Source: Phytohabitans rumicis
GTDB lineage: Bacteria > Actinomycetota > Actinomycetes > Mycobacteriales > Micromonosporaceae
DNA: 64,000 nucleotides
NCBI RefSeq assembly: GCF_011764445.1
Contig: NZ_BLPG01000001.1
Location: 7,581,001 to 7,645,000, forward strand
Reading direction: 5' to 3'
This document shows positions 1 to 64,000 of this stretch, one piece after another (position 1 is the stretch's first letter; every line of letters begins with the position of its first letter). The position numbers and the translations under genes are program-made. The notes below the pieces were generated by a model. The model saw only the letters and a list, made by a program, of their open reading frames with translations. It did not search any database and had not been told where the DNA came from.

Positions 1-1
1 C

Positions 2-3000
2 CACTATCTCACCGTCTCCACCGCGACCCACGACGGCTACGGCCGGGTGCTGGACTCGTTCGACGCGCTGCAGCGAAAGAACGCCACCCGGTACGAGCCG
101 GAGAAGGGCCCGGTCACGGCCACCAGCCTGACGAACTCGCTGGGGCAGACCGTCACGACCACACTGAATCCGGCCTGGGGCGTGCCGGTGACGGTGGTGA
201 TCGCGAGCCAGGCCCGCACCGACATCGCGTACGACCCGCTGGGGCGGCTGGCCGGCGTGTGGCGCCCCGGCCGGTCCAAAGTGGACCTCCCGGACCAGCC
301 GAACGTGCGGTACGTGTACGCGGTACAGAACGACGCGCCGAGCTGGGTGCGGACGGACACGCTCGTGGCCAACGGCAACTACGTCAGCAGCTTCACCATG
401 CACGACGGGTTCCTACGGGAACGGCAGACCCAGGCGCCGAACCCGAAGGGCGGCCGGACCGTCACCGACGCGCTCACCGACTCACGCGGGCTGACGTACC
501 TGGCCAAGGGCCCCTACCACCAGGACGCCGCGCCGGGCACGTCGCTGGTCGAGCCCGACATCAACAAGGTGCCGAGCATGACCCTGACCCGATTCAACGG
601 CGTCGAACGGGCCGTCGAACAGATCTACCTCACGTTCAACGCGGAGCCCAACGACGGTCGGCGATGGCGCACCTCGACCGCGTACGGCGGCGACCGCGTC
701 ACCGTGACCCCACGGACCGGCGCGCCCCCCACGACGACGATCAGCGACGCGCGGGGGCAGACCACCGAGGTCTGGCAGTACCGCGGCGCCACCCCGTCCG
801 GCGACCACGACGTCACCCAGTACCGCTACACCAAGTCCGGCGAGATCACCCAGGTGACCGACCCGGCCGGCAACGCCTGGCGCTACGAGTACGACATTCG
901 CGGCCGGCGGACGGTGGCGGTGGACCCGGACTCCGGCCGGTCCGAGATGACCTACGACAACGCCAGCCAGCTGCTGACCATCACGGACGCGCGCGGCAAG
1001 ACGATCACCAACGAGCACGACGACCTGGGCCGCTTGACCACCACGCGGTCGGGGTCGACCGTGCTGGCGAAGTGGATCTACGACACGCTGAAGCCGGGAC
1101 TGCTGACCTCCTCGACCCGGTACCAGGCGGGCGGCGAGTACACCCGGGCGGTGACCGGGTACAACGAGGCCGGCCAGCCCACCGGAGAGCAGGTGAGCTT
1201 CCCGGGCACCGAGATCGGCATCGTCGGCACGGCCTCGTTCACCACCACCACGACGTACAAAGTGGACGGCAGCCCGAACCTCGTGCGGCTCCCCGCGCTC
1301 AGCACCGACGTGCCGGCCGAGACGCTGACCCACGGCTACGACACGCTGGGCGGCCTGCTCAGCCTGAAGGGCAACACGGCGACCGGCAGCACGACCTACC
1401 TCAACCGGGCCACCTACACCGCCCTGGGTGAGCCGGAGCTGATGGAGTTCGGTGCCCCGGCCGCCGGACCACACGTCTGGCAACAGTGGACGTACGAGGA
1501 CGGCACCCGCCGGCTGTCCACCGCGCTCACCGAGCGGGAACAGACCGGCAACCTCCGGGTGGACCTGCTGTCCTACGCCTACGACCCGACCGGAAACCTG
1601 CTCTCCCTCAAGGACGAGATGCCGGGCGTGGCAGTGGACAACCAGTGCTTCCGGTACGACCACCGGCGCCGGGTGACCGACGCCTGGACACAGACCGGGG
1701 CGTGCGCGGCCGCCCCGAGCACGGCGGTGATCGGCGGGCCGGCACCGTACTGGCAGAGCTACGGCCACGACGTGACCGGCAATCGCACCGGCCTGACCCG
1801 GCACGGGCTGAACGGAGCCGCGGACGTCCTCAGCACCTACAGCTACCCGGCGGCGGGGCAGCCCCGCCCGCACGCGGTGACCGGCGTACAGACCGCCGGC
1901 TCCGCGGCCGCCAGCTACGACTACGACGCCGCCGGCAACACGGTCAGCCGGCCCGGCCCGGGCGGGCAGCAGACCCTCGCCTGGGACACCGAGGGCAGGC
2001 TGGCGTCCATCACCGCCGGCGCCAACACCACCAGCTACCGGTACGACGCCGCCGGCGGCACCCTGATCCGGCGCGACCCCGGCACCGTCACCGTGTTCCT
2101 CGGCGGCGGCGAGCTGGTCTACAACACCGCGACCAAGGCCACCACGGGCACCCGCTACTACAGCGTCGGAGACCGGGTCATCGCGGTACGCACCGGCGGC
2201 GCGCTCCAGTGGCTGGTCGCCGACCACCACGGGACTAGCCAGCTCACCGTCGACCCCACGACCCTCACGGCCACCACCCGGCGGTTCGACCCGTACGGCA
2301 ACCCGCGCGGCCCGGCATCGACCTGGCCGGGTGGAGACCGCGGGTTCGTCGGCGGTATCCGCAACGACACCACCGGGCTGACCCGGCTCGGTGCCCGCGA
2401 GTACGACGCGTCCATCGGCAGGTTCGTCTCGGTCGACCCGGTCATCGACCTCAACGACCCGCAGCAGATGAACGGCTACTCGTACGCGAACAACAACCCG
2501 GTCACGATGAGCGACCCGACCGGCCTCATCCCCGCCGAGTGCGGCGTCGACTACGAGTGCTACGGCTACAACCCGTTCACCGGCTGCCCGTACGGGTGCG
2601 GGACCGCGGCCAACCAGGCGTATGGGATGCGGCAGAGCGGCTCGGCTCCGGTCTGTTCGGTGCCCGACCGTGACTGCCGCTCACCGCAGGCGAAGGCGAA
2701 GGCAAAGAGCAGCGGGGGCAAGCGCAAGCCGACCTTCGACTTCGAATACCTGAAGAAGCACGGCCGTCCACGTCCGGACACCGATCCGCGGGTGTACGAC
2801 GACCAGGACACCGTCAACAAGATCATGAATATGTGCGCGTGGATCGGCGGCGACGCCGACTGCGATCCCGACTTCCACATGCAGGTGCTCGACCAGGTCT
2901 TCGTCCTCGCCGGATATTCAGGTGGCACCCCCGAGTTCATCGCCACCGAGGGCATCGGACGCGGTGGTGGAAAGGGCTCGCGCGGCTCGCGCGGCTCCGG

Positions 3001-3757
3001 TACCGGCAAGCCGTTCTGCAGGAGCTTCTCCTCGGACACCCCGGTGCTGATGGCCGATGGCACCAGCAAGCCGATCGGCGAGATCCAACCGGGCGATCGG
3101 GTGCTCGCCACCGATCCGGAGACCGGCGAGCAGTCCGCGCAAACCGTCGCGGCGGTGTGGGCGCACCCGGACGACCTGGTCGACCTGCGCCTGCGCAAGC
3201 AGGACGGATCGGTCACCGTCACCACCACCGACGACCACTTCTTCTGGAACGACACCGACAAGCAGTGGCAGCCGGTCGGTGAGATCGACCCCGGCGACCG
3301 CCTGCGCACCGCCGACGGCAGCGTGGCCACCGTGGTCGGCCTGCTGGAGTCGACGTGGCACCGGGCCGACGCCTACAACCTGACCGTCACCAACCTGCAC
3401 ACCTACTACGTGCTGGCCGGCACCACCCCGGTGCTCGTCCACAACGACGACGACATTCCGAACGTCGTCTCCACCGCGATCGAAAACATCAAGAACGGCA
3501 ACGGCGAAGCTCGGCTGAATCCCGACAAGAGTCTCGACATATTCGAAGGTCGTGGCGTAGCGCCGAAGGTGGCACGGAAATGGACGGGCTCGCAGATCTA
3601 CAACGTCCCTGGATCACAGGACCGCTACCGGATCCTGGTGAACCAGTACGGCGACGTAGGGTGGGTGGACGTGGACGACAAGAAGTACCAGAAAATCGTG
3701 TTGACGGGCACCAAGATAGTTCCGGGCGGGCCGGCCCGCGCCACCGGCGGCTGCTAG
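2..3757 (+). CDS. RHS-repeat polymorphic toxin with Hint domain and C-terminal toxin (5' end outside window)
   Basis: The frame is open from the first bases of the window, so the N-terminus lies upstream; internal GTG codons such as 47 are not the true start. Most of the visible protein is YD/RHS repeats (many xxYxYDxxGR/N units). They are followed by the conserved RHS core near 2281-2520 (RFDPYGNPRG, then GLTRLGAREYDASIGRF and the DPTGL end). A Hint autoprocessing domain starts at Cys codon 3017 (CRSFSSDTPVLMADG) and ends with the HN pair at 3440-3445. The last ~103 residues (3446-3754) are the variable toxin tip and contain RYRILVNQYGDVGWV. That segment resembles small RNase toxins of the BECR fold, but this is a weak visual match. 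By family knowledge the RHS part forms a shell around the toxin, and the Hint domain may cut it free. The gene 13 bp downstream is the likely immunity partner. Confidence 0.9.
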   Translation, partial: HYLTVSTATHDGYGRVLDSFDALQRKNATRYEPEKGPVTATSLTNSLGQTVTTTLNPAWGVPVTVVIASQARTDIAYDPLGRLAGVWRPGRSKVDLPDQPNVRYVYAVQNDAPSWVRTDTLVANGNYVSSFTMHDGFLRERQTQAPNPKGGRTVTDALTDSRGLTYLAKGPYHQDAAPGTSLVEPDINKVPSMTLTRFNGVERAVEQIYLTFNAEPNDGRRWRTSTAYGGDRVTVTPRTGAPPTTTISDARGQTTEVWQYRGATPSGDHDVTQYRYTKSGEITQVTDPAGNAWRYEYDIRGRRTVAVDPDSGRSEMTYDNASQLLTITDARGKTITNEHDDLGRLTTTRSGSTVLAKWIYDTLKPGLLTSSTRYQAGGEYTRAVTGYNEAGQPTGEQVSFPGTEIGIVGTASFTTTTTYKVDGSPNLVRLPALSTDVPAETLTHGYDTLGGLLSLKGNTATGSTTYLNRATYTALGEPELMEFGAPAAGPHVWQQWTYEDGTRRLSTALTEREQTGNLRVDLLSYAYDPTGNLLSLKDEMPGVAVDNQCFRYDHRRRVTDAWTQTGACAAAPSTAVIGGPAPYWQSYGHDVTGNRTGLTRHGLNGAADVLSTYSYPAAGQPRPHAVTGVQTAGSAAASYDYDAAGNTVSRPGPGGQQTLAWDTEGRLASITAGANTTSYRYDAAGGTLIRRDPGTVTVFLGGGELVYNTATKATTGTRYYSVGDRVIAVRTGGALQWLVADHHGTSQLTVDPTTLTATTRRFDPYGNPRGPASTWPGGDRGFVGGIRNDTTGLTRLGAREYDASIGRFVSVDPVIDLNDPQQMNGYSYANNNPVTMSDPTGLIPAECGVDYECYGYNPFTGCPYGCGTAANQAYGMRQSGSAPVCSVPDRDCRSPQAKAKAKSSGGKRKPTFDFEYLKKHGRPRPDTDPRVYDDQDTVNKIMNMCAWIGGDADCDPDFHMQVLDQVFVLAGYSGGTPEFIATEGIGRGGGKGSRGSRGSGTGKPFCRSFSSDTPVLMADGTSKPIGEIQPGDRVLATDPETGEQSAQTVAAVWAHPDDLVDLRLRKQDGSVTVTTTDDHFFWNDTDKQWQPVGEIDPGDRLRTADGSVATVVGLLESTWHRADAYNLTVTNLHTYYVLAGTTPVLVHNDDDIPNVVSTAIENIKNGNGEARLNPDKSLDIFEGRGVAPKVARKWTGSQIYNVPGSQDRYRILVNQYGDVGWVDVDDKKYQKIVLTGTKIVPGGPARATGGC

Positions 3758-3770
3758 GCGTACCCGGAAT

Positions 3771-4355
3771 ATGTCGGACGAGATGCCGGACCTGGGTGAT
3801 CGGACGAGGCGTTTGTCGGCGGTCGGGGTTGAGCTGCTCCGGCCCTGGCCGCTCGACGACGCCGTCGTCACACCGCCCGACGTCGCCTGGAGCGCGAGCG
3901 CGTGCGGCCGCGAGAGCGGCCGGATCGACCACGCGTTCGACGACACCGACGCGGACCGGATAGCGAAAGGCAACGCCGCCTGGCTGGCGGCGGCAGAGCG
4001 GTTCGCCCTGTTCGACGCCGCCGGCACCTTTCTGCTGTCGGTGGCCACGGACACCGACGACGATCCCCGGTCGTGGTGGTTCCAGGCCCGGGTCACCGGC
4101 GGCTGGGACCTGATCGGCCGCGGTGCCGAGGCCAGAGTCCTCGGCCACGGCTGGGGCGTGCCGGCGTTTGTGACGCATTCCGCCGACGGCAATGTCCTGA
4201 TCGCGGCCAGCGCGTACGAGACGTGCTTCAGCGTCTTCGTGGTGCCGGCGCCGAGCCGCGCCAGCGTACTGAGGCGCTCGGCGGCCCAGTTGCTCGACGC
4301 GACACCCCGGCCGTCGGATCGCCGGTCGGGCATTTCTCGATGGCTGGGGCTCTGA
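3771..4355 (+). CDS. Probable immunity protein for the upstream RHS toxin
   Basis: A 194-residue acidic, soluble protein with no signal peptide or membrane segment and no family recognised by eye. It begins with ATG 13 bp after the RHS toxin stop codon and on the same strand. In polymorphic toxin loci this slot is almost always the cognate immunity gene, because the toxin tip and its antidote are exchanged together. Tryptophan-rich stretches (SWWFQARVTGGWDLIG) and an overall alpha/beta look would suit a small toxin-binding protein. The function rests on position, not on homology. The gene ends before a strong hairpin that separates it from the convergent gene. Confidence 0.55.
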   Translation: MSDEMPDLGDRTRRLSAVGVELLRPWPLDDAVVTPPDVAWSASACGRESGRIDHAFDDTDADRIAKGNAAWLAAAERFALFDAAGTFLLSVATDTDDDPRSWWFQARVTGGWDLIGRGAEARVLGHGWGVPAFVTHSADGNVLIAASAYETCFSVFVVPAPSRASVLRRSAAQLLDATPRPSDRRSGISRWLGL

Positions 4356-4395
4356 GCCTGGCCGGCTACCGGTCAGCCGGTCGGTTGATCCAGTG

Positions 4396-4425
4396 CGCGG
4401 TGGCCGGTGGGCGCCGGCCACCGCG
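4396..4425. terminator. Bidirectional hairpin terminator
   Basis: A perfect 12-bp stem (CGCGGTGGCCGG / CCGGCCACCGCG) closes a 6-nt loop between the convergent genes ending at 4355 and 4434. There is no clear U-tract, as is common in high-GC actinomycetes. Confidence 0.65.
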
Positions 4426-4433
4426 GGCTTTGG

Positions 4434-4988
4434 TCAGAACGGCCCGGTGAACGTGTACTGGTGTGAGGTCACCACCTGCACCGGACCGTCGAAGCCGGCG
4501 ATCTCCACCGTCACCCAGCCGGTGATCGATTCCACCGGCGAGGTCGGCTCCGAGTAGGTCCCCATGGTCGTCACGGTACCTGCGCCCAACCGGACCAGGT
4601 TCATGCAGCCGAAAGCCTGTTCCTGGAGCTGCCCGAAACCGTAACTACCGCCGTGGGGCTGGAAGTAAACCGTCACCCGGCACAGGGACAACGGCTGGTT
4701 CGGGTCGGTGCTGAATGTCAGGTCCGCGCCAGGCGCCAGCCAGGGCACTTCGCCAATGGGCGGCGGATCGGTCAGCGTCAGGCACGGCCGAATCGTCACG
4801 GTGGCCCCGATCGCCGTCGCGGTGCGCTCCTCGGCGCAGCCCAGCGGTTCGTCCTGCACGGCGAGCGCCGCGCCGCGCTGTGTCGCCGGGCTCGACGCGC
4901 TCGCCCCGGCTGCTGTGAGGCTGAGCGCCGCGACCAACGCGACGAGCACCCCGGCGAACATCCGCCCGAACCACTGCGATCTTCCCAC
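4434..4988 (-). CDS. Secreted hypothetical protein
   Basis: A 184-residue protein starting at GTG with AAGGAG five bases upstream. The N-terminus has a classical Sec signal peptide: basic MGRSQWFGR, then a hydrophobic stretch ending ALSLTAAGASASS with an AxA-like cleavage site. The mature ~150 residues contain four cysteines (after LGCAEERT, IRPCLTL, LCRVTV and FGCMNL), which could form two disulfides, and look beta-rich. No family was recognised. It is divergent from the AfsR-like regulator, with a shared 127-bp promoter region. Confidence 0.7.
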   Translation of the reverse strand: MGRSQWFGRMFAGVLVALVAALSLTAAGASASSPATQRGAALAVQDEPLGCAEERTATAIGATVTIRPCLTLTDPPPIGEVPWLAPGADLTFSTDPNQPLSLCRVTVYFQPHGGSYGFGQLQEQAFGCMNLVRLGAGTVTTMGTYSEPTSPVESITGWVTVEIAGFDGPVQVVTSHQYTFTGPF

Positions 4989-5115
4989 CTGGACTCCTTA
5001 TTGTCCCCGTTCAATCGCGGGTGAATCCCGCGGTGATCAGGCTCGACCACTGGGTATGCCATTTGTTTGCCATCCGCAGGACGTCATCCACTCGGCCGGG
5101 GCTAGCCTTTCGGGC

Positions 5116-7988
5116 GTGGAGTTCCGGCTGCTGGGCCCGGTCGAGATTCACCGCACCACGGGCGAGACGATTCGTCTGCGCCGCCGGCAGGAACGGCTGG
5201 CGTTGGCCGTGATGCTGCTGAGCCCCGGACGGGTGGTCAGCACCGAGCGGCTCGTCGACCTGCTGTGGGAACGGCCGCCGGCGTCCGCTACCCGGTCCGC
5301 GCTGCCGTCACTGATGTCCCGGATCCGGAGTGTGCTGGGGTCGACGGGCAACGGCGACGAACCAGTACGGCTTGTGGCCCGGGGCGGGGGCTACCTGCTG
5401 CGGGTCCAGCCGGATTCGGTGGACCTGCACCGGTTCAGCCGGCTGCTCGACCAGGCGCGAGCGATCAAGGAACCGACAGTGCGGTCGGCGCGCCTGGCCG
5501 CGGCGCTGGAGCTGTGGCGGGGCCGGCACTGGCTGACGCAGTGAGCGGCGCGGTGCGGGATCGGTTGTGCGGCGGCCTGGAGGAGCTGCGGTTCGCAGCG
5601 ATCTCGGACCGGATCGACGCGGAGCTCGACGCCGGCCGCCACGCGAACCAGGTCGCCGAGCTGGCTAGGTTGACCGAGGAGCTTCCGCTGCGGGAGCGGC
5701 TGCACGGCCAGCTGATGATCGCCCTGTACCGGTGCGGCCGTCGCGCCGACGCGCTCGAGACCTACCGGCGGGCCCGTCGGGTGCTCGTCGCCGAGCTGGG
5801 CCTGGAACCCGGACGCCAGCTACGTGAGATCCATGCGTCCATCATCGCCGACACGGCAGGCCCGGCAGGGGACACCGACCGGGACATGCCGGCCGCAACG
5901 GCGCCGGAGCAGCTCCCGCTGGATCTCGCGGGTTTCGTGGGGCGGGCCGCGTACCTGCACCAGCTCGACGCGCAGCTGACCGCACGGTCTCCCGCCACCG
6001 CCACGACAACCTGTGTGATCACCGGCACCGCTGGCGTTGGCAAGACCGCACTCGCCGTGCATTGGGCGCACCGCGTGGCCGACCAGTTTCCGGACGGGCA
6101 GCTCTACCTGAACCTGCATGGCTTCGACCACAAAAGCCCGCCCGCGCCCGCGGGCGAGGCTGTGCGTGGATTGCTGGAGGCGCTGGGGGTTCCGGCGGCT
6201 CGGATTCCGACCACTGTGGAGACTCAGGCCGGCCTGTACCGCAGCCTGCTGTCCGGGCGTCGGGTACTGATCGTGCTGGACAACGCCCGTGACGCCGAGC
6301 AGGTCCGCCCGTTGTTGCCGGGTACGCCCGGGTGTCTGGTCGTGGTGACCAGTCGAAACCAGCTGACCGGCCTGGTCGCCCTGGATGGCGCACACCCGAT
6401 GACGCTGGGCCTACTCGCGTGGGACGAGGCCCAGGAGCTGCTCGCCTGCCGCCTCGGCGCCGACCGGACTACGGCTGAACCGGACGCGGTACACCAGATC
6501 ATCACGCGGACCGCGCAGCTGCCTCTCGCGCTGGCCATCGTGGCCGCGCGTGCCGCGACCAACGGCGGCCAGCCGCTTGCCGCCCTCGCCCGGGAGCTCG
6601 GCGAGACCGGCCTGGACTCGTTCGACGGCGGGGACAGGATGGCGGATCTGCGGGCGGTGTTCTCGTGGTCGTACCAGGCACTTGGCGCGGCGGAGGCCCG
6701 GCTGTTCCGGCTGCTCGGGCTGCACCCTGGGCCGGACGTGGCGATAGCGGCTGCGGCCAGCCTGGCTGGTACGCCGGTACCGCAGGTGCGGGCGATGCTC
6801 GCCACGCTGGCTCGCGCCCACTTGATCGTTGAGCACACCACGGGCCGGTACACGTTCCATGACCTCCTGCGCGCCTACGCCGCCGAATTGGCGCACCGGC
6901 ACGACCCCGGCAGCGAACGGCGCGCCGCCCTGCACCGGACACTCGAGCACTACCTGCACACCGCGTACGGCGCCCACCAGCTGCTGAGCCCGCACCACGG
7001 CCCGATCCCGCTCGCGGCGGCCGGGTCGCAGACCTTCCCGGAGCACCTGGTCGACGCCCGGCAGGCGATGGCCTGGTATGCCGCGAACCACCGCGTGCTG
7101 CTCAACGCCGTACGGCTGGCCGCCGACGCCGGCATGGACGCGATCGCCTGGCAGCTGCCGTGGACGCTGCTGGAGTTCTTCGACCGGCAGGGGCACTGGC
7201 ATGACCAGGTCGATATCTTCCGCGTCGCTCTTGACGCCGCGTGCCGGCTCGCTGATCCGGCGGGCCAGGCGCACGCCCACCGCGGGCTCGGCCGGGCCTA
7301 CGGCAGGCTGCGCCGGCACGCCGACGCGTACGACCATCTCCTGCGGGCCATGGACCTGTACCGGGACCTCGGTGACCAAGCCAGCCAGGCGCGCACCCAC
7401 GCCAACCTCGCCGGGATACTCGAAAAACAGGGCCGAAGCGCCGAAGCCATCGACCACGACCAACAAGCCCTCAGCCTCTACCGCGCCCTGGGCGACCTGT
7501 CCGGCCAAGCCCGCACCCTCAACAACATCGGCTGGTACCACGCCCTGCAAGGCGACCACCTGGCAGCGATCGCCCACTGCCAACAAGCGCTCGAGCTACT
7601 CCTGCAGACCGGCGACCGCCGCGGCCAAGCCAACACCTGGCACAGCCTCGGCTACGCCCACCATCACCTGCGCCACTACCGCGACGCCGCCTCCTCCTAC
7701 CAACACGCCCTCGACCGGTACCGGGAGGTCGGCGACCGCTACCACGAGGCCGACACCCTGACCCACCTCGGCGACACCCAGTACGCGGCCAACAACCTCG
7801 ACGCCGCCCACCACACCTGGAGCCAGGCACGCGACATCCTCGACGCCCTCGGGCACCCCGACGCCGCCAAAGTCAACGCCAAGCTCTCACTCGCCCACCC
7901 GACGTTCGCGCCCTCCTCGCCGGGGTTGGACCTGACCGCGCTGCCGCTCGGTGGTAGCGGTGGGCCAGGTGCGCGAAGGCGTCTTTGA
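5116..7988 (+). pseudogene. AfsR/SARP-family regulator with NB-ARC and TPR domains (one frameshift as sequenced)
   Basis: The start is GTG 5116 (VEFRLLGPVEIH). The N-terminal OmpR-like winged helix and the first part of the BTAD domain run to about 5520. The frame then shifts, and the rest of BTAD (GLEELRFAAISDRIDAELDAG) continues in the next frame. An NB-ARC NTPase follows (Walker A GTAGVGKTALAVH near 6025; kinase-2 region VLIVLDNARD), then C-terminal TPR repeats to 7988. Restoring one G to the GGGG run at 5519-5522 gives the canonical LELWRGPALADAV and a continuous 957-residue protein. By family, these proteins activate secondary-metabolism promoters by binding direct repeats. The 3' end overlaps the convergent WYL regulator by 116 bp. 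The break is probably a sequencing artefact. Confidence 0.85.
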
Positions 7989-8880
7989 GCTCGGTCGGCC
8001 CGACGACTTCGATGTCGGTGTCGAACCTGCCGATGGTGGTGGCCAGGGCGGGCCATGACCACGAGCCCAAGACGAGTCGGCAGCGCTCTGGGCCGAGCGC
8101 CTCGACCACCCCGTCACGGATGAACGGTGACACCTCGGCGGCGGGCAGGTCGAGGATGACTTCGCCGTGACAGGGCCAGCCGCCCGAGCCGTCGGAGCCG
8201 TCGAACCTACTGGCGACGAAGGTGGCCACGTTCCCTCCGGGCAGTTCACGCGGGGTGAAGCGGGGCCCGGTGGGGGTGCGCGGGGTGATGCGGTCGGCGC
8301 GGAACGTGCGCCAGTCGTCGCGGTCGAGGTCCCAGGCGACGAGGTACCAGCGACCGCCCCAGGTGACGAGGTGGTGGGGCTCGGCGCGGCGCGGCGCAGT
8401 TGTGGTGGCGTAGTCGAAGCGCAGCACCTCGCGGGCGCGGACGGCGCCACTGATCGCCATCAACACGCCACTGTCGACCTGCGGCGCCGCGGACCGTTCG
8501 ACGGCGGTGACCTGGAGGGTGTCGATGCGGTGGCGCAGCCGGGCGGGCATGACCTGGCGGACGGTGTTCAGCGCCCGTGCCGCGGCCTCCTCGATGCCGG
8601 CGCCGGCGGTGGTGGCGATCTGGAGTGCCACGGCCAGGGCGACGGCCTGCTCGTCGTCGAACAGCAGCGGCGGCAGTTGCGTGCCGGAGCCGAGCCGGTA
8701 TCCCCCGTCCGGGCCTTTGGTGGTCACGATGGGGTAGCCGAGCTCGCGTAGACGGTCGACGTCGCGGCGTACCGTGCGCTGGCTGACATCCAGTCGCTCG
8801 GCCAACAGCGCCCCGGGCCAGTCCCGGCGCGCCTGCATCAGCGATAGCAGCGCCAGCAGTCGTGCTGAGGTCTTCGGCAT
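7873..8880 (-). CDS. WYL-domain transcriptional regulator (YafY/DeoR-like)
   Basis: I chose ATG 8880 (MPKTSARLLALLSLMQ), giving 335 residues. ATG 8889 lies three codons upstream and the frame is open to 8991. The N-terminal HTH_11 domain (WPGALLAERLDVSQRTVRRD) is followed by the linker GPDGGYRLGSG. A WYL domain comes next, with the hallmark RWYLVAWDLDRDDWRTFRADRI around residues 200-220, and then the WCX-type C-terminus. WYL proteins sense ligands or nucleic acids and repress or activate adjacent genes. It is divergent from the VOC/PhnB-like gene at 8975, a frequent actinobacterial pairing, and probably controls it. Its 3' end overlaps the AfsR-like gene by 116 bp on the opposite strand. Confidence 0.88.
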   Translation of the reverse strand: MPKTSARLLALLSLMQARRDWPGALLAERLDVSQRTVRRDVDRLRELGYPIVTTKGPDGGYRLGSGTQLPPLLFDDEQAVALAVALQIATTAGAGIEEAAARALNTVRQVMPARLRHRIDTLQVTAVERSAAPQVDSGVLMAISGAVRAREVLRFDYATTTAPRRAEPHHLVTWGGRWYLVAWDLDRDDWRTFRADRITPRTPTGPRFTPRELPGGNVATFVASRFDGSDGSGGWPCHGEVILDLPAAEVSPFIRDGVVEALGPERCRLVLGSWSWPALATTIGRFDTDIEVVGPTELKDAFAHLAHRYHRAAARSGPTPARRARTSGGRVRAWR

Positions 8881-8974
8881 GTTTCTCATTCTGCGCGAAG
8901 AAGAGGACACATCCTGGCCGCTTCCCCTGCGACCGTTTCTCGCGTCAGGCACCACGTCCAGGTAAGGAGCAACC

Positions 8975-9403
8975 TTGTCCGTCACGACCACAACCCACCT
9001 GAACTTCCGCGGCGACGCGCGCGCGGCGTTGGAGTTCTATCAGGCAGTGTTCGGCGGCCACCTCGCCGTCGTCACGTACAAGGACGCCGGGAACGTCCAG
9101 GAACAGTCCGATGCCGACCAGGTGATGTGGGGCCAGGTGCTCGCCGAGAGCGGCTTCCACGTCATGGCCTACGACGTGCCCTCGCGGATGGGCTACGACC
9201 AGGGCGAGAACTCGTTCTTCGTCTCCTTGCGCGGCGAGACCGTCGAAGAGGTCACCGGCTACTGGGAGAAGCTCACCGACGGGGCGACCATTGTGATCCC
9301 GATGGGCCCGGCGGGCTGGGCCCCCGCCTACGGGATGCTGCGGGACCGTTTCGGCGTCGTCTGGGCCGTCGACGTCGTCAGCTCGCGGGAGACATCGCGG
9401 TAG
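8975..9403 (+). CDS. VOC family protein (PhnB-like glyoxalase fold)
   Basis: A 142-residue protein with a TTG start preceded by a good AAGGAG ribosome-binding site. It begins THLNFRGDARAALEFYQAVFGG and carries the internal GENSFFVSLRG and the terminal DRFGVVWAVDVV typical of PhnB/3-demethylubiquinone-9 3-methyltransferase-like VOC proteins. These form dimeric metal-binding beta-alpha-beta-beta-beta folds. The actual substrate is unknown for this subgroup. It is probably regulated by the divergent WYL protein through the 94-bp intergenic region. Confidence 0.85.
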   Translation: MSVTTTTHLNFRGDARAALEFYQAVFGGHLAVVTYKDAGNVQEQSDADQVMWGQVLAESGFHVMAYDVPSRMGYDQGENSFFVSLRGETVEEVTGYWEKLTDGATIVIPMGPAGWAPAYGMLRDRFGVVWAVDVVSSRETSR

Positions 9404-9487
9404 CCAGACCCGGTACCCCGCGAGCGGTGTCCCTGTTGGACCCGGGCGGGCTTGTCTCGCGGACCTGGCAGCGCGGGTCGGGGATTT

Positions 9488-9506
9488 CGGCTCGCTCTGC
9501 GAGCCG
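9488..9506. terminator. Possible hairpin terminator between convergent genes
   Basis: A perfect 8-bp stem CGGCTCGC/GCGAGCCG with a 3-nt loop lies in the 174-bp gap between the VOC gene and the end of the ABC-2 operon. No U-tract follows. I see nothing else in this gap. Confidence 0.4.
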
Positions 9507-9577
9507 CCGACCTGCGCGGTGCCCGCGGGAGCATGCGGCCCGCACGTGACACGGACCGGGGTAAATCTGGAAGGTCT

Positions 9578-10267
9578 CTAGGCGTCGCGTGTGCGTAGTA
9601 GTAGGCCGCCGGCCACGAGCGCGCCGGCGGCCCACCCGGCGGTGACGCCAAGACTGCTCGTCGGTGCGATCTGTTGGAGCAGACGGCGCCAGTGCGCGTC
9701 GCCGATCACCTGGGAGAGGACGGGGAGCAGGTAGAGCAGGCCGAGGATGACCCCGATGCTGGTCGCGGAGTCCCGCACGATGGCGGCGATGCCGAGACTG
9801 AGCAGGGCGATCAGGGTCAGGTAGAGGATCGACCCGACGGCGGCGCGCAGGGTTGGCCCGCCGGCTGAGGTGAAGCTCCCGCCGGGCAGGATGAGCCGCC
9901 CCGCCAGCAGCGACCCCAGCACCGCGATGGTGCCGGCCGCGGCCACGACGCCGATGAGAGTGATTGCCTTGGCGGCGAAGACGGTGACCCGACGCGGCAT
10001 CGCCGTCAGTGTCGTGCGGATCATGCCGGTGCTGTACTCGCCGCTGATGACCTGCACGGCCAGGATGGCGGCCGGCGCTTGGCCAAGCACCACGCCGATG
10101 AGGCTGAGCTTGGTCATGTCGCCGCCGCAGCTAGCGGACGTGCATGTCACCACCGAGGTCGCCCCGGCGCTGAGGGCCACCGTCGCCGCGATCATGCCGA
10201 GCAGCAGCCATCGTGGGCTGGCGACGGTCCGCAGCTTCGTCCATTCCGCGTGCAGGGCCGTTCTCAT
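9578..10267 (-). CDS. ABC-2 type exporter permease
   Basis: A 229-residue membrane protein starting at ATG 10267 (MRTALHAEWTKLRTVASPRWLL, the typical opening of actinobacterial ABC-2 permeases). The frame is open further upstream, but the ATGA overlap with the preceding permease fixes this start. About six hydrophobic segments are visible, including LLLGMIAATVALSAGA and AAAGTIAVLGSLLAG. It is the last gene of an ATPase-permease-permease operon and probably pairs with the larger permease to form the channel. Substrate unknown. Exporters next to two-component systems often give resistance to cell-envelope antibiotics. Confidence 0.85.
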   Translation of the reverse strand: MRTALHAEWTKLRTVASPRWLLLGMIAATVALSAGATSVVTCTSASCGGDMTKLSLIGVVLGQAPAAILAVQVISGEYSTGMIRTTLTAMPRRVTVFAAKAITLIGVVAAAGTIAVLGSLLAGRLILPGGSFTSAGGPTLRAAVGSILYLTLIALLSLGIAAIVRDSATSIGVILGLLYLLPVLSQVIGDAHWRRLLQQIAPTSSLGVTAGWAAGALVAGGLLLRTRDA

Positions 10268-11751
10268 GCGTCCCTCCGGTGGAGAAGGACTGCCGCTATG
10301 GCCAGGCTGACCGCCGCGTAGCCGGCCAGAACGGCGAGCCCGGCCCACGGCGCCAGCGGGTAGTAGTCGTTGTATGGCGTGTAAGGGTTTGCGACCTGCG
10401 GGTATTGCACCAGCGTCTGCTGGACGGCGAAAGCCGCGGCCGGCGTGACGCGGGTCAGCCAGTTCGCCACGCTCGCGGGCATGAACGGGTTGGCGATCAG
10501 GATGTAGGGCAGCACGATGGCCACGATGACGGTGGTGACCGCGCTGGCGCTGTGCCGGAAGATGGCGCCGGCGGAGAGTGCCAGGATCGAGGCGGTCGCG
10601 AGCAGCGCCGCGGTCCCGACCGCCACTCGTAGTTCGGTCGAGGACGTCACCGGGAACACGTACACGCCGTTGGCCCGGGAGAGCCGCACGCCGAGCGGAA
10701 CCGCGACGACCGTTCCCGCCAGCCCGGCGACGAAGGTGACGGCTCCCAGCACGATCGCCTTGGCCAGCAGCACCCGGCTCCGTCCCGGGCTGGCGGCCAG
10801 GGTGACGTGGATCAGCTTCCTTCGGTACTCCGTGGTGATGAACAGCGCCCCCACGACGATCACCGCGATCAGCGCGGCGAACGTGCCGGTGAGGATGTTG
10901 CTGAGGGTGCCGGCGGTCGGCAAGGAATAGCGGACGGCGGGCGCTATGTCGCCGGCGCCGGTCACCGTGAAGCCGCCGCCGGATTCTGCGAACGAGCCCG
11001 ACGCGGGCGGCGGGTAGCCGGCGAAGGTGGGGGACTCGGCTCCCACCTGATCGCCGGTCCAGTCGCCACCGGTCCAGCCCTCTTGGAAACGAAGGTCCCC
11101 GAAGGCGGCCGTCGACACGCTGCCGGTCGTGCCCAGGCCCGCCACCGCCTGCGGGGATGCGACGAACAGCCCGCCTTGCGCGGTCGGTCCGAGCCCCGTC
11201 ACGTGCACGGTGCCCACCTTGGTCCAGTGCGTGCCGTCGGTGGAGGCGTACCCGGTGATCGTGTCGCCCGAGCGGTCCAGTCGCAGCCAGCGAATCGACG
11301 CGGCGGAGACGGGGCCGGGGAGGCCGGCCGTGTCGTGGACGTAGTTGTCCTGCATCCGTACGCCGTGGCTGCCGGTGACCATGATCGCCGCGTAGGGCGA
11401 TCCCTGGCGGGTGCTCTGCTTGATGATGAGCCCGGCCTTCGCCCACGGCACGACGCCGGGCCGCAGGTCTCCGAGGCCCTGGGGGACGCTGGTCGTGAGC
11501 GCGGAAACGGAGACAGTGATGCTGCCGTTTCCGGCCAGCGGCTGGCGTACGAAGTAGAAGCTGTCGGTAACCGGCTCACCGCCCGGTCCGATCGGGACGG
11601 GCGGTGCGCCCTTCTGATCGCTGCTGACCCCGGCGAGCAGGGCGACCAGCACCACCATCAGTGCCGCCACCGTCATGCCGGTCACCCAGCCCAGGACCGT
11701 CCGGAACTTGGTCCATTCCGCGTGCAGCAACCGGAGGAAGCCGGGGGTCAC
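10264..11751 (-). CDS. ABC-2 exporter permease with a large extracytoplasmic lectin-like domain
   Basis: A 495-residue protein with a GTG start overlapping the ATPase stop (GTGA). An N-terminal LLHAEWTKFRT segment and first membrane helix are followed by ~220 residues that must lie outside the membrane. They include KAGLIIKQSTRQGSPYAAIM and ITGYASTDGTHWTKVGT, resembling DUF1349/concanavalin-like sugar-binding beta-sandwiches. The remaining membrane helices follow (LTGTFAALIAVIVVGALFITTEYRRK onward). This size is about twice a normal ABC-2 permease. The inserted domain could sense or capture a ligand at the cell surface. It overlaps the next permease by 4 bp. Confidence 0.85.
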   Translation of the reverse strand: MTPGFLRLLHAEWTKFRTVLGWVTGMTVAALMVVLVALLAGVSSDQKGAPPVPIGPGGEPVTDSFYFVRQPLAGNGSITVSVSALTTSVPQGLGDLRPGVVPWAKAGLIIKQSTRQGSPYAAIMVTGSHGVRMQDNYVHDTAGLPGPVSAASIRWLRLDRSGDTITGYASTDGTHWTKVGTVHVTGLGPTAQGGLFVASPQAVAGLGTTGSVSTAAFGDLRFQEGWTGGDWTGDQVGAESPTFAGYPPPASGSFAESGGGFTVTGAGDIAPAVRYSLPTAGTLSNILTGTFAALIAVIVVGALFITTEYRRKLIHVTLAASPGRSRVLLAKAIVLGAVTFVAGLAGTVVAVPLGVRLSRANGVYVFPVTSSTELRVAVGTAALLATASILALSAGAIFRHSASAVTTVIVAIVLPYILIANPFMPASVANWLTRVTPAAAFAVQQTLVQYPQVANPYTPYNDYYPLAPWAGLAVLAGYAAVSLAIAAVLLHRRDA

Positions 11752-12683
11752 CGTGGTACCGCCGTGGGCGTCGCGGCGCGGAACTCGACCGCCTCGCGGG
11801 TGAGCGCCAGGTAGGCGTCCTCAAGGGTGGCGCGGTGCGCCGATACCTCGGAGAACGGCACCGCGTTCTCGCTGAGCAGCGCCACGATCCGATCCGCGGG
11901 CAGGCCGGAGACGGTGATGGTGTCGCGGCCGGTGGTCGCCACGGTCGCGCCGGCATGCGCGAGCACCCTCATCGCGTGGGTGCCGGCCGTGGTCCGCAGG
12001 GCCACCCGGCCGCCGGAGGCGGCCGCGATCAGGTCGGCCACGCCGGCGTCGGCGATGGCCTTGCCCCGTCCGACCACGACGAGGTGATCGGCGGTGTCCT
12101 GCACCTCGCTCATCAGGTGGCTGGACACCAGGACGGCGCGGCCTTGAGCGGCCAGCGACCGCAGGAAGCCACGCATCCAGATGATGCCGTCGGGGTCCAT
12201 GCCGTTGAACGGCTCATCGAGCATGATGATCGGCGGGTCGCCCAACAGGGCAGCGGCGATTCCGAGCCGCTGCTGCATGCCGAGCGAGTACCCGCCGGCC
12301 TTACGCCGGGCCGCCGAGGTCAGGCCGACCTGCTCGAGCACCTGGTCCACCCGCCGCGCGGCCAGGCCCTGTGAATGGGCCAGCCAGAGCAGGTGGTTAC
12401 GAGCACTCCGGCCGGGGTGCAGCGCCGCCGCGTCCAGCAGTGAACCGACGTGGTTCAGCGGGTGCCGAAGGCTGCGGTACGGCTTGCCCTCGATAAGCGC
12501 GGTGCCCTCGTCGACCGCGTCCAGGCCCAGGATCACCCGCATCGTGGTGGACTTCCCGGCCCCGTTCGGCCCTACGAAGCCGGTCACCACACCCGGACGG
12601 ACGGTAAAGGACATGCCGTCGAGGGCCAGGGTGGCCCCGTACCGCTTGCGCAGTCCGGCGACGACGATTCCTGATGGATTCAT
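11748..12683 (-). CDS. ABC exporter ATP-binding protein (BcrA-like)
   Basis: A 311-residue ATPase starting at ATG 12683 (MNPSGIVVAGLRKRYG). Walker A is GPNGAGKST, the signature is SLGMQQRLGIA (a divergent LSGGQ), Walker B is IIMLDEPFNGMDPDG, and the switch His is in VSSHLMSEV. The C-terminal ~90 residues match the extension of drug-export ATPases of the BcrA/CcmA type. It is the first gene of the exporter operon and is divergent from the response regulator at 12809. That arrangement suggests the two-component system controls the exporter. Confidence 0.9.
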   Translation of the reverse strand: MNPSGIVVAGLRKRYGATLALDGMSFTVRPGVVTGFVGPNGAGKSTTMRVILGLDAVDEGTALIEGKPYRSLRHPLNHVGSLLDAAALHPGRSARNHLLWLAHSQGLAARRVDQVLEQVGLTSAARRKAGGYSLGMQQRLGIAAALLGDPPIIMLDEPFNGMDPDGIIWMRGFLRSLAAQGRAVLVSSHLMSEVQDTADHLVVVGRGKAIADAGVADLIAAASGGRVALRTTAGTHAMRVLAHAGATVATTGRDTITVSGLPADRIVALLSENAVPFSEVSAHRATLEDAYLALTREAVEFRAATPTAVPR

Positions 12684-12808
12684 GCCGACGGTTGTACGCG
12701 GCACCCGGTTCCAGCCCGGTCGCAGCGGCTGCGACCCGGCTGCGACCTGGGGTCTGGCATCGTGAAGGGCATGGCACCTCGACCCGGCCGGTTCGGCCTC
12801 CCCACACG

Positions 12809-13471
12809 GTGAGGGTCCTCGTCGTCGAGGACTTCGAAGTCCTCGCCCGCTCCATCGGCACGGGGCTGCGCCGCGAGGGCATGGCCGTCGACGTCGTCCT
12901 GGATGGGACCGCCGCCCTCGACCGCCTGGCCGTCACCCGCTACGAGGTGGTGATCCTCGACCGCGACCTGCCCGGCGTCCACGGGGACGAGATCTGCCGG
13001 CAACTCGTCAACGACCGCTCCGACACCCGGGTGTTGATGCTGACCGCGGCCGACACGATCGAAGATCGCGTCGACGGACTCAGTCTCGGCGCGGATGACT
13101 ACCTGCCCAAGCCGTTCGCCTTCGCCGAACTGGTCGCCCGGGTACGAGCCCTGGCCCGCCGGGCCACCCCGCCGCTTCCGCCCACCCTCACCTGCGGGGA
13201 CATCACCCTGGACCCGGCTCGCCGGGTGGCGTTCCGCGCCGGCCGGCGTCTTGAGCTCAGCACGAAGGAGTTCGCGCTCCTCGAATGCCTGCTGGGCTCG
13301 CCTGGCCTGGTCCTGTCCGCCGAGGAACTCCTCGAACGGGTCTGGGACGAAGCGGCCGACCCGTTCACGTCCGCGGTCAAGCACACCATGCACCGGCTGC
13401 GGGCCAAACTCGGCGACCCGCCAGTGATCCAGACCATCCGTGCAGGCGGCTACCGGATCGGGGAATCGTGA
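12809..13471 (+). CDS. OmpR-family response regulator
   Basis: A 220-residue protein from GTG 12809 (VRVLVVEDFEVLARSI). The frame is open upstream, but family length and the receiver start fix this codon. The receiver domain has the acidic pair ED, the phospho-accepting Asp in VVILDRDLPG, and the Lys in LPKPF. The C-terminal winged helix ends HTMHRLRAKLGDPPVIQTIRAGGYRIG, as in OmpR/PhoB. It overlaps the histidine kinase by 4 bp and faces away from the ABC exporter operon, its probable target. Confidence 0.92.
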   Translation: MRVLVVEDFEVLARSIGTGLRREGMAVDVVLDGTAALDRLAVTRYEVVILDRDLPGVHGDEICRQLVNDRSDTRVLMLTAADTIEDRVDGLSLGADDYLPKPFAFAELVARVRALARRATPPLPPTLTCGDITLDPARRVAFRAGRRLELSTKEFALLECLLGSPGLVLSAEELLERVWDEAADPFTSAVKHTMHRLRAKLGDPPVIQTIRAGGYRIGES

Positions 13472-14556
13472 CCAGGCGGTCTCTCCAGGCCCGGCTCGCG
13501 CTCTTCTACGCCGCGGGCATCTACGTCGCCGGGATCGTGGTCCTCGCCATCGTCACCGTCCCCCTGGCCGGCATCCAGTCGACCATTCCCGCCCACAGCT
13601 CAGCGCCGGCCACCGTCACCGGCACCGGGGACGGGAACGGGATCGGCCCGCACCAGCTCCTCGTCGGCTCCGCCGTCGCGCTCGCCATCCTCATCCCCAT
13701 CGCCCTCGCCGCCGGCTGGTTCGTCGCCGGCCGCTTCCTCAGGCCCCTGCGGGCCATCACCGCCACCGCCACCGCCATCTCCGCCGGAAACCTCCACCAG
13801 CGCCTCAACCTCGGCGGACCCGCCGACGAGTTGACCGAACTGGGCTACATCCTCGACGACCTCTTCGCCCGCCTCCAAGCCTCCTTCGACGCTCAGCGAC
13901 ACTTCGTCGCCAACGCCTCCCACGAGCTACGCACCCCCCTCGCCGGCCTGCGAACCCTCCTCGAAGTCGCCCTCGCCGACCCGGACGCAGACGCCGACGC
14001 TCTGCGCACGGCCTGCCAGGAGGCCCTCGCGCTGGGCGGACACCAGGAACGGCTCGTCCAGGCACTCCTGGCCCTGGCCACCAGCGAGCGCGGCCTCACC
14101 CGCAGGGACACCCTCGACCTCGCCCACGTCGCCACGGGAGTGCTCGCGTCCCGCCGCGACCAAGCCACACAGGCAGGCATCGCCCTCGCCGAACACCTGG
14201 CGCCCGCGGTGACGGCCGGGGACCCGAGGCTGGTCGAAAGCCTCATCGCCAACCTCATCGACAACGCCATCCGCCACAACCACCCTGACGGGCACGTACG
14301 GATCACCACCGAGACCTCCGGCACGCAGGTGAGCCTCACGGTCACCAACAGCGGGCCGGTCATCCCCGACAACGAGATCCAGCGCCTTTTCCAACCCTTC
14401 CAAAGACTGGCGCCCGACCGGCGCAGCCGCCGCGACGGCTACGGTCTCGGCCTCGCCATCGTCAACGCCGTCGCCCAGGCCCACCACGCCACCCTCACCA
14501 CCAGCGCCCGGCCCGAAGGCGGCCTGGCCATCACCGTTCGGTTCGCACACCCGTAG
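13468..14556 (+). CDS. Sensor histidine kinase
   Basis: A 362-residue kinase starting at GTG 13468, which overlaps the regulator stop codon. There are two membrane segments (roughly residues 9-31 and 68-92) around a short external loop rich in Thr and Gly. A HAMP domain follows (GRFLRPLRAITATATAIS), then the HisKA helix with the phospho-His in ASHELRTPLAGL. The HATPase has the N-box NLIDNAIRHN and G-box GYGLGLAIVNAV. The small extracytoplasmic loop suits intramembrane sensing, as in antibiotic-responsive kinases; this is inference. Its last 26 bp overlap the convergent glycoside hydrolase gene. Confidence 0.92.
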   Translation: MTRRSLQARLALFYAAGIYVAGIVVLAIVTVPLAGIQSTIPAHSSAPATVTGTGDGNGIGPHQLLVGSAVALAILIPIALAAGWFVAGRFLRPLRAITATATAISAGNLHQRLNLGGPADELTELGYILDDLFARLQASFDAQRHFVANASHELRTPLAGLRTLLEVALADPDADADALRTACQEALALGGHQERLVQALLALATSERGLTRRDTLDLAHVATGVLASRRDQATQAGIALAEHLAPAVTAGDPRLVESLIANLIDNAIRHNHPDGHVRITTETSGTQVSLTVTNSGPVIPDNEIQRLFQPFQRLAPDRRSRRDGYGLGLAIVNAVAQAHHATLTTSARPEGGLAITVRFAHP

Positions 14557-16876
14557 GGCGGCAGCCCGCGAGGGTGTAGCGACCCTTGCCGTCCGGCCGT
14601 GGCAGGAGTCCGTAGTAGATCCGTGGCGCGCCGTCGAGGGTCAGCGTCACCGCGCCCCTGGTGACCGGCAGCTGCCGGACCTGCCCGATCGGGTCCACCC
14701 CTCGTACGGCGGTGGCGGGACGGGCGGTGACCGTGAGCGGTGTCTTGGTCGGCCAGGGGTCGACCCAGACCTCAGGGGCCGGGAAGTGCCAGTCGGTGCG
14801 CTGGCCGGTGGTGTTCAGCAGGTAGCCGTCGGCCCGGTTCCACAGCACGACCGCCGGGCCGGTGGGTGTGTCGAACCACAAGCCGAAGGTCAACGGGTCG
14901 GCGAAGGTCAGCCGGCCCCGGAAGGTGGCCTGGTCGAGGGTGCGAGCCGCGGTCGCGTAGGCCAGCAGCGACGGCTTCGGGCTGAGGTCGCGGTTCATGA
15001 GGCCGAAGTGGTACTCGACGTTGTCCGGGTCGGCGACCTGCGGCATGCCGAGCACGCTGTCGTGAAACTGGTACCAGCAGACGCATCGGATGCCCTCGGC
15101 CTTGGCCAGTGCGAAGGTGAGCAGCACGTTCTCCGCGGCGTGCCGGTAGGTGTCGTGCCACCAGCTGTTGGGCTTGGTCGGGGCGTACGCCTCGGTCAGC
15201 CAGATCTCCTTCTCGCCGTGCTCGGCCATCAGCGCCTTCAGCTGTCGCAGGCCGCCATAGAAGTTCCAGTAGCTGCCGTCGGAGCCGGTGCCCCAGTCGT
15301 CACCCGGCGGTACGTAGTCGGGGGTGAAGTTGCCGCGTCCCGGGTGGTAGGCGAAGGCGTCGATCAGGTCCCAGCCGCCCGCCGCGATGAAGTTCTCCAC
15401 CCACGGTCTGTCCATCCCGGCCAGCCCGTTGTTCATCAGCTTGACCGTGTCGCCGGTGGCGGCCCGCCGGTCGAAGACGGGCCGCAGCGCCTTGTCCAGA
15501 TAGGACTGCGCGGCGGCACCGGTGTTGAACGGCCGGTTCAGCTCGTTGCCGACCTCGAAGTAGCCGGCGCCGGCGCCCACCGCCACCGCCAGTTTGTCCG
15601 CGGCCCAGGTGGCCGCCTCGGCGTCGGTCGCCTCCAGCGACGGCTGTAGTTCGATGTTGTGCCGGATGCCGCGCGCGTCGAAGGCGGCGGGCGGTAGCCC
15701 GGGGCCACCGTCGTACGCGATCCGGACCAGACCGATGCCCACCCGCTCCCACAGGTCCAGCACGGCGTCGGCGCTCGGTCGTTGCAGCCATGGATAGTTG
15801 GCGATCCCGAACATGCTGTCCGCGCCGGCCTGGTAGTCGTACGGCGGCAGCGTCGCCAGGTTGGTCCGGGCGAACGCTTCGTCAGCACCGGACCGGACCA
15901 CCACTTCGGCCAGCGCGATCCCGCCGGGCGGTGCGGTCAGGGTGAAGGTGTGCTGCCAGGTGCCGGCCGCGGTGACGCTGCCGGTCACGGTCGTGGCGGC
16001 CAGCAGCACGCCGTCGAAGCTGCGTACCCGCAGCTCCAGTTCGACTGTTCGGGCGGCGCCGCCGTTGGCCACCAAGGCGGTGAGCTCCATCTGCTCGCCG
16101 GCCGACTCGTACAGGTTGAAGTCGCGGTTGGTGGTGAGTTCGAGGCCGAGTTCGCGGCCGCGGCCGATGGTGGCGGTGGCCGACGGGCGGGTCGCGGAGA
16201 AGAAGAAGTCGGCCCGGCTGGTCCACCCGCCGTCCGGGTCCGGTGCTCCCGGTGCGTGCACCCACGTCGCGTTCGTCCATGCCTGCCGCGACCGGTCCAG
16301 CAGGAACAGGCCGTGCAGGCTGCCCCAGGTCGAGGTGTGCGCCACCCCGACGGTGTCCTCGTACGGGATACCGCCGCGGGAGTCGCGGACCCATTCCGTG
16401 ATCGCGATGTAGTCGTCGGGCACCGTCGGTGCCTGGATCGCCCGGCTGAACAGGAAGCCGTCCGGGACGAGCGTGTCCGCGCCGGTGACCCGCCATTCGA
16501 GTACGGCGTGGTTGGTGGCGACGCTGAACCAGCCGGTGACGGTGGTCGGGCCGGCCGCGGCGGCGAAGGTGTAGTCCATCCGGATCGCTGGCGTCCCGTC
16601 CGCGAGCGCGCTCAGCGTCGGGGTGCCGCCGGTGGACAGGTGTATGCCGGTGACGCGGTCCTTGACCTGGAACTTCGACCCGGCCGACCGGGTGACGCCG
16701 CCAGCGTCGCGGATCGCGAGCCGGCCGCCGGGACTGGCCAGCAGGCTGATGCCGCCGGCGGTCAGGGTGACGTCGCCAGCCGCGGCGTGCGCGGTGGTCG
16801 GTGACGGCTCGGCGACGAGTACGACGCCGGCCGCGAGGGTCGCGCCGAGAAAGCCGCGGCGGTTGAGAAGTGTCAT
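14531..16876 (-). CDS. TAT-exported glycoside hydrolase (clan GH-A type)
   Basis: A 781-residue protein from ATG 16876, preceded by AGGAG. The N-terminus NRRGFLGATLAAGVV with a later AHA-A site is a twin-arginine signal. An N-terminal beta-rich region (to ~residue 370) is followed by a TIM barrel. GYFEVGNELNRPF supplies the asparagine-glutamate pair typical of the acid/base in clan GH-A, and EIWLTEAYAP is the likely nucleophile strand. Family-level placement (GH39- or GH5-like) is uncertain. A C-terminal beta domain follows. The gene is divergent from a LacI repressor and a sugar ABC importer. It carries the same 18-bp operator in its promoter, so it probably releases the sugar that the importer takes up. 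Confidence 0.85.
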   Translation of the reverse strand: MTLLNRRGFLGATLAAGVVLVAEPSPTTAHAAAGDVTLTAGGISLLASPGGRLAIRDAGGVTRSAGSKFQVKDRVTGIHLSTGGTPTLSALADGTPAIRMDYTFAAAAGPTTVTGWFSVATNHAVLEWRVTGADTLVPDGFLFSRAIQAPTVPDDYIAITEWVRDSRGGIPYEDTVGVAHTSTWGSLHGLFLLDRSRQAWTNATWVHAPGAPDPDGGWTSRADFFFSATRPSATATIGRGRELGLELTTNRDFNLYESAGEQMELTALVANGGAARTVELELRVRSFDGVLLAATTVTGSVTAAGTWQHTFTLTAPPGGIALAEVVVRSGADEAFARTNLATLPPYDYQAGADSMFGIANYPWLQRPSADAVLDLWERVGIGLVRIAYDGGPGLPPAAFDARGIRHNIELQPSLEATDAEAATWAADKLAVAVGAGAGYFEVGNELNRPFNTGAAAQSYLDKALRPVFDRRAATGDTVKLMNNGLAGMDRPWVENFIAAGGWDLIDAFAYHPGRGNFTPDYVPPGDDWGTGSDGSYWNFYGGLRQLKALMAEHGEKEIWLTEAYAPTKPNSWWHDTYRHAAENVLLTFALAKAEGIRCVCWYQFHDSVLGMPQVADPDNVEYHFGLMNRDLSPKPSLLAYATAARTLDQATFRGRLTFADPLTFGLWFDTPTGPAVVLWNRADGYLLNTTGQRTDWHFPAPEVWVDPWPTKTPLTVTARPATAVRGVDPIGQVRQLPVTRGAVTLTLDGAPRIYYGLLPRPDGKGRYTLAGCRPTGVRTER

Positions 16877-16890
16877 GGTCCACTCCTGCC

Positions 16891-17018
16891 TGATAATGCC
16901 TATCTTCACGTTCGTGAACGGCACGCTCCCAGAGCGGAACCCGAGTGTCAAGAGGTCATTGCGCTGTGGTTTCTGCTGGGTTAAGGTCACTGCCAGTCCT
17001 TGAAGATAGGCATTATCA
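16891..17018. promoter_or_regulatory. Divergent promoter region with two putative LacI operators
   Basis: The 18-mer TGATAATGCCTATCTTCA lies at 16891-16908, and its exact reverse complement lies at 17001-17018, 14 bp before the LacI start. Each copy is itself partly palindromic (TGA...TCA, GATA...TATC), as expected for LacI-family dimer sites. One copy sits just upstream of the hydrolase ribosome-binding site and the other just upstream of the LacI ribosome-binding site. Binding at both, perhaps with looping, would repress both transcripts. Confidence 0.8.
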
Positions 17019-17031
17019 CGACGGAGGACCG

Positions 17032-18078
17032 ATGCCATCGAGACCTCGCCGGGTCACCCAGCGCGAGATCGCCGAGCTCGCGGGGGTCAGCCAGACCACC
17101 GTGTCGGTGGTGCTGAACGACCGCGACGGTAATAACGTGCGCATCCCCGAAGCGACCCGGGCGCGGGTCAAACAGGCGATCGAGCAGCTCACCTACGTCG
17201 CCGACCCCGCGGCGCGCCGGCTGGCCGGTCTGGACAACCAGATCATCGGCGTCTTCACCTACGAGGTCGCGCTGTCCCCCGAGAGCATGGACTTCTACGG
17301 TCCGCTGCTGAACGGAATCGAGCGAGCGGCCGAGCGGATCGGCTGGGATCTGCTGTTCTTCACCTCGTCGCCGATCGAGAACGGCACCCGGAGTCTCTTC
17401 CACCGAAAGACCCGGCTGCGCTTGACGGACGGCTGTGTCCTGCTCGGGCAGCAGATGGTCACGTCCGAGCTGGAGCGGCTGGTCGCCGAGCAGTTCCCGT
17501 TCGTCGCGATCGGCCGCCGGGACGAGACCGCCGTCGCGGTGCCGCACGTCGCCATCGACTACATCACCCCGACCACCACACTGATCGATCAGGCCGCGGC
17601 CGCCGGGCATCGGCAGGCGCTGTACGTTCACCGCGGCCGGGACACACCGACCGCGCGGGACCGGCGCGGCGCCGTCGAGGCCGCCTCGGCCGCGGGCCGG
17701 CTGGCTTTCCTGCTGGTGGGCGAGGAGCGGATCACCGAGCTGCCCCGGTTGGCCAGGGCGACCGGCGCCACCTTGATCATCGCGGAGGACGCGTTCCTGA
17801 CCGAGGACGTCGTGTACGCGCTGGCCGGCGCCGGAGTCGCGGTGCCAGACGAGATCTCCGTAGCCGCCCTCGGCGAGGTGCGTGGCCATCGCGTCGAGGG
17901 CCGGACCCTGGCCGGCTTCCACGTCCCCAGGGAACAGCTGGCGGCCGAGGCGCTCGATCTGTTGCGGCTCCTCATCACCACCGACCCGCACGAGTGGGCG
18001 GGCATGGACACGCGGCGCCTGCTGGTCGCGGCGGTCGAGCCGGGGGACACGATCGTCGAGCGGACGGACGAGCGATGA
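17032..18078 (+). CDS. LacI-family transcriptional repressor
   Basis: A 348-residue protein from ATG 17032, with GGAGGA at 17024-17029. The N-terminal LacI HTH is clear (VTQREIAELAGVSQTTVSVVLNDR), with the hinge region around residues 50-60. The periplasmic-binding-protein-like ligand domain follows (IGVFTYEVALSPESMDFYGPLLNGIERA). It likely represses itself with the downstream sugar genes, and the divergent hydrolase, through the paired 18-bp operators; an oligosaccharide would be the inducer. It overlaps the FAD oxidoreductase start by 4 bp. Confidence 0.92.
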   Translation: MPSRPRRVTQREIAELAGVSQTTVSVVLNDRDGNNVRIPEATRARVKQAIEQLTYVADPAARRLAGLDNQIIGVFTYEVALSPESMDFYGPLLNGIERAAERIGWDLLFFTSSPIENGTRSLFHRKTRLRLTDGCVLLGQQMVTSELERLVAEQFPFVAIGRRDETAVAVPHVAIDYITPTTTLIDQAAAAGHRQALYVHRGRDTPTARDRRGAVEAASAAGRLAFLLVGEERITELPRLARATGATLIIAEDAFLTEDVVYALAGAGVAVPDEISVAALGEVRGHRVEGRTLAGFHVPREQLAAEALDLLRLLITTDPHEWAGMDTRRLLVAAVEPGDTIVERTDER

Positions 18079-19672
18079 CCGACAGGATCACTACCGAGGT
18101 GGCGATCATCGGCGGCGGCCTCGGCTCCGTCGCCGCCGCGCTCGCGTTGCTGCAGCGGGGCCGCCGCGTGGTGATGACCGAGGAGTACGCCTGGCTCGGT
18201 GGGCAGCTCACCTCGCAGGCCGTGCCGCCCGATGAGCACATCTGGGTGGAGCAGTTCGGCGTCACCGCCCGCTATCGCGCGCTGCGGGACGGGATCCGTC
18301 GCTACTACCGCGATCACTACCCGCTGTCGCCGGCGGCCAGCGCCGACCGGGAGCTGAATCCGGGCCGTGGCCGGGTCAGCCGGCTGTGCCACGAACCCCG
18401 GGTGGCCCATGCGGTGATCACCGCGCTGCTCGCGCCGTACCGGTCGAGCGGGCGACTGACCGTCCTGCAGCCCGCGGTGCCGGTCGCCGCCGAGGTGAGC
18501 GACTCGACGGTACGCACCGTCACGGTCGCCAACCCGCGCACCGGCGCCGAGACGGTGCTCGCCGCCGAGTTCGTCCTGGACGGCACCGAGACCGGTGACC
18601 TGCTGCCGCTGACCGGCACCGAGTACGTCGTCGGCGCCGAGGCGCGAGCCGACACCGGTGAGCCGAGCGCCGCCGAGGTCGCCGATGCCGGCAACGTGCA
18701 GTCGATCGCCTGGTGCTTCGTCTTCGATCACGTCGCCGGCGAGCACACCATCGCGCGACCGGACGACTACGACTTCTGGCGCTCGTTCGAGCTGCCGTTC
18801 TGGGGCGCGCCGATGCTGTCCTTCACCGCTCCGAACCCGCGGACCCTGGTGCCGGAAGAGCGGACCATGAACGTCAACCCCGCCAGTGACGCAACGGGGG
18901 ATCCCCGGTTCGACTCGGGCGACCGGGACCTGTGGCAGTTCCGGCGGATCGCCGCCCGGCAGAACTTCGTCGACGGCCTCTACGACAGCGACATCGTGCT
19001 GGCCAACTGGCCGCAGCTGGACTACGTCCGCGGTTCGATCATCGACACCGACGACCGGTTGTCGCATCTGATCGCCGCGAAGGCCCAGTCCCGCGCGTAC
19101 GTGTACTGGTTGCAGACCGAGGCACCTCGCCCGGACGGCGGCCGCGGCTGGCCGGGACTGCGGCTCCGCGGCGACCTGGTCGGCACCGACGACGGGTTCG
19201 CGCAGGCGCCGTACATCCGCGAGTCCCGGCGGATCAGGGCGCTCACCACGGTGCGCGAGCAGGACATCTCGATCAAGGCCCGGGGTACGACGGCCCGGCC
19301 CGGTTCGACGGCTCGGTCGGTGTGGGGATGTACCGGATCGACCTGCACCCCTCCACCGGCGGGGACAACTACATCGACGTCGAGTGCGCGCCGTTCGAGA
19401 TCCCGCTCGGCGCGCTGGTACCGGTGGGCACCAAGAACCTGGTGCCGGCCGCCAAGAACATCGGCACCACACACATCACCAACGGCGCCTACCGGCTGCA
19501 TCCGGTCGAGTGGAACATCGGCGAATCGGCCGGCGAACTCGTGGCCTTCTGCCTCGACCGCGGCCTGAGCCCGCAGCAGATCGCGACCGACGCGACCCTC
19601 GTCGACCGGCTCCAGGGCCGGTTGACCGAGGCCGGCGTCGAACTCCACTGGCCGGAGATCGCCGGCTACTAG
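18075..19672 (+). pseudogene. FAD-dependent oxidoreductase (one frameshift as sequenced)
   Basis: The start is ATG 18075, with a Rossmann motif TTEVAIIGGGLGSVAAALAL. This is followed by YAWLGGQLTSQ, typical of the FAD_oxidored family (PF12831-like) found in sugar-utilisation loci. The frame is lost at the GGGG run 19282-19285. The rest of the family sequence (ARFDGSVGVGMYRIDLHPS, then IGTTHITNGAYRLHPVEWNIGE) continues in the neighbouring frame to 19672. Adding one G yields a continuous 532-residue protein. The exact substrate is not known. Its place between LacI and the importer suggests oxidation of the imported sugar or a derivative. Confidence 0.8.
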
Positions 19673-19701
19673 CAAATCCGAAACGCACGAAAGGACCCAC
19701 C

Positions 19702-20967
19702 ATGAACATAAAACCGTTCGGCGCGCTCGCGCTGGCGACCACGCTGGCGCTGACGGCCGCCTGCGGCTCGTCCTCCACCGGATCGGAGACGGGCAACGCC
19801 ACCGACGTCGCGCTGCGGATGACGGTCTGGACCTCGAACGACGCCCAGCTCAAGCTGCTCAACTCGATCGGCGACGCCTACCGGGCCGACCACCCCGAGG
19901 TCACCTCGATCACGTTCGAGAGCCTGCCGTTCGCCGACTACAACACGACCCTGACCACGCAGATCGCCGGCGGCAACGCCCCCGACCTGGCCTGGATGGG
20001 CGACCTGTCGAAGGACCTGATCGCCGCCGACGCGCTGGTCGGGTTGACCGACAAGCTGAAGGCCACCGAGGGCTGGGGGTACGACGACCTGGTGGACAGC
20101 GCGACCGCGGAGTTCAGCCGGGACGGCACGCTGTACGCCTACCCGTTCTCGAACTCGCCGTTCGCCCTGTATGTGAACACCGACCTGCTGGCCGCGGCCG
20201 GGCAGAAGATCGACCCGGCCACGCTGACCTGGGATCAGGTCGCCGCGGCCGGCGCGGCCGTGCACGCCAAGACCGGCAAGGCGGGCTTCGTCATCCGCGA
20301 CTTCGACTACAAGTCGTGGAACACGCTGGCCACGGTCTGGACCGGCTGGGGCGCGGCGGCGTGGAGTCCGGACGGCAAGACCTGCACCTTCGGGAGCCCG
20401 CAGATGCGGCAGGCGTTCACCTTCCTGCACGACGCGGCGTTCACGACCAAGGCGATGCCCGGCCCCGGCACCACGGCGGACTTCTTCGCCGGCGATGCCG
20501 CCTTCACCATCGCCCAGGTCTCCCGCGCCTCACTCCTGACCGGCTCGTTCAAGTTCGGCCTGTACCCGCTGCCGGCGGGCCCGGCCGGCCGGTACGCCGT
20601 ACTCGGCCAGGCCGGCGTGGGCGTCCTCGCTTCCGGCAAGCACAAGGACCAGGCGACTGACTTCCTCGCCTACCTGACGAATCCGGCCAACGCCGAGAAG
20701 CTGGCCCAGTTCTTCCCGCCGCCGCGCAAGTCGCTGCTGACCGGTGCCAAGCTCGCCGCGAACAACAAGGTGCTGAACGCCGCTCAGCTGCAGGCCGCGG
20801 TGGTCGACCAGCTGCCGGGCGCGGTCACCCTGCCCAACCACACCAGTCCGGCCGAGATCGCCCAGAAGGGCAAGACCGCCCTGGACGCGATGTGGAAGGC
20901 GGACGCGGACATCCCCGCGGTCCTGGACTCGGTGTGCGCGGCGATCCAACCAATCCTGTCCAAGTGA
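19702..20967 (+). CDS. Sugar ABC transporter substrate-binding lipoprotein
   Basis: A 421-residue protein from ATG 19702, preceded by AAAGGA. It has a lipoprotein signal peptide with lipobox LTAAC (Cys at about residue 18) and the fold pattern of family 1 extracellular solute-binding proteins (AGGNAPDLAWMGDLSKDLIAA; YPFSNSPFALYVNTDLL). It delivers an oligosaccharide to the two permeases directly downstream; the stop overlaps the first permease start (TGATG). No ATPase is encoded here. Actinomycete sugar importers of this class usually share an MsiK-like ATPase encoded elsewhere. Confidence 0.92.
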   Translation: MNIKPFGALALATTLALTAACGSSSTGSETGNATDVALRMTVWTSNDAQLKLLNSIGDAYRADHPEVTSITFESLPFADYNTTLTTQIAGGNAPDLAWMGDLSKDLIAADALVGLTDKLKATEGWGYDDLVDSATAEFSRDGTLYAYPFSNSPFALYVNTDLLAAAGQKIDPATLTWDQVAAAGAAVHAKTGKAGFVIRDFDYKSWNTLATVWTGWGAAAWSPDGKTCTFGSPQMRQAFTFLHDAAFTTKAMPGPGTTADFFAGDAAFTIAQVSRASLLTGSFKFGLYPLPAGPAGRYAVLGQAGVGVLASGKHKDQATDFLAYLTNPANAEKLAQFFPPPRKSLLTGAKLAANNKVLNAAQLQAAVVDQLPGAVTLPNHTSPAEIAQKGKTALDAMWKADADIPAVLDSVCAAIQPILSK

Positions 20968-21854
20968 TGTCGTTTTGGACCACCCGCCGGCGCGATGTGC
21001 TGACCGGATACCTGTTCATCGCGCCGCAGCTCGCCGGGGTCGCGCTGTTCGTCCTGCTGCCGGTCGGGATGGCCATCTGGTACAGCCTCAACGACTGGAA
21101 CATCTTCACCGGCCGGCAGACCTTCGTCGGTGGCGACAACTACGCGGCGCTGACCAGCGATCCGCAACTGCCGAGGGTGCTGCTGGCGACCGCCGTCTTC
21201 TCCGGCGGCGTCGTGATCGTCAACATCACCCTCGGCCTGCTGATCGCTGTCCTGCTGAACCGCCGGTTCCGCGGCGTCACGCTGTTCCGGACCCTGTTCT
21301 TCTCCCCGGTCGTGGTCTCCGTGGTCGCCTGGACCCTGGTCTGGGGCTTCCTGTTGCAGGACAACGGCGGCATCAACGGCCTTCTCGGTACGGTCGGCAT
21401 CACCGGCCCGAACTGGCTGCAGCACGGCGGCACCGCGATGGCCTCGGTGATCATCACCCAGGTCATCCGCAGCGTCGGGATCAACATGGTGCTCTTCCTG
21501 GCCGCGCTGCAGGGCGTGCCCGGGGAGTTGTACGAAGCCGCCCGGATCGACGGGGCCAGCAGCCGCGCGATCTTCGCCAGGATCACCCTGCCGTTGATCT
21601 CACCGACGCTGCTGCTGGCCGTGATCGTCACGGTGGTCGGTGCGTTGCAGTCGTTCGCGCAGATCGCCGTGCTGACCGAGGGCGGGCCGGAGCTGAGCAC
21701 CACGGTGCTCGTCTACTACGTCTACCAGCAGGCATTCGAGTTCAACGACATCGGCTACGGCTCGACGCTGGCCCTGCTGCTGCTGAGCTTCGTCATGATC
21801 CTCACGCTCGTGCAGTGGCAGCTACGCCGGAAGTGGGTCTTCTATGAGCAGTAA
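20967..21854 (+). CDS. Sugar ABC transporter permease (MalF/UgpA-like)
   Basis: A 295-residue protein with about six membrane helices. It starts at ATG 20967, overlapping the binding-protein stop by one base. The opening RRRDVLTGYLFIAPQLAGVALF and the EAA loop ELYEAARIDGASSRAIFARITLPLISP are diagnostic of carbohydrate-importer permeases; the loop contacts the ATPase. It overlaps the next permease by 11 bp, so the two are translationally coupled. Confidence 0.92.
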   Translation: MSFWTTRRRDVLTGYLFIAPQLAGVALFVLLPVGMAIWYSLNDWNIFTGRQTFVGGDNYAALTSDPQLPRVLLATAVFSGGVVIVNITLGLLIAVLLNRRFRGVTLFRTLFFSPVVVSVVAWTLVWGFLLQDNGGINGLLGTVGITGPNWLQHGGTAMASVIITQVIRSVGINMVLFLAALQGVPGELYEAARIDGASSRAIFARITLPLISPTLLLAVIVTVVGALQSFAQIAVLTEGGPELSTTVLVYYVYQQAFEFNDIGYGSTLALLLLSFVMILTLVQWQLRRKWVFYEQ

Positions 21855-22686
21855 GTCCGCACGATGGGGACGCCGTGCGCTCCTGGTGGGGGCGCTGGGC
21901 GTACTGGCGATCCCGTTCGTGATACCGACGATCTGGATGGTGGCCTCCTCGGTGAAGCCACTTTCCGAAATCTTCGCGTCCCCGCCGTCACTGTGGACAG
22001 ACCACCCCACCCTGGCCGCCTACACCGAAGCCTTCACCTTCCAGCCGTTCGCCCGGCAGTACCTGAACAGTGTCTACATCGCCGTACTGGTCACCCTGAT
22101 CACCCTGCTCGTCTCCAGCCTCGCCGGGTACGCCTTCGCCCGCATCCGGTTCCCCGGCGCGAATGCCCTGTTCCTGGTGGTGCTGGCCGGCCTGCTGGTG
22201 CCCAGCGAGGTGACCATCGTGCCGCTGTTCCAGCTGTTCAAACGGGCCGGCCTGATCAACACCCACTGGCCGCTGATCCTGGTCACCGCGCTGGCCGCGC
22301 CGTGTGTCCTGGCCACCTTCATCATGCGGCAGTTCTTCATCGCGCTTCCGGTCGAACTGGAGGAGGCGGCCCGGCTCGACGGTCTCGGCCGGCCGGCGAT
22401 CTGGTTGCGGATCTGCGTACCACTGGCCAAGCCGGCGCTGTCCGCGGTCGCGATCCTGACCTTCCTCGCCTCCTGGAACCTCTACCTGGAACCAACCGTC
22501 TACATCACGTCACCTGAGCTGTTCACCTTGCCGCAGGCACTCACCCGGTTCACCGACGCCTACGGCGGACAGATGTGGAACACCCAACTCGCGGCCGCCA
22601 CCATGACCGTACTGCCGATGCTCGTCGTCTTCGTCCTGGCCCAACGCCAGTTCGTCGAAGGCATCGCCCACTCGGGCCTCAAATGA
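21844..22686 (+). CDS. Sugar ABC transporter permease (MalG/UgpE-like)
   Basis: A 280-residue partner permease starting at ATG 21844 inside the end of the previous gene. Its sequence includes VPSEVTIVPLFQLFKRAGLINTHW and the EAA loop ELEEAARLDGLGRPAIWLRICVPLAKP. It completes the importer with the upstream permease and lipoprotein. It ends 8 bp from the convergent drug exporter permease gene. Confidence 0.92.
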   Translation: MSSKSARWGRRALLVGALGVLAIPFVIPTIWMVASSVKPLSEIFASPPSLWTDHPTLAAYTEAFTFQPFARQYLNSVYIAVLVTLITLLVSSLAGYAFARIRFPGANALFLVVLAGLLVPSEVTIVPLFQLFKRAGLINTHWPLILVTALAAPCVLATFIMRQFFIALPVELEEAARLDGLGRPAIWLRICVPLAKPALSAVAILTFLASWNLYLEPTVYITSPELFTLPQALTRFTDAYGGQMWNTQLAAATMTVLPMLVVFVLAQRQFVEGIAHSGLK

Positions 22687-22694
22687 TTGCCGCC

Positions 22695-23537
22695 CTAGCG
22701 GCTGAGGTTCCGGTAGCGCCGCACCGCGAGGGGCAGGAAGATGGCGGTAATGGCGGCCGGCCACAGGATCGCGGCCGTCGTCGCGTGTGCCTCGATCCAG
22801 TAGCCGCTGGAGACGGCGGGGGAGACGAACAGCTCCCGGATGGCGCCCGCGGTGGAGGAGACCGGGTTCCACGCGGCGATCGCGCCTAGCCAGCCCGGCA
22901 TCAGGCCCGGCGGGGCGAACACCGAGGAGACCATCCCGAACGGGAACGCGAGGGCGAAGAGGTTGCCGGCCATCTCGCTGTTCTTCACCAGCAGCCCCAG
23001 GTAGATGCCGACGAAGATGAGCGCGAACCGTAGCCAGAGCAGGAGCGCGAACGCGGTGAGGGTGTCGCCGAGGCCACCGCCGGAGCGCCAGCCGAGAACG
23101 AGGGCGATCACGACGAGGATCAACAGATCGACGGTGGCGTGGATGAGGTCCGCGACGCCGCGGCCGGTGACCACCGCCGAAGAGGCCATCGGCATGGACC
23201 GGAAGCGGTCGATGAAGCCCTTCTCCTTGGTCAGGGCCACCGCGAAGGCGGTGTTCATGAACCCGAACGCCATGGTGAGTGCGAAGAGGCCGGGCATGGC
23301 GTACTCGAGGTAGCCGGCGCCGGCGCCCTGCCCGGAGACGTCCATCGCGCTGCCGAAGACGTACACGAACATCAGCACCATGACGATCGGGAAGCCGAGC
23401 TGCCAGGCGAACATCGAGGGCTGGCGGACCAGGTGCGTCAGCTCCTGGAGCACGACGGTCCAGCTGTCGGCGACCGCCCACCGGGCGCGGCTGGCGAGCG
23501 AGTCGTCCAGGTCCGGCACGAGGTCCACTGTGGTCAT
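22695..23537 (-). CDS. Drug-export ABC-2 permease (DrrB-like)
   Basis: A 280-residue membrane protein from ATG 23537, which overlaps the ATPase stop by 4 bp. It carries the conserved ABC-2 features of the daunorubicin-resistance permease family: the cytoplasmic loop KEKGFIDRFRSMPMASSAVVTGR and about six helices. With the ATPase upstream it should export a hydrophobic compound. The pair is probably repressed by the divergent TetR protein. Confidence 0.88.
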   Translation of the reverse strand: MTTVDLVPDLDDSLASRARWAVADSWTVVLQELTHLVRQPSMFAWQLGFPIVMVLMFVYVFGSAMDVSGQGAGAGYLEYAMPGLFALTMAFGFMNTAFAVALTKEKGFIDRFRSMPMASSAVVTGRGVADLIHATVDLLILVVIALVLGWRSGGGLGDTLTAFALLLWLRFALIFVGIYLGLLVKNSEMAGNLFALAFPFGMVSSVFAPPGLMPGWLGAIAAWNPVSSTAGAIRELFVSPAVSSGYWIEAHATTAAILWPAAITAIFLPLAVRRYRNLSR

Positions 23538-24505
23538 TTGACGGCCTCCGCAGTGCTGCTGTGTCCGGTCAGGTGAAGGAATGCCTCGTCCAGCGTCGGT
23601 CGGCGCAGCCCGAGGTCCGCCACCGTGATGGCCCGCTCGCGTAGCTCGACGGCGATCTCGGTGAGAACCCTGACTCCATCGGTCACCGCCACGCTCACGG
23701 CCAGGCCGGTGCTGTCCACTGTGGCCTCGGTGCCGGCGGCGGCGGCCTTGTTGAGCAGCGCGGTGATCTGGGGCAGGTCGTCGGGCTCGGCGGCGACGAC
23801 CTCGAGCCGTTCGTTGCCGATCCGGCGTTTGAGCCCGTCCGGCGTGTCCTCGACCAGGTTTCGGCCGTGCTCGACGACGCCGATCCGGTCGCAGAGCTTG
23901 TCCGCCTCGTCCAGGTAGTGCGTGGTCAGCAGCACGGTGGTGCCGGCGCTTGCCAGGCTGCTGACCTGCTGCCACACCTCCCGCCGCCCGGCCGGGTCGA
24001 GCCCGGTGGTCGGCTCGTCGAGGAAGAGCACCTCCGGCGCCAGGATCATGCTGGAGGCCAGGTCCAGCCGGCGCCGCATGCCCCCGGAGAACGTCTTTGG
24101 AGCCTTGTCGGCGGCGTCGGCCAGGCCGAACTGGTGCAGCAGTTCGTCGGCGCGCCGCCGGGCCGCCGCCTTTCCAATGTGGAACAGCCGGCCGAACATG
24201 ACCAGGTTTTGCCGGGCGGTGATCGTGTCGTCGACGGCGGTCTGCTGCCCGGTCAGGCCGATCCGGCGGCGCACCAGGCGGGGCTGGGTCCGCAGGTCGT
24301 GACCGGCAACCTCGGCGCGACCGCCGTCCGCCCGGATCAGCGTGGTGAGGATGCGCACGGCGGTCGTCTTGCCGGCGCCGTTCGGCCCGAGCAGGCCGTA
24401 GACCGTGCCGCGTTGCACGGCGAGATGCAGGTCGTCCAGGGCCATGGTGTCGCGGTATCGCTTGCGCAGGCCGTGCGCGACCACCGCGTAGTCGGATCCA
24501 GGCAA
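23534..24505 (-). CDS. Drug-export ABC ATPase (DrrA-like)
   Basis: A 323-residue ATPase. I used TTG 24505, which has GGAGG four bases upstream; no ATG lies further up before the operator. Walker A is GPNGAGKTT, the signature is TFSGGMRRRLDLA, Walker B is VLFLDEPTTGLDP, and the switch His is in LTTHYLDEADKL. The C-terminal extension (PTLDEAFLHLTGH) is the hallmark of DrrA-type exporters. It lies directly downstream of the long palindrome that the TetR regulator probably binds. Confidence 0.9.
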   Translation of the reverse strand: MPGSDYAVVAHGLRKRYRDTMALDDLHLAVQRGTVYGLLGPNGAGKTTAVRILTTLIRADGGRAEVAGHDLRTQPRLVRRRIGLTGQQTAVDDTITARQNLVMFGRLFHIGKAAARRRADELLHQFGLADAADKAPKTFSGGMRRRLDLASSMILAPEVLFLDEPTTGLDPAGRREVWQQVSSLASAGTTVLLTTHYLDEADKLCDRIGVVEHGRNLVEDTPDGLKRRIGNERLEVVAAEPDDLPQITALLNKAAAAGTEATVDSTGLAVSVAVTDGVRVLTEIAVELRERAITVADLGLRRPTLDEAFLHLTGHSSTAEAVK

Positions 24506-24518
24506 GAGTCCTCCAAAA

Positions 24519-24558
24519 CTGGGTACGCTGTACGCAGCTTAGCGTACGCCGTACCCAG
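24519..24558. promoter_or_regulatory. Putative TetR operator, 40-bp imperfect palindrome
   Basis: Outer arms CTGGGTACG / CGTACCCAG enclose repeated GTACGC / GCGTAC units, making a nearly symmetric 40-bp element. It sits between the divergent exporter ATPase and TetR starts, where it would cover both promoters. The size suits two TetR dimers. Confidence 0.8.
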
Positions 24559-24577
24559 AATCCATCCGGTTATTAGG

Positions 24578-25341
24578 ATGACCACGATGACCAGCCAGCA
24601 CGACCCCACCGAGCAACTGCGCCGCACCATCGATCTGCTCTGGGGCGAATGGGCCCGGCCCGCCCGCGGCCCCAAGCCGAGCCTCACGCTCGACCGGATC
24701 GTGGACGCCGCGATCGCCCTGGCCGACCGCGAGGGCATCGACGCGCTCTCCATGCGCCGGGTCGCCGCCGAGTTGGGTGCCGGCACCATGTCGCTGTACC
24801 GGCACGTCCCCGGGAAGGCGGAACTGCTCGCCCTGATGCTGGACAAGGTCAGCGACCCGGGGAGGAGGCCGCCGGCCTGGCAGGTGCCGGCTGGCGAGCC
24901 GTGGTGGAGATGGTGGCACGCGGCTCGTACCAGATGTACCTGCGGCACCCCTGGCTCCTGCAGATCAACTGGACCCGCCCCGTGATGGGACCGAACACGC
25001 TCGCCAGCGTCGAGGTGTTCGTCCGCGGCCTCGCCGGCCTCCCCGTCACCGACCAGGAGAAGATCTCCATCATGATCATGGTTGACGGGTTCGTCACCGG
25101 ACTGGCCCGGCAGCGCGTCCAGCAGGCCGCGCTACCCGACGAGACCGGCGTGACCGACGACGAGTTCTGGCGCAACCACATCCCCGTGCTGAGCAAGGCG
25201 ATGACGTCCGGCAGCTACCCGGCGATGGCCGCGCTCAGCGAGGACGCCTTCAGCCTTGGCTGGGACGAAACCTTCGAGTTCGGCCTGCAGCGCCTCCTGG
25301 ACGGCATAGCCAGCCTCCTATCCTCCCGGCCCGCCCTGTAG
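24578..25341 (+). pseudogene. TetR/AcrR-family repressor of the adjacent exporter (one frameshift as sequenced)
   Basis: The start is ATG 24578 or ATG 24587; AGGA precedes the second at better spacing. The N-terminal TetR HTH reads TLDRIVDAAIALADREGIDALSMRRVAAELGAGTMSLYRHV. The frame breaks at the GGGG run 24859-24862. The ligand-binding C-terminal domain then continues in another frame (YQMYLRHPWLLQINWTRPV) to 25341. One added G gives DPGEEAAGLAG and an uninterrupted ~254-residue protein. It is divergent from the DrrAB-like exporter, with a 40-bp palindrome between, so it probably represses it until a drug binds. Confidence 0.85.
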
Positions 25342-25352
25342 CGTCCGAGGCT

Positions 25353-26231
25353 ATGCGGGTAGGGATTCTGATCCTCCCGGATCAGCGATGGTCGGTCGCT
25401 GCGGATCGGTGGCGGCGTGCGGAGTCGTACGGCTTCGCGCACGTCTGGACGTACGACCACATCGGCTGGCGTGACCTGATCGACGGGCCTTGGTTCGACG
25501 CGGTACCCACGCTGACCGCGGCGGCCCTGGCCACCTCCCGGATCAGGCTGGGCACGATGGTCGCCTCGCCGCACTTTCGCCATCCTGCCCACTTCGCCCG
25601 CGAGATCACCGCATTGGACGACATCTGCGGCGGCCGGCTCGTGATCGGCGTCGGCGCCGGCGGCATCGCTGGCTACGACAACCACGTACTTGGCCAACGA
25701 CCGCTTACGCCGCGCGGCAGGGTCGACCGGTTCACCGAGTTCGTGGAGTTGCTCGACGCCATCCTGCGCGGCGAGCCGGTTACCCGGCACGGCGAGTACT
25801 ACGCGGTGGTCGACGCGCGCAGCACGCCAGGCTGTGTGCAATCGCCTCGCGTCCCGTTCGTCGTGGCCGCCACCGGACCGCGTTCCATGCGCCTGGCCGC
25901 CCGCTACGGCGCCGGCTGGGTAACCACCGGCACCCGCTCCGATGACGTGGACGGCTGGTGGCGCACCGTATCCGAAATGGCGCACCGCTTCGACGACGCC
26001 CTCGATGCTACCGGGCGGGATCCATCCACTGTGGACCGCTATCTGATGCTCGACCCGGCGTCGCCGGTCTACTCGCTGTCCAGCATCGAGTATTTCGCCG
26101 ACGCGGTCGGCCGGGCCGCCGAGCACGGCTTCACCGATACCGTCACCTACTGGCCTCGCGCCGCAGGCTGGTACGCCGGGGACGAGGCTGTGCTGGACGC
26201 CGTCGCCACCGACATCCTGCCCCACCTCTAG
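25353..26231 (+). CDS. LLM-class flavin-dependent oxidoreductase
   Basis: A 292-residue protein from ATG 25353, only 11 bp after the TetR gene. It has the bacterial luciferase-like (F420/FMN) TIM barrel: MRVGILILPDQRW, then AESYGFAHVWTYDHIGW, RIRLGTMVASPHFRHP, and GGRLVIGVGAGG. Actinobacterial members usually use F420 or FMNH2, with substrate unknown. It could be co-transcribed with TetR. The 3' end overlaps the convergent hydrolase gene by 4 bp. Confidence 0.88.
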   Translation: MRVGILILPDQRWSVAADRWRRAESYGFAHVWTYDHIGWRDLIDGPWFDAVPTLTAAALATSRIRLGTMVASPHFRHPAHFAREITALDDICGGRLVIGVGAGGIAGYDNHVLGQRPLTPRGRVDRFTEFVELLDAILRGEPVTRHGEYYAVVDARSTPGCVQSPRVPFVVAATGPRSMRLAARYGAGWVTTGTRSDDVDGWWRTVSEMAHRFDDALDATGRDPSTVDRYLMLDPASPVYSLSSIEYFADAVGRAAEHGFTDTVTYWPRAAGWYAGDEAVLDAVATDILPHL

Positions 26232-27604
26232 CCCAGTCTGGGGTTCACCCGGCAGTTGGTGTGCAGGTACTGCGCGCAGCCATGCGTGAAGTCGTAGATG
26301 GCGACGGTCTGGGTGTCCTCAAGCGGATCGTTCGAGGGCATCAGGAAATGCGTGTGGCTGACCGGAAGCAGCTCGTACCTGATGCGGTCCGGTTTGCCGA
26401 GGAATTGCGCCTGTACCGGATCGAGGGCCAAGGTGAGATAAAGGTTGCCGCCTTCGGCCGCCACCTCGTAGCGCGTGCCGGGCCGCCCGTAGACGCCCTC
26501 GTATTTGGGCAGGTCGAGGTCAACAGGCCGGTCTGGTCGCGGTAGGTCCGGGATCGTGGCCGCGTCGAGGTCGGTCAGGATCTCGTTGAATACGGTCTTG
26601 TAGAAGGTTTCTCGTGGTCCACCGTTGGTCAGCATCGCGATAGCGGTGTTCGAGTCGGGCAGGATGCGCAGTCGCGCGTTCTGGCCGATGGTGCTGCCAT
26701 CGGTCGCGTAGACCGTCTCGCCGTGCCAGTCACACACGATGAGCCCGAGGGCCCACGCCGGCCCGAACATGTACGGGTCAGGCAGCGGTACCCGCGAATG
26801 CATTATCTCCTGGATGCCGGCGGCCGAGACGATTCTGGTCCCGTTCGGCGCCTTGCCCGCGTCGAGGAAGATGTGCGCCATCGTGAGCACGTCCCGGATT
26901 GTCGAGTTGACGTTGCCGCCAGGGCCGAAGCAGCGCGGCAGGTAGTCCACCGGTGTGACGATGGGGCCTTCGTCGAGGGACCGGATCAGGTGCCCGGTCG
27001 CGGCCCGCCGGTGGTCCACCTGGGTACGGCAACTGGTTGTGCCGGTCAAGCCGAGGGGGTCGAAGAGCCGGTCCTTCATGATGGTGTCCCACCGCTTGCC
27101 GTCGAGCACTTCCATGATGCGGGCGAGGATCGCGTAGCCCAGCGCCGCGCTATAGCCGTGGGTGTGGCCCAACGGGTGGACCTGGGGAGCGTCGGCGATG
27201 TCGGCCACCATGCGCTCGTACACGTCGTCGTCCTCGCCCGGGTCGCCGAAGTCCTCCTCGATGCCGCTGGTGTGGTACAGCAGATGGCGCGGTGTGACCT
27301 TCGCACCGACCTCGGGGTCGGCGACCCGGAATTCGGGCAGGTGGGTTCGCACCGGCTCGTCCAGGCCGACCTTCCCTTCGTCTACGAGCTGCATGAGGGC
27401 CAGGGCGGTCCAGGTCTTGGTCATGGAGCCGCACTGGTAGATGGTGTCGGTCGTTGCGGGCTCGCCCGTCGACACGTCCGCGACGCCGACGGCGAAGTCG
27501 GTGACCTCGCCTTCATGAAGCACACCGACCACTGCGCTCGGAATCCCGTACTCGGCAAGGAGTTCGTGGATCCGGGCGCGCACCCGTCGCGTGTCGATCG
27601 GCAT
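26228..27604 (-). CDS. Serine beta-lactamase-family hydrolase (class C/esterase EstB-like)
   Basis: 458 residues from ATG 27604; the open frame above it is spurious. The SxxK motif is in IYQCGSMTKTWTALALM (about residue 60), and the tyrosine of the YxN-like motif is probably in THGYSAALGYAI. After the ~370-residue beta-lactamase domain there is a ~100-residue lipocalin-like tail (LPKYEGVYGRPGTRYEV), as in many secondary-metabolite esterases. No signal peptide is visible, so it acts in the cytoplasm. It lies 8 bp downstream of a small gene, with which it probably forms an operon. Confidence 0.85.
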   Translation of the reverse strand: MPIDTRRVRARIHELLAEYGIPSAVVGVLHEGEVTDFAVGVADVSTGEPATTDTIYQCGSMTKTWTALALMQLVDEGKVGLDEPVRTHLPEFRVADPEVGAKVTPRHLLYHTSGIEEDFGDPGEDDDVYERMVADIADAPQVHPLGHTHGYSAALGYAILARIMEVLDGKRWDTIMKDRLFDPLGLTGTTSCRTQVDHRRAATGHLIRSLDEGPIVTPVDYLPRCFGPGGNVNSTIRDVLTMAHIFLDAGKAPNGTRIVSAAGIQEIMHSRVPLPDPYMFGPAWALGLIVCDWHGETVYATDGSTIGQNARLRILPDSNTAIAMLTNGGPRETFYKTVFNEILTDLDAATIPDLPRPDRPVDLDLPKYEGVYGRPGTRYEVAAEGGNLYLTLALDPVQAQFLGKPDRIRYELLPVSHTHFLMPSNDPLEDTQTVAIYDFTHGCAQYLHTNCRVNPRLG

Positions 27605-27612
27605 CAGCGGGG

Positions 27613-27870
27613 CTACTTCGGCAGGCCGACAGCGTTGGCGGCGTCCGCCTCGAAGTACTCCGTCGTGGCGAAGGGGCCCGCGTGCTCCTCGAAGAAGCCG
27701 CGGACCGCGTCGACCGAGTCGTGCGTGATGACGTTCACCGCCTTCGTGCCGTCGGTGCTCGCCACCGCCAGCGTCCATCTGGCCTCCCTGGGGAGCCGGC
27801 CATGCGCCTTCTTCAACCCGGCCCAGAAGCGTTTCTCGTCCGACACGGTGGAAACGACCATGACGTGCAT
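27613..27870 (-). CDS. Small hypothetical protein
   Basis: 85 residues from ATG 27870, with a strong GGAGG ribosome-binding site. It begins MHVMVVSTVSDEKRFWAGLKK and ends GPFATTEYFEADAANAVGLPK. The pattern suggests a single ferredoxin-like alpha/beta domain, but no family was recognised. It is probably the first gene of a two-gene operon with the serine hydrolase. It is divergent from the MarR-type regulator across a low-GC intergenic region. Confidence 0.65.
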   Translation of the reverse strand: MHVMVVSTVSDEKRFWAGLKKAHGRLPREARWTLAVASTDGTKAVNVITHDSVDAVRGFFEEHAGPFATTEYFEADAANAVGLPK

Positions 27871-27910
27871 CTCCCGTCCTCCTTCTCCTGCCTAGGAAAG
27901 CTACGTTGCA

Positions 27911-28039
27911 TTTTGCATTCCGTCAACTTCTGTAATCGTCAAACCCGTTACAGGACAACGATTATTCGGCCGTTGCAACAGGTCTGCCAGCTAATGCAAT
28001 CGAGGCCGCCGTTGCAATGGAATGTCGACGAATGCAAAA
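27911..28039. promoter_or_regulatory. Low-GC divergent promoter region with TGCA-type repeats
   Basis: The 207-bp gap between 27870 and 28078 is much richer in A and T than its surroundings. It holds an exact inverted repeat, TTTTGCATTC at 27911-27920 and GAATGCAAAA at 28030-28039. Further GCAA/TTGC copies lie between (GTTGCAACAG, AATGCAATCG, GTTGCAATGG). These are candidate binding sites for the divergent MarR-type regulator. Confidence 0.55.
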
Positions 28040-28077
28040 CTGGCGCGAAGATCCATCGACGACGCGGAGGCCATCCG

Positions 28078-29030
28078 ATGCCCGGAGCCAGGCTGACTCA
28101 CGAGGACCGCCGGCAGATCGCGGCGTCGCTGGACGACGGGCTGGGGTACGCCGAGATCGCCAGGCGGCTGGGTAGGCCGACGTCCACGATCAGCCGCGAG
28201 GTCGCGCGCAACGGGGAGCCTGGCGACTACCGGGCCGACCGCGCGCAGTACGCCGCGGCACGACGCGCCCCCGGCGTCGCAAGCTGACCCAGACGCAGCA
28301 ACCAGCCAGCGATCGGCGCCCGACCCAGTCGGTGCGCGCCTTCGCGGAACCGTTCGCGGCCCTGCTGGCCGGCACCGGTCTGCCCCGGATGAGCGCCCGC
28401 GTGTTCGTCAGCCTGCTCACCTGCGACTCCGGGAGCCTGACGGCCGCCGAGTTGGTCCGCCAACTCCAGGTCAGCCCGGCTTCGGTGTCCAAGGCCATCG
28501 GCTACCTCGAAGCGATGGAACTGGTCGTCCGTGGGCCCGACGCCGGCAGCCGCCGTGAGCGTTACGTCATCGTCGACGACGTGTGGCTACGGGCCTGGCG
28601 GGCCGACACCGGTGCGCATGTTCAGGTCGCGGCCGCGGCACAGCGAGGAGCCGAAATCCTCGGTGCCGACACGCCTGCCGGAGCCCGGCTGCACAAGATG
28701 GGCCAGTTCTTCGCGTGGCTGAGCGAGCAGATGAGCCACAGCGTTCTCGCCGACATGGTCGTGCAGGATGCGCACACCGTGCTCGCCGCCCTTATTTACG
28801 CCGCCGAGCCACTCGCCGCCGACGAACTGGCCGCGGCGCTGGACTGGCCCCGAAAGCGGGTCACCGACGCCCTAAGCGCCATCGAATGTCGACCAGCCCT
28901 CGCCGACCCACTCGCACTGACCTCAACCGGGGCCGACACGTACGCCGTCACCACCCGGCCAGACCGCCTGAACCCGCGACAACGCAACGCACTCCGAGCC
29001 CGAAGCGCTGGTGCTGTGGCGCTCGAATGA
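28078..29030 (+). pseudogene. HTH/MarR-family (GbsR-like) transcriptional regulator (one frameshift as sequenced)
   Basis: The start is ATG 28078. The first ~65 residues are an IS30-like HTH (RLTHEDRRQIAASLDDGLGY then AEIARRLGRPTSTISREVAR). The frame ends at 28287. The rest continues in another frame: RAFAEPFAALLAGTGLPRMSARV, then the MarR winged helix LTAAELVRQLQVSPASVSKAI, and a C-terminal helical and wing region to 29030. Adding one C to the CCCCC run at 28268-28272 fuses the two parts into ~317 residues, matching the architecture of known actinobacterial regulators with this double-HTH arrangement. It probably controls the divergent small gene and hydrolase. Confidence 0.8.
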
Positions 29031-29052
29031 TTGCCTTTCAGGCGCTGAACGA

Positions 29053-30045
29053 CTACGACTCCGATCCGGTCAGCACGACGAGTTTCCCGCTGGCGGTGTT
29101 GGTGTCCAGGGCGTGGTGCGCCTCGCGGATCTGGTCCAGCCGGTAGGTGTGGGACGGTCCCAGGCTCAAGGTGCCGCCGGCGATCCGGTCGAGGTAGCGC
29201 TGCAGCACCGGGGCGGGCAGGTCGATGGCCTCGCCACCGTAGGCGGTGAGCCGGACGCCGGTGGGCAGGTAGCCGATCGGGTAGAAGTCGGGGACGGTCC
29301 ACTGGTCGGACAGCATCCCGGCGAAGCACACGGTGCCGTGGACGCGGGTCGCGGCCAGGGTGTCGGGCAGGGTCGGTGTGCCCACCAGTTCCAGTGCGGC
29401 GTCGACGCCGTCCGGTGCGATGCGGCGGGCCTGGGCGGCGACGGCGCCGCCGTCGAGGATGGGGTGGTCGACGCCGTGTGCCGCGAGCGTGTCCAGCCGA
29501 TCTTTCTGGCGGGTGGTGGCCAGGACGGTGGCGCCCAGATCCTTGGCGAGGGCGGCGGTGGCGTAGCCGAGCGCGGAGGTGCCGCCGCGGATCAACAACG
29601 TCTGCCCGGGCCGCAGGTCCAGCCCGGTGGTCAGCGAGCCGTACGCGGTTTGCAACGTCTCCGGTACGCCGCCGAGCACCGCCCACGGCAGGTCGGAGTG
29701 GAACGGGATCACCGAACTGCGAGGTACGACGGTGTACTCGGCGTACCCGCCGTCGTAGGCGCGGCCCATTCCGCCCATGAGCGCGGCCACCTGCTCGCCG
29801 GGGCGCAGGTCGCTGCCCGGTGCGGCGTCCACCGTGCCGACAGCCTCGATACCGGGCACGATCGGGAACCGCACACCCTCGGCCAGTCCCCGCCGCAGGT
29901 GCAACTCGGACCGGTTGAGCCCGAACGCCCGCACCGCGATCCGCACCCACCCCGGCGCCGGTTCCGGGACCGCCAGCTCGCGGATCTGCAGGTTGTCCAC
30001 CGGTCCGGGCGCGGTGAGGACGACGGCACGCATCGTTGTCGGCAT
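29053..30045 (-). CDS. Zinc-independent quinone oxidoreductase (MDR superfamily)
   Basis: 330 residues from ATG 30045, with GGAAGG upstream. GroES-like N-domain (MRAVVLTAPGPVDNLQIREL, GLNRSELHLRRG, PGIEAVGTV). Rossmann domain with LLIRGGTSALGYATAALAKDLGA in place of the usual AxxGxxG. Catalytic zinc ligands are missing, as in the quinone oxidoreductase branch. It should reduce small enones or quinones with NADPH. It lies 15 bp downstream of an alpha/beta hydrolase on the same strand, so the two are probably co-transcribed. Confidence 0.88.
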   Translation of the reverse strand: MPTTMRAVVLTAPGPVDNLQIRELAVPEPAPGWVRIAVRAFGLNRSELHLRRGLAEGVRFPIVPGIEAVGTVDAAPGSDLRPGEQVAALMGGMGRAYDGGYAEYTVVPRSSVIPFHSDLPWAVLGGVPETLQTAYGSLTTGLDLRPGQTLLIRGGTSALGYATAALAKDLGATVLATTRQKDRLDTLAAHGVDHPILDGGAVAAQARRIAPDGVDAALELVGTPTLPDTLAATRVHGTVCFAGMLSDQWTVPDFYPIGYLPTGVRLTAYGGEAIDLPAPVLQRYLDRIAGGTLSLGPSHTYRLDQIREAHHALDTNTASGKLVVLTGSES

Positions 30046-30060
30046 GGACCTTCCCACATC

Positions 30061-30744
30061 TCAGGTGCGGGCGTGCTGCCGCAGGATGTCCGCCAGCTCC
30101 TTCGGCCGGCTGAGCGCGACACAGTGACCTGCGGCGATCTCGTCGGGGACGCTGCCCAGGCGCTCGGCCACATGCCGGCGCATGAAGTCGGGCGGGAAGA
30201 AGCGGTCCTGCGTGCACAGCACGAACCCGGTCGGCACGTCCGGCAACGCCATCAGCGGCCAGGGCACCCGCATGGCGGTGGACGAGGGGTGGTTCCGCTC
30301 CTTGCTCATCGCCTCTTCGGCCAGCGCCCGCGGCACGTCGTGATAGAAGGACACGTACGGGTCGTCGTTGCCGGTCAGGCCACCGTCGCGAGCCGCCTGT
30401 TCCTGTACCGCGGCGCGGTAGCCGGTGTTGGTCCACCAGTCGTCGGGTCGCTCGCCCGGTGCCGGGATCATCCCGGCGACGAATACCAGCGCCCGCACCG
30501 CCAGCCGGTCGGCGACCAGCGATGCGGTGAACCCGCCGAACGACTGTCCCGCGACAACAAGGTCCGTCCGGTCACCCACGGCCGTCACCACCGCGTCGGC
30601 GTAGTCGGTCAGCTGCGCCGAATCGTCGTCGGCCGGTAGGTCGGGAGCCACCACGTCGTGCCCGTGCGCGTCCAGCTCGGCCGCGACCAAATGCCAGTAC
30701 CAGCCGACGTCACCCGCGCCGTGGATCAACACGAAGGTACTCAT
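30061..30744 (-). CDS. Alpha/beta-fold hydrolase
   Basis: 227 residues from ATG 30744 (MSTFVLIHGAGDVGWYWHLV). The oxyanion region is HGAGD, the nucleophile elbow is VAGQSFGGF (Ser at about residue 89), and the C-terminal catalytic His is in EIAAGHCVALSRP. The family resembles small plant-type esterases and hydroxynitrile lyases (MenH/salicylate esterase group). It is the upstream gene of a two-gene unit with the quinone oxidoreductase. Substrate unknown. Confidence 0.87.
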   Translation of the reverse strand: MSTFVLIHGAGDVGWYWHLVAAELDAHGHDVVAPDLPADDDSAQLTDYADAVVTAVGDRTDLVVAGQSFGGFTASLVADRLAVRALVFVAGMIPAPGERPDDWWTNTGYRAAVQEQAARDGGLTGNDDPYVSFYHDVPRALAEEAMSKERNHPSSTAMRVPWPLMALPDVPTGFVLCTQDRFFPPDFMRRHVAERLGSVPDEIAAGHCVALSRPKELADILRQHART

Positions 30745-30857
30745 CAGCCCGAGTCTAGGCACGGTCAGCGCCGGCGGCGAAGATCAGCAAGGATCAGCTC
30801 CGCATCCGGGCGCTCCCGGGTCGGCCTGCGCGGGTGCCGCCTGGCACGATCAACGTC

Positions 30858-31325
30858 ATGTCGACCGTGCAGGGGTACGAGGTGAGGTACGGGTTCCCGG
30901 GCGGCTATGCGCGGCTGCTGTTCGTCTGCGCCGCGTTCGTTTTCGGCGGCCTGTTCGTGCCACTGCCGGCGGCCGTGCGTTTGGTCGAGCTGATCGTCTT
31001 TGGTGGCGGCGGCTTGGTGCTGCTCGTCCTCGGCATCCGGGCCACGGTGCTGGCGGCGCTGCGCGTGGACGAGTCCGGCCTCACGCTCGGTGGAGCGCCG
31101 ACCAGCTACGAGCCGACCACCCGGCACGTGCCGTGGTCCGAACTGCGGGCGGTACGCCTGTCCCGTCAACGAGAGGCCCCGTACCTGCCGGTGATCACCG
31201 CCGTGCGCCGCGGCAACCGGGAGGCGTTCAGCAAACCGCTGAAAGGCTGGCGGCTGGACACCGACAAGCTCGCCCAGGCGCTGAACGCGTTCGCGCCAGG
31301 CGTACGCCTCACCGACGAGCGATAG
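30858..31325 (+). CDS. Membrane protein with PH-like domain
   Basis: 155 residues from ATG 30858. Two hydrophobic segments (LLFVCAAFVFGGLFVPL and LVELIVFGGGGLVLLVLGI) are followed by a soluble C-terminal part (RVDESGLTLGG, VPWSELRAVRLSRQR) resembling bacterial PH-like/DUF domains of small membrane proteins. No function is known. It is divergent from the hydrolase gene across ~110 bp. Confidence 0.7.
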   Translation: MSTVQGYEVRYGFPGGYARLLFVCAAFVFGGLFVPLPAAVRLVELIVFGGGGLVLLVLGIRATVLAALRVDESGLTLGGAPTSYEPTTRHVPWSELRAVRLSRQREAPYLPVITAVRRGNREAFSKPLKGWRLDTDKLAQALNAFAPGVRLTDER

Positions 31326-31337
31326 GGCAACGCGTCA

Positions 31338-32039
31338 ATGGGTGACTCGCTGGGCCACATCGTCATCAACGGTCTTCCATCACTCGTTACCGCGCTCGCG
31401 ACCCTCACCCTCGGCTGGTTTGTCGGCAACCGCGTGACCGCGAAGTGGGACCTCACACGCAAGCATCGCGAGCAGGATCTCGCTACGGTCCAGTCCTTCT
31501 ACGCCGCATACGGCGACTTCTTCGGCATCTGGAAAGAGTGGGATGGCATCCTCCGTGACAAATTTCCTCTGGAGGATCGCCAGGCCCTCCGCCACGAGCT
31601 GTACCGCCGTAGCTGCACGGCCGACGCCCGAGTCGAGACAATGATCATGAAGATCGCGACCGAGCGGACCCTGAATAACGACGATATCCACCTCCTCGGA
31701 TGTTTCCGACAGGCATATCAGACGCTGCGGAAATCCATCCAAAACGACCGGCCGATCGGTGTGGCGACGCCGTCGTGGTACCAGCCGTCGGGCCAACTCC
31801 TGGACAGTTGGGACAGTTCGGGAAGCCCATCGTACGAAGCCTTCAAACTCCTGACGGCACGCGTCGCCGGCCTCCTCGCACTGCCCGCTGTCCCGCCCGG
31901 GCCCGACGAGATCGCCCTGTCGATCACCCTGATCACTGACAACAGATTCGAACCGCCCGTTTGGGTCGGTGAGGCGCGGCACCTGCTCGGACTGCAGCCA
32001 GCTGCGGACAAGTTGCTGCGTAAGAGGGTCGCGTTCTGA
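31338..32039 (+). CDS. Hypothetical protein with N-terminal membrane helix
   Basis: 233 residues from ATG 31338. An N-terminal hydrophobic helix (SLVTALATLTLGWFVGNRV) anchors a long soluble, helix-rich region. No family was recognised. Codon use is less GC-biased than in the neighbours (AAT, GAT, ATA codons appear), hinting at recent acquisition. The following frame may be part of the same gene: a one-base insertion near 32026-32040 would fuse them into ~374 residues. Confidence 0.55.
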   Translation: MGDSLGHIVINGLPSLVTALATLTLGWFVGNRVTAKWDLTRKHREQDLATVQSFYAAYGDFFGIWKEWDGILRDKFPLEDRQALRHELYRRSCTADARVETMIMKIATERTLNNDDIHLLGCFRQAYQTLRKSIQNDRPIGVATPSWYQPSGQLLDSWDSSGSPSYEAFKLLTARVAGLLALPAVPPGPDEIALSITLITDNRFEPPVWVGEARHLLGLQPAADKLLRKRVAF

Positions 32040-32146
32040 CTCCTTTATGGGCAGCCCTGAGGAAAGAGCTTCCTGATGACTGGGATGGACGAGATGTCGC
32101 GGCATTCCTGAAACGCATAGCGGCCGGTGATGCTGCTGCCGCCAGC

Positions 32147-32461
32147 GTGCTCAAGGAGTACCTCGGTCACCTTGAGACCCTTTCGGTCGGCGTGGCCAGC
32201 GGAGTCTACGACATCGAAGTGATGGACTCCCTCTGTGGACCGCGACTCATCAATACGGTCAAGCACTACGCGCCGTTTATCAAGACCAGGCGCAAAGAAA
32301 TCGGATATGACAGGTACTGCGCCGAGCTTCTGTGGTTGGGTGATGAACTAAAGCGGCGAGACTACAGCCGGGTACCCTATGTTCCCCTGGCGCAGAGGAG
32401 TCGCGCGGATCCATCCCACCACAACGACGAGCCTGTCCTGAGCCCCCCGCTCGCCGTTTAG
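32147..32461 (+). CDS. DUF4760-like hypothetical protein (start unclear, possibly 5'-truncated)
   Basis: The frame is open from 32024, and the upstream codons are clearly protein-like (LWAALRKELPDDWDGRDVAA at ~32045), but no ATG, GTG or TTG precedes GTG 32147. From GTG 32147 the product is 104 residues, including LETLSVGVASGVYDIEVMDS and the tryptophan and glutamate pattern of DUF4760-like proteins. It may be a domain of the preceding gene separated by a frameshift, or a gene with a rare start codon. The stop overlaps the end of the convergent WD40 gene by 4 bp. Confidence 0.45.
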   Translation: MLKEYLGHLETLSVGVASGVYDIEVMDSLCGPRLINTVKHYAPFIKTRRKEIGYDRYCAELLWLGDELKRRDYSRVPYVPLAQRSRADPSHHNDEPVLSPPLAV

Positions 32462-35400
32462 GCGCAGGGTGGGTCGTAGGGAAGCTGGGGGATGTGTTGG
32501 TGCCATTGCTCGGGCGTCAACACGCCTCGGGTGGTCGCGCAGATCCGCTTGATGGCGCGTTCGCCGTCCAGGTCCCACAGGCGGATGGTGCTGTCGGTGC
32601 TCGCCGTGGCGAGTGTGCTGTTCTCGGGGCCGAACACCAGCGAGCGGATGCCCGCCGTATGTCCGGTCAGGATCTCCCCAAGGGGCTTGGGGGTCGCCGG
32701 GTCGTGCAGGCTCCACAGTCGCACGGTCTTGTCGCTGCTCGCGGTGGCCAGCAGTTGTCCGTCGGGGCTGAACGCGACGGAGCTCACCGACTCGTTGTGG
32801 CCGTTGATGCGTGGCCCGAGCGCGGTCGGATTGTTCGGGTCGTGTACGTCCCACAGCTGGATGGTCTTGTCGTCGCTCGCGGTGGCGAGGACTCGCATGT
32901 CGGGTGCGAAGACGGCGTGCGTCACGGGCCCGGTGTGGCCGGAAAGCACATGCGCGAAAGGCACCGGGTGGGTCGGGTCCCGTACGTCCCACAGCCGGAC
33001 GGTCTTGTCGCTGCTCGCGGTGGCCAGCAGTTGCCCGTCGGGGCTGAACGCGACGGAGTTGACGTAGCCGGTGTGGCCGGTGAGCGGTGGGCCAAGGGCG
33101 GTCGGGCGGTCGGGGTCGACGGTGTTCCACAGTTGGACGGTCTGGTCGTCGCTGGTCGTCGCGAGGATGTGTCCGCCGGGGTGGAAGTCGACCGGCGCCG
33201 TGTACCTGTTGTGTGTCGCGATCGGTTTCCGGAACGGAACGGGGCCGGCCCGGTCGGTGACGTTCCAAAGGCGGATGGTTTGGTCATTGCTTGTCGTGGC
33301 GAGGGTGTTTCCGTCGGGGCTGAACGCCGCCCAGTAGGTGAGTCCCTTGTGCTTGGTGATTTGGCCCAGGGGAGTGGGACGGCTCGGGTCGGCCACGCTC
33401 CACAGATGGACGGTCTGGTCGTCGCTCGCGGTGGCGAGCGTGTCTCCGTCCGGGCTGGCGGCCACCCGCACGACGCTGGCGGTGTGACCGGCGAGGATGC
33501 CCGGGGGATCGACCAGACGCGGACGACGCTGTCCGCGCTGCCGGCGGCGAGGGTACGCCCGTCCGGGCTGAACTCGACAGCGAAAACGATGCCGGTGTTC
33601 GCGGTCAGGGGTGGGCCGAGCTGGTTGGCGGTGGACGGGTCGGCAAGGTTCCACAGCCGGGTTGTGCTGTCCACACTGCCCGAGGCCAGCGCGCGCCCGT
33701 CGGGGCTGAACTTGACCGACCACACTGGACCGTTGTGTCCTGTGAGGGGTGCGCCCAGGGGTGCCGGACGGGCCGGGTCGCTGACGTTCCACAGGCGGAT
33801 GGTCTTGTCCTTGCTGCCGCTGGCGAGCGTGCGCCCGTCCGGGCTGATGGCCACGGAGTGGACGAGCGCGCTGTGCCCGGTGAGCGGCCGGCCCATGAGC
33901 ACGGCGTGGGCTGGGCTCGCCACGTTCCACAGGCGGATGGTCTGGTCGTCGCCCGCGCTGGCCAGCAGGCGCCCGTCGGGGCTGAACGCGACCGACCGTA
34001 CGGCCGCGGTGTGTCCGGTCAGGGGCCGGCCCAAGGGCGCCGGATGGGCCGGGTCGCGAACGTCCCACAGCCTGACGGTGTGGTCCTCGTTGGCGGTGGC
34101 GAGAGTATGCCCGTCGGGGCTGAACGCGACCAGGTAGACCGTGCCGTTGGTGCCGGTGATCGGCCGGCCAACGGGTGACGCGTTGGCGGGGTCGGTGACG
34201 TCCCACAGGCGGATGGTCTTGTCATCTCCCGCGGTGGCCAGCAAGCGCCCGTCCGGCCGAAAGACGGCCGTAGTCACCCAACTGGTGTGTCCCGCCAGCG
34301 GTTTGCCAAGCGGTGCCGGGTGGGTCGGGTCGCGGAGGTCCCACAGCCGGGCGGTGTTGTCGTAGCTCGCCGTGGCAAGGACGCGCCCGTCGGGACGGAA
34401 CGAGGTCAGGTATACCGCTCCGGTGTGCCCGGTCAGCGGCGTGGCGAGGGGAGTGTTCGTGGTGGAGATCAGCCGGGTGTACACGTCCTTGTCGTCCCGG
34501 CGCATCCGGTGAGCCACCAGATTCAGTTGCGCCGAAAGGGATTGGTCTGTTGCCTGCAGGCGGTCTGCTTCGGCCAGCACCTGCCGGAACACCGCCTCGT
34601 CGCGTTGCCGGACGGCCACCGCCGCGGCCGCGACGGCGACGACCGCGGCCAGAGCCACAGCGGCCACGGCGCCGCGGCGGGCCCAGATCGCCCGCCGTCG
34701 GTGTCGGGTCGAGGCGGTCAGGAAGGCCCGGGCCGCGGTGGTCAACTCGACCCGTTCCGCTGGTTTCATCTGATAGCGGACCGTCTCCAGCCGGGCTCCG
34801 CGGTAGATCAGCGAGGGGTCCCGCCCCTGTCGCTCCCAGGCCGCGGCGTCCTCCTCCAGGCGCTGCCGCGCCAGGTTTCCGGCCCGGTCTTGGTCGATCC
34901 ATCGCCGCAGCCGCGGCCAGGCCCGCAGCAGCGCCTCATGACTGATCTCCACACACCCGGCGTCGAGCGTGACCAGCCGCTCTCTGGCGAGTACCTCCAG
35001 CGCCTCCGCCGCCGCCGCGCTGTCGGGGGAATGCCGCGTCAGCTCCGCGGACGAGGTGCGCCGGCGGGTATCCCGCGTGTCCTCGCCGATCCGCACGAGC
35101 CGCAGCAACAGTCGGCGCGCGGCGGCCTGACCATCCGGGCGCAGCTGCGCCCAGGCCCGCTCCGCCGTCGCCGCCACGGCGCCGTGGATTCCCCCAGCCG
35201 CCCGGTATCCGGAGACCGTGAGCCTGCCGGCCTGCCTGCGCTGCCAGATGGCGAGCAGCGCATGCGACAGCAGCGGCAGAGCCCCCGGATCGTACGCACC
35301 TGCGCCGCCCGCGCCGGGAGTGCCGCCGAGATCCCGTCGCAGCACCTCCACGAGGCCGGCCTCCGGACGCAGACCCACGGCCTGCGCCGGGCGCGTGATC

Positions 35401-36457
35401 GCGTCTCGCAGCTCGGTCGATGTCATCGGCCCGAGTACCATCTGCCGGTCCTGAAGCGCTCCGGCCAGTTCCGCGTACTCCAGGCACCGACCGTAGAAGT
35501 CGGCGCGCAATCCCAAAATCACGACGGCCGGCACCGGACCGCCCGGAGTAGCCGGCGTACATGCCGCCTGGAGAGCCCGGATGAACGCCGACCGCCGGGC
35601 GTCGTCGCGGCAGAGGGTGAAAGCCTCCTCGAACTGGTCCGCGACGAGCACAAGTCGCGCTTCCGGTCTGGCTAGTCGTTCTGCGTGCGATACACACGCC
35701 GCACGCACCTTGGCGGCGAACTCTTCCCCTGCCGTGTCCGCGGATGCGTCCAGGGCTTCCGACAGGCAAGGAATCTGGTCGACCAGCGCACGCACGGGAT
35801 CCGCCCCGGGGACCGTCAGCACGACCGGCCAGTTCGCCGAGCCTTTCGCCGGCAACGCCCCGCGGGCCAGCGCGGGGATGAGCCCGGCTCGCAGAAGCGA
35901 TGACTTCCCCGAGCCCGAGGCCCCGACGAGCGTCACGATCCCCCGGTGATCAGCGCCTGACCGAGCCGAGCCACCAGGGCCCGCGTGGCCCGCTCGCGGC
36001 CGAAGAACCGCGCGGCGTCCGCCTCGCCGTACGCTGCCAGCCCTTGGTACGGGCACAGCGCTGAATCGTCCTCGGCGCTGGGCTGCTCGTCGACGTTTTC
36101 CGGCTCGGGCGCAGCGGCGGGACTCGCCAGGGCCTCTTTCCATAGGGCGCGCCATGCCTCCAGGTCGTACAGGCCCGCTACGACGGGTTGGGGTTGCCGC
36201 TTGCGGGCGTGCCCGATCAGCATTTCCAGGACCGTCGCCAAGACGGCGAACCGAGCGGGGACGTTGCGGCCACGCCGCCAGTCGCTCACCCGCTGCGCGG
36301 ACACGCGTACGGCCCGCCCTCGCTCATCGACCCGCCCGGCGCTCGCCACCGCCACCGTCACCCGTTTCAACGGCGGGTTACCCGCTTCGGCGTAGAGCAG
36401 AGCGAACCGATCGGCGAACGTGCCCCGCTGTCCCAACGCCATGCCCACCTCAGGCAC
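32458..36457 (-). pseudogene. HTH-nSTAND1 NTPase-WD40 signalling protein (two frameshifts as sequenced)
   Basis: The N-terminus begins at 36457 with an XRE-like HTH (VSAQRVSDWRRGRNVPARFAVL). The conserved CPYQGLAAYGEADAARFFGRE follows, then an nSTAND1 NTPase with Walker A GASGSGKSSLL and Walker B-like RLVLVADQFEEAF. A single membrane helix precedes fourteen WD40 repeats, enough for two seven-bladed propellers. Two breaks occur: a CCCCC run at 35940-35944 just before the P-loop, and a GGGGG run at 33503-33507 between propellers. One base added at each gives a continuous ~1333-residue protein ending LPYDPPCA. Such proteins are thought to be signal-responsive switches; their triggers are unknown. 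Confidence 0.85.
32723..33058 (-). repeat. Near-identical 60-bp WD40 blade repeat
   Basis: The 60-bp segments 32723-32782 and 32999-33058 differ at one base. They encode the same blade segment in two WD40 repeats 276 bp apart. This indicates recent blade duplication or gene conversion within the propeller. Confidence 0.8.
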
Positions 36458-36663
36458 CTACCGTTCCGTCGCCCCCGCCGAATCCGGACCGGAAAACCCA
36501 CGGCGAACCGGACCCCTGGATCTCGCGTCGCCTTCGATCTTGTGGCATCAAGCTTCATGACGTCTGTCTATTCCCGAAGCCTACCTCCCAGGTCAATGAA
36601 GCCAGCCGTACGCGACGCGTCCTACTCGTCTTCTGGGAATTTGGAATCCGAGCGGAGGTCTAT

Positions 36664-37146
36664 GTGAAAATCGTCTCTCGCGCGCTGACGAGGACTCTCT
36701 TCGTCGTTGCCCTGATAGCGACCGGACTCGGGGTCGCCGCGGCGCCCGCGTCGGCAGACTCACACCTGCATTACAACCTGAACTCCCTCACCTTCACCCC
36801 GGTGCTGAGGGGACAAGGCGCCTCGGCCGGCGATGCCGCATGCCAGTTCCGGCTGCGGTACGGCAATTTTGGGAACGTCGCATTCGCGCAGCTTCGCGTA
36901 TACGCCGGAGGATGTGGCGGTTACGGCGTCCAGGTCAGGGCCGCATCAGGCTCGGTCTTCCGGAACTGGAGCAATAGCGGTAGTCCCACCGCTGGAACCG
37001 ATGGCTGTGGGCCATACTTCGAGATCCAGGCCACCAGCTCCGCTGAGGTCGGTGATCATGAAGTTAGCGTCCGGGCAAGCGCTCTCCCCAACGCTAACTT
37101 CATGATCACCGCAGTCAAGACAGTCGCGATGTGGGCGCGGGGTTGA
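36664..37146 (+). CDS. Secreted hypothetical protein
   Basis: 160 residues from GTG 36664, with GGAGG at 36653. A Sec signal peptide (VKIVSRALTRTLFVVALIAT, then APASA) is followed by a beta-rich mature domain with four cysteines (ACQF, GGCG, DGCG and neighbours). No family was recognised. The last ~35 codons run through a perfect 21-bp inverted repeat, so the natural C-terminus may have been altered by insertion of that element. Confidence 0.65.
   Translation: MKIVSRALTRTLFVVALIATGLGVAAAPASADSHLHYNLNSLTFTPVLRGQGASAGDAACQFRLRYGNFGNVAFAQLRVYAGGCGGYGVQVRAASGSVFRNWSNSGSPTAGTDGCGPYFEIQATSSAEVGDHEVSVRASALPNANFMITAVKTVAMWARG
37050..37111. repeat. Perfect 21-bp inverted repeat with 20-nt loop
   Basis: Arms at 37050-37070 and 37091-37111 (core GGTGATCATGAAGTTAGCGT) are exact complements. 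The element is far less GC-rich than its surroundings and lies inside the 3' end of a secreted-protein gene. It could act as a terminator for that gene or be a small mobile palindrome. Confidence 0.75.
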
Positions 37147-37172
37147 CCGCCGGTCCGCTGTGGACATACGTA
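37143..37172 (+). promoter_or_regulatory. Candidate promoter for the lanthipeptide synthetase gene
   Basis: TTGACC (37143-37148) is followed after 18 bp by TACGTA (37167-37172), about 80 bp before the synthetase start. This is a visual match to a housekeeping promoter only. Confidence 0.3.
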
Positions 37173-37251
37173 CTCGGCGAACTTGATCGCGACGAGAATG
37201 TACGCGGCCTATACCCATGTCCGGCCGCGGGTGGTCTGCCACGATCGGGGC

Positions 37252-40200
37252 GTGACAGGATCGTCCACCACCCCAGCCGCCACTCCGCCCGCCGCGGTGG
37301 AGGGCTGGTGGGCGGCTGCTCTCGCGCTCGGCGAGCGGCTGGCCGCCGGCGTACCAGAGCTGGCCAGCGCCGATCCTGACGTCGACGCACGGATCGAAGC
37401 CTGGCGGGGCACCTGCGACGGGGCCGGCGCCGGCCAGTTCACGCTGCGGCTGGCCGATGCCGGGATCGACGAGTCCGGGCTGCGGGCGCTGCTCGCCGAG
37501 CCGGCGTCCCACCTGGGCGCGCGAGCTTCGCGACCGTCGTGGGTACGGGTGGTGGAAGGTGCCCTGGGGATCTCGCCGCTGCCGGTGGTCGACGCCGAGG
37601 CGCGCGGGTCGGACGTCTTCGCCGGCGTGGTGCACCCGTTCGTCGAGGAGATCCGCCGGCAGTTGGCGGCCGAGCCGCTGTCTGACCTGGTCGACGCCGC
37701 GACCTTGAATGACGCGTACGCCGCACGGCTCGGCCGGCGGCTGGCCGCCGTCGCCGCGCCTGTCCTGGTCGCCGAGTTGCACGCGGCGAAGGGGCGCGGT
37801 GAGCTGTCCGGTACGGAGGGCGGGGAGCGGTTCGCCGACTTTGTCCGGCAGCTTGCCGCACCGGGCCGGTTGGCGGCCTTGCTGGCCCGGTACCCGGTCC
37901 TCGGCCGCCTGCTCGGGCAGCACGCGCAGCAGGCCGTCGACAGCCGGCGCGAGTTGCTCGCCCGCTTCGTCGCGGACCGGCCGGTGGTCGTGGACGGCCT
38001 GCTCGCCGGGCGTGACCCGGGCCGGCTGGTCGCGGTCCACGACATGGGCGCCGACGCCCACCGCGGCGGCCGGTCGGTGGCGGCCCTGGTCTTCTCCGAC
38101 GGGCGCCGGGTGATCTACAAGCCGCGCGCCGTGGCGGTACACGTCCGGTTTGCCGCGCTCGTCGCCTGGCTCAACGGCGCATTGGCCGGCACCGCCCTGC
38201 GTACGCCCGCGGTGATCGCCCGGGACGGCTACGGCTGGTTGGAGTTCGTCGCGGGCGAGCCGGTCCCCGACCTGGCCGCCGCCGATCGCTTCTACCGCCG
38301 GCAGGGCGCGTTGCTCGCGTTGCTGCACCTGGTGGGGGCCGTCGACATCCACCGGGAGAACCTCGTCGCCGCCGGTGACCAGCCGGTCGTGGTCGACGTG
38401 GAGACGGTCCTGCATCCGATGACGCCCGTGCCGTGGCTGACCAGCGATCCCGCCGCCGACCGGCTCGCGTCGTCCGTTCACCGCACGGGTGTGCTGCCGA
38501 TGATGCTGGTCGGCGACCACGGGCGGGCCGACATGTCCGCGCTCGGCGGCGACGGCGCCGCACCCGCGGGCGTCGCCTTCTGGGACGAGCCCGGCACCGA
38601 CCGCATGCGCCTGGGCCGCCGGAGCACCCCGCTGGCCAGCCGTGGCAACCGCGTACGTCTCGACGGCGTGGAGCGTGACCCGGTCGACCACGAGCCGGAC
38701 CTGCTTGCCGGGTTCCGCGCCGCCTACAACGCGATCATGCGGGATCGCGTGCGGGTGGGCGCGCTGCTGCGCCATTTCGCGGACGTCGAGACGCGCGTCG
38801 TGGTCCGCCCCACCCAGTTGTACCGGACGCTTCTGGACCGGTCGAACCACCCGGCCGTGCTGCGCGACGCGCTCGATCGGGATCGCGTGCTGGACGCCCT
38901 GTGGGCGGTGGCCGCCACGTCGCAACCCGGATCGACCCAGCTGTTCCGGCACGAACTGGCCGAGCTGTGGTCGGGCGACGTGCCGCTGTTCACCACGACT
39001 CCCGCCGAGATAGGCGTACGGACCGCGGACGGCACCCTGGTGGACGGGCTCTTCGAGCGCTCGGGGCTGGCCGGCGCGCTGGGCCAGCTCGACGCGATGA
39101 GCGACGCGGACCGCCGGGACCAGGAGTGGATCATCTCGGCGACGCTGGCCACCCGCCGTCCGCCCGCTGGCCACCGGGGTGGACCCGGCGCCGAGGGCCG
39201 CGCCACGGCGGTGGATCCGGCGCGGTTGCTCGCCGCCGCGCGTGGCATCGCCGACCAACTGGTGGCGTTGGCGGCGCGCCGGCACGGCGAGGTCAACTGG
39301 CTGGGGCTCGAGCTTGTCGAGGAGCGCCAGTGGCTCGCGCTGCCGATGGGCGCCGGGCTGGCCACCGGCTACACCGGCGTCGCGCTCTTCCTGGCCGAGT
39401 TGTGGGCCCTGACCGGCGTGGAGCGGTACGCGTCGGTCGCCCGAGCGGCGGTCCGCCGGGTGCCGCCGCTGCTGGCCGCCCTTTCCGGCAGCGACGAGAC
39501 GGTACGCGCGGTGGGCTGCGGTGGCATGACCGGCTTCGGCGGCATCGCGTACGCGCTGGCCCGGCTCGCCGGCCGGCTCGACGACGCCTCGCTGTGCGAC
39601 GGGACGCGGTCCGCGATCGGCCTCGCCGAGCGGTGCGTCGTCCCGGACGCGCCGTTGGGCGTGTTCACCGGGGTGGCCGGGTGCCTGGCGGCGATGACGG
39701 CGGTGTACGAGGAGCTCGACCTGCCCGAGGCGGCGCACACGGCCCGCCGCTGCGCGACGCTCCTCGCGGAGCGGGTCGACGCGCCCTCCACCTCAACCGG
39801 GTTCGCCGCGGGAGACGCGGGCATCGGCTGGGCGCTGGTGCGCCACGCGAGGTCCGGCGCGGCGGTGCCGGACGCCGCTCACCTCGACGTGCTCGGCTCC
39901 CGCCTGCTGCGCGGCGCCGCGACGACCGGCGACGAGTACGGGTGGTGCGCCGGACAGGCGGGCGTACACGCGGCCCGGCACGCTGCCGGCATCGCCGACG
40001 ATCCCGCGGTGCTGGACGGCTACGCCACCCGGCCGGTGCTCCGCGACCTGAGCCTTTGTCACGGGGAGCTCGGCATCCTCGAAGCACTCGCGGTCCGGCG
40101 GGAGAGCCGGGCGGCGTGGATCATCCGCCGCCGGGCGGGCCAGGTCTGCGACGTGATCTCCCGCGCCGGCGCGGGATGCGGGACGCCCGGCGGCGTCCCG

Positions 40201-40332
40201 ACGCCTGGCCTGCTCAACGGTTTGGCCGGCATCGGGTACGGGCTGCTCCGCGCCGGTTTTGCGGAGCAGGTGCCGTCCGTGCTCCTTTTCGGGACCGTCC
40301 AGGTAGGAATCGGCAAAAGAAGCAGTCAATGA
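37252..40332 (+). CDS. lanM: Type II lanthipeptide synthetase LanM
   Basis: 1026 residues from GTG 37252, a normal LanM length. The N-terminal two thirds are the dehydratase domain, with kinase-like residues known from CylM: the Lys in VIYKPR, then VDIHRENLV and VVDVETVL. The C-terminal third is a LanC-like cyclase with its zinc ligands: Cys in WCAGQAG (39946) and Cys-His in LCHGELG (40057-40062). By family, it phosphorylates Ser/Thr, eliminates phosphate to Dha/Dhb, and adds Cys thiols to make (methyl)lanthionines. A candidate precursor begins 26 bp downstream. No LanT transporter or protease is seen near it. Confidence 0.93.
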   Translation: MTGSSTTPAATPPAAVEGWWAAALALGERLAAGVPELASADPDVDARIEAWRGTCDGAGAGQFTLRLADAGIDESGLRALLAEPASHLGARASRPSWVRVVEGALGISPLPVVDAEARGSDVFAGVVHPFVEEIRRQLAAEPLSDLVDAATLNDAYAARLGRRLAAVAAPVLVAELHAAKGRGELSGTEGGERFADFVRQLAAPGRLAALLARYPVLGRLLGQHAQQAVDSRRELLARFVADRPVVVDGLLAGRDPGRLVAVHDMGADAHRGGRSVAALVFSDGRRVIYKPRAVAVHVRFAALVAWLNGALAGTALRTPAVIARDGYGWLEFVAGEPVPDLAAADRFYRRQGALLALLHLVGAVDIHRENLVAAGDQPVVVDVETVLHPMTPVPWLTSDPAADRLASSVHRTGVLPMMLVGDHGRADMSALGGDGAAPAGVAFWDEPGTDRMRLGRRSTPLASRGNRVRLDGVERDPVDHEPDLLAGFRAAYNAIMRDRVRVGALLRHFADVETRVVVRPTQLYRTLLDRSNHPAVLRDALDRDRVLDALWAVAATSQPGSTQLFRHELAELWSGDVPLFTTTPAEIGVRTADGTLVDGLFERSGLAGALGQLDAMSDADRRDQEWIISATLATRRPPAGHRGGPGAEGRATAVDPARLLAAARGIADQLVALAARRHGEVNWLGLELVEERQWLALPMGAGLATGYTGVALFLAELWALTGVERYASVARAAVRRVPPLLAALSGSDETVRAVGCGGMTGFGGIAYALARLAGRLDDASLCDGTRSAIGLAERCVVPDAPLGVFTGVAGCLAAMTAVYEELDLPEAAHTARRCATLLAERVDAPSTSTGFAAGDAGIGWALVRHARSGAAVPDAAHLDVLGSRLLRGAATTGDEYGWCAGQAGVHAARHAAGIADDPAVLDGYATRPVLRDLSLCHGELGILEALAVRRESRAAWIIRRRAGQVCDVISRAGAGCGTPGGVPTPGLLNGLAGIGYGLLRAGFAEQVPSVLLFGTVQVGIGKRSSQ

Positions 40333-40357
40333 GGAAATGCTCGGAAGGGGAAATCTG

Positions 40358-40618
40358 ATGTCCAGCGCTAATTTCTCGGAAGATCCTCACGTGACGGACG
40401 AGTCGGGCGATCCGGCAGGGCCTGCACCGTCCGGCCGGACACTGGCGATCCGCGCGTTCGCCTTCGGAGCCGGCGTCGCCGCCCTGCTCGGGGTGGCTGC
40501 GGCGACCGGACCCGCCTACTCCGCCTCGCCCGCCGGGGAGGTCGTACAGGTCATCCCGTCCCCTTCCTGGAATTCGACCTGCTGCTCGAACGAGTCTCCG
40601 CCGCCCCCCACCGAATGA
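40358..40618 (+). CDS. Candidate lanthipeptide precursor (LanA) with signal-peptide-like leader
   Basis: 86 residues from ATG 40358, with GGAAGGGG upstream; it starts 26 bp after lanM. The N-terminal ~28 residues are acidic and polar. A hydrophobic helix follows (AFAFGAGVAALLGVAAATGP) and then AYSA, which resembles a signal peptidase site. The C-terminal end, SWNSTCCSNESPPPPTE, has two adjacent Cys with several Ser/Thr nearby, so two thioether rings are possible. There is no double-glycine site. Position and composition support a LanM substrate. A membrane-type leader is unusual for this class, so it could instead be a secreted peptide unrelated to LanM. Confidence 0.6.
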   Translation: MSSANFSEDPHVTDESGDPAGPAPSGRTLAIRAFAFGAGVAALLGVAAATGPAYSASPAGEVVQVIPSPSWNSTCCSNESPPPPTE

Positions 40619-40688
40619 AGCGGCAGCATCGCCGGCGGAACCCCTGCGCGTCTATCCCGAGGTGGGCCGTCTCATTAGGATCCGAAAC

Positions 40689-43604
40689 GTGTACGCCCGC
40701 GCGGCGGCTGTAGTAGGCCGCGATGTCCAGTTAGGCGTCATCGATCGCGCGGTGGAGGACGCCCACTCCGGCCGGGGCGGCACGCTCTTCATCACCGGAG
40801 ATGCGGGGATCGGCAAGTCGCGCCTGGCCGACGTGGCCGTCGAGCGGGGGCTCTCGGCGGACATGTGCGTGTTGCGGGGGCGGGGCAGCGCGATCGGGCC
40901 GATCCTTCCCTTTCGGTGCCTTACCGAGCTGCTGCTGTCGTTGCGCCACTCGGGGCACCGCGTCAACGTCGCCGAGCTGGGGCCGTACCGGCCGATCCTG
41001 TCCCGCCTCGTGCCGGACTGGGACGAGGCCGGCGGCGGCGGCGCGGCGGCGGGCGGGGCCGGTGACTCTCTTGTGATCATCGCGGAGGCGGTGCTGCGGC
41101 TCACCGGCCTCGTCGCCCGAGACGGCGGCTGCGTGCTCGTCCTCGACGATCTGCACGAGGCGGACGCGGAGAGCCTGGCGGTATTCGAGTACCTCATCCA
41201 CAACCTCGGGCGGCAGGCCACCCTGCTCGTCGCGGCCTTCCGCCCGGACTCCGGCGCCGCGCCGGCGCTGGCCCGCTCGTCGGTGCAGCGCCGGCTCGCG
41301 GCGCAGGTCCGGCTGGGCCCACTGGACCGTGCCGCGGTGCGCGATCTCGCCGCGAGCTGCCTGGAGACGCCACCGGCCGACGTGCCGGAGGCCGTCGTGG
41401 ATCTGCTCTGGGCGGGCAGCGGGGGTAACCCGCTGCACGCCGAAGAGCTGCTCAACGATCTCTGCGACGGCGAGGTGCTGCGGCATACGGAGCGGGGCTG
41501 GGTGGTGGGCGGCCCGGTGCCGGTCGCGCTGCCGATGACCGTCGCACCGAGCCTCACCCACCGGCTCGAGCAGCTCTCCGAGCAGGCTCGTGAGGTGCTC
41601 TTGACGGCGGCGGTCCTGGGGCACCGCTTCCCGCTGGCCGTGGTGCAGGCCGTGACCGGGCTGGACGACCGGGACCTGTTCGGACACTTCTCCGGCGGCA
41701 GCCCGGCGGCGCACCTGGTGACCCCGGACGAGCAAAACCCTGACTGGTACGCGTTCCACCACCCGCTGCTGGCGGAGTCGCTGTTGGCCCTGCTCCCGGC
41801 CGGGCGGCGGGCCCGGCTGGCGGAACGTGCCGCCGACGCGATCGAGCAGCTGCATCCGGGGCTGCCCGGCGAGTGGTGCCAGCAGGCGGCCACGTTGCGG
41901 CTCACCGCCGGCGACCGGGTCGCCGCCGGCCTGCTCTTCACCGAGGCGGGGCGGCGGGCACTGACCCAGGGGGCCGCCCGCTCGGCGGTCACACTGCTCG
42001 AACGTGCCCAGGAGACGCTGGCCGCCGAGGGCGACGTCGAGGCGCGGGCGGACGCCCAGGAGGCGTTGCTCTTCGCGTACGTGGAGGTCGGTCAGATCAA
42101 GCAGGCGCTGGCGTCGGTGGAGGTGCTCGACCGGCTCGGCGGCGGCCTCGACCCGGGGCGGCGGTCGGCCTGGCACACCCGGCTGGCCTGGGCGGCGATG
42201 CTCTACGGCAGCATCGACGACGCCCTCGCCCACGTGCGGGCCGCGCGGGCGCTGCTCGGCTCGGACCCCGACCCCGCGGCCGGCGCACGGATCGACGCGG
42301 TCGAGGCGCACCTGATGCTTGACCAGCCGGGCGAGGGGCACGTCGCCGCCGAGGCGCTGGCCCGCCGGGCGGTGAGGGTGGCCGAGGCGATCCCCCTCCC
42401 CGACGTCGCCTGCCAGGTCTGGCAACTGCTGGGTGCGGTCACGCGCATCCGCGACCCGGCCGAAGGCACCGCCTGCCTGGAGCGGGCCCGCACCATCGCC
42501 GTGCAACACGGGCTGCCGATCGCCGAGGCGCACGTGCTCATCCGGCTCGGCAACGACAACGCGCTGCATGGCGGCACGATCGATCGGCTGATACAGGCCC
42601 GGGACGCCGCGCGCCGACTCGGTGCGGTGACCGTCGGATACCAGGCCGAGTCGAGCATCGCGACACACCTGGTGCTCATGGGACGGTACGCCGAGGCGGA
42701 GGAGGTCATCGACCGCTGCCTGCCCGACACGGGGCGCCTGACGCTCCTGGAGACCACGCAGTACCTGTTGCTCGCGAAGGCGATGCTCGCCGCCCACCAG
42801 GGCCAGCGGCGTGCGATGGATGGGGCGCTCGCCGAGTTCCGGGTGGCGGGCGGCGACCTGCCGCTGCACGTGCCGCGGGTGCACGGGCTGGTCCGCGCGT
42901 TCTGCGCCCTGGCCGAGGAAGACCGGCCCCAGGCGAGGGCGGAGCTCGATCGCGCGCTGGCGGCCGAGGCGCAGAGCCCGACTATCTTTCCGCTCAGCGG
43001 CCGGTATGGTCTCGACCCCCTGTTGCGGGCCCTCGCCGGTGACCTGGACGAGCGGGAGCTCCAGGAGCTCACCAGCACGCCGGCCAGCCGGCTGCGCTGG
43101 GACCGCCAGTTCTCGCTGCTGGCCGGGGCCGTGCTCGCCGGGCGAGCCGGCCGCGCGACGGCCGCGGCAGCACTGGTGTCCGACGTGGACAAGCTGGGCG
43201 AACCCTACGAGATGGGCCGTCACCTGGGGCTGCGACTCGTCGCCGAGGCGGCGCTCGACGATGGCTGGGGCACGCCGGTGCCCTGGCTGCGGGCCGCGGA
43301 GGAGTACTTCCACGGCGCCGGCTTCACCCCGGCGGCGAGCGCCTGCCGCGCGCTGCTGCGCCGGGCCGGCGCCCCGGTCGGCCAGCGACGCCGTGGCGTC
43401 GAAGAGATCCCGGCGCAGCTGCGCTCGGCCGGTGTGACCGTGCGCGAGTTCGAGATCCTGCGGCTGCTGCGCGAGCGACTCGGCAACCGGGAGATCGCCG
43501 AGCGCCTGCACCTGTCGCCGCGGACCGTCGAGAAGCACGTGGCGAGCCTCCTGGTGAAGACGGGCAGGACGAGCCGGCTGGGTCTCAGCCAGCTCGAAAC
43601 CTGA
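40689..43604 (+). CDS. LAL-type LuxR-family transcriptional regulator with AAA ATPase domain
   Basis: 971 residues from GTG 40689, preceded by AGGA; GTG 40662 is an alternative. N-terminal AAA_16 ATPase: Walker A FITGDAGIGKSRL, Walker B CVLVLDDLHEADAES. A long TPR-like helical middle follows. The C-terminal LuxR HTH reads VTVREFEILRLLRERLGNRE then IAERLHLSPRTVEKHVASLL. LAL proteins are pathway-specific activators of antibiotic clusters. It lies between the lanthipeptide genes and the NRPS genes, with only 8 bp to the convergent NRPS end, and could control either or both. Confidence 0.9.
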   Translation: MYARAAAVVGRDVQLGVIDRAVEDAHSGRGGTLFITGDAGIGKSRLADVAVERGLSADMCVLRGRGSAIGPILPFRCLTELLLSLRHSGHRVNVAELGPYRPILSRLVPDWDEAGGGGAAAGGAGDSLVIIAEAVLRLTGLVARDGGCVLVLDDLHEADAESLAVFEYLIHNLGRQATLLVAAFRPDSGAAPALARSSVQRRLAAQVRLGPLDRAAVRDLAASCLETPPADVPEAVVDLLWAGSGGNPLHAEELLNDLCDGEVLRHTERGWVVGGPVPVALPMTVAPSLTHRLEQLSEQAREVLLTAAVLGHRFPLAVVQAVTGLDDRDLFGHFSGGSPAAHLVTPDEQNPDWYAFHHPLLAESLLALLPAGRRARLAERAADAIEQLHPGLPGEWCQQAATLRLTAGDRVAAGLLFTEAGRRALTQGAARSAVTLLERAQETLAAEGDVEARADAQEALLFAYVEVGQIKQALASVEVLDRLGGGLDPGRRSAWHTRLAWAAMLYGSIDDALAHVRAARALLGSDPDPAAGARIDAVEAHLMLDQPGEGHVAAEALARRAVRVAEAIPLPDVACQVWQLLGAVTRIRDPAEGTACLERARTIAVQHGLPIAEAHVLIRLGNDNALHGGTIDRLIQARDAARRLGAVTVGYQAESSIATHLVLMGRYAEAEEVIDRCLPDTGRLTLLETTQYLLLAKAMLAAHQGQRRAMDGALAEFRVAGGDLPLHVPRVHGLVRAFCALAEEDRPQARAELDRALAAEAQSPTIFPLSGRYGLDPLLRALAGDLDERELQELTSTPASRLRWDRQFSLLAGAVLAGRAGRATAAAALVSDVDKLGEPYEMGRHLGLRLVAEAALDDGWGTPVPWLRAAEEYFHGAGFTPAASACRALLRRAGAPVGQRRRGVEEIPAQLRSAGVTVREFEILRLLRERLGNREIAERLHLSPRTVEKHVASLLVKTGRTSRLGLSQLET

Positions 43605-43612
43605 CTGCCTGA

Positions 43613-46600
43613 TCACTCGTCGTTCCGCGTGTCCGGGACGGTCTTCGTCAGCAGGGCATCCAGCTCCGCGTCGGAGAGCGCGGCGACGTCGGCCTCGACC
43701 GCGTCCGTGACCGCTTCGGCCAGCTGGGCGACCGTCCTGGACTCGAACAGTTGGCGCAGCGGGAACTCGACCGCGAAGGCCCGGCGCAGGCGGGCGAGGA
43801 CCCGGGTGGCGAGCAGGGAGTGCCCGCCGACGGCGAAGAAGTCGTCGTCCACGCTGACCTCGCTCAGTCCGAGCACCTCCCGCCAGATGTCCGCGACTAT
43901 CTCTTCGGCCGCCGTCTCCGGCGCCCGCAGCGCCCTTCCCGTGCCGGGTCGGGGCGCCGGCAGCGCCTTGCGGTCGACCTTCTGGCTCGACGTCTTCGGC
44001 AGATCCGCCAGGAAGGTCCACCACGACGGGATCATGTTCTCCGGCAGCAGGCCCCGCAGGTGTTCGCGGAGTTCGACCGGGTTCGGCCCCGGTCCCTCGC
44101 GGAGCACCAGGTAGGCGGCGAGTCCCTTGTCGCCCGGCGTCACCTCGGCCGCGACGACGGCCACGGCCTGGACCGAGGGGTGCCGGGCCAGCGCGGCCTC
44201 GATCTCGCCGATCTCCATGCGCAGACCGCGGATCTTGACCTGCTGGTCGATCCGGCCGAGGAACTCGACCGCACCGTCCGGGCGGTACCGCACCAGGTCG
44301 CCGGTGCGGTAGAGGCGCGCGCCCGGTTCCTCGGACAGCGGATCGGGCACGAACTGCCGCGCGGTCAGCTCCGGCCGGCCGTGGTATCCGCGGGCGAGCC
44401 GCACGCCACCCAGGCACAGCTCGCCCGGTACGCCGATCGGGACCGGCCGTAGGTCGGGATCGAGCACGTACGCCCTGGTGCCGGCCACGGGTCGGCCGAT
44501 CGGCAGCACCGCGGTGGCGGGCTCGGACCGTTCCGGCGACGAGGCGTCCACCGGGTGCAGGAAGCAGGTGACGGTCGCCTCGGTCGGACCGTAGTTGCAC
44601 AGGAACCGGCCGGGCAGCCCGGTCGCCGCCCACCGCTGCGCGTCCGAGGCGGTGACCACGTCGCTGCCGACGTTCATGAGCGCGAGCCGGTCCAGCCCGC
44701 TCACGTCGTACTCGAGCATCTCCCGGTAGTACGCCGGCGTGATCTCCATGATCGTGACCTGGTGCTCGGCGAGCCGTGCGGGCAGGTCGGCCGGCGCCCA
44801 GAAGACCGGGTCGCCGACCACGATCGTCGCGCCGGCCAGCAGCGTGGCCGCGATCTGGTCCATCGCCACGTCGAAGGTGAGCGCCGACAGCAGCACCACC
44901 CGGTCGCGCGGCGTGATGCGGTAGGCGTCGGCGATGACCCGGCAGTGGTGGGCGTACGACCGATGCTCGATCATCACCGCCTTCGGCCGTCCGGTGGAGC
45001 CGGACGTGTAGATGAGATAGGCGAGGTTGCGCGGATCCGTGACGGTCGGTAGGTCGACGCCCGCTTCGTCGCCGGCGCCGGCCTCGTCGTCGACGGCGAC
45101 GACCGTGTACGGGCCGTCGAAGGTCGCGGCGAACTCGCCGGTGGTGACCACCACCCGGGCGCCGGAGTCGGCGATCATGTAGTCGCGGCGCTCCGCCGGC
45201 TGGGTAGGGTCCACGGGCGTGTACACGCCGCCGGCCTTGAGCACCCCGAGCAGGACGACGACCGCGTCGAGGCTGCGTTCCAGGCACACCGCGACCGTCG
45301 TCTCCGCGGCCACGCCGAGCCGGCGAAGGCGGCGGGCGAACCGGTTGACGCGCTCGTCGAGCTGCGCGTATGTCACCTGCTCGGTGCCGAACACCGCGGC
45401 GAGCGCCTCCGGTGTGCGCCGCACCTGGGCCTCGAAGAGCTGTGGCACGCACAGGTGGTGCTCGGCGGCGGGGTCGAGCCGGTCGATGACGTCGGCGCCG
45501 GACCGCGGCCACTCCCGCAGCAGCCGGTGCCGCTCGTCGCCGGCCAGTAGTTCCAGCTCGCCCAGGCGGCTGCGCGGCTCGGCGACGATGCTGTCCAGGA
45601 GCCGCAGGTACTGCCCGGCCAGCCGTTCGACGGTGCTCCGGTCGAACAGTTCGGTGGCGTACTCGAAGACGCAGCGCAACCGGCCGCCGGCCCGCTGCTG
45701 GACGGTCAAGGTCAGGTCGAACTTCGACACCAGCGGGCCCGATCGGATCGGCTCGATGGCGGCTCCGCCGAGCGTGGCCGGGAACCGGTCCAGATGCTGT
45801 ACGTCGAACATGACCTGGAACAGCGGGTTGCGGGACAGGTCCCGCTCCGGCTGGACCGCGTCGACAACATGCTCGAACGGGACGTCCTGGTGCGCGAAGG
45901 CGTCCAGGGTCACCGCCCGCACCTGCTCCAGCAGGTCGACGAAGCGGGGGTCGCCCGCCAGGTCACACTGGATGACCAGGGTGTTGGTGAACAGGCCCAG
46001 CAGATCCTCGGTCTCCGGCCGGGTCCGGCCGGCCACCGGCGTCCCGATGGCGACGTCGCTCCGGCGCGCGTAGCGGGCCAGCAGCACCTGGAAGGCGGCC
46101 AGCAGCACCATGAACGGTGTGGCGGCGCGGTCGCCGGCGAGGGAGAGGACGGAGCGGGCGAGCGACTCGGGCACGTCCAACGCCAGCAGGGCGCCGCTCG
46201 GGTCGCGCTGTGCTCCCCGCGACCGGTCGGTCAGCAGCTCCAGCGGCGCGAGCCCGGCCAGCCGATCCCGCCAGTACGCCAACTGTCCACTGTGGTCGGC
46301 CTGCTCCCGTTGCCAGGCCGCGAAGTCCGCGTACTGCAGGGCCGGGCCGGCCCACGGGGCGGCGTCGGCGACGTAGGCCGCGTCGAGGTCGGCCAGGAAG
46401 ATGCCCATGGACCAGGCGTCGAACGCGACGTGGTGCAGCGCCATGAGGAGCAGGTGGTGGTCGGGTCCGAGCCGGACGAGCGTGACCCGCAGGGGATGCT
46501 CCGCGGCGAGGTCGAAGGGCCGGCCGGAGGCGCGGTCGAGCAGCTCCAGGCCGGCCGTCTCGGCGTCCGGCCGCCCGGTCAGGTCGACCTGCTCGAACGC

Positions 46601-49600
46601 GAGGCTCCCGGGCGGGTCGACGACCTGCACGGGCTCGCCGTCCCGGTCCAGGTATCGGGTGCGCAGCACCTCGTGCCGGCGTACCACCGCCGCCGTCGCC
46701 CGGCGCAACCGGTCCGGATCGAGCGCGCCGTGTACCCGTACCGCCAAGGGGATGAGGTATTCGGCCGTGCCCGGGGTGAGCTGGTCGAGGAACCACATCC
46801 GTTGCTGGGCGAAGGACAGCGGCAACGGACGGTCCCGGGGGACCGGTGTGACCCCGATCGCGGCGGCCGGGGCGAGCTGGTCGCCGATCCACTCGGCCAC
46901 CCCCTGCACCGTCGGCCTGGCGAAGAGGTCGCCCACCGTCATCTCGATGCCGAACGTCCGGCGCAGTCGCATGACCAGGCGGATGGCCGCCAGCGAGTGC
47001 CCGCCACGGGCGAAGAAGTTGTCGGTGACCGCGATCTCGTCGGCGCCCAGGACCTCGGCCATCGCGGTGGCGATGTCGCGTTCCACCGGTGTACGAGGTG
47101 CGGGCCCCGCCGCCGCCTCGGCGGTGCTGGTCCCGATGGCGAGCAGTGCCGCCCGGTCCACCTTGCCGTTCGGCGTGAGCGGCAGGCGCTCGACCGGAAG
47201 GATCTGCGCGGGCACCATGGCGGCGGGCAGCCGGTCGGCCAGGTGGTCGTGGAGATCGTCGGGCACCCCGGGCACCACGTACGCGACGAGGTGCGTCTCG
47301 CCCGCCTCGGTGTGCCGCCCGATCACCACGGCGGCGGTGATCTCCGGGTGCTCACCCAGCACGCACTCGATCTCCGCCGGCTCGACGCGTACCCCGTTGA
47401 CCTTGATCTGCTGGTCGACGCGGCCGAGGAACTCCAGCTCGCCGTCCTCGCGCCACCGGACCAGGTCCCCGGTGTGGTACCAGCGCTGGCCGGGCCGGTC
47501 GGCGTACGGGTTCGGCGTGAACCGGGCGGCGGTGAGGTCGGTCCGGCCGAGGTATCCGCGCGCCAGCCCGACGCCGCCGAGCCGCAGCTCGCCGGGCACC
47601 CCGACCGGGACCAGTTGGTCGGCCCGGTCGACCACGTACAGCTCGATGTTGGGCAGGGGACCGCCGATCGGCACGCTCTCCGCCGCCTCGTCGGGCTGGA
47701 ACGTCGCGGCCGTCGCGTCGATCGAGCACTCGGTCGGTCCGTACGTGTTGACCACCTCGATGTCGAGCAGGTCGACGAGCCGCCGGGCCAGTGCCGCCGG
47801 GAGGGCCTCGCCGGCCGAGCAGAGCAGGCGCAGCGAGGTGCACCGGGCGAGTCCGGGCTCGTTGACAAGCAGGCGCAGGACGGACGGGACGACCTGCAGG
47901 AGGGTGACCCGGTGCCGGACTATCGCGGCCGTCATCACCGCCGGGTCGCGGTGCCCGTCGGGCGGGGCCATGACGACCGACCCACCGGACACGAGCGGGG
48001 CCAGCAGTTCCCACACCGCCGCGTCGAACCCGATGGTGGTTTTGTGCAGCAGGCGGTCGGCCGCGGTCATCCCGTACCGTTGCACCGACCAGAGCACCCT
48101 GTTGCGGATGCCCTCGTGGGTGACGACCACGCCCTTGGGCCGGCCGGTCGAACCGGACGTGTAGACGATGTAGGCGGACTGCCTGTCATCGATGTCCGGA
48201 AGATCGCCTGGGTCGGCATCAGGCTGATCGAGCAGGTCGTCCACTGTGGAGTCGGTGAGGACCAGCGCCGCGCCGGAGTCGGCGACCATGTACGCGAGGC
48301 GGTCGGCCGGATACTCCGGTGGCAGCGGCACGTACGTCCCGCCGGCGGCGAGGACCGCGAGCACGGCCACCGGCAGATGCAGCCCTCGGTGCATGGCCAC
48401 GCCCACCGGCGTCTCGGCCGTCACGCCGTGCCGGCGCAGGTGCCCGGCGAGGACCCGGACCCGGTCGGCGAGCTCGGCGTAGGTGAGCTCCTGCTCTTCG
48501 GCGCGTACGGCCACCGCGTCCGGATCGGCCTGCGCCCGGGCCAGGAACAGCGCCGGCAGGCTCTGGCGCGGCCGGGCCACGTCGGTGCTGTTCCACCGGG
48601 TGAAGCACCGCCGATCCGCCGCCGGCACCAGGTCCAGCTCCGCGACCGGACGGGCGGGGGCCTCGGCGATCGACCGCAGCAGCCGCAGGTAGCTCGCGGC
48701 CATCCGCTCGACGCGGGCCTGGGTGAACAGGCTCGTCGGGTAGACGAACTGGCCGACGACGGTGCCGTCCGGGTGCTCGGCAAGATGCAGCGACAGGTCG
48801 AAGCTGGAGCCGGCGAAAACGGGCGGGCAGACCTCGACCTCCAGCCCGGCCAGGCGGAACGGCTCCCGCCGCACGGTGTTCCAGTCGAACCCGGCTTGGA
48901 AAACGGGATTGCGGGTGGCGTCGCGCGTCACGCTCAGGCGCGACATGACCTCGCTGAACGGTGCGCCGTGCCGTAGCGCCTCCAGGACCCGCTGGCGGAC
49001 CTCGGCCACCAGGTCCGGAAACCCGCCAGTCTCGTCCACTGTGGAGCGTATGACCACCGTGTCGAGGAAGAGGCCGATCAGCCTGGCGGTCTCCGCCCCG
49101 GTGCGGGTGTTCATCGACACGCCGACCCCGATGTCGGTCTGGCCGCTGTAGCGGCTCAGCAGGAGCTGGAACACGGCCAGGTGCACCATGAACGGGGTCG
49201 CCCGGCCGGCCCGTCCGAGATCGCGCAACCGCATGGCCAGCTCGGCGGGGACGGTGACCGGGACGCTCGCGCCGTCGGGCACCCACTGCGCCGGCCGCAG
49301 CCGGTCCGCCGGCAGCTCCAGCGGCCCCAACCCGGCCAGCCGTTCCTGCCAGTACGCGAGCGCCGCGGCCGCTGATCCGCCGCCGGCCCGCTCCCGCTCG
49401 CGGCGTGCGACCTGGTGATACTGCGTCAGCAACGGGGCCAGTGCCGGCGCCGGGCGACCCAGCGCGGCGGCGTAGAGCGCCTCCAGTTCGCGGGCGAGCA
49501 CGCCCCACGACAGCCCGTCGAAGGCGATGTGGTGCACGATGACGAGCAGCACGGCGTCGTCCGGGGCGAGCCGGACCAGGGTGGCCCGCCAGGGTGCCTG

Positions 49601-49954
49601 CTTGTGCAGGTCGATGGGGGTCCGCAGGTCGGTGGTGCGGACCTCGTGCAGCTCCCGCTCCCGCTCGGCGGGCGGCAGCGCGGTCAGGTCGACCACGGGG
49701 AGCGGGACCGGCGCGATCGGGTCGACCAGCATGCCGGCGGTGTCGCCGACCGTGTCGTAGCGCGAGCGCAGGATCGAGTGCCGGGCGGCCACCTGGGTCA
49801 GGGCGGCGCCGAGCGCGCCGGCGTCCAGCGGCCCGCGGATCCGCAGCGCGGCGGACAGTAGCTGGTCGACCGCCGCGCCCGGCCGGAGCTGGTCGAGGAA
49901 CCACAGCTGCTCCTGGGCGACCGACAGCGGACGCCATTCACGATCGGTGGTCAC
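43613..49954 (-). CDS. Two-module NRPS, C-A-T-C-A-T
   Basis: 2113 residues from GTG 49954, overlapping the TauD stop. C1 has HHIAFDG. A1 has YTSGSTGRPKG and pocket residues read by eye as D-A-W-Q-C-A-T-I-D (uncertain; partly Gln-like). T1 attachment Ser is residue 987 in GGHSL. C2 has HHVAFDAW, with Ala for the last Gly of the motif. A2 has FDVAMD, with pocket D-V-D-E-M-V-N-V-T; the acidic residues fit an amine side chain such as diaminopropionate. T2 Ser is residue 2046. There is no thioesterase. The acidic tail LSDAELDALLTKTV may dock onto a partner NRPS. It probably acts before the enzyme at 53564. Confidence 0.93.
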   Translation of the reverse strand: MTTDREWRPLSVAQEQLWFLDQLRPGAAVDQLLSAALRIRGPLDAGALGAALTQVAARHSILRSRYDTVGDTAGMLVDPIAPVPLPVVDLTALPPAERERELHEVRTTDLRTPIDLHKQAPWRATLVRLAPDDAVLLVIVHHIAFDGLSWGVLARELEALYAAALGRPAPALAPLLTQYHQVARRERERAGGGSAAAALAYWQERLAGLGPLELPADRLRPAQWVPDGASVPVTVPAELAMRLRDLGRAGRATPFMVHLAVFQLLLSRYSGQTDIGVGVSMNTRTGAETARLIGLFLDTVVIRSTVDETGGFPDLVAEVRQRVLEALRHGAPFSEVMSRLSVTRDATRNPVFQAGFDWNTVRREPFRLAGLEVEVCPPVFAGSSFDLSLHLAEHPDGTVVGQFVYPTSLFTQARVERMAASYLRLLRSIAEAPARPVAELDLVPAADRRCFTRWNSTDVARPRQSLPALFLARAQADPDAVAVRAEEQELTYAELADRVRVLAGHLRRHGVTAETPVGVAMHRGLHLPVAVLAVLAAGGTYVPLPPEYPADRLAYMVADSGAALVLTDSTVDDLLDQPDADPGDLPDIDDRQSAYIVYTSGSTGRPKGVVVTHEGIRNRVLWSVQRYGMTAADRLLHKTTIGFDAAVWELLAPLVSGGSVVMAPPDGHRDPAVMTAAIVRHRVTLLQVVPSVLRLLVNEPGLARCTSLRLLCSAGEALPAALARRLVDLLDIEVVNTYGPTECSIDATAATFQPDEAAESVPIGGPLPNIELYVVDRADQLVPVGVPGELRLGGVGLARGYLGRTDLTAARFTPNPYADRPGQRWYHTGDLVRWREDGELEFLGRVDQQIKVNGVRVEPAEIECVLGEHPEITAAVVIGRHTEAGETHLVAYVVPGVPDDLHDHLADRLPAAMVPAQILPVERLPLTPNGKVDRAALLAIGTSTAEAAAGPAPRTPVERDIATAMAEVLGADEIAVTDNFFARGGHSLAAIRLVMRLRRTFGIEMTVGDLFARPTVQGVAEWIGDQLAPAAAIGVTPVPRDRPLPLSFAQQRMWFLDQLTPGTAEYLIPLAVRVHGALDPDRLRRATAAVVRRHEVLRTRYLDRDGEPVQVVDPPGSLAFEQVDLTGRPDAETAGLELLDRASGRPFDLAAEHPLRVTLVRLGPDHHLLLMALHHVAFDAWSMGIFLADLDAAYVADAAPWAGPALQYADFAAWQREQADHSGQLAYWRDRLAGLAPLELLTDRSRGAQRDPSGALLALDVPESLARSVLSLAGDRAATPFMVLLAAFQVLLARYARRSDVAIGTPVAGRTRPETEDLLGLFTNTLVIQCDLAGDPRFVDLLEQVRAVTLDAFAHQDVPFEHVVDAVQPERDLSRNPLFQVMFDVQHLDRFPATLGGAAIEPIRSGPLVSKFDLTLTVQQRAGGRLRCVFEYATELFDRSTVERLAGQYLRLLDSIVAEPRSRLGELELLAGDERHRLLREWPRSGADVIDRLDPAAEHHLCVPQLFEAQVRRTPEALAAVFGTEQVTYAQLDERVNRFARRLRRLGVAAETTVAVCLERSLDAVVVLLGVLKAGGVYTPVDPTQPAERRDYMIADSGARVVVTTGEFAATFDGPYTVVAVDDEAGAGDEAGVDLPTVTDPRNLAYLIYTSGSTGRPKAVMIEHRSYAHHCRVIADAYRITPRDRVVLLSALTFDVAMDQIAATLLAGATIVVGDPVFWAPADLPARLAEHQVTIMEITPAYYREMLEYDVSGLDRLALMNVGSDVVTASDAQRWAATGLPGRFLCNYGPTEATVTCFLHPVDASSPERSEPATAVLPIGRPVAGTRAYVLDPDLRPVPIGVPGELCLGGVRLARGYHGRPELTARQFVPDPLSEEPGARLYRTGDLVRYRPDGAVEFLGRIDQQVKIRGLRMEIGEIEAALARHPSVQAVAVVAAEVTPGDKGLAAYLVLREGPGPNPVELREHLRGLLPENMIPSWWTFLADLPKTSSQKVDRKALPAPRPGTGRALRAPETAAEEIVADIWREVLGLSEVSVDDDFFAVGGHSLLATRVLARLRRAFAVEFPLRQLFESRTVAQLAEAVTDAVEADVAALSDAELDALLTKTVPDTRNDE

Positions 49955-50931
49955 GGTCGCCTCCCGTCATCGCCACTGTCCACAGTGGCGGGGTCCCATG
50001 CTTCGGCCATCGCGACCGCAATCTTCCGGTGACCGGTGAACGGCTCCCGGCCATGCGCGGCCAGCATGTTGTCGACGACGAGGATGTCCTCGGGCTGCCA
50101 GTCGAACCGGCGCTGGGCGCCACGGTAGGCCGCCCGCAGATGCGCCACGACGTCGTCGGGGATCGGTGCGCCGTCACCGTAGTACGTGTTCGTCGGCAGG
50201 TCCGCCTCGTCGAGCATCTCCCGCAGGCCGGCGCACACGTCCGGGGCGAGCGTCGTGACATGGAAGAACGTCACGTGGTTGAACCACACCGTATCGCCGG
50301 TGACCGGATGCTGGTGCACCGCCCGCCGGCAGGCCCGCGTGCGCAGGTCCCGCGCGCCGACCCACTCGGCCTCCATGCCGTTGCGCGTGCAGTACGCGAC
50401 CACCTCGGACCGGTCGTCCGTGCCGAACACCTGCTGCCACGCCACCCCGTAGCCGCTGCTGAAGTTGCGGACCACCATCCAGCCGCGGACGGCGAACTCC
50501 TCGCGGACGGCCGGGTCGATGGCCCGGTACACCTCCCGGGTGTCCGCCAGCGGCGTCGCGCCCAGCGTGTCCGGCGGGCGCAGACAGTAGAAGAACAGCG
50601 TCAGCGGCCAGCGTGCCTGGTAGGAGTTCTCGTTGTGGAGAAAGATCTCCTCGTTCGGCGGGTAGTCGGTGGAGGTGTAGACGTTGCCCGCGATGGTGCT
50701 GCGCGGCGACGAACGCTCGGTGTAGGGCAGCGGCGAGCCGGCGATCGCCCGTACGGCGCTGTCGAAGCCGTCCACCCCGCCGACGCCGTACCCGCGCAAC
50801 AGCACCGCGCCATGCTCGCGAAGGTGGCGGCGCAGGGACGGCACGTCGAGTGTGGAGCCACTGGAGATCGCCGTCCCGGGGGTATCCGGCGTCATCACGA
50901 CAGGTAAGCCGAGCGTGGCTGGGATCCGCAT
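49951..50931 (-). CDS. TauD/TfdA-family Fe(II)/2-oxoglutarate oxygenase (SyrP-like)
   Basis: 326 residues from ATG 50931; ATG 50895 is an alternative, and neither has a strong ribosome-binding site. The iron ligands HxD/E are in [13 protein letters not shown]. The distal His and the 2-oxoglutarate Arg are in [22 protein letters not shown]. SyrP-like members hydroxylate the beta carbon of an amino acid, often while it is bound to an NRPS carrier. It is translationally coupled to the two-module NRPS by a GTGA overlap, so the substrate is probably a residue loaded there. Confidence 0.88.
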
Positions 50932-50964
50932 GCCTAGCAGCGTGCCCGAGTCGCGGCGCGCCCG

Positions 50965-50996
50965 GCAGAGAACGAACAGTGCCCGTTATTCTCTGC
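50965..50996. promoter_or_regulatory. Inverted repeat in the TauD-NRPS/MbtH divergent promoter
   Basis: GCAGAGAA (50965-50972) and TTCTCTGC (50989-50996) are exact complements 16 bp apart. The same GCAGAGAA and a TTCTCT appear in the only other divergent promoter of the NRPS locus (53463-53516), suggesting a common regulator. Confidence 0.5.
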
Positions 50997-51065
50997 TGTC
51001 CCTGGCGGCTTTGGGTGCAGGCTCGCGACAGCGGATCCAGACCGACCCGCAGGAGGGATGTGGAC

Positions 51066-51281
51066 GTGTTGGAGGACCAGACGGACGAGCGTACGTATCA
51101 GGTGGTCGTCAACGACGAGGAACAGTATTCGATCTGGTTGGGCGACCGTGAGTTGCCCGCCGGCTGGCGTGCCGAGGGCACTCGCGGCGACCGTGCGGCA
51201 TGCCTGGCCCACATCGGCCAGGTGTGGACGGATATGCGCCCGCTGAGCCTGCGCCGCCACATGGCGGAGACTCAGGTTTGA
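51066..51281 (+). CDS. mbtH: MbtH-like protein
   Basis: 71 residues from GTG 51066; GTG 51060 is possible but lies only 3 bp from the AGGAGG at 51051. It shows the MbtH signature: [20 protein letters not shown], then GWRAEGTRG and [14 protein letters not shown], including the two conserved Trp that clamp the A domain. MbtH proteins bind NRPS adenylation domains and are needed for their folding and activity. It is a single-gene unit ended by a strong terminator, and should serve both NRPSs here. Confidence 0.92.
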
Positions 51282-51301
51282 GCTGTACCCCTCGGCACCC
51301 A

Positions 51302-51345
51302 GCAACCGCCGCCCGTCCCTCGGTAGAGTGGCGGGCGGCGGTTGC
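51302..51345. terminator. Strong hairpin terminator after mbtH
   Basis: A perfect 14-bp stem (GCAACCGCCGCCCG / CGGGCGGCGGTTGC) with a 16-nt loop is followed by TTGTG. It separates mbtH from the convergent SbnB gene. Confidence 0.8.
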
Positions 51346-51425
51346 TTGTGCCGTCTGTCCTCTGTAGAGAACGGCGGCGGTGGGGGCGGCCGGCTGTGCT
51401 CGGTGGAGCGACCGGCGGTGGGGCG

Positions 51426-52412
51426 TCAGGTGAAGTCGTGGATGGCTGTCCCCACACCGAGTGCCACTGCCCGGCGGCGGACCAGCTCGGCTACGGCCAG
51501 GTCGAGGATGCCGAGCCCGAATGGGGAGAACAGGGTCAGGCCGCGCTCGTCCCGGCGGTGCGGCTCGGCGGCGAGCAGCAGACCGCCAAGGGTGGCGGCG
51601 ACGAAGTCGGTGTGTCCCGCCTGCTGCGCGGCCAGGTGCACGGAGGTCGACGCCTGGCACACATGTTCGACGTCGTCGACGACGTTGGTGCTGGACAGCA
51701 CCGTCGTCGCGGCGATGTCCCGCAGGGACACGTGCAGCACCAGGGTGCCGGGCCGAAACTGCTCGCCGTCAAGGTGGGGCGTGGTCGCCGTGGTCGCCAG
51801 CGAGACCAGGCGGTGCGCGCCGAGCGCCGTCCCGATGTCGTCGGCGACATCGAATTTCAGGCCGTCGTAGCGCTGGGTGCAGTCGGCGGCGAACGCCTTG
51901 GCCCGGGTGGGATCGGTGTCGAACAGGGTAACGGTGTCCACAGTGGGTAGTGCGTGGCGGACGAAGCGCAGCACCTCGCCGTTGATGACCCCGCAGCCCA
52001 CGAGGGTGATGCCGGTGTCCGGAGTCGGCGAGCGGATCGTGGCGGCGGCCAGCGCGGCGCTCGCCCCGGTGCGGCGGGCCGAGATCGCGGCCGCGTCCAG
52101 CAGTGTCTCCGGCACGCCGGTGCGCACCGAGTTCAGCACGATCAACCCGCTCGCCCGGGGCTGGCCGGCGGCGATGTTGCCCGGAAACGACGAGATCCAC
52201 TTGACGCCGGCGACGGGGTTGTCGCCACCCAGGTACGCGGGTTTCGCGATGATGCGGTTGCGCAGGTCGGGCGGGAACCGGAGAAAGACGGAGTCGGGGA
52301 GCGCCGTCTGCCCGCGCTCATGCTTGACGTACGCGTCGCGTACCGCCGCCAGCACCTCCTCGTCCGCCCCGGCGAGCAGTTGGCGCACGTGCTCGGCACC
52401 CAGGATCAGCAT
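51426..52412 (-). CDS. sbnB: SbnB-like N-(amino-carboxyethyl)-glutamate dehydrogenase
   Basis: 328 residues from ATG 52412, which lies inside the 3' end of the sbnA-like gene (7-bp overlap). It belongs to the ornithine cyclodeaminase/mu-crystallin family: MLILGAEHVRQLLAG, KPAYLGGDNPVAGVKWISSF, a Rossmann motif TGITLVGCGVINGEVLRFV, and LHVSLRDIA. SbnB oxidatively cleaves N-(1-amino-1-carboxy-2-ethyl)-glutamate with NAD to give L-2,3-diaminopropionate and 2-oxoglutarate. Its coupling to an SbnA-like synthase makes this reaction likely rather than ornithine cyclisation. Confidence 0.88.
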   Translation of the reverse strand: MLILGAEHVRQLLAGADEEVLAAVRDAYVKHERGQTALPDSVFLRFPPDLRNRIIAKPAYLGGDNPVAGVKWISSFPGNIAAGQPRASGLIVLNSVRTGVPETLLDAAAISARRTGASAALAAATIRSPTPDTGITLVGCGVINGEVLRFVRHALPTVDTVTLFDTDPTRAKAFAADCTQRYDGLKFDVADDIGTALGAHRLVSLATTATTPHLDGEQFRPGTLVLHVSLRDIAATTVLSSTNVVDDVEHVCQASTSVHLAAQQAGHTDFVAATLGGLLLAAEPHRRDERGLTLFSPFGLGILDLAVAELVRRRAVALGVGTAIHDFT

Positions 52413-53430
52413 GATGCAACCTCCACGTCGGCTTGTTTCCACAGGTGCGAGATGTCACCGAAGTGCGCGTTGACCCAGGCATCGCTGTAGATCGTGTCCA
52501 GGTAGCGCTCGCCCCGGTCGGGCAGGATGAGTACGCAGGTGGCGCCCGGCGGGATCCGATCACGCAACTGGTCCAGGGCGGCGACCACCGCGCCGGACGA
52601 ACCGCCGGCCAGGATCGCCTCCCGCCGGGCGAGCTGGCGGCAGCCCACGACGCACTCGGTGTCGTCGACGTGCACCACCTCGTCGGCCAGGTCGTCGCGG
52701 TAGAGCTTCGGGCGCAGGGCGGCGCCGTGGCCGGGGATGAGTCGGGGCCCGGCCGGCTGGCCGAAGATGACGCTGCCCACCGCGTCCACCGCGACGATCC
52801 GGGTGGGCAGGTCGTGGGCGCGAATGTAATCGGCGCACCCGCGCAGCGTGCCGCAGGAGCTGGCGGCGCAGAACAGGAGATCGACCGGCCCGGGGCGGCC
52901 TCCGCGATCTCCCGCATGGTGGTGTGGTGCGCGCGGGCGTTGAGCGGGTTCGAGTACTGGTCGGTCCAGAACCCGTTCGGGATCGTCGCGGCCAGCTCCC
53001 GCACGCGGGCGATGCGCGCCGGCAGGTACTCGCCGGTGGCCGGATCGGTCTGGGTCACCACCTCGACCTCGGCACCGAGCGCGCGCATGATGGCGATGTT
53101 CTGGGCGTTGCTGCGCGGGTCGACCACGCAGATGAACTTGATGCCGTAGTACGCGCACATGTGTGCCAGCCCGATGCCCAAGTTGCCCGAACTTGACTCG
53201 ATCAGCACCGAGCGCCCCGGCACGATGCGTCCACTGCGGATCCCGTCGCGGACCATCTGCAGGGCCACCCGGTCTTTGATGCTGCCGCCGGGGTTGTCCC
53301 CCTCCAGCTTGGCGAACGTCCGAAATGGACTTTCCGCGCTGATGCGGGTCAGCTCAATGAGCGGCGTACCGCCGATAGCACCGGTGAGTCCTGTGACGAA
53401 TGTCTGTCCGGAGTCGGCCACTGGCGTCAT
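52406..53430 (-). pseudogene. sbnA: SbnA-like PLP-dependent ACEGA synthase (one frameshift as sequenced)
   Basis: The start is ATG 53430 (MTPVADSGQTFVTGLTGAIG). Fold-type II PLP enzyme of the cysteine synthase family: GGTPLIELTRI, the PLP lysine in NPGGSIKDRVALQ, the loop ESSSGNLGIGLA, and the C-terminal phosphate-binding GGSSGAVVAAL. The frame breaks at the plus-strand GGGG run 52892-52895 and continues in another frame to 52406. One added base gives EIAEAAPGPVDLLFC and a 341-residue protein. SbnA condenses O-phosphoserine with glutamate. With SbnB it makes 2,3-diaminopropionate, probably for the NRPS. It is divergent from the large NRPS at 53564. Confidence 0.85.
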
Positions 53431-53462
53431 GGACCGAGTGTTGGCGTCCGCCACGCGGTGCC

Positions 53463-53516
53463 GCAGAGAAGAAAACGCAGACACACCGGCATCGGGACCG
53501 AGCGAGTTGTTCTCTC
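53463..53516. promoter_or_regulatory. Shared motif in the sbnA/NRPS divergent promoter
   Basis: GCAGAGAA (53463-53470) and TTCTCTC (53510-53516) repeat the half-sites seen at 50965-50996, but 39 bp apart. They lie in the 133-bp gap that must promote both sbnAB and the NRPS2-mhp operon. Confidence 0.45.
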
Positions 53517-53563
53517 TTCGACGGGCCGGCGGATGGTGAGGCTGGCACCGAGGAGGTTGAGCT

Positions 53564-56500
53564 ATGACCGAGACCCTAGACCGGGTGGCACTTCGGGCCG
53601 AGCTGGTGCGCCGCCGGCTGCGGGGCGAGGCCACGCCGGCGCCCGACGACGGGATCGCGCCCACCGTCCGGCCCGACACCGTCCCGCTTTCCTACGCCCA
53701 GCACCGGCTCTGGCTGCTCGACCAGATGCGACCGGGTGGCACGGAATACCTGATGACGACGGCGCTGCGGCTGCGCGGCAGCTTGGACACGGCCGCGTTG
53801 ACGACCGCGATCGAAGGGATCGTCGCCCGCCACGAGGTGCTGCGCACCCGCTACGAGCTGGTGGCCGGCGAGCCGGTGCAGGTTGTCGACGAGCCGGGGC
53901 CGGTGCCCGTCGCCGTCGTCGACCTGCGCGATCTGACCCCGCCGGAGCGCGAGCGGCGCATCGCCGCCCTCGCCACGTCCGAGCGGAGCCCGGTGGACCT
54001 GGCGACCGGCCCCGTCCTGCGGGCCACCCTGGTCCGGCTGACCGGTGAGGAGCACGCGTTGCTGCTGACCGTGCACCACGTCGCCACCGACGGCTGGTCG
54101 GAGGGCGTCATCATCGCCGAGCTGGCCAGCCGGTACCGCGCCGCGGTCACCGGCCGGCCGGCGCAGGAGCCTCCGTTGCCGATCCAGTACGCCGACCTGG
54201 CGGTGTGGCAGCGGTCGGCGCGGTCCCGGGCCGGGCTGGAGCGCCAGCTTGCCTACTGGCGCGAGCGGCTGGCCGGGCTGAGCCCGCTGGAGCTGCCGAC
54301 CGACCACCCCCGGCCACCGGTACGCGACTCCGCCGGTGCGCTGCACTCCTTCGAGCTCGCCACGCCGACCGCCGAAGCGCTGCGCCGGCTCACCTTGTCG
54401 CGCGGCGTGACGCCGTATCAGGCGCTGCTGGCCGGCTTCGTGGTCCTGCTGTACCGCTACACCGGTCAGACCGACGTCGCGGTCGGCACCCCGATCGCCG
54501 GCCGCGACCGGCCCGAGGTGCAGGACATGGTGGGCCTGCTGCTCAACACCGTGGTGCTGCGCACCGACGTGTCCGGCAGTCCATCCTTTGTGGACCTTCT
54601 GGACCGGGTCCGGAACACCACGCTGGACGCGCACGACCACCGCGAGCTGCCCTTCGAGTGGCTGGTCGAAAAACTTGTCCCGGGGCGGGACCCGTCCCGC
54701 AATCCGCTGTTCTCCACGATGTTCGTGTGGGACGACGCGGTGACGACCACCACCGAGACCGCCGGACTGCACATCGAGCGCATACCGGTCGGCGAGAGCA
54801 GCGCCAAGTTCGACCTGACCGTGGCCGTGGCCGAGCGCCCCGATGGGTCGGTGCGGGTCGGCTTCAACTACGCGACCTCGCTGTTCGACCAGGAAACCAT
54901 CGAGCGCATGGCACTGCACTACGGCCAGCTGCTGGCCGAGGCGGCCGCCGCGCCGCACGCACCCGTCGATCGGCTGGCGCTGCTCGGCCCGGCCGAGCGG
55001 CGCCAGCTGACGGTCGACTGGAACGACACCGAGACGAGCTATCCGGCCGCGACCCTGACCGAACTGCTGGACGCGCAGGCGACCCGCACGCCGGACGCGG
55101 TCGCCCTGCGCTTCGGCGCCGAGGAGCTGTCGTACCGCCGGTTGCACTCCGAGGCCGACGTGCTCGCGCGGCGCCTGCGCCAGGCCGGAGTGGGGCCGGA
55201 GTCCATCGTGGCGGTCTGCCTGCCGCGCGGTCTCGACCTGATGCGGGCCCTGGTGGCGATCCTGAAGGCCGGCGCCGCCTACCTGCCGCTGGAGCCGGAC
55301 CTGCCGGCGCAGCGCCGCGCCTTCATGGTGCGCGACTCCGGCGCCCACCTGGTGATCACCGAAGACTTCATGTCCACCGTGGACTATGCGTCTGGCGGCG
55401 GCGATCCGGTACCGTCCGGCGGGATCACGCCCGAGCACGCCGCCTACCTCATCTACACGTCCGGGTCGACCGGCCAGCCCAAGGGCGCCCTGATCGAGCA
55501 CGCCGCGATCGTCAACCGCCTGCTGTGGATGCAGGACGCCTACCGGCTCGACGCCTCGGACCGCGTGCTGCAGAAGACACCGATCGGGTTCGACGTGTCG
55601 GTGTGGGAGCTGTTCTGGCCGCTGGTCACCGGCGCGACGCTGGTCCTGGCCCGACCAGGTGGACACCGCGACCCGGCCTACCTGGCCGGCGTGATCCGGA
55701 ACGAGAGGATCACCACCGTCCACTTCGTACCCTCGATGCTGCGCGCCTTCCTGGCCGAGCCCGTCGGGCCGCTGCCGTCCCTGCGGCGGATGATCTGTAG
55801 CGGCGAGGCGCTGCCGGCCGAGCTGGCGGACCGGGCGCACGAGCAGGTCGGATGCGAGCTGCACAACCTGTACGGTCCGACCGAGACCGCCGTCGACGTC
55901 ACCGCGGTGCGGTGCGAGCCCGGCGAGCCGGTCACCATCGGCCGTCCGATCGCCAACACCACCGCCTACATCGTCGACCCCAGCCTGGAGCCCACGCCGC
56001 TCGGTGTGCCCGGCGAACTGCTGATCGGTGGCGTGCAACTCGCCCGGGGCTACCTCGGCCGGGCCGCGCTGACCGCCGAACGGTTCGTCCCCGACCCGTT
56101 CGCCACCGCCCCGGGCCGGCGCCTCTACCGCACCGGTGACCTGGCGCGCTACCGCCCCGACGGCGGCATCGAGTACCTCGGCCGGATCGACCACCAGGTG
56201 AAGATCCGTGGTCAGCGCATCGAGTTCGGCGAGGTCGAGGCCGTGCTGCACGAGGCGCCCGGCGTCACCGCGGCGGCGGTTGCCGTCCACGACGAGCAGC
56301 TGGTCGGCTACCTGGTCGGCCCGGACACCGTCGACCTCGTACGCGCGTACCTGCTGGAGCGCCTGCCGGACGCGATGGTCCCGGCGCGCTGGACGATCCT
56401 GCCCACCCTGCCGCTGACCGCCAGCGGCAAGGTGGACCGCCGGGCCCTGCCGGCACCCGACCGGGTACGCGACGGAGCCGATGACAGCTACGTCGCCCCG

Positions 56501-59500
56501 CGCGACGAGATCGAGAAGCGGATCGCCGACGCGTTCGGCGTGGCGCTCGGCATCGACACCGTCGGCGTCACGGACAGCTTCTTCCTGCTCGGCGGCGACT
56601 CGATGCGGGCGATCCGCATGGTGGGGCTGCTGCGCGCGGCCGGCCTCGGCGTGTCGGTCCAGGACCTCTTCACCCACCAGAGCGTGGCCGACCTCAAGGG
56701 CGTCGTCGTCCCGGCCGAGCCGGCCGAGGAAGCGGAGGCGACCGTCGACCGGTTCGCGCTGGTCAGCGAGGCGGACCGGCGCCTCCTGCCGGACGGGCTC
56801 GCCGACGCCTATCCGATCAGCCAGAACCAGGCGGGCATGCTCTTCGAGATGCTGTCCGGCGGCGACCGGCCGGTCTACCGCAACGTGTCGTGCTACCGGA
56901 TCAGCGACCCGCTGCCCTTCTCGCTGGACACGCTGCGCGAAGCCGGCCGGCTGCTCACCGACCGGCACGAGATCCTGCGCACGTCGTTCGACCTGTCCAG
57001 CTACTCCGAGCTGATGCAACTGGTCCACGCGTCGGTCGACCTGCCGATCGGCTACGACGACCTGCGCGGGCTGCCGGCCGACGAGCAGGAGGAGACGGTC
57101 CGCGCGTACCTGCGGGCCGAGCGCACCAAGCCCTTCGACATCACCACCGCCCCGCTGCTGCGCTATCACGTACACCAGCTCAGCGACTCCGACTGGCGAC
57201 TGACCCACTCGGAGAGCCACGCGATCCTCGACGGCTGGAGCCACACCTCCACGCTGGCCATGTTCGTGTCGCTGTACCGGACGCTGCGCCGGGGCGAGCG
57301 GCCGGCGCTGCCACCACCGCCGACGGTACGGTTCGCCGACTTCATCGCCCGCGAACGCGAGTCCCTCGCCTCGGCCGCGGACCGCGCCTTCTGGGCGGAA
57401 ACCGTCACCGGGTCGGACCGGATCGAGCTCCCACCGGAGTGGGGCACCGAGTCGGACGCCCCGGCGAACATCGTCGAAGTGCCGTGGACCGACCTGCGCC
57501 CCGGACTGCGCCGGCTCTCCGCCGCCGCCGGCACCTCACTGAAGAGCGTGCTGCACGCCGCGCACCTGAAGGTGCTGAGCATCGTCACCGGCCGGCAGGC
57601 GTTCCACAGCGGCCTGCTGTGCAACGGCCGGCCCGAGCGGCTGCGCGGCGACGAGGTGTTCGGCATGTTCCTCAACACCGTGCCGTTCGCCGCCGACACC
57701 TCCCCGCGTACGTGGCGCGCCCTTGTCGAGGCCGTCTTCGCCGGCGAGGCCCGCCTCTGGCCGCACCGCCGCTACCCGCTGCCGTCCATGCAACGGGAGT
57801 GGGGCAACGGCACGCCGCTGCTGCGGGTGGGCTTCTCGTACCTGGACTTCCACGTCCTCGACGGCCGCGCCGAGTCGGTCGAGATGATCGACGACTTCAG
57901 CCCCGGCAGCATCGGGCTCGACGTGTGGACGTTCCCCGGGATCCTGCGGCTGGGTGCCCGGCCCGCGCAGATCGACCGGCCGTACCTCGAACTGCTGGCC
58001 CGCACCTACCGGCACGTGCTGGAGGCGATGGCCGCCGACCCGGACGGCGACACGGACATCGGCCTGAGCGAGGCCGACCGGGCCTGGGCGGTCGAGGCAC
58101 ACCAGCCGGTCGAGCGGTTCGCGGCGGCGCCGTTCATCCACGAGCTCGTCGCCCGGCGCGCGACCGCCGCACCCACCGCCGTGGCGGTGCGGCACGGCGA
58201 CGCCACGCTCACCTACGCGGAGCTGGACAACCGGTCCGACCGCCTCGCCGCGCGCCTGGGCGAGCTCGGCGTCCGCCCGGACACGGTCGTCGGCATCCAC
58301 CTGCACCGCGGGATCGACATCATCGTCGCGATGCAGGCCATCCTCAAGGCCGGCGGGGCGTACCTGCCCCTCGATCCCGCGTACCCCGCCGAGCGGATCG
58401 GCGACATGATCCGCGACGCGGCGCCCGTGGTCGTGCTGACCGACGCCGAACTGGCCCCGAGACTGCCGTGCACGACCGCGACGGTGCTGGTCGCCGACCT
58501 CGCGAACGCGCGGCCCCGGGTGGCGTACCCGCCGGCGGTGCCGCTCACCGGGGACAACCTCGCCTACGTCATCTACACGTCCGGCTCCACCGGGCGGCCC
58601 AAGGGCGTCGCGGTCACCCACCGCAGCGTGCTCAACTTCTGCCACGCCCAGCGGCGGGTCCTGGACACGCGGGCCGGGGACCAGGTGCTCCAGTTCGCCT
58701 CGCCCAGCTTCGACGCCTCCGTCTGGGAGATCCTCCTGGCCCTCGCCAGCGGCGCCACGCTGGTGCTGCCGCCGCCGGACACCGACCCCGGCGACCTGCG
58801 CCGCCACGCGGCCGAGCTGACCCACATGACCCTGCCACCGCCGCTGCTGGACCGCCTCGACCCGGCCGACTTCCCGCGCCTGAAGGTGCTGACCACCGGA
58901 GGCGAGGCGTGCACGGCCGACCAGGCGGCGCGGTGGGCCGGCCACGTGCGCGTCCTGCACGGCTACGGACCCACGGAGACCACCGTGATCGCCACCATCG
59001 CCGACCTGCGGGCCACGGACACGGCACCGCCGCCGATCGGGCTCCCGCTGCACAACGTGCGCCCCTACGTCGTCGACGACGAGCTGCGCCTGCTGCCCGC
59101 CGGCGTACGCGGGGAACTCGTGATCGGCGGCGCGGGCGTGGTGCGCGGATACCTGAACCGGCCGGAGCTCACCGCCGAGCGGTTCGTGCCGGACCCGTAC
59201 GCGTCCCGGCCGGGCCAGCGCATGTACCGCACCGGCGACGTGGTCTCCCGGGACCCCGACGGCACCCTGCACTTCCACGGTCGCCGCGACCACCAGGTCA
59301 AGGTCCGCGGATTCCGCATCGAGCTCGGCGAGATCGAGCACGCGCTCGCCGCCCACCCGGCCGTGGCCGCCGCGGTGGTCGCCGTGCACCGGGCCGGCAC
59401 GCCGGACGCCGCGCTCGTCGCCTACACCCGCCCCGCGAACGGGACCGCGGTGTCCGCGGCCGCATTGCGCGACTACGTGCGTGAGCGGTTGCCGCAGCAC

Positions 59501-60706
59501 CTCGTCCCGCACCACTACCTGTCCGTGGACGACTTCCAGTACACGCGCAACGGCAAGGTCGACCGGGCCGCCCTTCCGGCGCCGGACGGCTCGCGGCCGG
59601 TGACCGACGTCGAGTACGTCGCGCCGCGCTCGGACATCGAACGGCACATCGCCACCGCCTGGAGCGAGGCGCTGGGCATCGAGCGGATCGGGGTGCACGA
59701 CGACTTCTTCGAGCTCGGCGGCTACTCGCTGGCGATGATGCGGCTGACCGCGACGCTGCGCAGCCGGCACGGCTACGAGCTGACGTTCGGCTCGTTCGTC
59801 GAACACCGCACCGTCGCCGGGCTGGCCGCGACACTCCAGGACCCGGCGGCGGCGAACCGCGCGATGATGTGGCTGCGGAGCGAGGGTGACGGCCGGCCTC
59901 CGCTGTTCTGTGTGCACCCCGGTGGCGGCAGCGCGCACTGGTACCTGCGCCTGGCTCCGCACCTGCACCCGGACCAGCCGGTGGCGGCGTTCGAGTGGCC
60001 GGGCCCGCATCCAAACGGGACCCCGACCACGGCCGAGATGGCCGAGCGGTACGACAACGAACTGCGCCAGGCCCAGCCGCACGGACCGTACCGGCTGTTC
60101 AGCTGGTGCGGCGGCAGCGGCATCGCCAGCGAGATCGCCCACCGGCTGGTCGCGGACGGGCACGACGTCACGCTGATCCTGCTCGACCCGGGCCTGGACA
60201 TCCACAGCCGCACCGACGCCTGGCGCGAGCTGGGCCTGATCCGCCGCCTCGAGTACCTGCTCGAAGAGGTGAGCGCCGGCGGCGACGAGGCGGACACGCC
60301 GGAACGCCGCCGCGAGATCCTCGACCTGCTCGAGCACATCGTCGACGACGTCAACGAGGAGACCGGCATCACGCTGCCCGAGCGCGGCGTCGGGGACTCG
60401 TGGCCACGGGCGGTCCGGATCTGGCGCGAGGTCATGGAGGTGGACGTCGAGTACCGGCACCGTCCCTGGCCGGGGCGGCTGGAGCTCATCGTGAGCGACG
60501 AGCTCGCCAGCGGCCAGCACGAGGTGACGTCCGGCCAGAGCTACCCGGACTACCTGGCCCGCTGGAACGAGCTCTGCACCGGTGGGGTGCGGGTGCACCG
60601 CGTACCGGGCGACCACTTCAGCGTCATCAAGCCGCCGCTGGTCGGCGAGCTTGCCCGCGTCATCACCGACGTACTAGACGCCGCGCCCGCCGGGCCCGGC
60701 CAGTGA
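53564..60706 (+). CDS. Two-module NRPS with terminal Cys-thioesterase, C-A(Ser)-T-C-A-T-TE
   Basis: 2380 residues from ATG 53564, with AGGAGG upstream. The basic N-terminal helix (RVALRAELVRRRL) may dock to the other NRPS. C1 has HHVATDG. A1 pocket reads D-V-W-H-I-S-L-V-D, the serine code. T1 Ser is residue 1013. C2 is atypical, beginning YPISQNQAGMLFEML, with SHAILDGWS (first His of HHxxxDG is Ser; catalytic His 1219 kept). A2 pocket reads D-A-W-T-T-G-G-V-I, a hydrophobic type with no clear match. T2 Ser is residue 2055. The TE has FSWCGGSG, placing Cys 2182 where Ser is normal. It should add the last two residues and release, perhaps cyclise, the product. Confidence 0.93.
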   Translation: MTETLDRVALRAELVRRRLRGEATPAPDDGIAPTVRPDTVPLSYAQHRLWLLDQMRPGGTEYLMTTALRLRGSLDTAALTTAIEGIVARHEVLRTRYELVAGEPVQVVDEPGPVPVAVVDLRDLTPPERERRIAALATSERSPVDLATGPVLRATLVRLTGEEHALLLTVHHVATDGWSEGVIIAELASRYRAAVTGRPAQEPPLPIQYADLAVWQRSARSRAGLERQLAYWRERLAGLSPLELPTDHPRPPVRDSAGALHSFELATPTAEALRRLTLSRGVTPYQALLAGFVVLLYRYTGQTDVAVGTPIAGRDRPEVQDMVGLLLNTVVLRTDVSGSPSFVDLLDRVRNTTLDAHDHRELPFEWLVEKLVPGRDPSRNPLFSTMFVWDDAVTTTTETAGLHIERIPVGESSAKFDLTVAVAERPDGSVRVGFNYATSLFDQETIERMALHYGQLLAEAAAAPHAPVDRLALLGPAERRQLTVDWNDTETSYPAATLTELLDAQATRTPDAVALRFGAEELSYRRLHSEADVLARRLRQAGVGPESIVAVCLPRGLDLMRALVAILKAGAAYLPLEPDLPAQRRAFMVRDSGAHLVITEDFMSTVDYASGGGDPVPSGGITPEHAAYLIYTSGSTGQPKGALIEHAAIVNRLLWMQDAYRLDASDRVLQKTPIGFDVSVWELFWPLVTGATLVLARPGGHRDPAYLAGVIRNERITTVHFVPSMLRAFLAEPVGPLPSLRRMICSGEALPAELADRAHEQVGCELHNLYGPTETAVDVTAVRCEPGEPVTIGRPIANTTAYIVDPSLEPTPLGVPGELLIGGVQLARGYLGRAALTAERFVPDPFATAPGRRLYRTGDLARYRPDGGIEYLGRIDHQVKIRGQRIEFGEVEAVLHEAPGVTAAAVAVHDEQLVGYLVGPDTVDLVRAYLLERLPDAMVPARWTILPTLPLTASGKVDRRALPAPDRVRDGADDSYVAPRDEIEKRIADAFGVALGIDTVGVTDSFFLLGGDSMRAIRMVGLLRAAGLGVSVQDLFTHQSVADLKGVVVPAEPAEEAEATVDRFALVSEADRRLLPDGLADAYPISQNQAGMLFEMLSGGDRPVYRNVSCYRISDPLPFSLDTLREAGRLLTDRHEILRTSFDLSSYSELMQLVHASVDLPIGYDDLRGLPADEQEETVRAYLRAERTKPFDITTAPLLRYHVHQLSDSDWRLTHSESHAILDGWSHTSTLAMFVSLYRTLRRGERPALPPPPTVRFADFIARERESLASAADRAFWAETVTGSDRIELPPEWGTESDAPANIVEVPWTDLRPGLRRLSAAAGTSLKSVLHAAHLKVLSIVTGRQAFHSGLLCNGRPERLRGDEVFGMFLNTVPFAADTSPRTWRALVEAVFAGEARLWPHRRYPLPSMQREWGNGTPLLRVGFSYLDFHVLDGRAESVEMIDDFSPGSIGLDVWTFPGILRLGARPAQIDRPYLELLARTYRHVLEAMAADPDGDTDIGLSEADRAWAVEAHQPVERFAAAPFIHELVARRATAAPTAVAVRHGDATLTYAELDNRSDRLAARLGELGVRPDTVVGIHLHRGIDIIVAMQAILKAGGAYLPLDPAYPAERIGDMIRDAAPVVVLTDAELAPRLPCTTATVLVADLANARPRVAYPPAVPLTGDNLAYVIYTSGSTGRPKGVAVTHRSVLNFCHAQRRVLDTRAGDQVLQFASPSFDASVWEILLALASGATLVLPPPDTDPGDLRRHAAELTHMTLPPPLLDRLDPADFPRLKVLTTGGEACTADQAARWAGHVRVLHGYGPTETTVIATIADLRATDTAPPPIGLPLHNVRPYVVDDELRLLPAGVRGELVIGGAGVVRGYLNRPELTAERFVPDPYASRPGQRMYRTGDVVSRDPDGTLHFHGRRDHQVKVRGFRIELGEIEHALAAHPAVAAAVVAVHRAGTPDAALVAYTRPANGTAVSAAALRDYVRERLPQHLVPHHYLSVDDFQYTRNGKVDRAALPAPDGSRPVTDVEYVAPRSDIERHIATAWSEALGIERIGVHDDFFELGGYSLAMMRLTATLRSRHGYELTFGSFVEHRTVAGLAATLQDPAAANRAMMWLRSEGDGRPPLFCVHPGGGSAHWYLRLAPHLHPDQPVAAFEWPGPHPNGTPTTAEMAERYDNELRQAQPHGPYRLFSWCGGSGIASEIAHRLVADGHDVTLILLDPGLDIHSRTDAWRELGLIRRLEYLLEEVSAGGDEADTPERRREILDLLEHIVDDVNEETGITLPERGVGDSWPRAVRIWREVMEVDVEYRHRPWPGRLELIVSDELASGQHEVTSGQSYPDYLARWNELCTGGVRVHRVPGDHFSVIKPPLVGELARVITDVLDAAPAGPGQ

Positions 60707-60719
60707 GAGGAAGGACTGG

Positions 60720-61609
60720 ATGAGTACACACGCGAGCCCGACCCCGCTCCAGGTAGCGATCGTGGGCACGGGCAACATCGGAACCGACCTGCTGTTGAAG
60801 GTCGAGGCGTCCCCCTGCTGGAGTGCGTCCTGTTCGCCGGACGCCGCGCCGGATCACCCGGGATCGAGCTGGCCGACAGGCACGGTGTGCCCACGAGCGT
60901 GGACGGCATCGACGCGGTCCTCGCCCGCGCGGAACACATCGACCTGGTCTTCGACGCGACCTCGGCGGAGGACGCCACCCGCCACTGGTCGATCGTCGAA
61001 CCCACCGGGCTGCCGTTCGTCGACCTCACGCCGGCGCACCTCGGCAAGTTCTGCGTGCCGGCCATCAACCTGGACAGCTGCCTCGACGAGCAGTACCTCA
61101 GCATGGTCACCTGCGCGGGACAGGCGGCCGTGCCGATGGCCTACTGCATGGCGGAGGCCGCCGAGGGGATCGACTACCTGGAGCTCGCCACGGCCACCGC
61201 CTCGGCCACCGTCGGCCCCGGGACGCGGGCCAACCTCGACGAGTTCGTGCACACCACCGAGCAGGCGATCCTCGAGTTCTCCGGGGTACGCCGCGCCAAG
61301 ACCGTGGTGATCATCAATCCCGCTGATCCCGGCATCGTCATGCGCAACACCATCGCGGTGCCGCCCACCGAACGCATCGACCTGGACGTCCTGCGCGCGT
61401 CCGTCGACACGATGGAGAAGCTGATCAAGTCGTACGTCCCCGGCTATCGCGTCGCCGTCCCGCCGGTGGCCACCGGCGACCGCATCATGCTCATGGCCGA
61501 GGTCGAGGGCCGCGGAGACTGGTTCCCGCGCTACGCCGGGAACCTCGACATCATCACGTGCGCCGCCATCGCGGTTGCTGAGGCGCGTGCGGAACGGAGG
61601 CGGTCATGA
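60720..61609 (+). pseudogene. mhpF: Acylating acetaldehyde dehydrogenase, MhpF/DmpF-like (one frameshift as sequenced)
   Basis: The start is ATG 60720, with AGGAAGGA upstream and 13 bp after the NRPS stop. The NAD-binding motif is VAIVGTGNIGTDLLLKV. The frame breaks at the CCCCC run 60811-60815; one added C gives ASPLLECVLFAGRRAGSPG and a ~296-residue protein. The catalytic Cys is in MVTCAGQAAVPMAY. DmpF-family enzymes interconvert acetyl-CoA and acetaldehyde and channel the aldehyde to the partner aldolase. Here it probably runs in the reducing direction, like SanN of the nikkomycin pathway. It overlaps the aldolase gene by 4 bp. Confidence 0.87.
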
Positions 61610-62643
61610 ACGGCGCAACCCGACGCGGACTGAGCATCTGCGACACGACCCTGCGCGACGGCAACCACGCCGTCGCCCACCAACTCGGCCGCGCGGACAT
61701 CAGCGCCTACGCCCGGGCGGCCGAGGCCGCCGGCGTGGACGTCGTCGAGGTCGGCCACGGCAACGGACTCGGCGCCTCGTCCATCCAGGTCGGCATGGCC
61801 GCGCTCAGCGACGCCGACATGCTGCGGACGGCCAAGGCCGAGCTGCGTACGGCCCGGCTCGGCGTGCTGTCCATCCCCGGGTTCGCCAGCGTCGAGCGCG
61901 ACCTCAAGCCCGCATTGGACTACGGCGTGGACGAGGTGCGGGTCGGCGCGCACTGCACCGAGGCGGACGTCACCCGGCAGCAGGTCACGATGCTGCGGGC
62001 CATGGGCGTCACCGTCAAGGGCATGCTGTTGATGAGCCACATGGTCTCCGCGGCAAAACTTGTGGAACAGGCACGGATCATGCAGAGCTACGGCGCCGAG
62101 GCGGTCGTGCTGATGGACTCCGCCGGCGCGTACACGCCGGAGAAGGTCCGCGAAAAGGTCGGCGAACTCGTCGAGAAACTCGACATCGAGGTCGGTTTCC
62201 ACGCGCACAACAACCTTGGCATGTCGGTCGTCAACAGCATGGCGGCGGTCCAGGCCGGAGCCACCATTGTGGACGTCACCGCGCGCGGCTTCGGCGCCGG
62301 CGCGGGCAACGCGCCGATCGAGCTCGTCGCGGCGAACCTGCACGTGGAGCAGATCGAGACCCGCATCCAGCTCTTCGGGGCGCTCGACGCGGCCGACGTG
62401 GCACAGGAGCACTTCGTCAAACACGTACCCACCAACGACAGCGTCACCATCGCCAGCGGGATCGCCGGCGTGTTCTCCGGTTTCGCCGCGCCGGTGCGGC
62501 GGGCGAGCGCCCGCTTCGGCGTCGACCCCCGCAAGATCCTGCTGGAGCTCGGCAACCGCCGGGTGGTGGCGGGTCAGGAAGACACCATCATCGAGGTCGC
62601 CATGTCGCTCGCCGCCGAGCAGGAGGCGTTGAGCCTCGTCTGA
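61606..62643 (+). CDS. mhpE: 4-hydroxy-2-oxovalerate aldolase, MhpE/DmpG-like
   Basis: 345 residues from ATG 61606, coupled to the dehydrogenase. The HMGL-like barrel opens ICDTTLRDGNHAVAHQ (catalytic Arg, metal-binding Asp). The metal-binding HxH is in EVGFHAHNNLGMSVVNSMAA. A C-terminal DmpG communication domain follows. It catalyses the reversible aldol reaction of pyruvate (or another 2-oxo acid) with an aldehyde. In a biosynthetic operon the condensation direction is likely, giving a 4-hydroxy-2-oxo acid, as SanM does in nikkomycin biosynthesis. Confidence 0.92.
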   Translation: MNGATRRGLSICDTTLRDGNHAVAHQLGRADISAYARAAEAAGVDVVEVGHGNGLGASSIQVGMAALSDADMLRTAKAELRTARLGVLSIPGFASVERDLKPALDYGVDEVRVGAHCTEADVTRQQVTMLRAMGVTVKGMLLMSHMVSAAKLVEQARIMQSYGAEAVVLMDSAGAYTPEKVREKVGELVEKLDIEVGFHAHNNLGMSVVNSMAAVQAGATIVDVTARGFGAGAGNAPIELVAANLHVEQIETRIQLFGALDAADVAQEHFVKHVPTNDSVTIASGIAGVFSGFAAPVRRASARFGVDPRKILLELGNRRVVAGQEDTIIEVAMSLAAEQEALSLV

Positions 62644-62694
62644 GCAGCCGTCAGTTTCGCATCAAGTCGTGCTTCAAGTCGTGTAGGAGGAGCA

Positions 62695-63681
62695 ATGCAA
62701 CGCCATTCCTCGCTCGAGAACGCGGCCGACCTGGCCGCGGTCGCCGCGCTGCTGCAGATCGGCGCGGAGATCGGAGTCGACCAACTGCTGGACTCGGGCG
62801 GCACGTTCAGCGCCGCGGATCTGGCCAAGGTGGCCGACCTCCCGCAGGCCGGCACCGACGACTACCTGGCCGCGCTGGTCGCCGCGGGACTCGTCGTGGA
62901 CACGGAGATCCCGAACAGGTTCCAGGTGGCCGAGGACTACCCGGACTGGCGGTACGCGTCCGGATACGTGTCCTGGAGCCTGAGCGCGAACGGCCCGTTC
63001 CTCGACCACGCGCGGGAGTTCCTGGTCGACCGCGACGCGGCCGCCCGGGCCCATCAGCGGAACGGACGCCGGGTGGCGGTCAGCTCACGGTGGATCGGCG
63101 CGCGGGCGTTCTATCCACCGATCGTCGACCGGGTCGCCGCGGCCGGTGCCCGCCACGTGGCAGACCTCGGCGCCGGCGCCGGCGGGTTGCTCATCAAGCT
63201 CCTGGGGCAGGACCCGGCGCGTACCGGCGTGGCGCTCGACTGCAGCGGCGCCGCGTGTGCCGCGGCGCGGGAGGCCGCCGTCGCCGCGGGCGTGGACGGC
63301 CGGCTCCAGGTCGTCGAGCGCACGGTCGAGTCCCTTGTGGACGATCAGGGACCGGTCGAGGGCGCGAACGTCGTGCTCGCGTGCTTCGTCATGCACGACA
63401 TCGTGGCGGACGCCGCGGTGGCCAAGGGCGTCCTGGGCGCCTGCCGCGACGCGCTCGCGCCCGGCGGGTTCATGGCGGTCGCGGACGCGGTCTCGTACGC
63501 GTCCCAGCCCGCCGAGCGGAAGTTCAGCGCGCTGTTCACCTACCTGCACGCCAGCTTCATGAGCGTGACCCTCCCGACCGAGGGACAGTGGCTGGACACG
63601 TTCCAGGCCGCGGGCTTCTCGAAGACCGAGTACGTGCCGCTCGGCACCCCCGGCGCCCGGCTCTTCGTGGCGGTCAAATAA
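62695..63681 (+). CDS. SAM-dependent methyltransferase (O-/C-methyltransferase fold)
   Basis: 328 residues from ATG 62695, with AGGAGGAG upstream. An N-terminal helical dimerisation/winged-helix part (ENAADLAAVAALLQIGAEIG, FSAADLAKVADL) precedes a Rossmann domain with motif I VADLGAGAGGLLIKLL. FVMHDIVADAAVAKGVLG and LAPGGFMAVADAV follow. The architecture resembles small-molecule methyltransferases, including the 2-oxo acid C-methyltransferases such as MppJ and SgvM. Its place between an aldolase and a hydratase that handle 2-oxo acids makes 2-oxo acid C3-methylation plausible. O-methylation cannot be excluded. Confidence 0.87.
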   Translation: MQRHSSLENAADLAAVAALLQIGAEIGVDQLLDSGGTFSAADLAKVADLPQAGTDDYLAALVAAGLVVDTEIPNRFQVAEDYPDWRYASGYVSWSLSANGPFLDHAREFLVDRDAAARAHQRNGRRVAVSSRWIGARAFYPPIVDRVAAAGARHVADLGAGAGGLLIKLLGQDPARTGVALDCSGAACAAAREAAVAAGVDGRLQVVERTVESLVDDQGPVEGANVVLACFVMHDIVADAAVAKGVLGACRDALAPGGFMAVADAVSYASQPAERKFSALFTYLHASFMSVTLPTEGQWLDTFQAAGFSKTEYVPLGTPGARLFVAVK

Positions 63682-64000
63682 TGACCACCGCGCTGTCCCT
63701 GCACCGCGAGCTCGCGTGGGAACTCTGGACGGCGGCACGGACACTTCAGGCCGTGCCGCCGGTCTCTACCCGGCATCCGGACCTCGACCTGGCCGACGCG
63801 TACGCCATCCAGAGCGAGGTCCGCGAGATGGACCTGGCGTCCGGTGCGGTCCTGGCCGGACTCAAGATCGGGGCGACGAGCGAGGCGATCCAGTCGATGT
63901 TCGGCATCGACCATCCCGACTTCGGCTACCTGACCGACAGAATGGTGCTCGCCGACGGTGCGGACCTCGACCTGAGCCGGTTCATCGCGCCGAAGGTCGA
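63681..64000 (+). CDS. mhpD: 2-keto-4-pentenoate hydratase, MhpD-like (3' end outside window)
   Basis: ATG 63681 overlaps the methyltransferase stop by one base (TAATG), and the frame is open to the window end (106 residues visible). It begins MTTALSLHRELAWELWTAAR, followed by LADAYAIQSEVREMDLASGA, LAGLKIGATSEAIQSMFGID, and a FIAPKVE stretch that approaches the metal-binding glutamates of the FAH/MhpD family. The enzyme interconverts 2-hydroxypenta-2,4-dienoate and 4-hydroxy-2-oxovalerate. With the aldolase and dehydrogenase it completes the MhpDEF trio, here probably run in the synthetic direction. Confidence 0.85.
   Translation, partial: MTTALSLHRELAWELWTAARTLQAVPPVSTRHPDLDLADAYAIQSEVREMDLASGAVLAGLKIGATSEAIQSMFGIDHPDFGYLTDRMVLADGADLDLSRFIAPKV

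Follow-up and report, generated by a model that had tools for sequence, protein, structure and literature searches.

Why should enzymes of a meta-cleavage pathway be encoded directly behind a non-ribosomal peptide synthetase (NRPS)? This question is raised by the end of the window, the whole 64,000-nucleotide stretch of Phytohabitans rumicis DNA that was analysed, where an NRPS gene is followed by mhpF, mhpE, a methyltransferase gene and mhpD. The initial annotation had read these genes as reversed meta-cleavage enzymes that build 4,5-dehydroisoleucine from acetyl-CoA and pyruvate. The direction, the C3 methylation and the use of the product by the last adenylation (A) domain are retained here, but acetyl-CoA and 4,5-dehydroisoleucine are no longer the first choice. 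Judging from sequence, we propose with a probability of about 0.6 that the four genes are a cyclomarin-type supply cassette, which would lead from isobutyryl-CoA to 2-amino-3,5-dimethylhex-4-enoate (ADH), to be loaded by the last A domain.

Organization of the locus

43613..49954, minus strand: second NRPS gene, with what are presumably the first two modules of the same line (codes DAWQCATIDK, DVDENGNVTK)
49951..50931, minus strand: TauD-type dioxygenase, with relatives in nine sibling loci
51426..52442, minus strand: SbnB-type enzyme (2,3-diaminopropionate supply), TIGR03944 over cut-off
52406..53158, minus strand: SbnA-type enzyme, C-terminal part (TIGR03945 positions 166-304 only)
53564..60706, plus strand: NRPS, C-A(Ser)-T-C-A(X)-T-TE by Pfam domains (codes DVWHISLVDK and DAWTTGGVIK)
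58136..59575, plus strand: last A domain (X), proposed user of the cassette product (NRPS residues 1525-2004, by NCBIfam and code)
60720..61609, plus strand: mhpF, acylating aldehyde dehydrogenase, frame-broken (profile matches, frame comparison)
61606..62643, plus strand: mhpE, class II pyruvate aldolase with a biosynthetic pocket signature (profile matches, site comparison)
62695..63681, plus strand: SgvM-type 2-oxo-acid C3-methyltransferase (His234 and His285 predicted to bind the metal)
63681..64460, plus strand (63681..64000 in the window): mhpD, kin of 2-oxopent-4-enoate hydratase, expected to be a dehydratase

The NRPS gene and the four genes behind it share one strand; two of their junctions are gaps of 13 and 51 nt, and the other two are small overlaps. 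Profile matches and coordinates confirm that this set, as first described, is real. The downstream frame of mhpF matches NF006157 (E 9e-92) and scores over the cut-off of TIGR03215, and mhpE, which has a DmpG_comm domain, scores over that of TIGR03217 (4-hydroxy-2-oxovalerate aldolase). No Pfam match to mhpD was obtained at 0.001; its best profile is TIGR03220, at 233.6 bits below the cut-off of 408.8, and the gene runs 460 nt beyond the window end, the remainder being taken from the downstream locus. The N-terminal part of the SbnA-type enzyme is absent from the frame that holds 52406..53158.

Separation from catabolic genes

Family names are all that would mark the cassette as left over from the catabolism of aromatics or steroids. 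No extradiol dioxygenase, the mark of a meta-cleavage operon, was found beside the window's MhpD, MhpE and MhpF: no ring-cleavage gene turned up when most genes as far as about 15 kb downstream were scanned for their families, and searching the whole genome for one extradiol type gave none within about 160 kb on the window's contig, the nearest match being weak. Within the reach of these searches, the earlier observation that ring-cleavage genes are missing nearby holds. On contig C2 a second MhpD/E/F set belongs to a catabolic cluster of steroid type, where KshA-like, reductase-like, FAD-dehydrogenase and hydrolase genes accompany an extradiol-type dioxygenase; the best TIGR03213 match of the whole-genome search is at C2:814239-815111 (326 bits, under the cut-off of 366). 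A catabolic operon at the window's genes was rejected because the catabolic set stands on C2 instead, and since the window genes come after an NRPS and bear the cassette aldolase signature described below, a catabolic remnant is very improbable.

Kinship with cyclomarin-like cassettes

A published precedent for the reversed pathway exists. The ADH of cyclomarin is formed from isobutyraldehyde and pyruvate via a four-gene cassette (PMC8068612, PMC8401383) and is the residue of the last NRPS position (PMC8068612). The reverse-pathway logic is supported, but it had a precedent already; by analogy, the window's genes would likewise supply an unsaturated amino acid for the last NRPS position. We take the cyclomarin genes to be cymE-cymH of Salinispora arenicola, homologues of MhpD, MhpE, the methyltransferase and MhpF, the enzyme identities being in part deduced from cyclomarin-like clusters. 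Nikkomycin SanN/SanM, the precedent named initially, is also a dehydrogenase-aldolase pair used in biosynthesis; unlike the window pair, it is not known to have an MhpD or C3-methyltransferase partner, and the cyclomarin cassette is the closer precedent.

Four clusters (G060, G111, G639 and G792), called cyclomarin-like for their architecture, have the cassette order F-E-MT-D, and the window genes are 66-87% identical to theirs, gene by gene. The same four adjacent genes of an ADH-type cassette are present in the window, with mhpF frame-broken. Both resolving trees place the window genes with the cyclomarin-like ones, apart from the catabolic copy: in the MhpE tree the window's group adjoins the four cyclomarin-like sequences (93/96 and, at the fork in question, 88/95, not starred), and in the methyltransferase tree all share a starred ten-row set (fork 100/99). 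The mhpD and mhpF trees do not single out a nearest neighbour group.

The surrounding clusters are different. The NRPS of G060 is a single protein of 7792 residues that contains seven carrier motifs, and the codes of its last five A domains presumably read Ala/Phe/Val/Leu/X; this cluster also encodes two P450s, a PhyH dioxygenase and an FkbM-type methyltransferase. In contrast to this heptamodular arrangement, the modules are divided two and two between the window's NRPS genes, which together would make a four-module line ending Ser-X-TE. A Trp_DMAT prenyltransferase gene sits between NRPS and cassette in all three cyclomarin-like clusters scanned, and no prenyltransferase was found among the genes scanned around the window cassette.

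A conserved unit in two lineages

Besides the window, 41 loci with a related methyltransferase were compared. MhpF, MhpE and MhpD all lie within 6 kb in 27 of them (24 distinct), none does in 14, and a partial set was seen in 0. This all-or-none rule holds from the methyltransferase side and not from the aldolase side: locus L110 (genome G090) carries the aldolase signature, with MhpF and MhpE near an NRPS, and lacks methyltransferase and MhpD, and the second aldolase of G037 likewise belongs to an MhpF-MhpE pair without those two. Five genomes of the genus of G004, tentatively Salinispora, gave no match. Trees and signature tables were made without G1085, G795 and G755, which are identical to L039 (the named relative Micromonospora sp. 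C31), L037 and L040, and without G837, which differs from L038 at 12 of 371 aligned methyltransferase positions.

Two diverged cassette lineages are distinguished by gene order, type A with F-E-MT-D and type B with MT-D-F-E. Both occur within one NRPS family with a conserved line of four modules (Gln-like / basic / Ser / X / TE), in which last A-domain codes DAWT(T/V)G(A/G)V(V/I) go with type A and DAFCVGGTF with type B; code positions were placed by GrsA and amino acids named for the codes, both on our assumption. The window's last code, DAWTTGGVIK, is of a hydrophobic type and is unlike the cyclomarin-like DAMVLGVVAK and DAMVLGVIAK, and the most diverged stretch of the NRPS relative to the type B line lies in this domain. 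The pairing of cassette lineage with A domain supports the earlier proposal that the product feeds a hydrophobic last A domain. Because the cassette is conserved in NRPS clusters, includes an SgvM-type methyltransferase and is separate from the catabolic copy, a biosynthetic role is supported, with the enzymes probably running in the condensing direction. Tentatively, on somewhat less than even odds, the last residue may have been exchanged in nature by swapping supply cassette and pocket together, with type A supplying a larger residue (e.g. ADH) and type B a smaller one, which might be dehydroisoleucine.

Aldolase and methyltransferase pockets

The window aldolase shares Arg17, Asp18, His21, His200 and His202 with DmpG, BphI and HsaF, and its dehydrogenase partner shares the catalytic Cys with DmpF, BphJ and HsaG; the window pair differs by its biosynthetic context and by Tyr291Phe, Ser293Gly, Gly323Ala, Asp53Asn and Leu89Ser in the aldolase. 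Asn53, Phe291, Gly293 and Ala323 are found in 28 of 28 cassette aldolase rows (the window and three duplicates counted, with G1085, G795, G755 and G837 restored). The site test covered 30 loci with DNA, of about 95 places listed; five cassette loci and L110 have this signature, and the other 24 all have Asp, Tyr, Ser and Gly. At the best studied sites, BphI Leu87 and Leu89, which correspond to DmpG Leu88 and Leu90 if the numbering offset is one, the first is unchanged and the second is replaced only by Ile.

The methyltransferase is identical to SgvM, the 2-oxo-acid C3-methyltransferase of viridogrisein (8ftr, 8ftv), at 142 of 316 residues, and both metal-binding His are kept in 39 of 39 rows, SgvM counted; overall sequence and metal ligands thus place it in the SgvM type. 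SgvM Met144, Phe329 and Thr331 are Ile, Thr and Gly in the window enzyme, in a pocket table covering 36 of 38 family rows (all but G658 and G1004). These are the very sites that engineers chose to widen the SgvM pocket for bigger keto acids (PMC10502145), so that the cassette methyltransferases are natural enzymes differing from SgvM there. A wider pocket, as predicted from these residues, speaks of capacity and not of substrate.

The cyclomarin precedent uses isobutyraldehyde, and both the aldolase and the methyltransferase have remodelled pockets; a residue derived from a branched aldehyde, be it ADH or another, therefore appears likelier than 4,5-dehydroisoleucine (2-amino-3-methylpent-4-enoate). 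The same route from acetyl-CoA would suit enzyme families that normally take acetaldehyde, a dehydrogenase and aldolase that both exceed the cut-offs of acetaldehyde families, the unchanged BphI Leu87 counterpart and a hydrophobic last A domain; it is nevertheless improbable, as the pockets differ from those of ordinary aldolases and of SgvM and agree with those of cyclomarin-like cassettes. A relative of ADH, made by the same route from propionyl-, 2-methylbutyryl- or isovaleryl-CoA, would fit a last A-domain code that is unlike the cyclomarin-like one, as well as changes peculiar to the window mhpF, e.g. at residues 129, 137 and 145 of its downstream frame. Against it, the window aldolase equals the four cyclomarin-like ones at 33, 33, 34 and 34 of 35 sites, and this alternative is unlikely, though less so than acetyl-CoA. 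The 35 sites discriminate poorly within type A, however: the window shares 31 to 35 of them with other type A clusters. They would therefore not single out isobutyraldehyde, and the isobutyryl-CoA reading is weakened to that extent.

The frame of mhpF

The family assignment of MhpF is borne out, but the initial annotation overlooked that the gene is not one open frame: the first ~30 codons and the remainder lie in different frames, the switch falling in a short run of C residues around 60,806-60,812, and the downstream frame is open over 60812-61609. All 18 type A relatives (15 distinct), like the genome's second mhpF, have an open frame through the nucleotide-binding motif; the test covers type A, nine type B rows falling outside the motif pattern used. 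In this genome mhpF is thus either broken or wrongly assembled, and therefore the aldehyde may need another source, or the route may be idle.

A true pseudogene, with the route idle or the aldehyde coming from the second dehydrogenase or elsewhere, would be compatible with any of the readings above. Besides the break itself, mhpF has changed at 11 of the 132 positions that 14 relatives all share, including the Gly beside the catalytic Cys; for the other three genes together the corresponding figure is 3 of 436 (post hoc Fisher p 1.4e-5). However, relative G1055 has also lost 11 of 132 with its frame open, and SbnA, the mhpD on C2 and the second NRPS are likewise frame-split in this assembly, as indel errors would give. 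The pseudogene reading is further weakened because dN/dS against G1057 does not single out mhpF (0.37; mhpE 0.13, mhpD 0.27) and is higher in the intact methyltransferase gene (0.43). A pseudogene is thus possible but somewhat doubtful.

The proposed route and its transaminase

The sequence shows the gene families, the conservation of the cassette, its cyclomarin-like kinship, the pocket signatures and a link to the last A domain; from these we infer which way the reactions run, which acyl-CoA enters, which transaminase acts and what is made. MhpF would reduce an acyl-CoA to the aldehyde, most likely isobutyryl-CoA to isobutyraldehyde, which MhpE would condense with pyruvate to 4-hydroxy-5-methyl-2-oxohexanoate. 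MhpD would remove water from this compound through a dienol, and the SgvM-type enzyme would methylate C3 of the dienolate, leaving the double bond at C4. A housekeeping branched-chain transaminase would then yield ADH, and the last A domain would load it.

An aminotransferase had been expected outside the window, and one is present downstream, but it is probably not the one needed, because this class III enzyme is of a diaminobutyrate type (EctB-type over cut-off), accompanies an ornithine-carbamoyltransferase-like gene and was not detected next to cyclomarin-like cassettes. No class III hit was obtained in the stretches fetched around the four cyclomarin-like cassettes, the five type B cassettes of the same scaffold, or G001. 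Its carbamoyltransferase partner and its absence from those stretches led to its rejection as the likely final transaminase. A housekeeping enzyme probably finishes the amino acid; IlvE would be a candidate for such a partner.

Implications

This kind of cassette is known from cyclomarin; here it is found in a peptide family with a second cassette lineage that goes with a different last A domain. These findings suggest that the cyclomarin ADH route is a portable unit across many actinomycete NRPS clusters, rather than a single curiosity. As the unit is recognisable by its aldolase and methyltransferase signatures, a building block of unstudied peptides may become predictable.

Gene content of the cassette and its surroundings

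The genes that directly follow the NRPS at 53564-60706 encode enzymes of the acetaldehyde dehydrogenase (mhpF), 4-hydroxy-2-oxovalerate aldolase (mhpE), methyltransferase (MT) and 2-oxopent-4-enoate hydratase (mhpD) kinds, the last gene ending at 64460 as seen in the downstream locus, L006. The content and order of the four genes are as the initial annotation gave them, but one, mhpF, is broken as sequenced. The neighborhood is as follows (coordinates continue beyond the end of the window).

37183-40332 (+), LanM-type protein (DUF4135 and LanC-like domains)
upstream, opposite strand, two-module NRPS
upstream, opposite strand, TauD dioxygenase
upstream, opposite strand, SbnB/SbnA-type genes
53564-60706, NRPS with 2 C, 2 A and 2 T domains and a thioesterase (family/domain scan)
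64724-66886 (-) and 68670-71153 (-), i.e. L006:4724-6886 and 8670-11153, downstream of the cassette, opposite strand, two genes with a lantibiotic-dehydratase N-terminal domain, PF04738 (family scan)
downstream, opposite strand, carrier protein (read by eye)
downstream, opposite strand, free A domain (family scan)
downstream, opposite strand, ornithine-carbamoyltransferase-like gene (family scan)
downstream, opposite strand, class III aminotransferase, diaminobutyrate-type (family scan)
downstream, opposite strand, LuxR-type regulator (family scan)
74773-79171 (-), i.e. L006:14773-19171, downstream, opposite strand, 3-hydroxyacyl-CoA dehydrogenase, FkbH, acyl-CoA dehydrogenase and carrier genes, plus a KAS III-like gene that matches weakly (family scan)
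79317-88258 (+), beyond the preceding set, second NRPS region (by eye and A-domain code)

The LanM-type domains indicate that a lanthipeptide synthetase gene precedes the 53564 NRPS by ~13 kb. The PF04738 proteins, the first with an apparent frame change at its end, stand either side of the free A domain and carrier protein within the NRPS cluster, and could serve as tRNA-dependent ligases or dehydratases with carrier-bound amino acids as substrates. The set at 74773-79171 is like one for hydroxymalonyl- or methoxymalonyl-carrier units. The second NRPS region, frame-broken in the assembly, ends Ser-X-TE (codes DVWHFSLID and DASFLGLVAK; X, last residue); a genome search found no third MhpE at E 1e-40, so no cassette partners this region.

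A second MhpD/E/F set of this genome, on contig C2, has KshA-like, reductase-like, FAD-dehydrogenase and hydrolase genes close by and an extradiol-type dioxygenase ~5 kb away (TIGR03213 match at E 6e-97, below the curated cut-off); this locus is a steroid-type catabolic cluster. No ring-cleavage dioxygenase was found downstream of the cassette as far as the search extended, in agreement with the earlier view that the cassette is not part of ring cleavage.

Conservation of the cassette

Searches for the methyltransferase gave matches in 8 of 250 genomes of the family and 4 of 394 of the class (the window's own counted in both), 19 of 392 of a genus taken as Streptomyces, 12 of 160 (13 places) of one taken as Micromonospora, and 0 of 5 of one other genus. 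With 4 loci added from named genomes, these overlapping sets total 41 loci besides the window, all of which were fetched. All three partners lie <6 kb from the methyltransferase in 27 loci (24 distinct, 3 being identical copies of named loci), none does in 14, and there is no locus with one or two; viewed from the methyltransferase, the cassette is a unit. Viewed from the aldolase, however, the all-or-none rule fails, since two bare MhpF-MhpE pairs (in G090 and at a second place in G037; loci L149, ~9971-11763, and L150, ~9019-10817) have no methyltransferase or MhpD nearby. The L149 pair carries the biosynthetic signature in its aldolase, and an NRPS lies no more than ~8 kb away. Such a pair possibly represents a use like that of SanN/SanM, the nikkomycin dehydrogenase-aldolase pair.

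Two gene orders occur, F-E-MT-D (type A, which includes the window) and MT-D-F-E (type B). One locus (L081, genome G957) is a hybrid of the two lineages, its MhpD and methyltransferase being type A-like and its MhpF and MhpE type B-like. The mhpE and MT trees place the window near Micromonospora-type clusters and then G060, G111, G639 and G792; in the mhpD tree the window's own group comes out, though not its nearest neighbor, and the mhpF tree lacks resolution near the window. Four further NRPS clusters (L086, L087, L088, L089), which lack MhpF/E/D, have a methyltransferase that branches as the sister group of the cassette clade, beside modules with codes DPYVWAAVI or DPFVWAAII; both tabulated members have Ile144. 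Ancestral state or cassette loss are possible explanations.

State of mhpF

The window's mhpF is split over two frames, with ~30 first codons in one and the remainder in another, the break lying inside a short C run. Relatives that share the window's gene order (18/18; 15 distinct) all keep an open frame across the nucleotide-binding motif; the 9 type B rows, which the motif pattern did not fit, fall outside this test. The gene also departs at 11/132 positions invariant across 14 other type A rows, one change being the Gly that adjoins the catalytic Cys and is present in all 48 other rows compared. The other three cassette genes together have lost 3/436 such positions (post hoc Fisher p 1.4e-5), and 13/14 peers show 0 to 2 such mhpF changes; the exception, with 11, is G1055, an outlier in all four cassette genes. 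The break and the lost positions would suit a true pseudogene, which is possible, but dN/dS against G1057 is 0.37 for mhpF and 0.43 for the intact methyltransferase (mhpD, 0.27; mhpE, 0.13), which counts against relaxed selection on mhpF alone. Further genes of the assembly are also frame-split, a pattern expected from error-prone assembly, and the break may itself be an assembly error. The changes may also reflect an altered acyl-CoA preference.

Pairing of cassette lineage and last A domain

The same four-module NRPS line (DAWQCATID; DVDENGNVT or DVDENSTVT; Ser; X; TE) accompanies type A cassettes in the window, G1057, G1074a, G1085 (L039) and G1061, and type B cassettes in G167 and G240; the codes in view are Ser and X only for G001, and X only for G1070, G1098 and G1087. 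Within this line the X code is DAWT(T/V)G(A/G)V(V/I) in 6/6 distinct type A clusters and DAFCVGGTF in 5/5 type B clusters, which are closely related and represent one change seen five times. Outside the line, both cassette types accompany other last codes. Between the second NRPS genes of the window and G240, the Ser A-domain cores are 68-74% identical, while the last A-domain core gives 43% and 33%, the latter being the gene minimum. The last pocket has changed in step with the cassette lineage, and this ties the cassette to the last module, as first proposed.

The aminotransferase anticipated outside the window is represented downstream, but by the diaminobutyrate-type class III enzyme, which probably belongs to another residue; as a guess, it and the carbamoyltransferase would make a carbamoylated diamino acid, suiting the Gln-like first code. 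No aminotransferase of the branched-chain type was recognized next to the cassette; two PF01063 genes lie elsewhere in the genome, both far from it, and one could serve as the final transaminase.

Precedent and substrate

The idea of a meta-cleavage pathway run in reverse for biosynthesis is right in kind and, in kind, already known from cyclomarin, whose four cassette enzymes we take to be homologues of MhpF, MhpE, MT and MhpD. The cyclomarin residue 2-amino-3,5-dimethylhex-4-enoate is derived, through a four-gene cassette, from isobutyraldehyde and pyruvate (PMC8068612). Four clusters (G060, G111, G639, G792) resemble those for cyclomarin. In G639, G111 and G060, the three scanned, a gene for a tryptophan prenyltransferase lies between NRPS and cassette. 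G060 has a single NRPS of 7792 residues with seven carrier motifs and six readable A-domain codes, the last five of which we take to be Ala, Phe, Val, Leu and X, and beside it a PhyH dioxygenase, two P450s and an FkbM-type methyltransferase; for the others, the last two codes only are in view.

Asn53, Phe291, Gly293 and Ala323 (DmpG numbers) occur in the aldolase of 28/28 cassette rows, a count that takes in the window and three duplicates. Of the 30 aldolase loci available as DNA, 5 cassette loci and the bare G090 pair have these residues, and the remaining 24/24 have Asp, Tyr, Ser and Gly; an MhpF-like gene is near all 24 and an MhpD-like gene near 22. Type A aldolases additionally have Ser89 and Ile90. 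For BphI, Tyr290 to Phe is reported to lift a stereochemical restriction and Leu89 to Ala to admit longer aldehydes (PMC3962088). At 35 sites the window aldolase equals the cyclomarin-like four at 33 or 34, other type A at 31 to 35, type B at 24 or 25 and DmpG at 20. Type A aldolases thus form a single pocket class, and because its other members agree with the window about as well as the cyclomarin-like ones, the sites single out no substrate within it.

The window methyltransferase is akin to SgvM, the viridogrisein 2-oxo-acid C3-methyltransferase (45% identity, 142/316), and has the same two metal-binding His. Engineering of SgvM F329, T331 and M144 is described in PMC10502145 as widening the pocket. 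Ile144 and Gly331 occur in 24/24 cassette-linked rows shown, and residue 329 is not Phe in 23/24; all three changes together occur in 0/12 rows shown without a cassette, G934 and G781 coming near. Judged from these remodelled aldolase and methyltransferase pockets, the C5 keto acid of the initial annotation is not favored. A larger keto acid would fit best, and the leading candidate residue is 2-amino-3,5-dimethylhex-4-enoate, for which valine and pyruvate are given as precursors in PMC8401383.

Follow-up and report, generated by a model that had tools for sequence, protein, structure and literature searches.

Gene organization of the cluster

The DNA analysed is a 64,000-nucleotide stretch of Phytohabitans rumicis contig NZ_BLPG01000001.1 (the window). 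Toward its 3' end lies a tight plus-strand operon in which a nonribosomal peptide synthetase (NRPS) ending in a thioesterase (TE) is followed by: (i) an MhpF-like acylating aldehyde dehydrogenase (F, 60720..61609), (ii) an MhpE/DmpG-like pyruvate aldolase with a DmpG_comm domain (E, 61606..62643), (iii) a putative SgvM-family C3-methyltransferase (MT, 62695..63681), and (iv) a 259-residue MhpD-like protein of the 2-oxopent-4-enoate hydratase family (D, 63681..64460), the window ending at 64000 and the rest of the gene lying in the downstream genome sequence. The NRPS gene (53564..60706) is 13 nt from mhpF, mhpF and mhpE overlap by 4 nt, mhpE and the methyltransferase gene are 51 nt apart, and the methyltransferase and mhpD genes overlap by 1 nt. 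Gene spacing and family matches thus confirm the single MhpF-MhpE-methyltransferase-MhpD operon behind an NRPS that was described in a first-pass annotation. The operon ends with MhpD, beyond which are an inverted repeat (64478-64553, 24 of 26 bp matching) and the end of a convergent gene (64724); a simple scan found no T-tailed terminator downstream of MhpD.

Domain matches in the NRPS of the operon comprise two each of the condensation, AMP-binding and carrier types and a single thioesterase, and its C-A-T-C-A-T-TE order was read from motifs and match positions. The first adenylation (A) domain (DVWHISLVD) is presumed to be Ser-like and the last (DAWTTGGVI) hydrophobic and Phe-like; the last code is DAWTTGAVV or DAWTVGAVV in five relatives. 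The same cluster includes, on the minus strand, a two-module NRPS (43613..49954; A codes DAWQCATID and DVDENGNVT), a TauD-family dioxygenase (49951..50931), and SbnB (TIGR03944, 386 vs 327 bits) with a frame-split SbnA-like PALP gene (51426..53679), a pair that, judged by family, probably supplies 2,3-diaminopropionate. A LanM-type lanthipeptide synthetase (37183-40332) and an AAA/LuxR regulator (40662-43604) lie on the plus strand, and three relatives have homologs of both next to the same NRPS genes; a further NRPS with A code DASFLGLVA is located at ~86.5 kb. Based on A codes, at least four and probably five further Micromonosporaceae genomes share this peptide cluster with the present one. 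A module other than the last is an unlikely destination for the product of the four genes: the codes DAWQCATID and DASFLGLVA have no recognised meaning and could be candidates, but in three relatives (G220, G247 and G227), of the eight A domains found, the one in the module adjoining the four genes has, by our own reading, the clearest hydrophobic character.

Aldehyde dehydrogenase and aldolase

The MhpF homolog scores 283 bits to PRK08300 (cut-off 166) and 276 bits to TIGR03215, slightly below the cut-off of 282; its C-terminal piece matches AcetDehyd-dimer (E 2.1e-42), and its TCAGQA motif presumably surrounds the catalytic Cys. In the assembly, the start of the gene (60720, GTGNIG motif) and its remainder (60887-61609) are in different frames and do not form one open reading frame. 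The two pieces are spaced by 75 nt. In all 13 relative loci with both piece ends matched (12 of them distinct), the spacing is 76 nt and keeps the frame; in the remoter loci of MT-D-F-E order, the short first piece gave no match. As the SbnA-like gene also extends over two frames, assembly indels are the indicated cause of the break. A dead remnant in this strain, in which the MhpF frame was truly lost, would account for the two frames but is improbable, as the SbnA-like gene is split likewise, gene calling past 79 kb breaks the NRPS there into overlapping frames (as expected from assembly indels), MhpE, the methyltransferase and the NRPS each have an open frame and an ordinary GC pattern by codon position, and MhpD is open. 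The residues of MhpF were also considered as a guide to aldehyde size; by eye, no telling difference was seen between window-type and cyclomarin-type copies.

The MhpE homolog exceeds the cut-offs of PRK08195 (404 bits against 229) and TIGR03217 (351 bits against 286). It retains R17, D18, H21, H200 and H202 of the DmpG-type aldolases, residues that we take to have catalytic and metal roles, while Tyr62, Tyr287 and Tyr291 of DmpG are replaced by Val, Ile and Phe. DmpG Tyr291 is read here as BphI Tyr290. This position is Tyr in DmpG, the genome's own catabolic copy and three further solved catabolic chains; it is Phe in all 26 aldolases encoded with the four-gene set, including that of the window (24 distinct). 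According to one report, Tyr290 of BphI is tied to strict 4S control and the Y290F variant loses C4 stereocontrol (PMC3962088). The use of Phe290 as a signature of the four-gene set is weakened by its presence in every one of 37 remoter aldolases (P0204-P0240, at 55-60% identity), which were compared irrespective of gene context.

Methyltransferase and hydratase

The methyltransferase has no NCBIfam match above cut-off but is homologous to SgvM (PDB 8ftr) across 317 residues (E 9.3e-81). According to PMC10502145, the zinc ligands of SgvM are H244 and H296, and M144, F329 and T331 are positions changed by engineering to widen the enzyme. The two histidines correspond to H234 and H285 of the window methyltransferase and are kept without exception in an alignment of 56 sequences and in all 28 rows other than SgvM of a second alignment. 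SgvM S141 is also kept, while Met144, Phe329 and Thr331 are replaced by Ile, Thr and Gly (Ile/Val/Gly in five relatives). The enzyme is, thus, an SgvM-family member that likely catalyzes zinc-dependent C3-methylation of a 2-oxo acid; the C3 methylation step of the first-pass annotation is likely on the same grounds of family membership. MhpD is best matched by TIGR03220 (2-oxopent-4-enoate hydratase; E 2.6e-69), with 233.5 bits far below the equivalog cut-off of 408.8.

A probable biosynthetic rather than catabolic context

MhpF, MhpE and MhpD belong to families of aromatic catabolism, and a lower meta-cleavage pathway could in principle lie beside an NRPS by chance. This is highly improbable: the methyltransferase is conserved within the gene set, the genes form a tight operon with the NRPS, and the NRPS neighbors recur in relatives. 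Moreover, no ring-cleavage dioxygenase was found near the operon, part of the neighboring genes having been scanned against Pfam. The nearest glyoxalase-fold matches are ~51 kb upstream (a 145-residue frame) and more than 160 kb downstream, and three LigB matches are all elsewhere in the genome. The genome has a separate D-F-E set on contig C2 whose surroundings look catabolic, a glyoxalase-fold match lying ~5 kb away. A ring-degradation operon is rejected based on this separate set and the lack of a nearby ring-cleavage dioxygenase in these scans. The first-pass annotation had reported no ring-cleavage genes in the window, which is borne out and extends to the sequence downstream of 64000; its proposal of a biosynthetic role is supported by this absence and by the company of the NRPS.

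Distribution and kinship with cyclomarin-type clusters

All four genes are present at at least 23 loci (23 of the 28 distinct methyltransferase loci read, among the matches listed), in the orders F-E-MT-D (13), MT-D-F-E (9) and split (1). The duplicate pairs L021/L041 and L015/L048 are each counted once and the window is not included. Two of the loci are cyclomarin-type. In L045 (genome G309), an NRPS of 7792 residues and seven modules is followed by a NUDIX protein, a Trp_DMAT prenyltransferase and F-E-MT-D; its A domains are spaced by 1016-1052 residues except after modules 2 and 6 (1422 and 1404 residues). L044 (G027) has the same NUDIX, Trp_DMAT and four-gene arrangement, with the NRPS cut by the contig start. 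The methyltransferases of L045 and L044 are 92% and 95% identical to P0018 of Salinispora arenicola CNS-205, and that of the window is 69% identical. In the aldolase tree, L044/L045 fall with the window and its five relatives in a single group (100/97) that is distant from four catabolic enzymes; within this group, the window joins its five relatives (97/81). The equivalents of BphI positions 87, 89 and 290 (Leu, Ile, Phe) are identical in the window and L044/L045. The tree and the methyltransferase identities thus indicate common descent with the cyclomarin-type cassette.

PMC8068612 (citing Schultz 2008) describes the ADH residue of cyclomarin as formed from valine-derived isobutyraldehyde and pyruvate by a four-gene cassette, and writes ADH as 3-amino-3,5-dimethyl-4-hexenoic acid; 2-amino-3,5-dimethylhex-4-enoic acid is the name in PMC13192320. 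The cassette logic is, therefore, already in print and not new. What is new is that the four-gene set recurs across loci in two main orders, with Phe in place of BphI Tyr290. The cyclomarin ADH cassette is accordingly a recurrent module rather than a one-off.

Aminotransferase candidates

The aminotransferase predicted by the first-pass annotation to reside outside the window has a positional counterpart ~7.5 kb downstream (71927-73471, minus strand), yet at 559.9 bits this enzyme is above the cut-off of the EctB diaminobutyrate transaminase model (552.2) and so is probably not the one predicted. Homologs of the EctB-type enzyme are immediately 3' of MhpD in four distinct Micromonospora-type loci, that of L021 scoring 546.2 bits (slightly below 552.2), and none was found by search in the cyclomarin-type stretches L044 and L045. 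The EctB-type enzyme is, thus, not preferred as the missing transaminase. A search of the cluster with the class IV and PRK03321-type models found no match to either. The MT-D-F-E cassettes carry a likelier candidate: in 8 of 9 distinct loci a PRK03321-like aminotransferase (one a partial match; family model run on three of the loci) starts no more than 450 nt after MhpE.

Proposed pathway and product

The four genes are probably a cyclomarin-type amino-acid cassette that feeds the last module of the adjoining NRPS. Gene order, enzyme families, conserved motifs and kinship with the cyclomarin-type cassette are directly seen, and we infer in which direction and order the reactions run and which A domain takes the product. 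MhpF would reduce an acyl-CoA to an aldehyde passed to MhpE, which would join it to pyruvate to form a 4-hydroxy-2-oxo acid. MhpD, operating in reverse, would remove water to give a 2-oxo-4-enoate (as the dienol), and the SgvM-type methyltransferase would add a methyl to C3 via a zinc-bound enolate. Amination would then fall to a transaminase, probably a housekeeping enzyme of class IV or PRK03321 type, whose L-amino acid product would be loaded by the last A domain.

The first-pass annotation ran these enzymes in reverse from acetyl-CoA and pyruvate to 2-amino-3-methylpent-4-enoate (4,5-dehydroisoleucine). The biosynthetic direction and association with the NRPS stand, while acetaldehyde as the substrate is rather unlikely, as is this form of the pathway as a whole. 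The enzyme families are named after acetaldehyde and 4-hydroxy-2-oxopentanoate, and the last A code is unlike that of the cyclomarin-type last module; however, acetaldehyde is weakened by the cyclomarin-type grouping, the aldolase residues common to L044/L045 and the smaller methyltransferase residues (Ile/Thr/Gly) at the SgvM-widening positions, yet the C5 2-oxo acid would be smaller than SgvM's own substrate. Together with the Phe-like A code, these features leave 4,5-dehydroisoleucine as a possible but not favored product. Isobutyraldehyde, with ADH as the product, is put forward tentatively at somewhat under an even chance; an acyl group bigger than acetyl and other than isobutyryl is a less likely option, ranked above acetaldehyde, and anything else is very doubtful. 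The last A code is DAWTTGGVI in the window and DAMVLGVIA in the cyclomarin-type last module; although a substrate cannot be assigned from a code alone, the product may thus differ and be a third residue that is neither ADH nor 4,5-dehydroisoleucine.

Among the observations that count against the cyclomarin-type assignment are the dissimilar last A code, Phe290 in P0204-P0240, the lack of a class IV or PRK03321-type aminotransferase in the cluster, where the enzyme present is EctB-type, the MhpF gene broken in the assembly, and MhpD scores below equivalog cut-offs.

A broader reading, offered as a conjecture, is that a portable and widespread module converts an acyl-CoA, pyruvate and SAM to beta-methyl, gamma,delta-unsaturated amino acids, with the choice of acyl-CoA setting the side chain and a residue other than ADH made by this Micromonosporaceae cluster family. 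The loss of Tyr290 would then reflect the removal of the hydroxyl, after which C4 stereochemistry has no consequence. Aldolase positions 87/89/290 and methyltransferase positions 144/329/331 provide residue handles for side-chain prediction.

Comparison with known systems

Among known systems, SgvM is close to the methyltransferase; its own (viridogrisein) pathway is not known to include an aldolase cassette. In nikkomycin biosynthesis, SanN and SanM, cited as precedent in the first-pass annotation, are a dehydrogenase-aldolase pair, but one that uses an aromatic aldehyde and is not known to have methyltransferase and hydratase partners. With the catabolic DmpF-DmpG and BphJ-BphI systems and the D-F-E set of contig C2, the window shares the dehydrogenase-aldolase pair and the DmpG_comm domain; it differs in the added methyltransferase and in a direction that would be synthetic. 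The cyclomarin A cassette of Salinispora arenicola CNS-205 is composed of the same four families, arranged F-E-MT-D behind the NRPS in cyclomarin-type clusters as in the window. By contrast, the surrounding NRPS cluster is unlike that of cyclomarin, with SbnA/SbnB, a Ser-type module, EctB, LanM and a different last A code.

Operon Organization and Surrounding Cluster

The cassette of the window (G000:C1:7581001-7645000 of a 10.7 Mb genome) encodes MhpF (F), MhpE (E), an SgvM-family C-methyltransferase (MT) and MhpD (D), directly preceded by a C-A-T-C-A-T-TE NRPS (53564-60706), with successive intergenic gaps of 13, -4, 51 and -1 nt. MhpD (63681-64460) runs past the window end, and the sequence downstream (L005) supplies the rest of the gene; as an inverted repeat (24/26 bp, 64478-64553) and then a convergent gene lie 3' of it, the operon ends with MhpD. 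The MhpF of the window is in two frames, with pieces separated by 75 nt; the same pieces of its relatives are 76 nt apart and in frame in all 13 loci (12 distinct) with both piece ends matched. An assembly indel is the likely cause of the break, because the SbnA-like gene of the same cluster is split too; true gene loss in this strain is less likely. Split translated frames are found at 60720-61609, 52318-53679 and, downstream, 79317-88258, which suggests indel errors of the assembly.

Genomes G220, G247 and G227 have in common SbnA-/SbnB-like genes, a TauD oxygenase, two NRPSs (one of two modules, one Ser-X-TE) and the cassette, along with EctB, LanM, a large regulator and OTC; OTC is among the called genes of G220 and G227 and was found by search in G247. 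The window genome has the same cluster genes, rearranged, at about 37-73 kb, adjoined by an nSTAND1 NTPase with WD40 repeats (32922-36155, minus strand). The LanM-type lanthipeptide synthetase (37183-40332) scores 617 bits with TIGR03897 (cut-off 304); homologues of 44-45% identity reside beside the same NRPS genes in the three genomes, and homologues occur in four distinct loci in all. Retention of LanM beside an NRPS with Ser-like modules would be an unusual arrangement. At 64724-71153 (L005:4724-11153; minus strand), a free-standing A domain and a carrier protein are flanked by two Lant_dehydr_N proteins; none of the genes called in G220, G247 or G227 matches this stretch best.

Distribution of the Cassette

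One scan of genome contigs recovered at least 14 loci, and one family search (E ≤ 1e-60) recovered 17 loci in 16 of 354 genomes, window included. Of 30 other stretches read for gene content (28 distinct), 25 (23 distinct) have all four genes, ordered (i) F-E-MT-D in 13 distinct loci, (ii) MT-D-F-E in nine (L009, L015/L048, L016, L018, L047, L049-L052) or (iii) split in one (L010); the remaining five (L017, L019, L020, L053, L054) have the methyltransferase without the other genes. In L049, a small carrier-protein-like frame lies between the cassette and the PRK03321-like aminotransferase that closely follows it. The F-E-MT-D cassettes of L011-L014 are near an HPPD-family gene, and several also near FMN 2-hydroxy-acid oxidase-like and prephenate-dehydrogenase-like genes (by eye, with family models for L013 only), surroundings that look like hydroxyphenylglycine-type supply.

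Biosynthetic Versus Catabolic Function

The first-pass annotation read the cassette as biosynthetic and saw no ring-cleavage genes, and genome-wide searches place none nearby: the closest of 57 glyoxalase-fold matches (a 145-aa frame) is about 51 kb off, and the three LigB matches are all elsewhere. A second D-F-E set occurs on contig C2 (L002, L060), its aldolase 39% identical to that of the window and about 5 kb from a glyoxalase-fold match (C2:814317). Its neighbors, judged by eye on the translated sequences, read as steroid-type catabolism and presumably include alpha/beta-hydrolase, acyl-CoA-dehydrogenase-like and Rieske oxygenase proteins. With no glyoxalase-fold or LigB match near and a separate D-F-E set on C2, a catabolic role was rejected, and the window cassette is in all likelihood biosynthetic.

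Substrate Size and Stereocontrol

The cassette methyltransferase METHYLTRANSFERASE matches SgvM structures 8ftr and 8ftv (E 9.3e-81 and 2.7e-81). SgvM methylates C3 of alpha-ketoleucine, binds zinc by H244 and H296, and is made roomier by F329V/T331A/M144V (available text of PMC10502145). Equivalents of both histidines are retained in all 28 rows printed; L021, L048, L051 and L052 were aligned outside these rows. At SgvM positions 329, 331 and 144, the printed cassette enzymes have Thr, Val, Leu or Met (Phe in L010), Gly, and Ile or Val, respectively. Of the methyltransferases without a cassette, L019, L053 and L054 have Phe/Thr/Met, while L017 (Phe, Ala, Ile) and L020 (Ser, Thr, Gln) fall outside both patterns. 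The smaller residues at these widening sites suggest that the cassette substrate may be larger than alpha-ketoleucine, which speaks against acetaldehyde, whose route gives a C5 acid. Of the proposed route from acetaldehyde and pyruvate to 4,5-dehydroisoleucine, the logic stands, though it was proposed earlier for cyclomarin, and the choice of aldehyde is probably wrong.

In a tree of 39 aldolases, for which the program warns of long branches, the window groups with L021, L039, L040, L042, L043 and L044/L045 (100/97), and with the first five at 97/81; the four catabolic enzymes are apart on a long branch (100/100). With BphI numbers taken as DmpG minus one, positions 87, 89 and 290 are Leu, Ile and Phe in the window, identical to L044/L045, and Leu, Leu and Tyr in DmpG. 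According to the available text of PMC3962088, BphI loses C4 stereocontrol in Y290F/S and shows the inverse when Y290F is combined with L87N or L87W; L89A prefers longer aldehydes. Position 290 is Phe in all 26 cassette aldolases including the window (24 distinct); at position 87, those of MT-D-F-E cassettes and L010 carry Phe as well. C4 stereocontrol is presumably dispensable in cassette aldolases because MhpD would remove the C4 hydroxyl. Phe290 is probably not diagnostic of cassettes, as it is present in all 120 database matches listed (the window protein included), among them 37 remoter aldolases with His at 87 (P0204-P0240, 55-60% identical to the window enzyme).

Transamination and Adenylation

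An EctB-type aminotransferase is encoded at 71927-73471 (minus strand; TIGR02407, 559.9 versus 552.2 bits). Homologues directly follow MhpD in L021/L041 (546.2 bits in L021), L039, L040 and L042; none was found by search in L043, L044 or L045. As an OTC-family gene is beside it, this enzyme would more likely serve diaminobutyrate supply. Two class IV aminotransferases and one of PRK03321 type score over cut-off in the genome, none of them encoded within the cluster. In eight of the nine distinct MT-D-F-E loci (all but L016), a PRK03321-like aminotransferase starts at most 450 nt after MhpE, in one of them as a partial match; the model is over cut-off in all three loci run (L009, L018, L049). 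This arrangement supports conversion of a 2-oxo acid into an amino acid by these cassettes.

The A-domain codes were read from MAFFT columns at nine of the ten GrsA positions. The window NRPS has DVWHISLVD (Ser-like) followed by DAWTTGGVI, and the last code of five relatives is DAWTTGAVV or DAWTVGAVV. The last A domain likely accepts a bulky hydrophobic residue, which one the code does not tell.

Relationship to Cyclomarin-Type Clusters

Among the methyltransferase homologues, P0018 of Salinispora arenicola CNS-205 is 69% identical to the window enzyme, 92% to L045 and 95% to L044. The G309 NRPS (L058+L045+L059; 7792 aa) has the codes DVWTHGGVA, DALHSGAVA, DVFFVGLVA, DAWTVAAVC, DALFVGLVA, DALLIGAVV and DAMVLGVIA. 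Its A domains are spaced 1016-1052 aa apart except after modules 2 and 6 (1422 and 1404 aa), lengths to be expected if N-methyltransferase domains lie there; a motif pattern for these domains caught only one. Genes for P450, PhyH oxygenase, NUDIX and Trp_DMAT prenyltransferase proteins adjoin this NRPS and are followed by F-E-MT-D. G027 (L044+L057) has homologous genes of like size and the cassette, with the NRPS cut by the contig start.

The available text of PMC8068612 does not name the four cyclomarin genes and has no match for CymE-H or aldolase; from homology and position, its cassette would be the F-E-MT-D cassette of this analysis. The chemistry proposed for the window cassette was already put forward there for cyclomarin, whose ADH residue is attributed to valine-derived isobutyraldehyde, pyruvate and a four-gene cassette (citing Schultz et al. 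2008). The window cassette is real and belongs to a kind already known from cyclomarin. The last A-domain code of the window resembles module 4 of the cyclomarin-type NRPS (DAWTVAAVC, the Phe position), unlike the last module of that NRPS (DAMVLGVIA).
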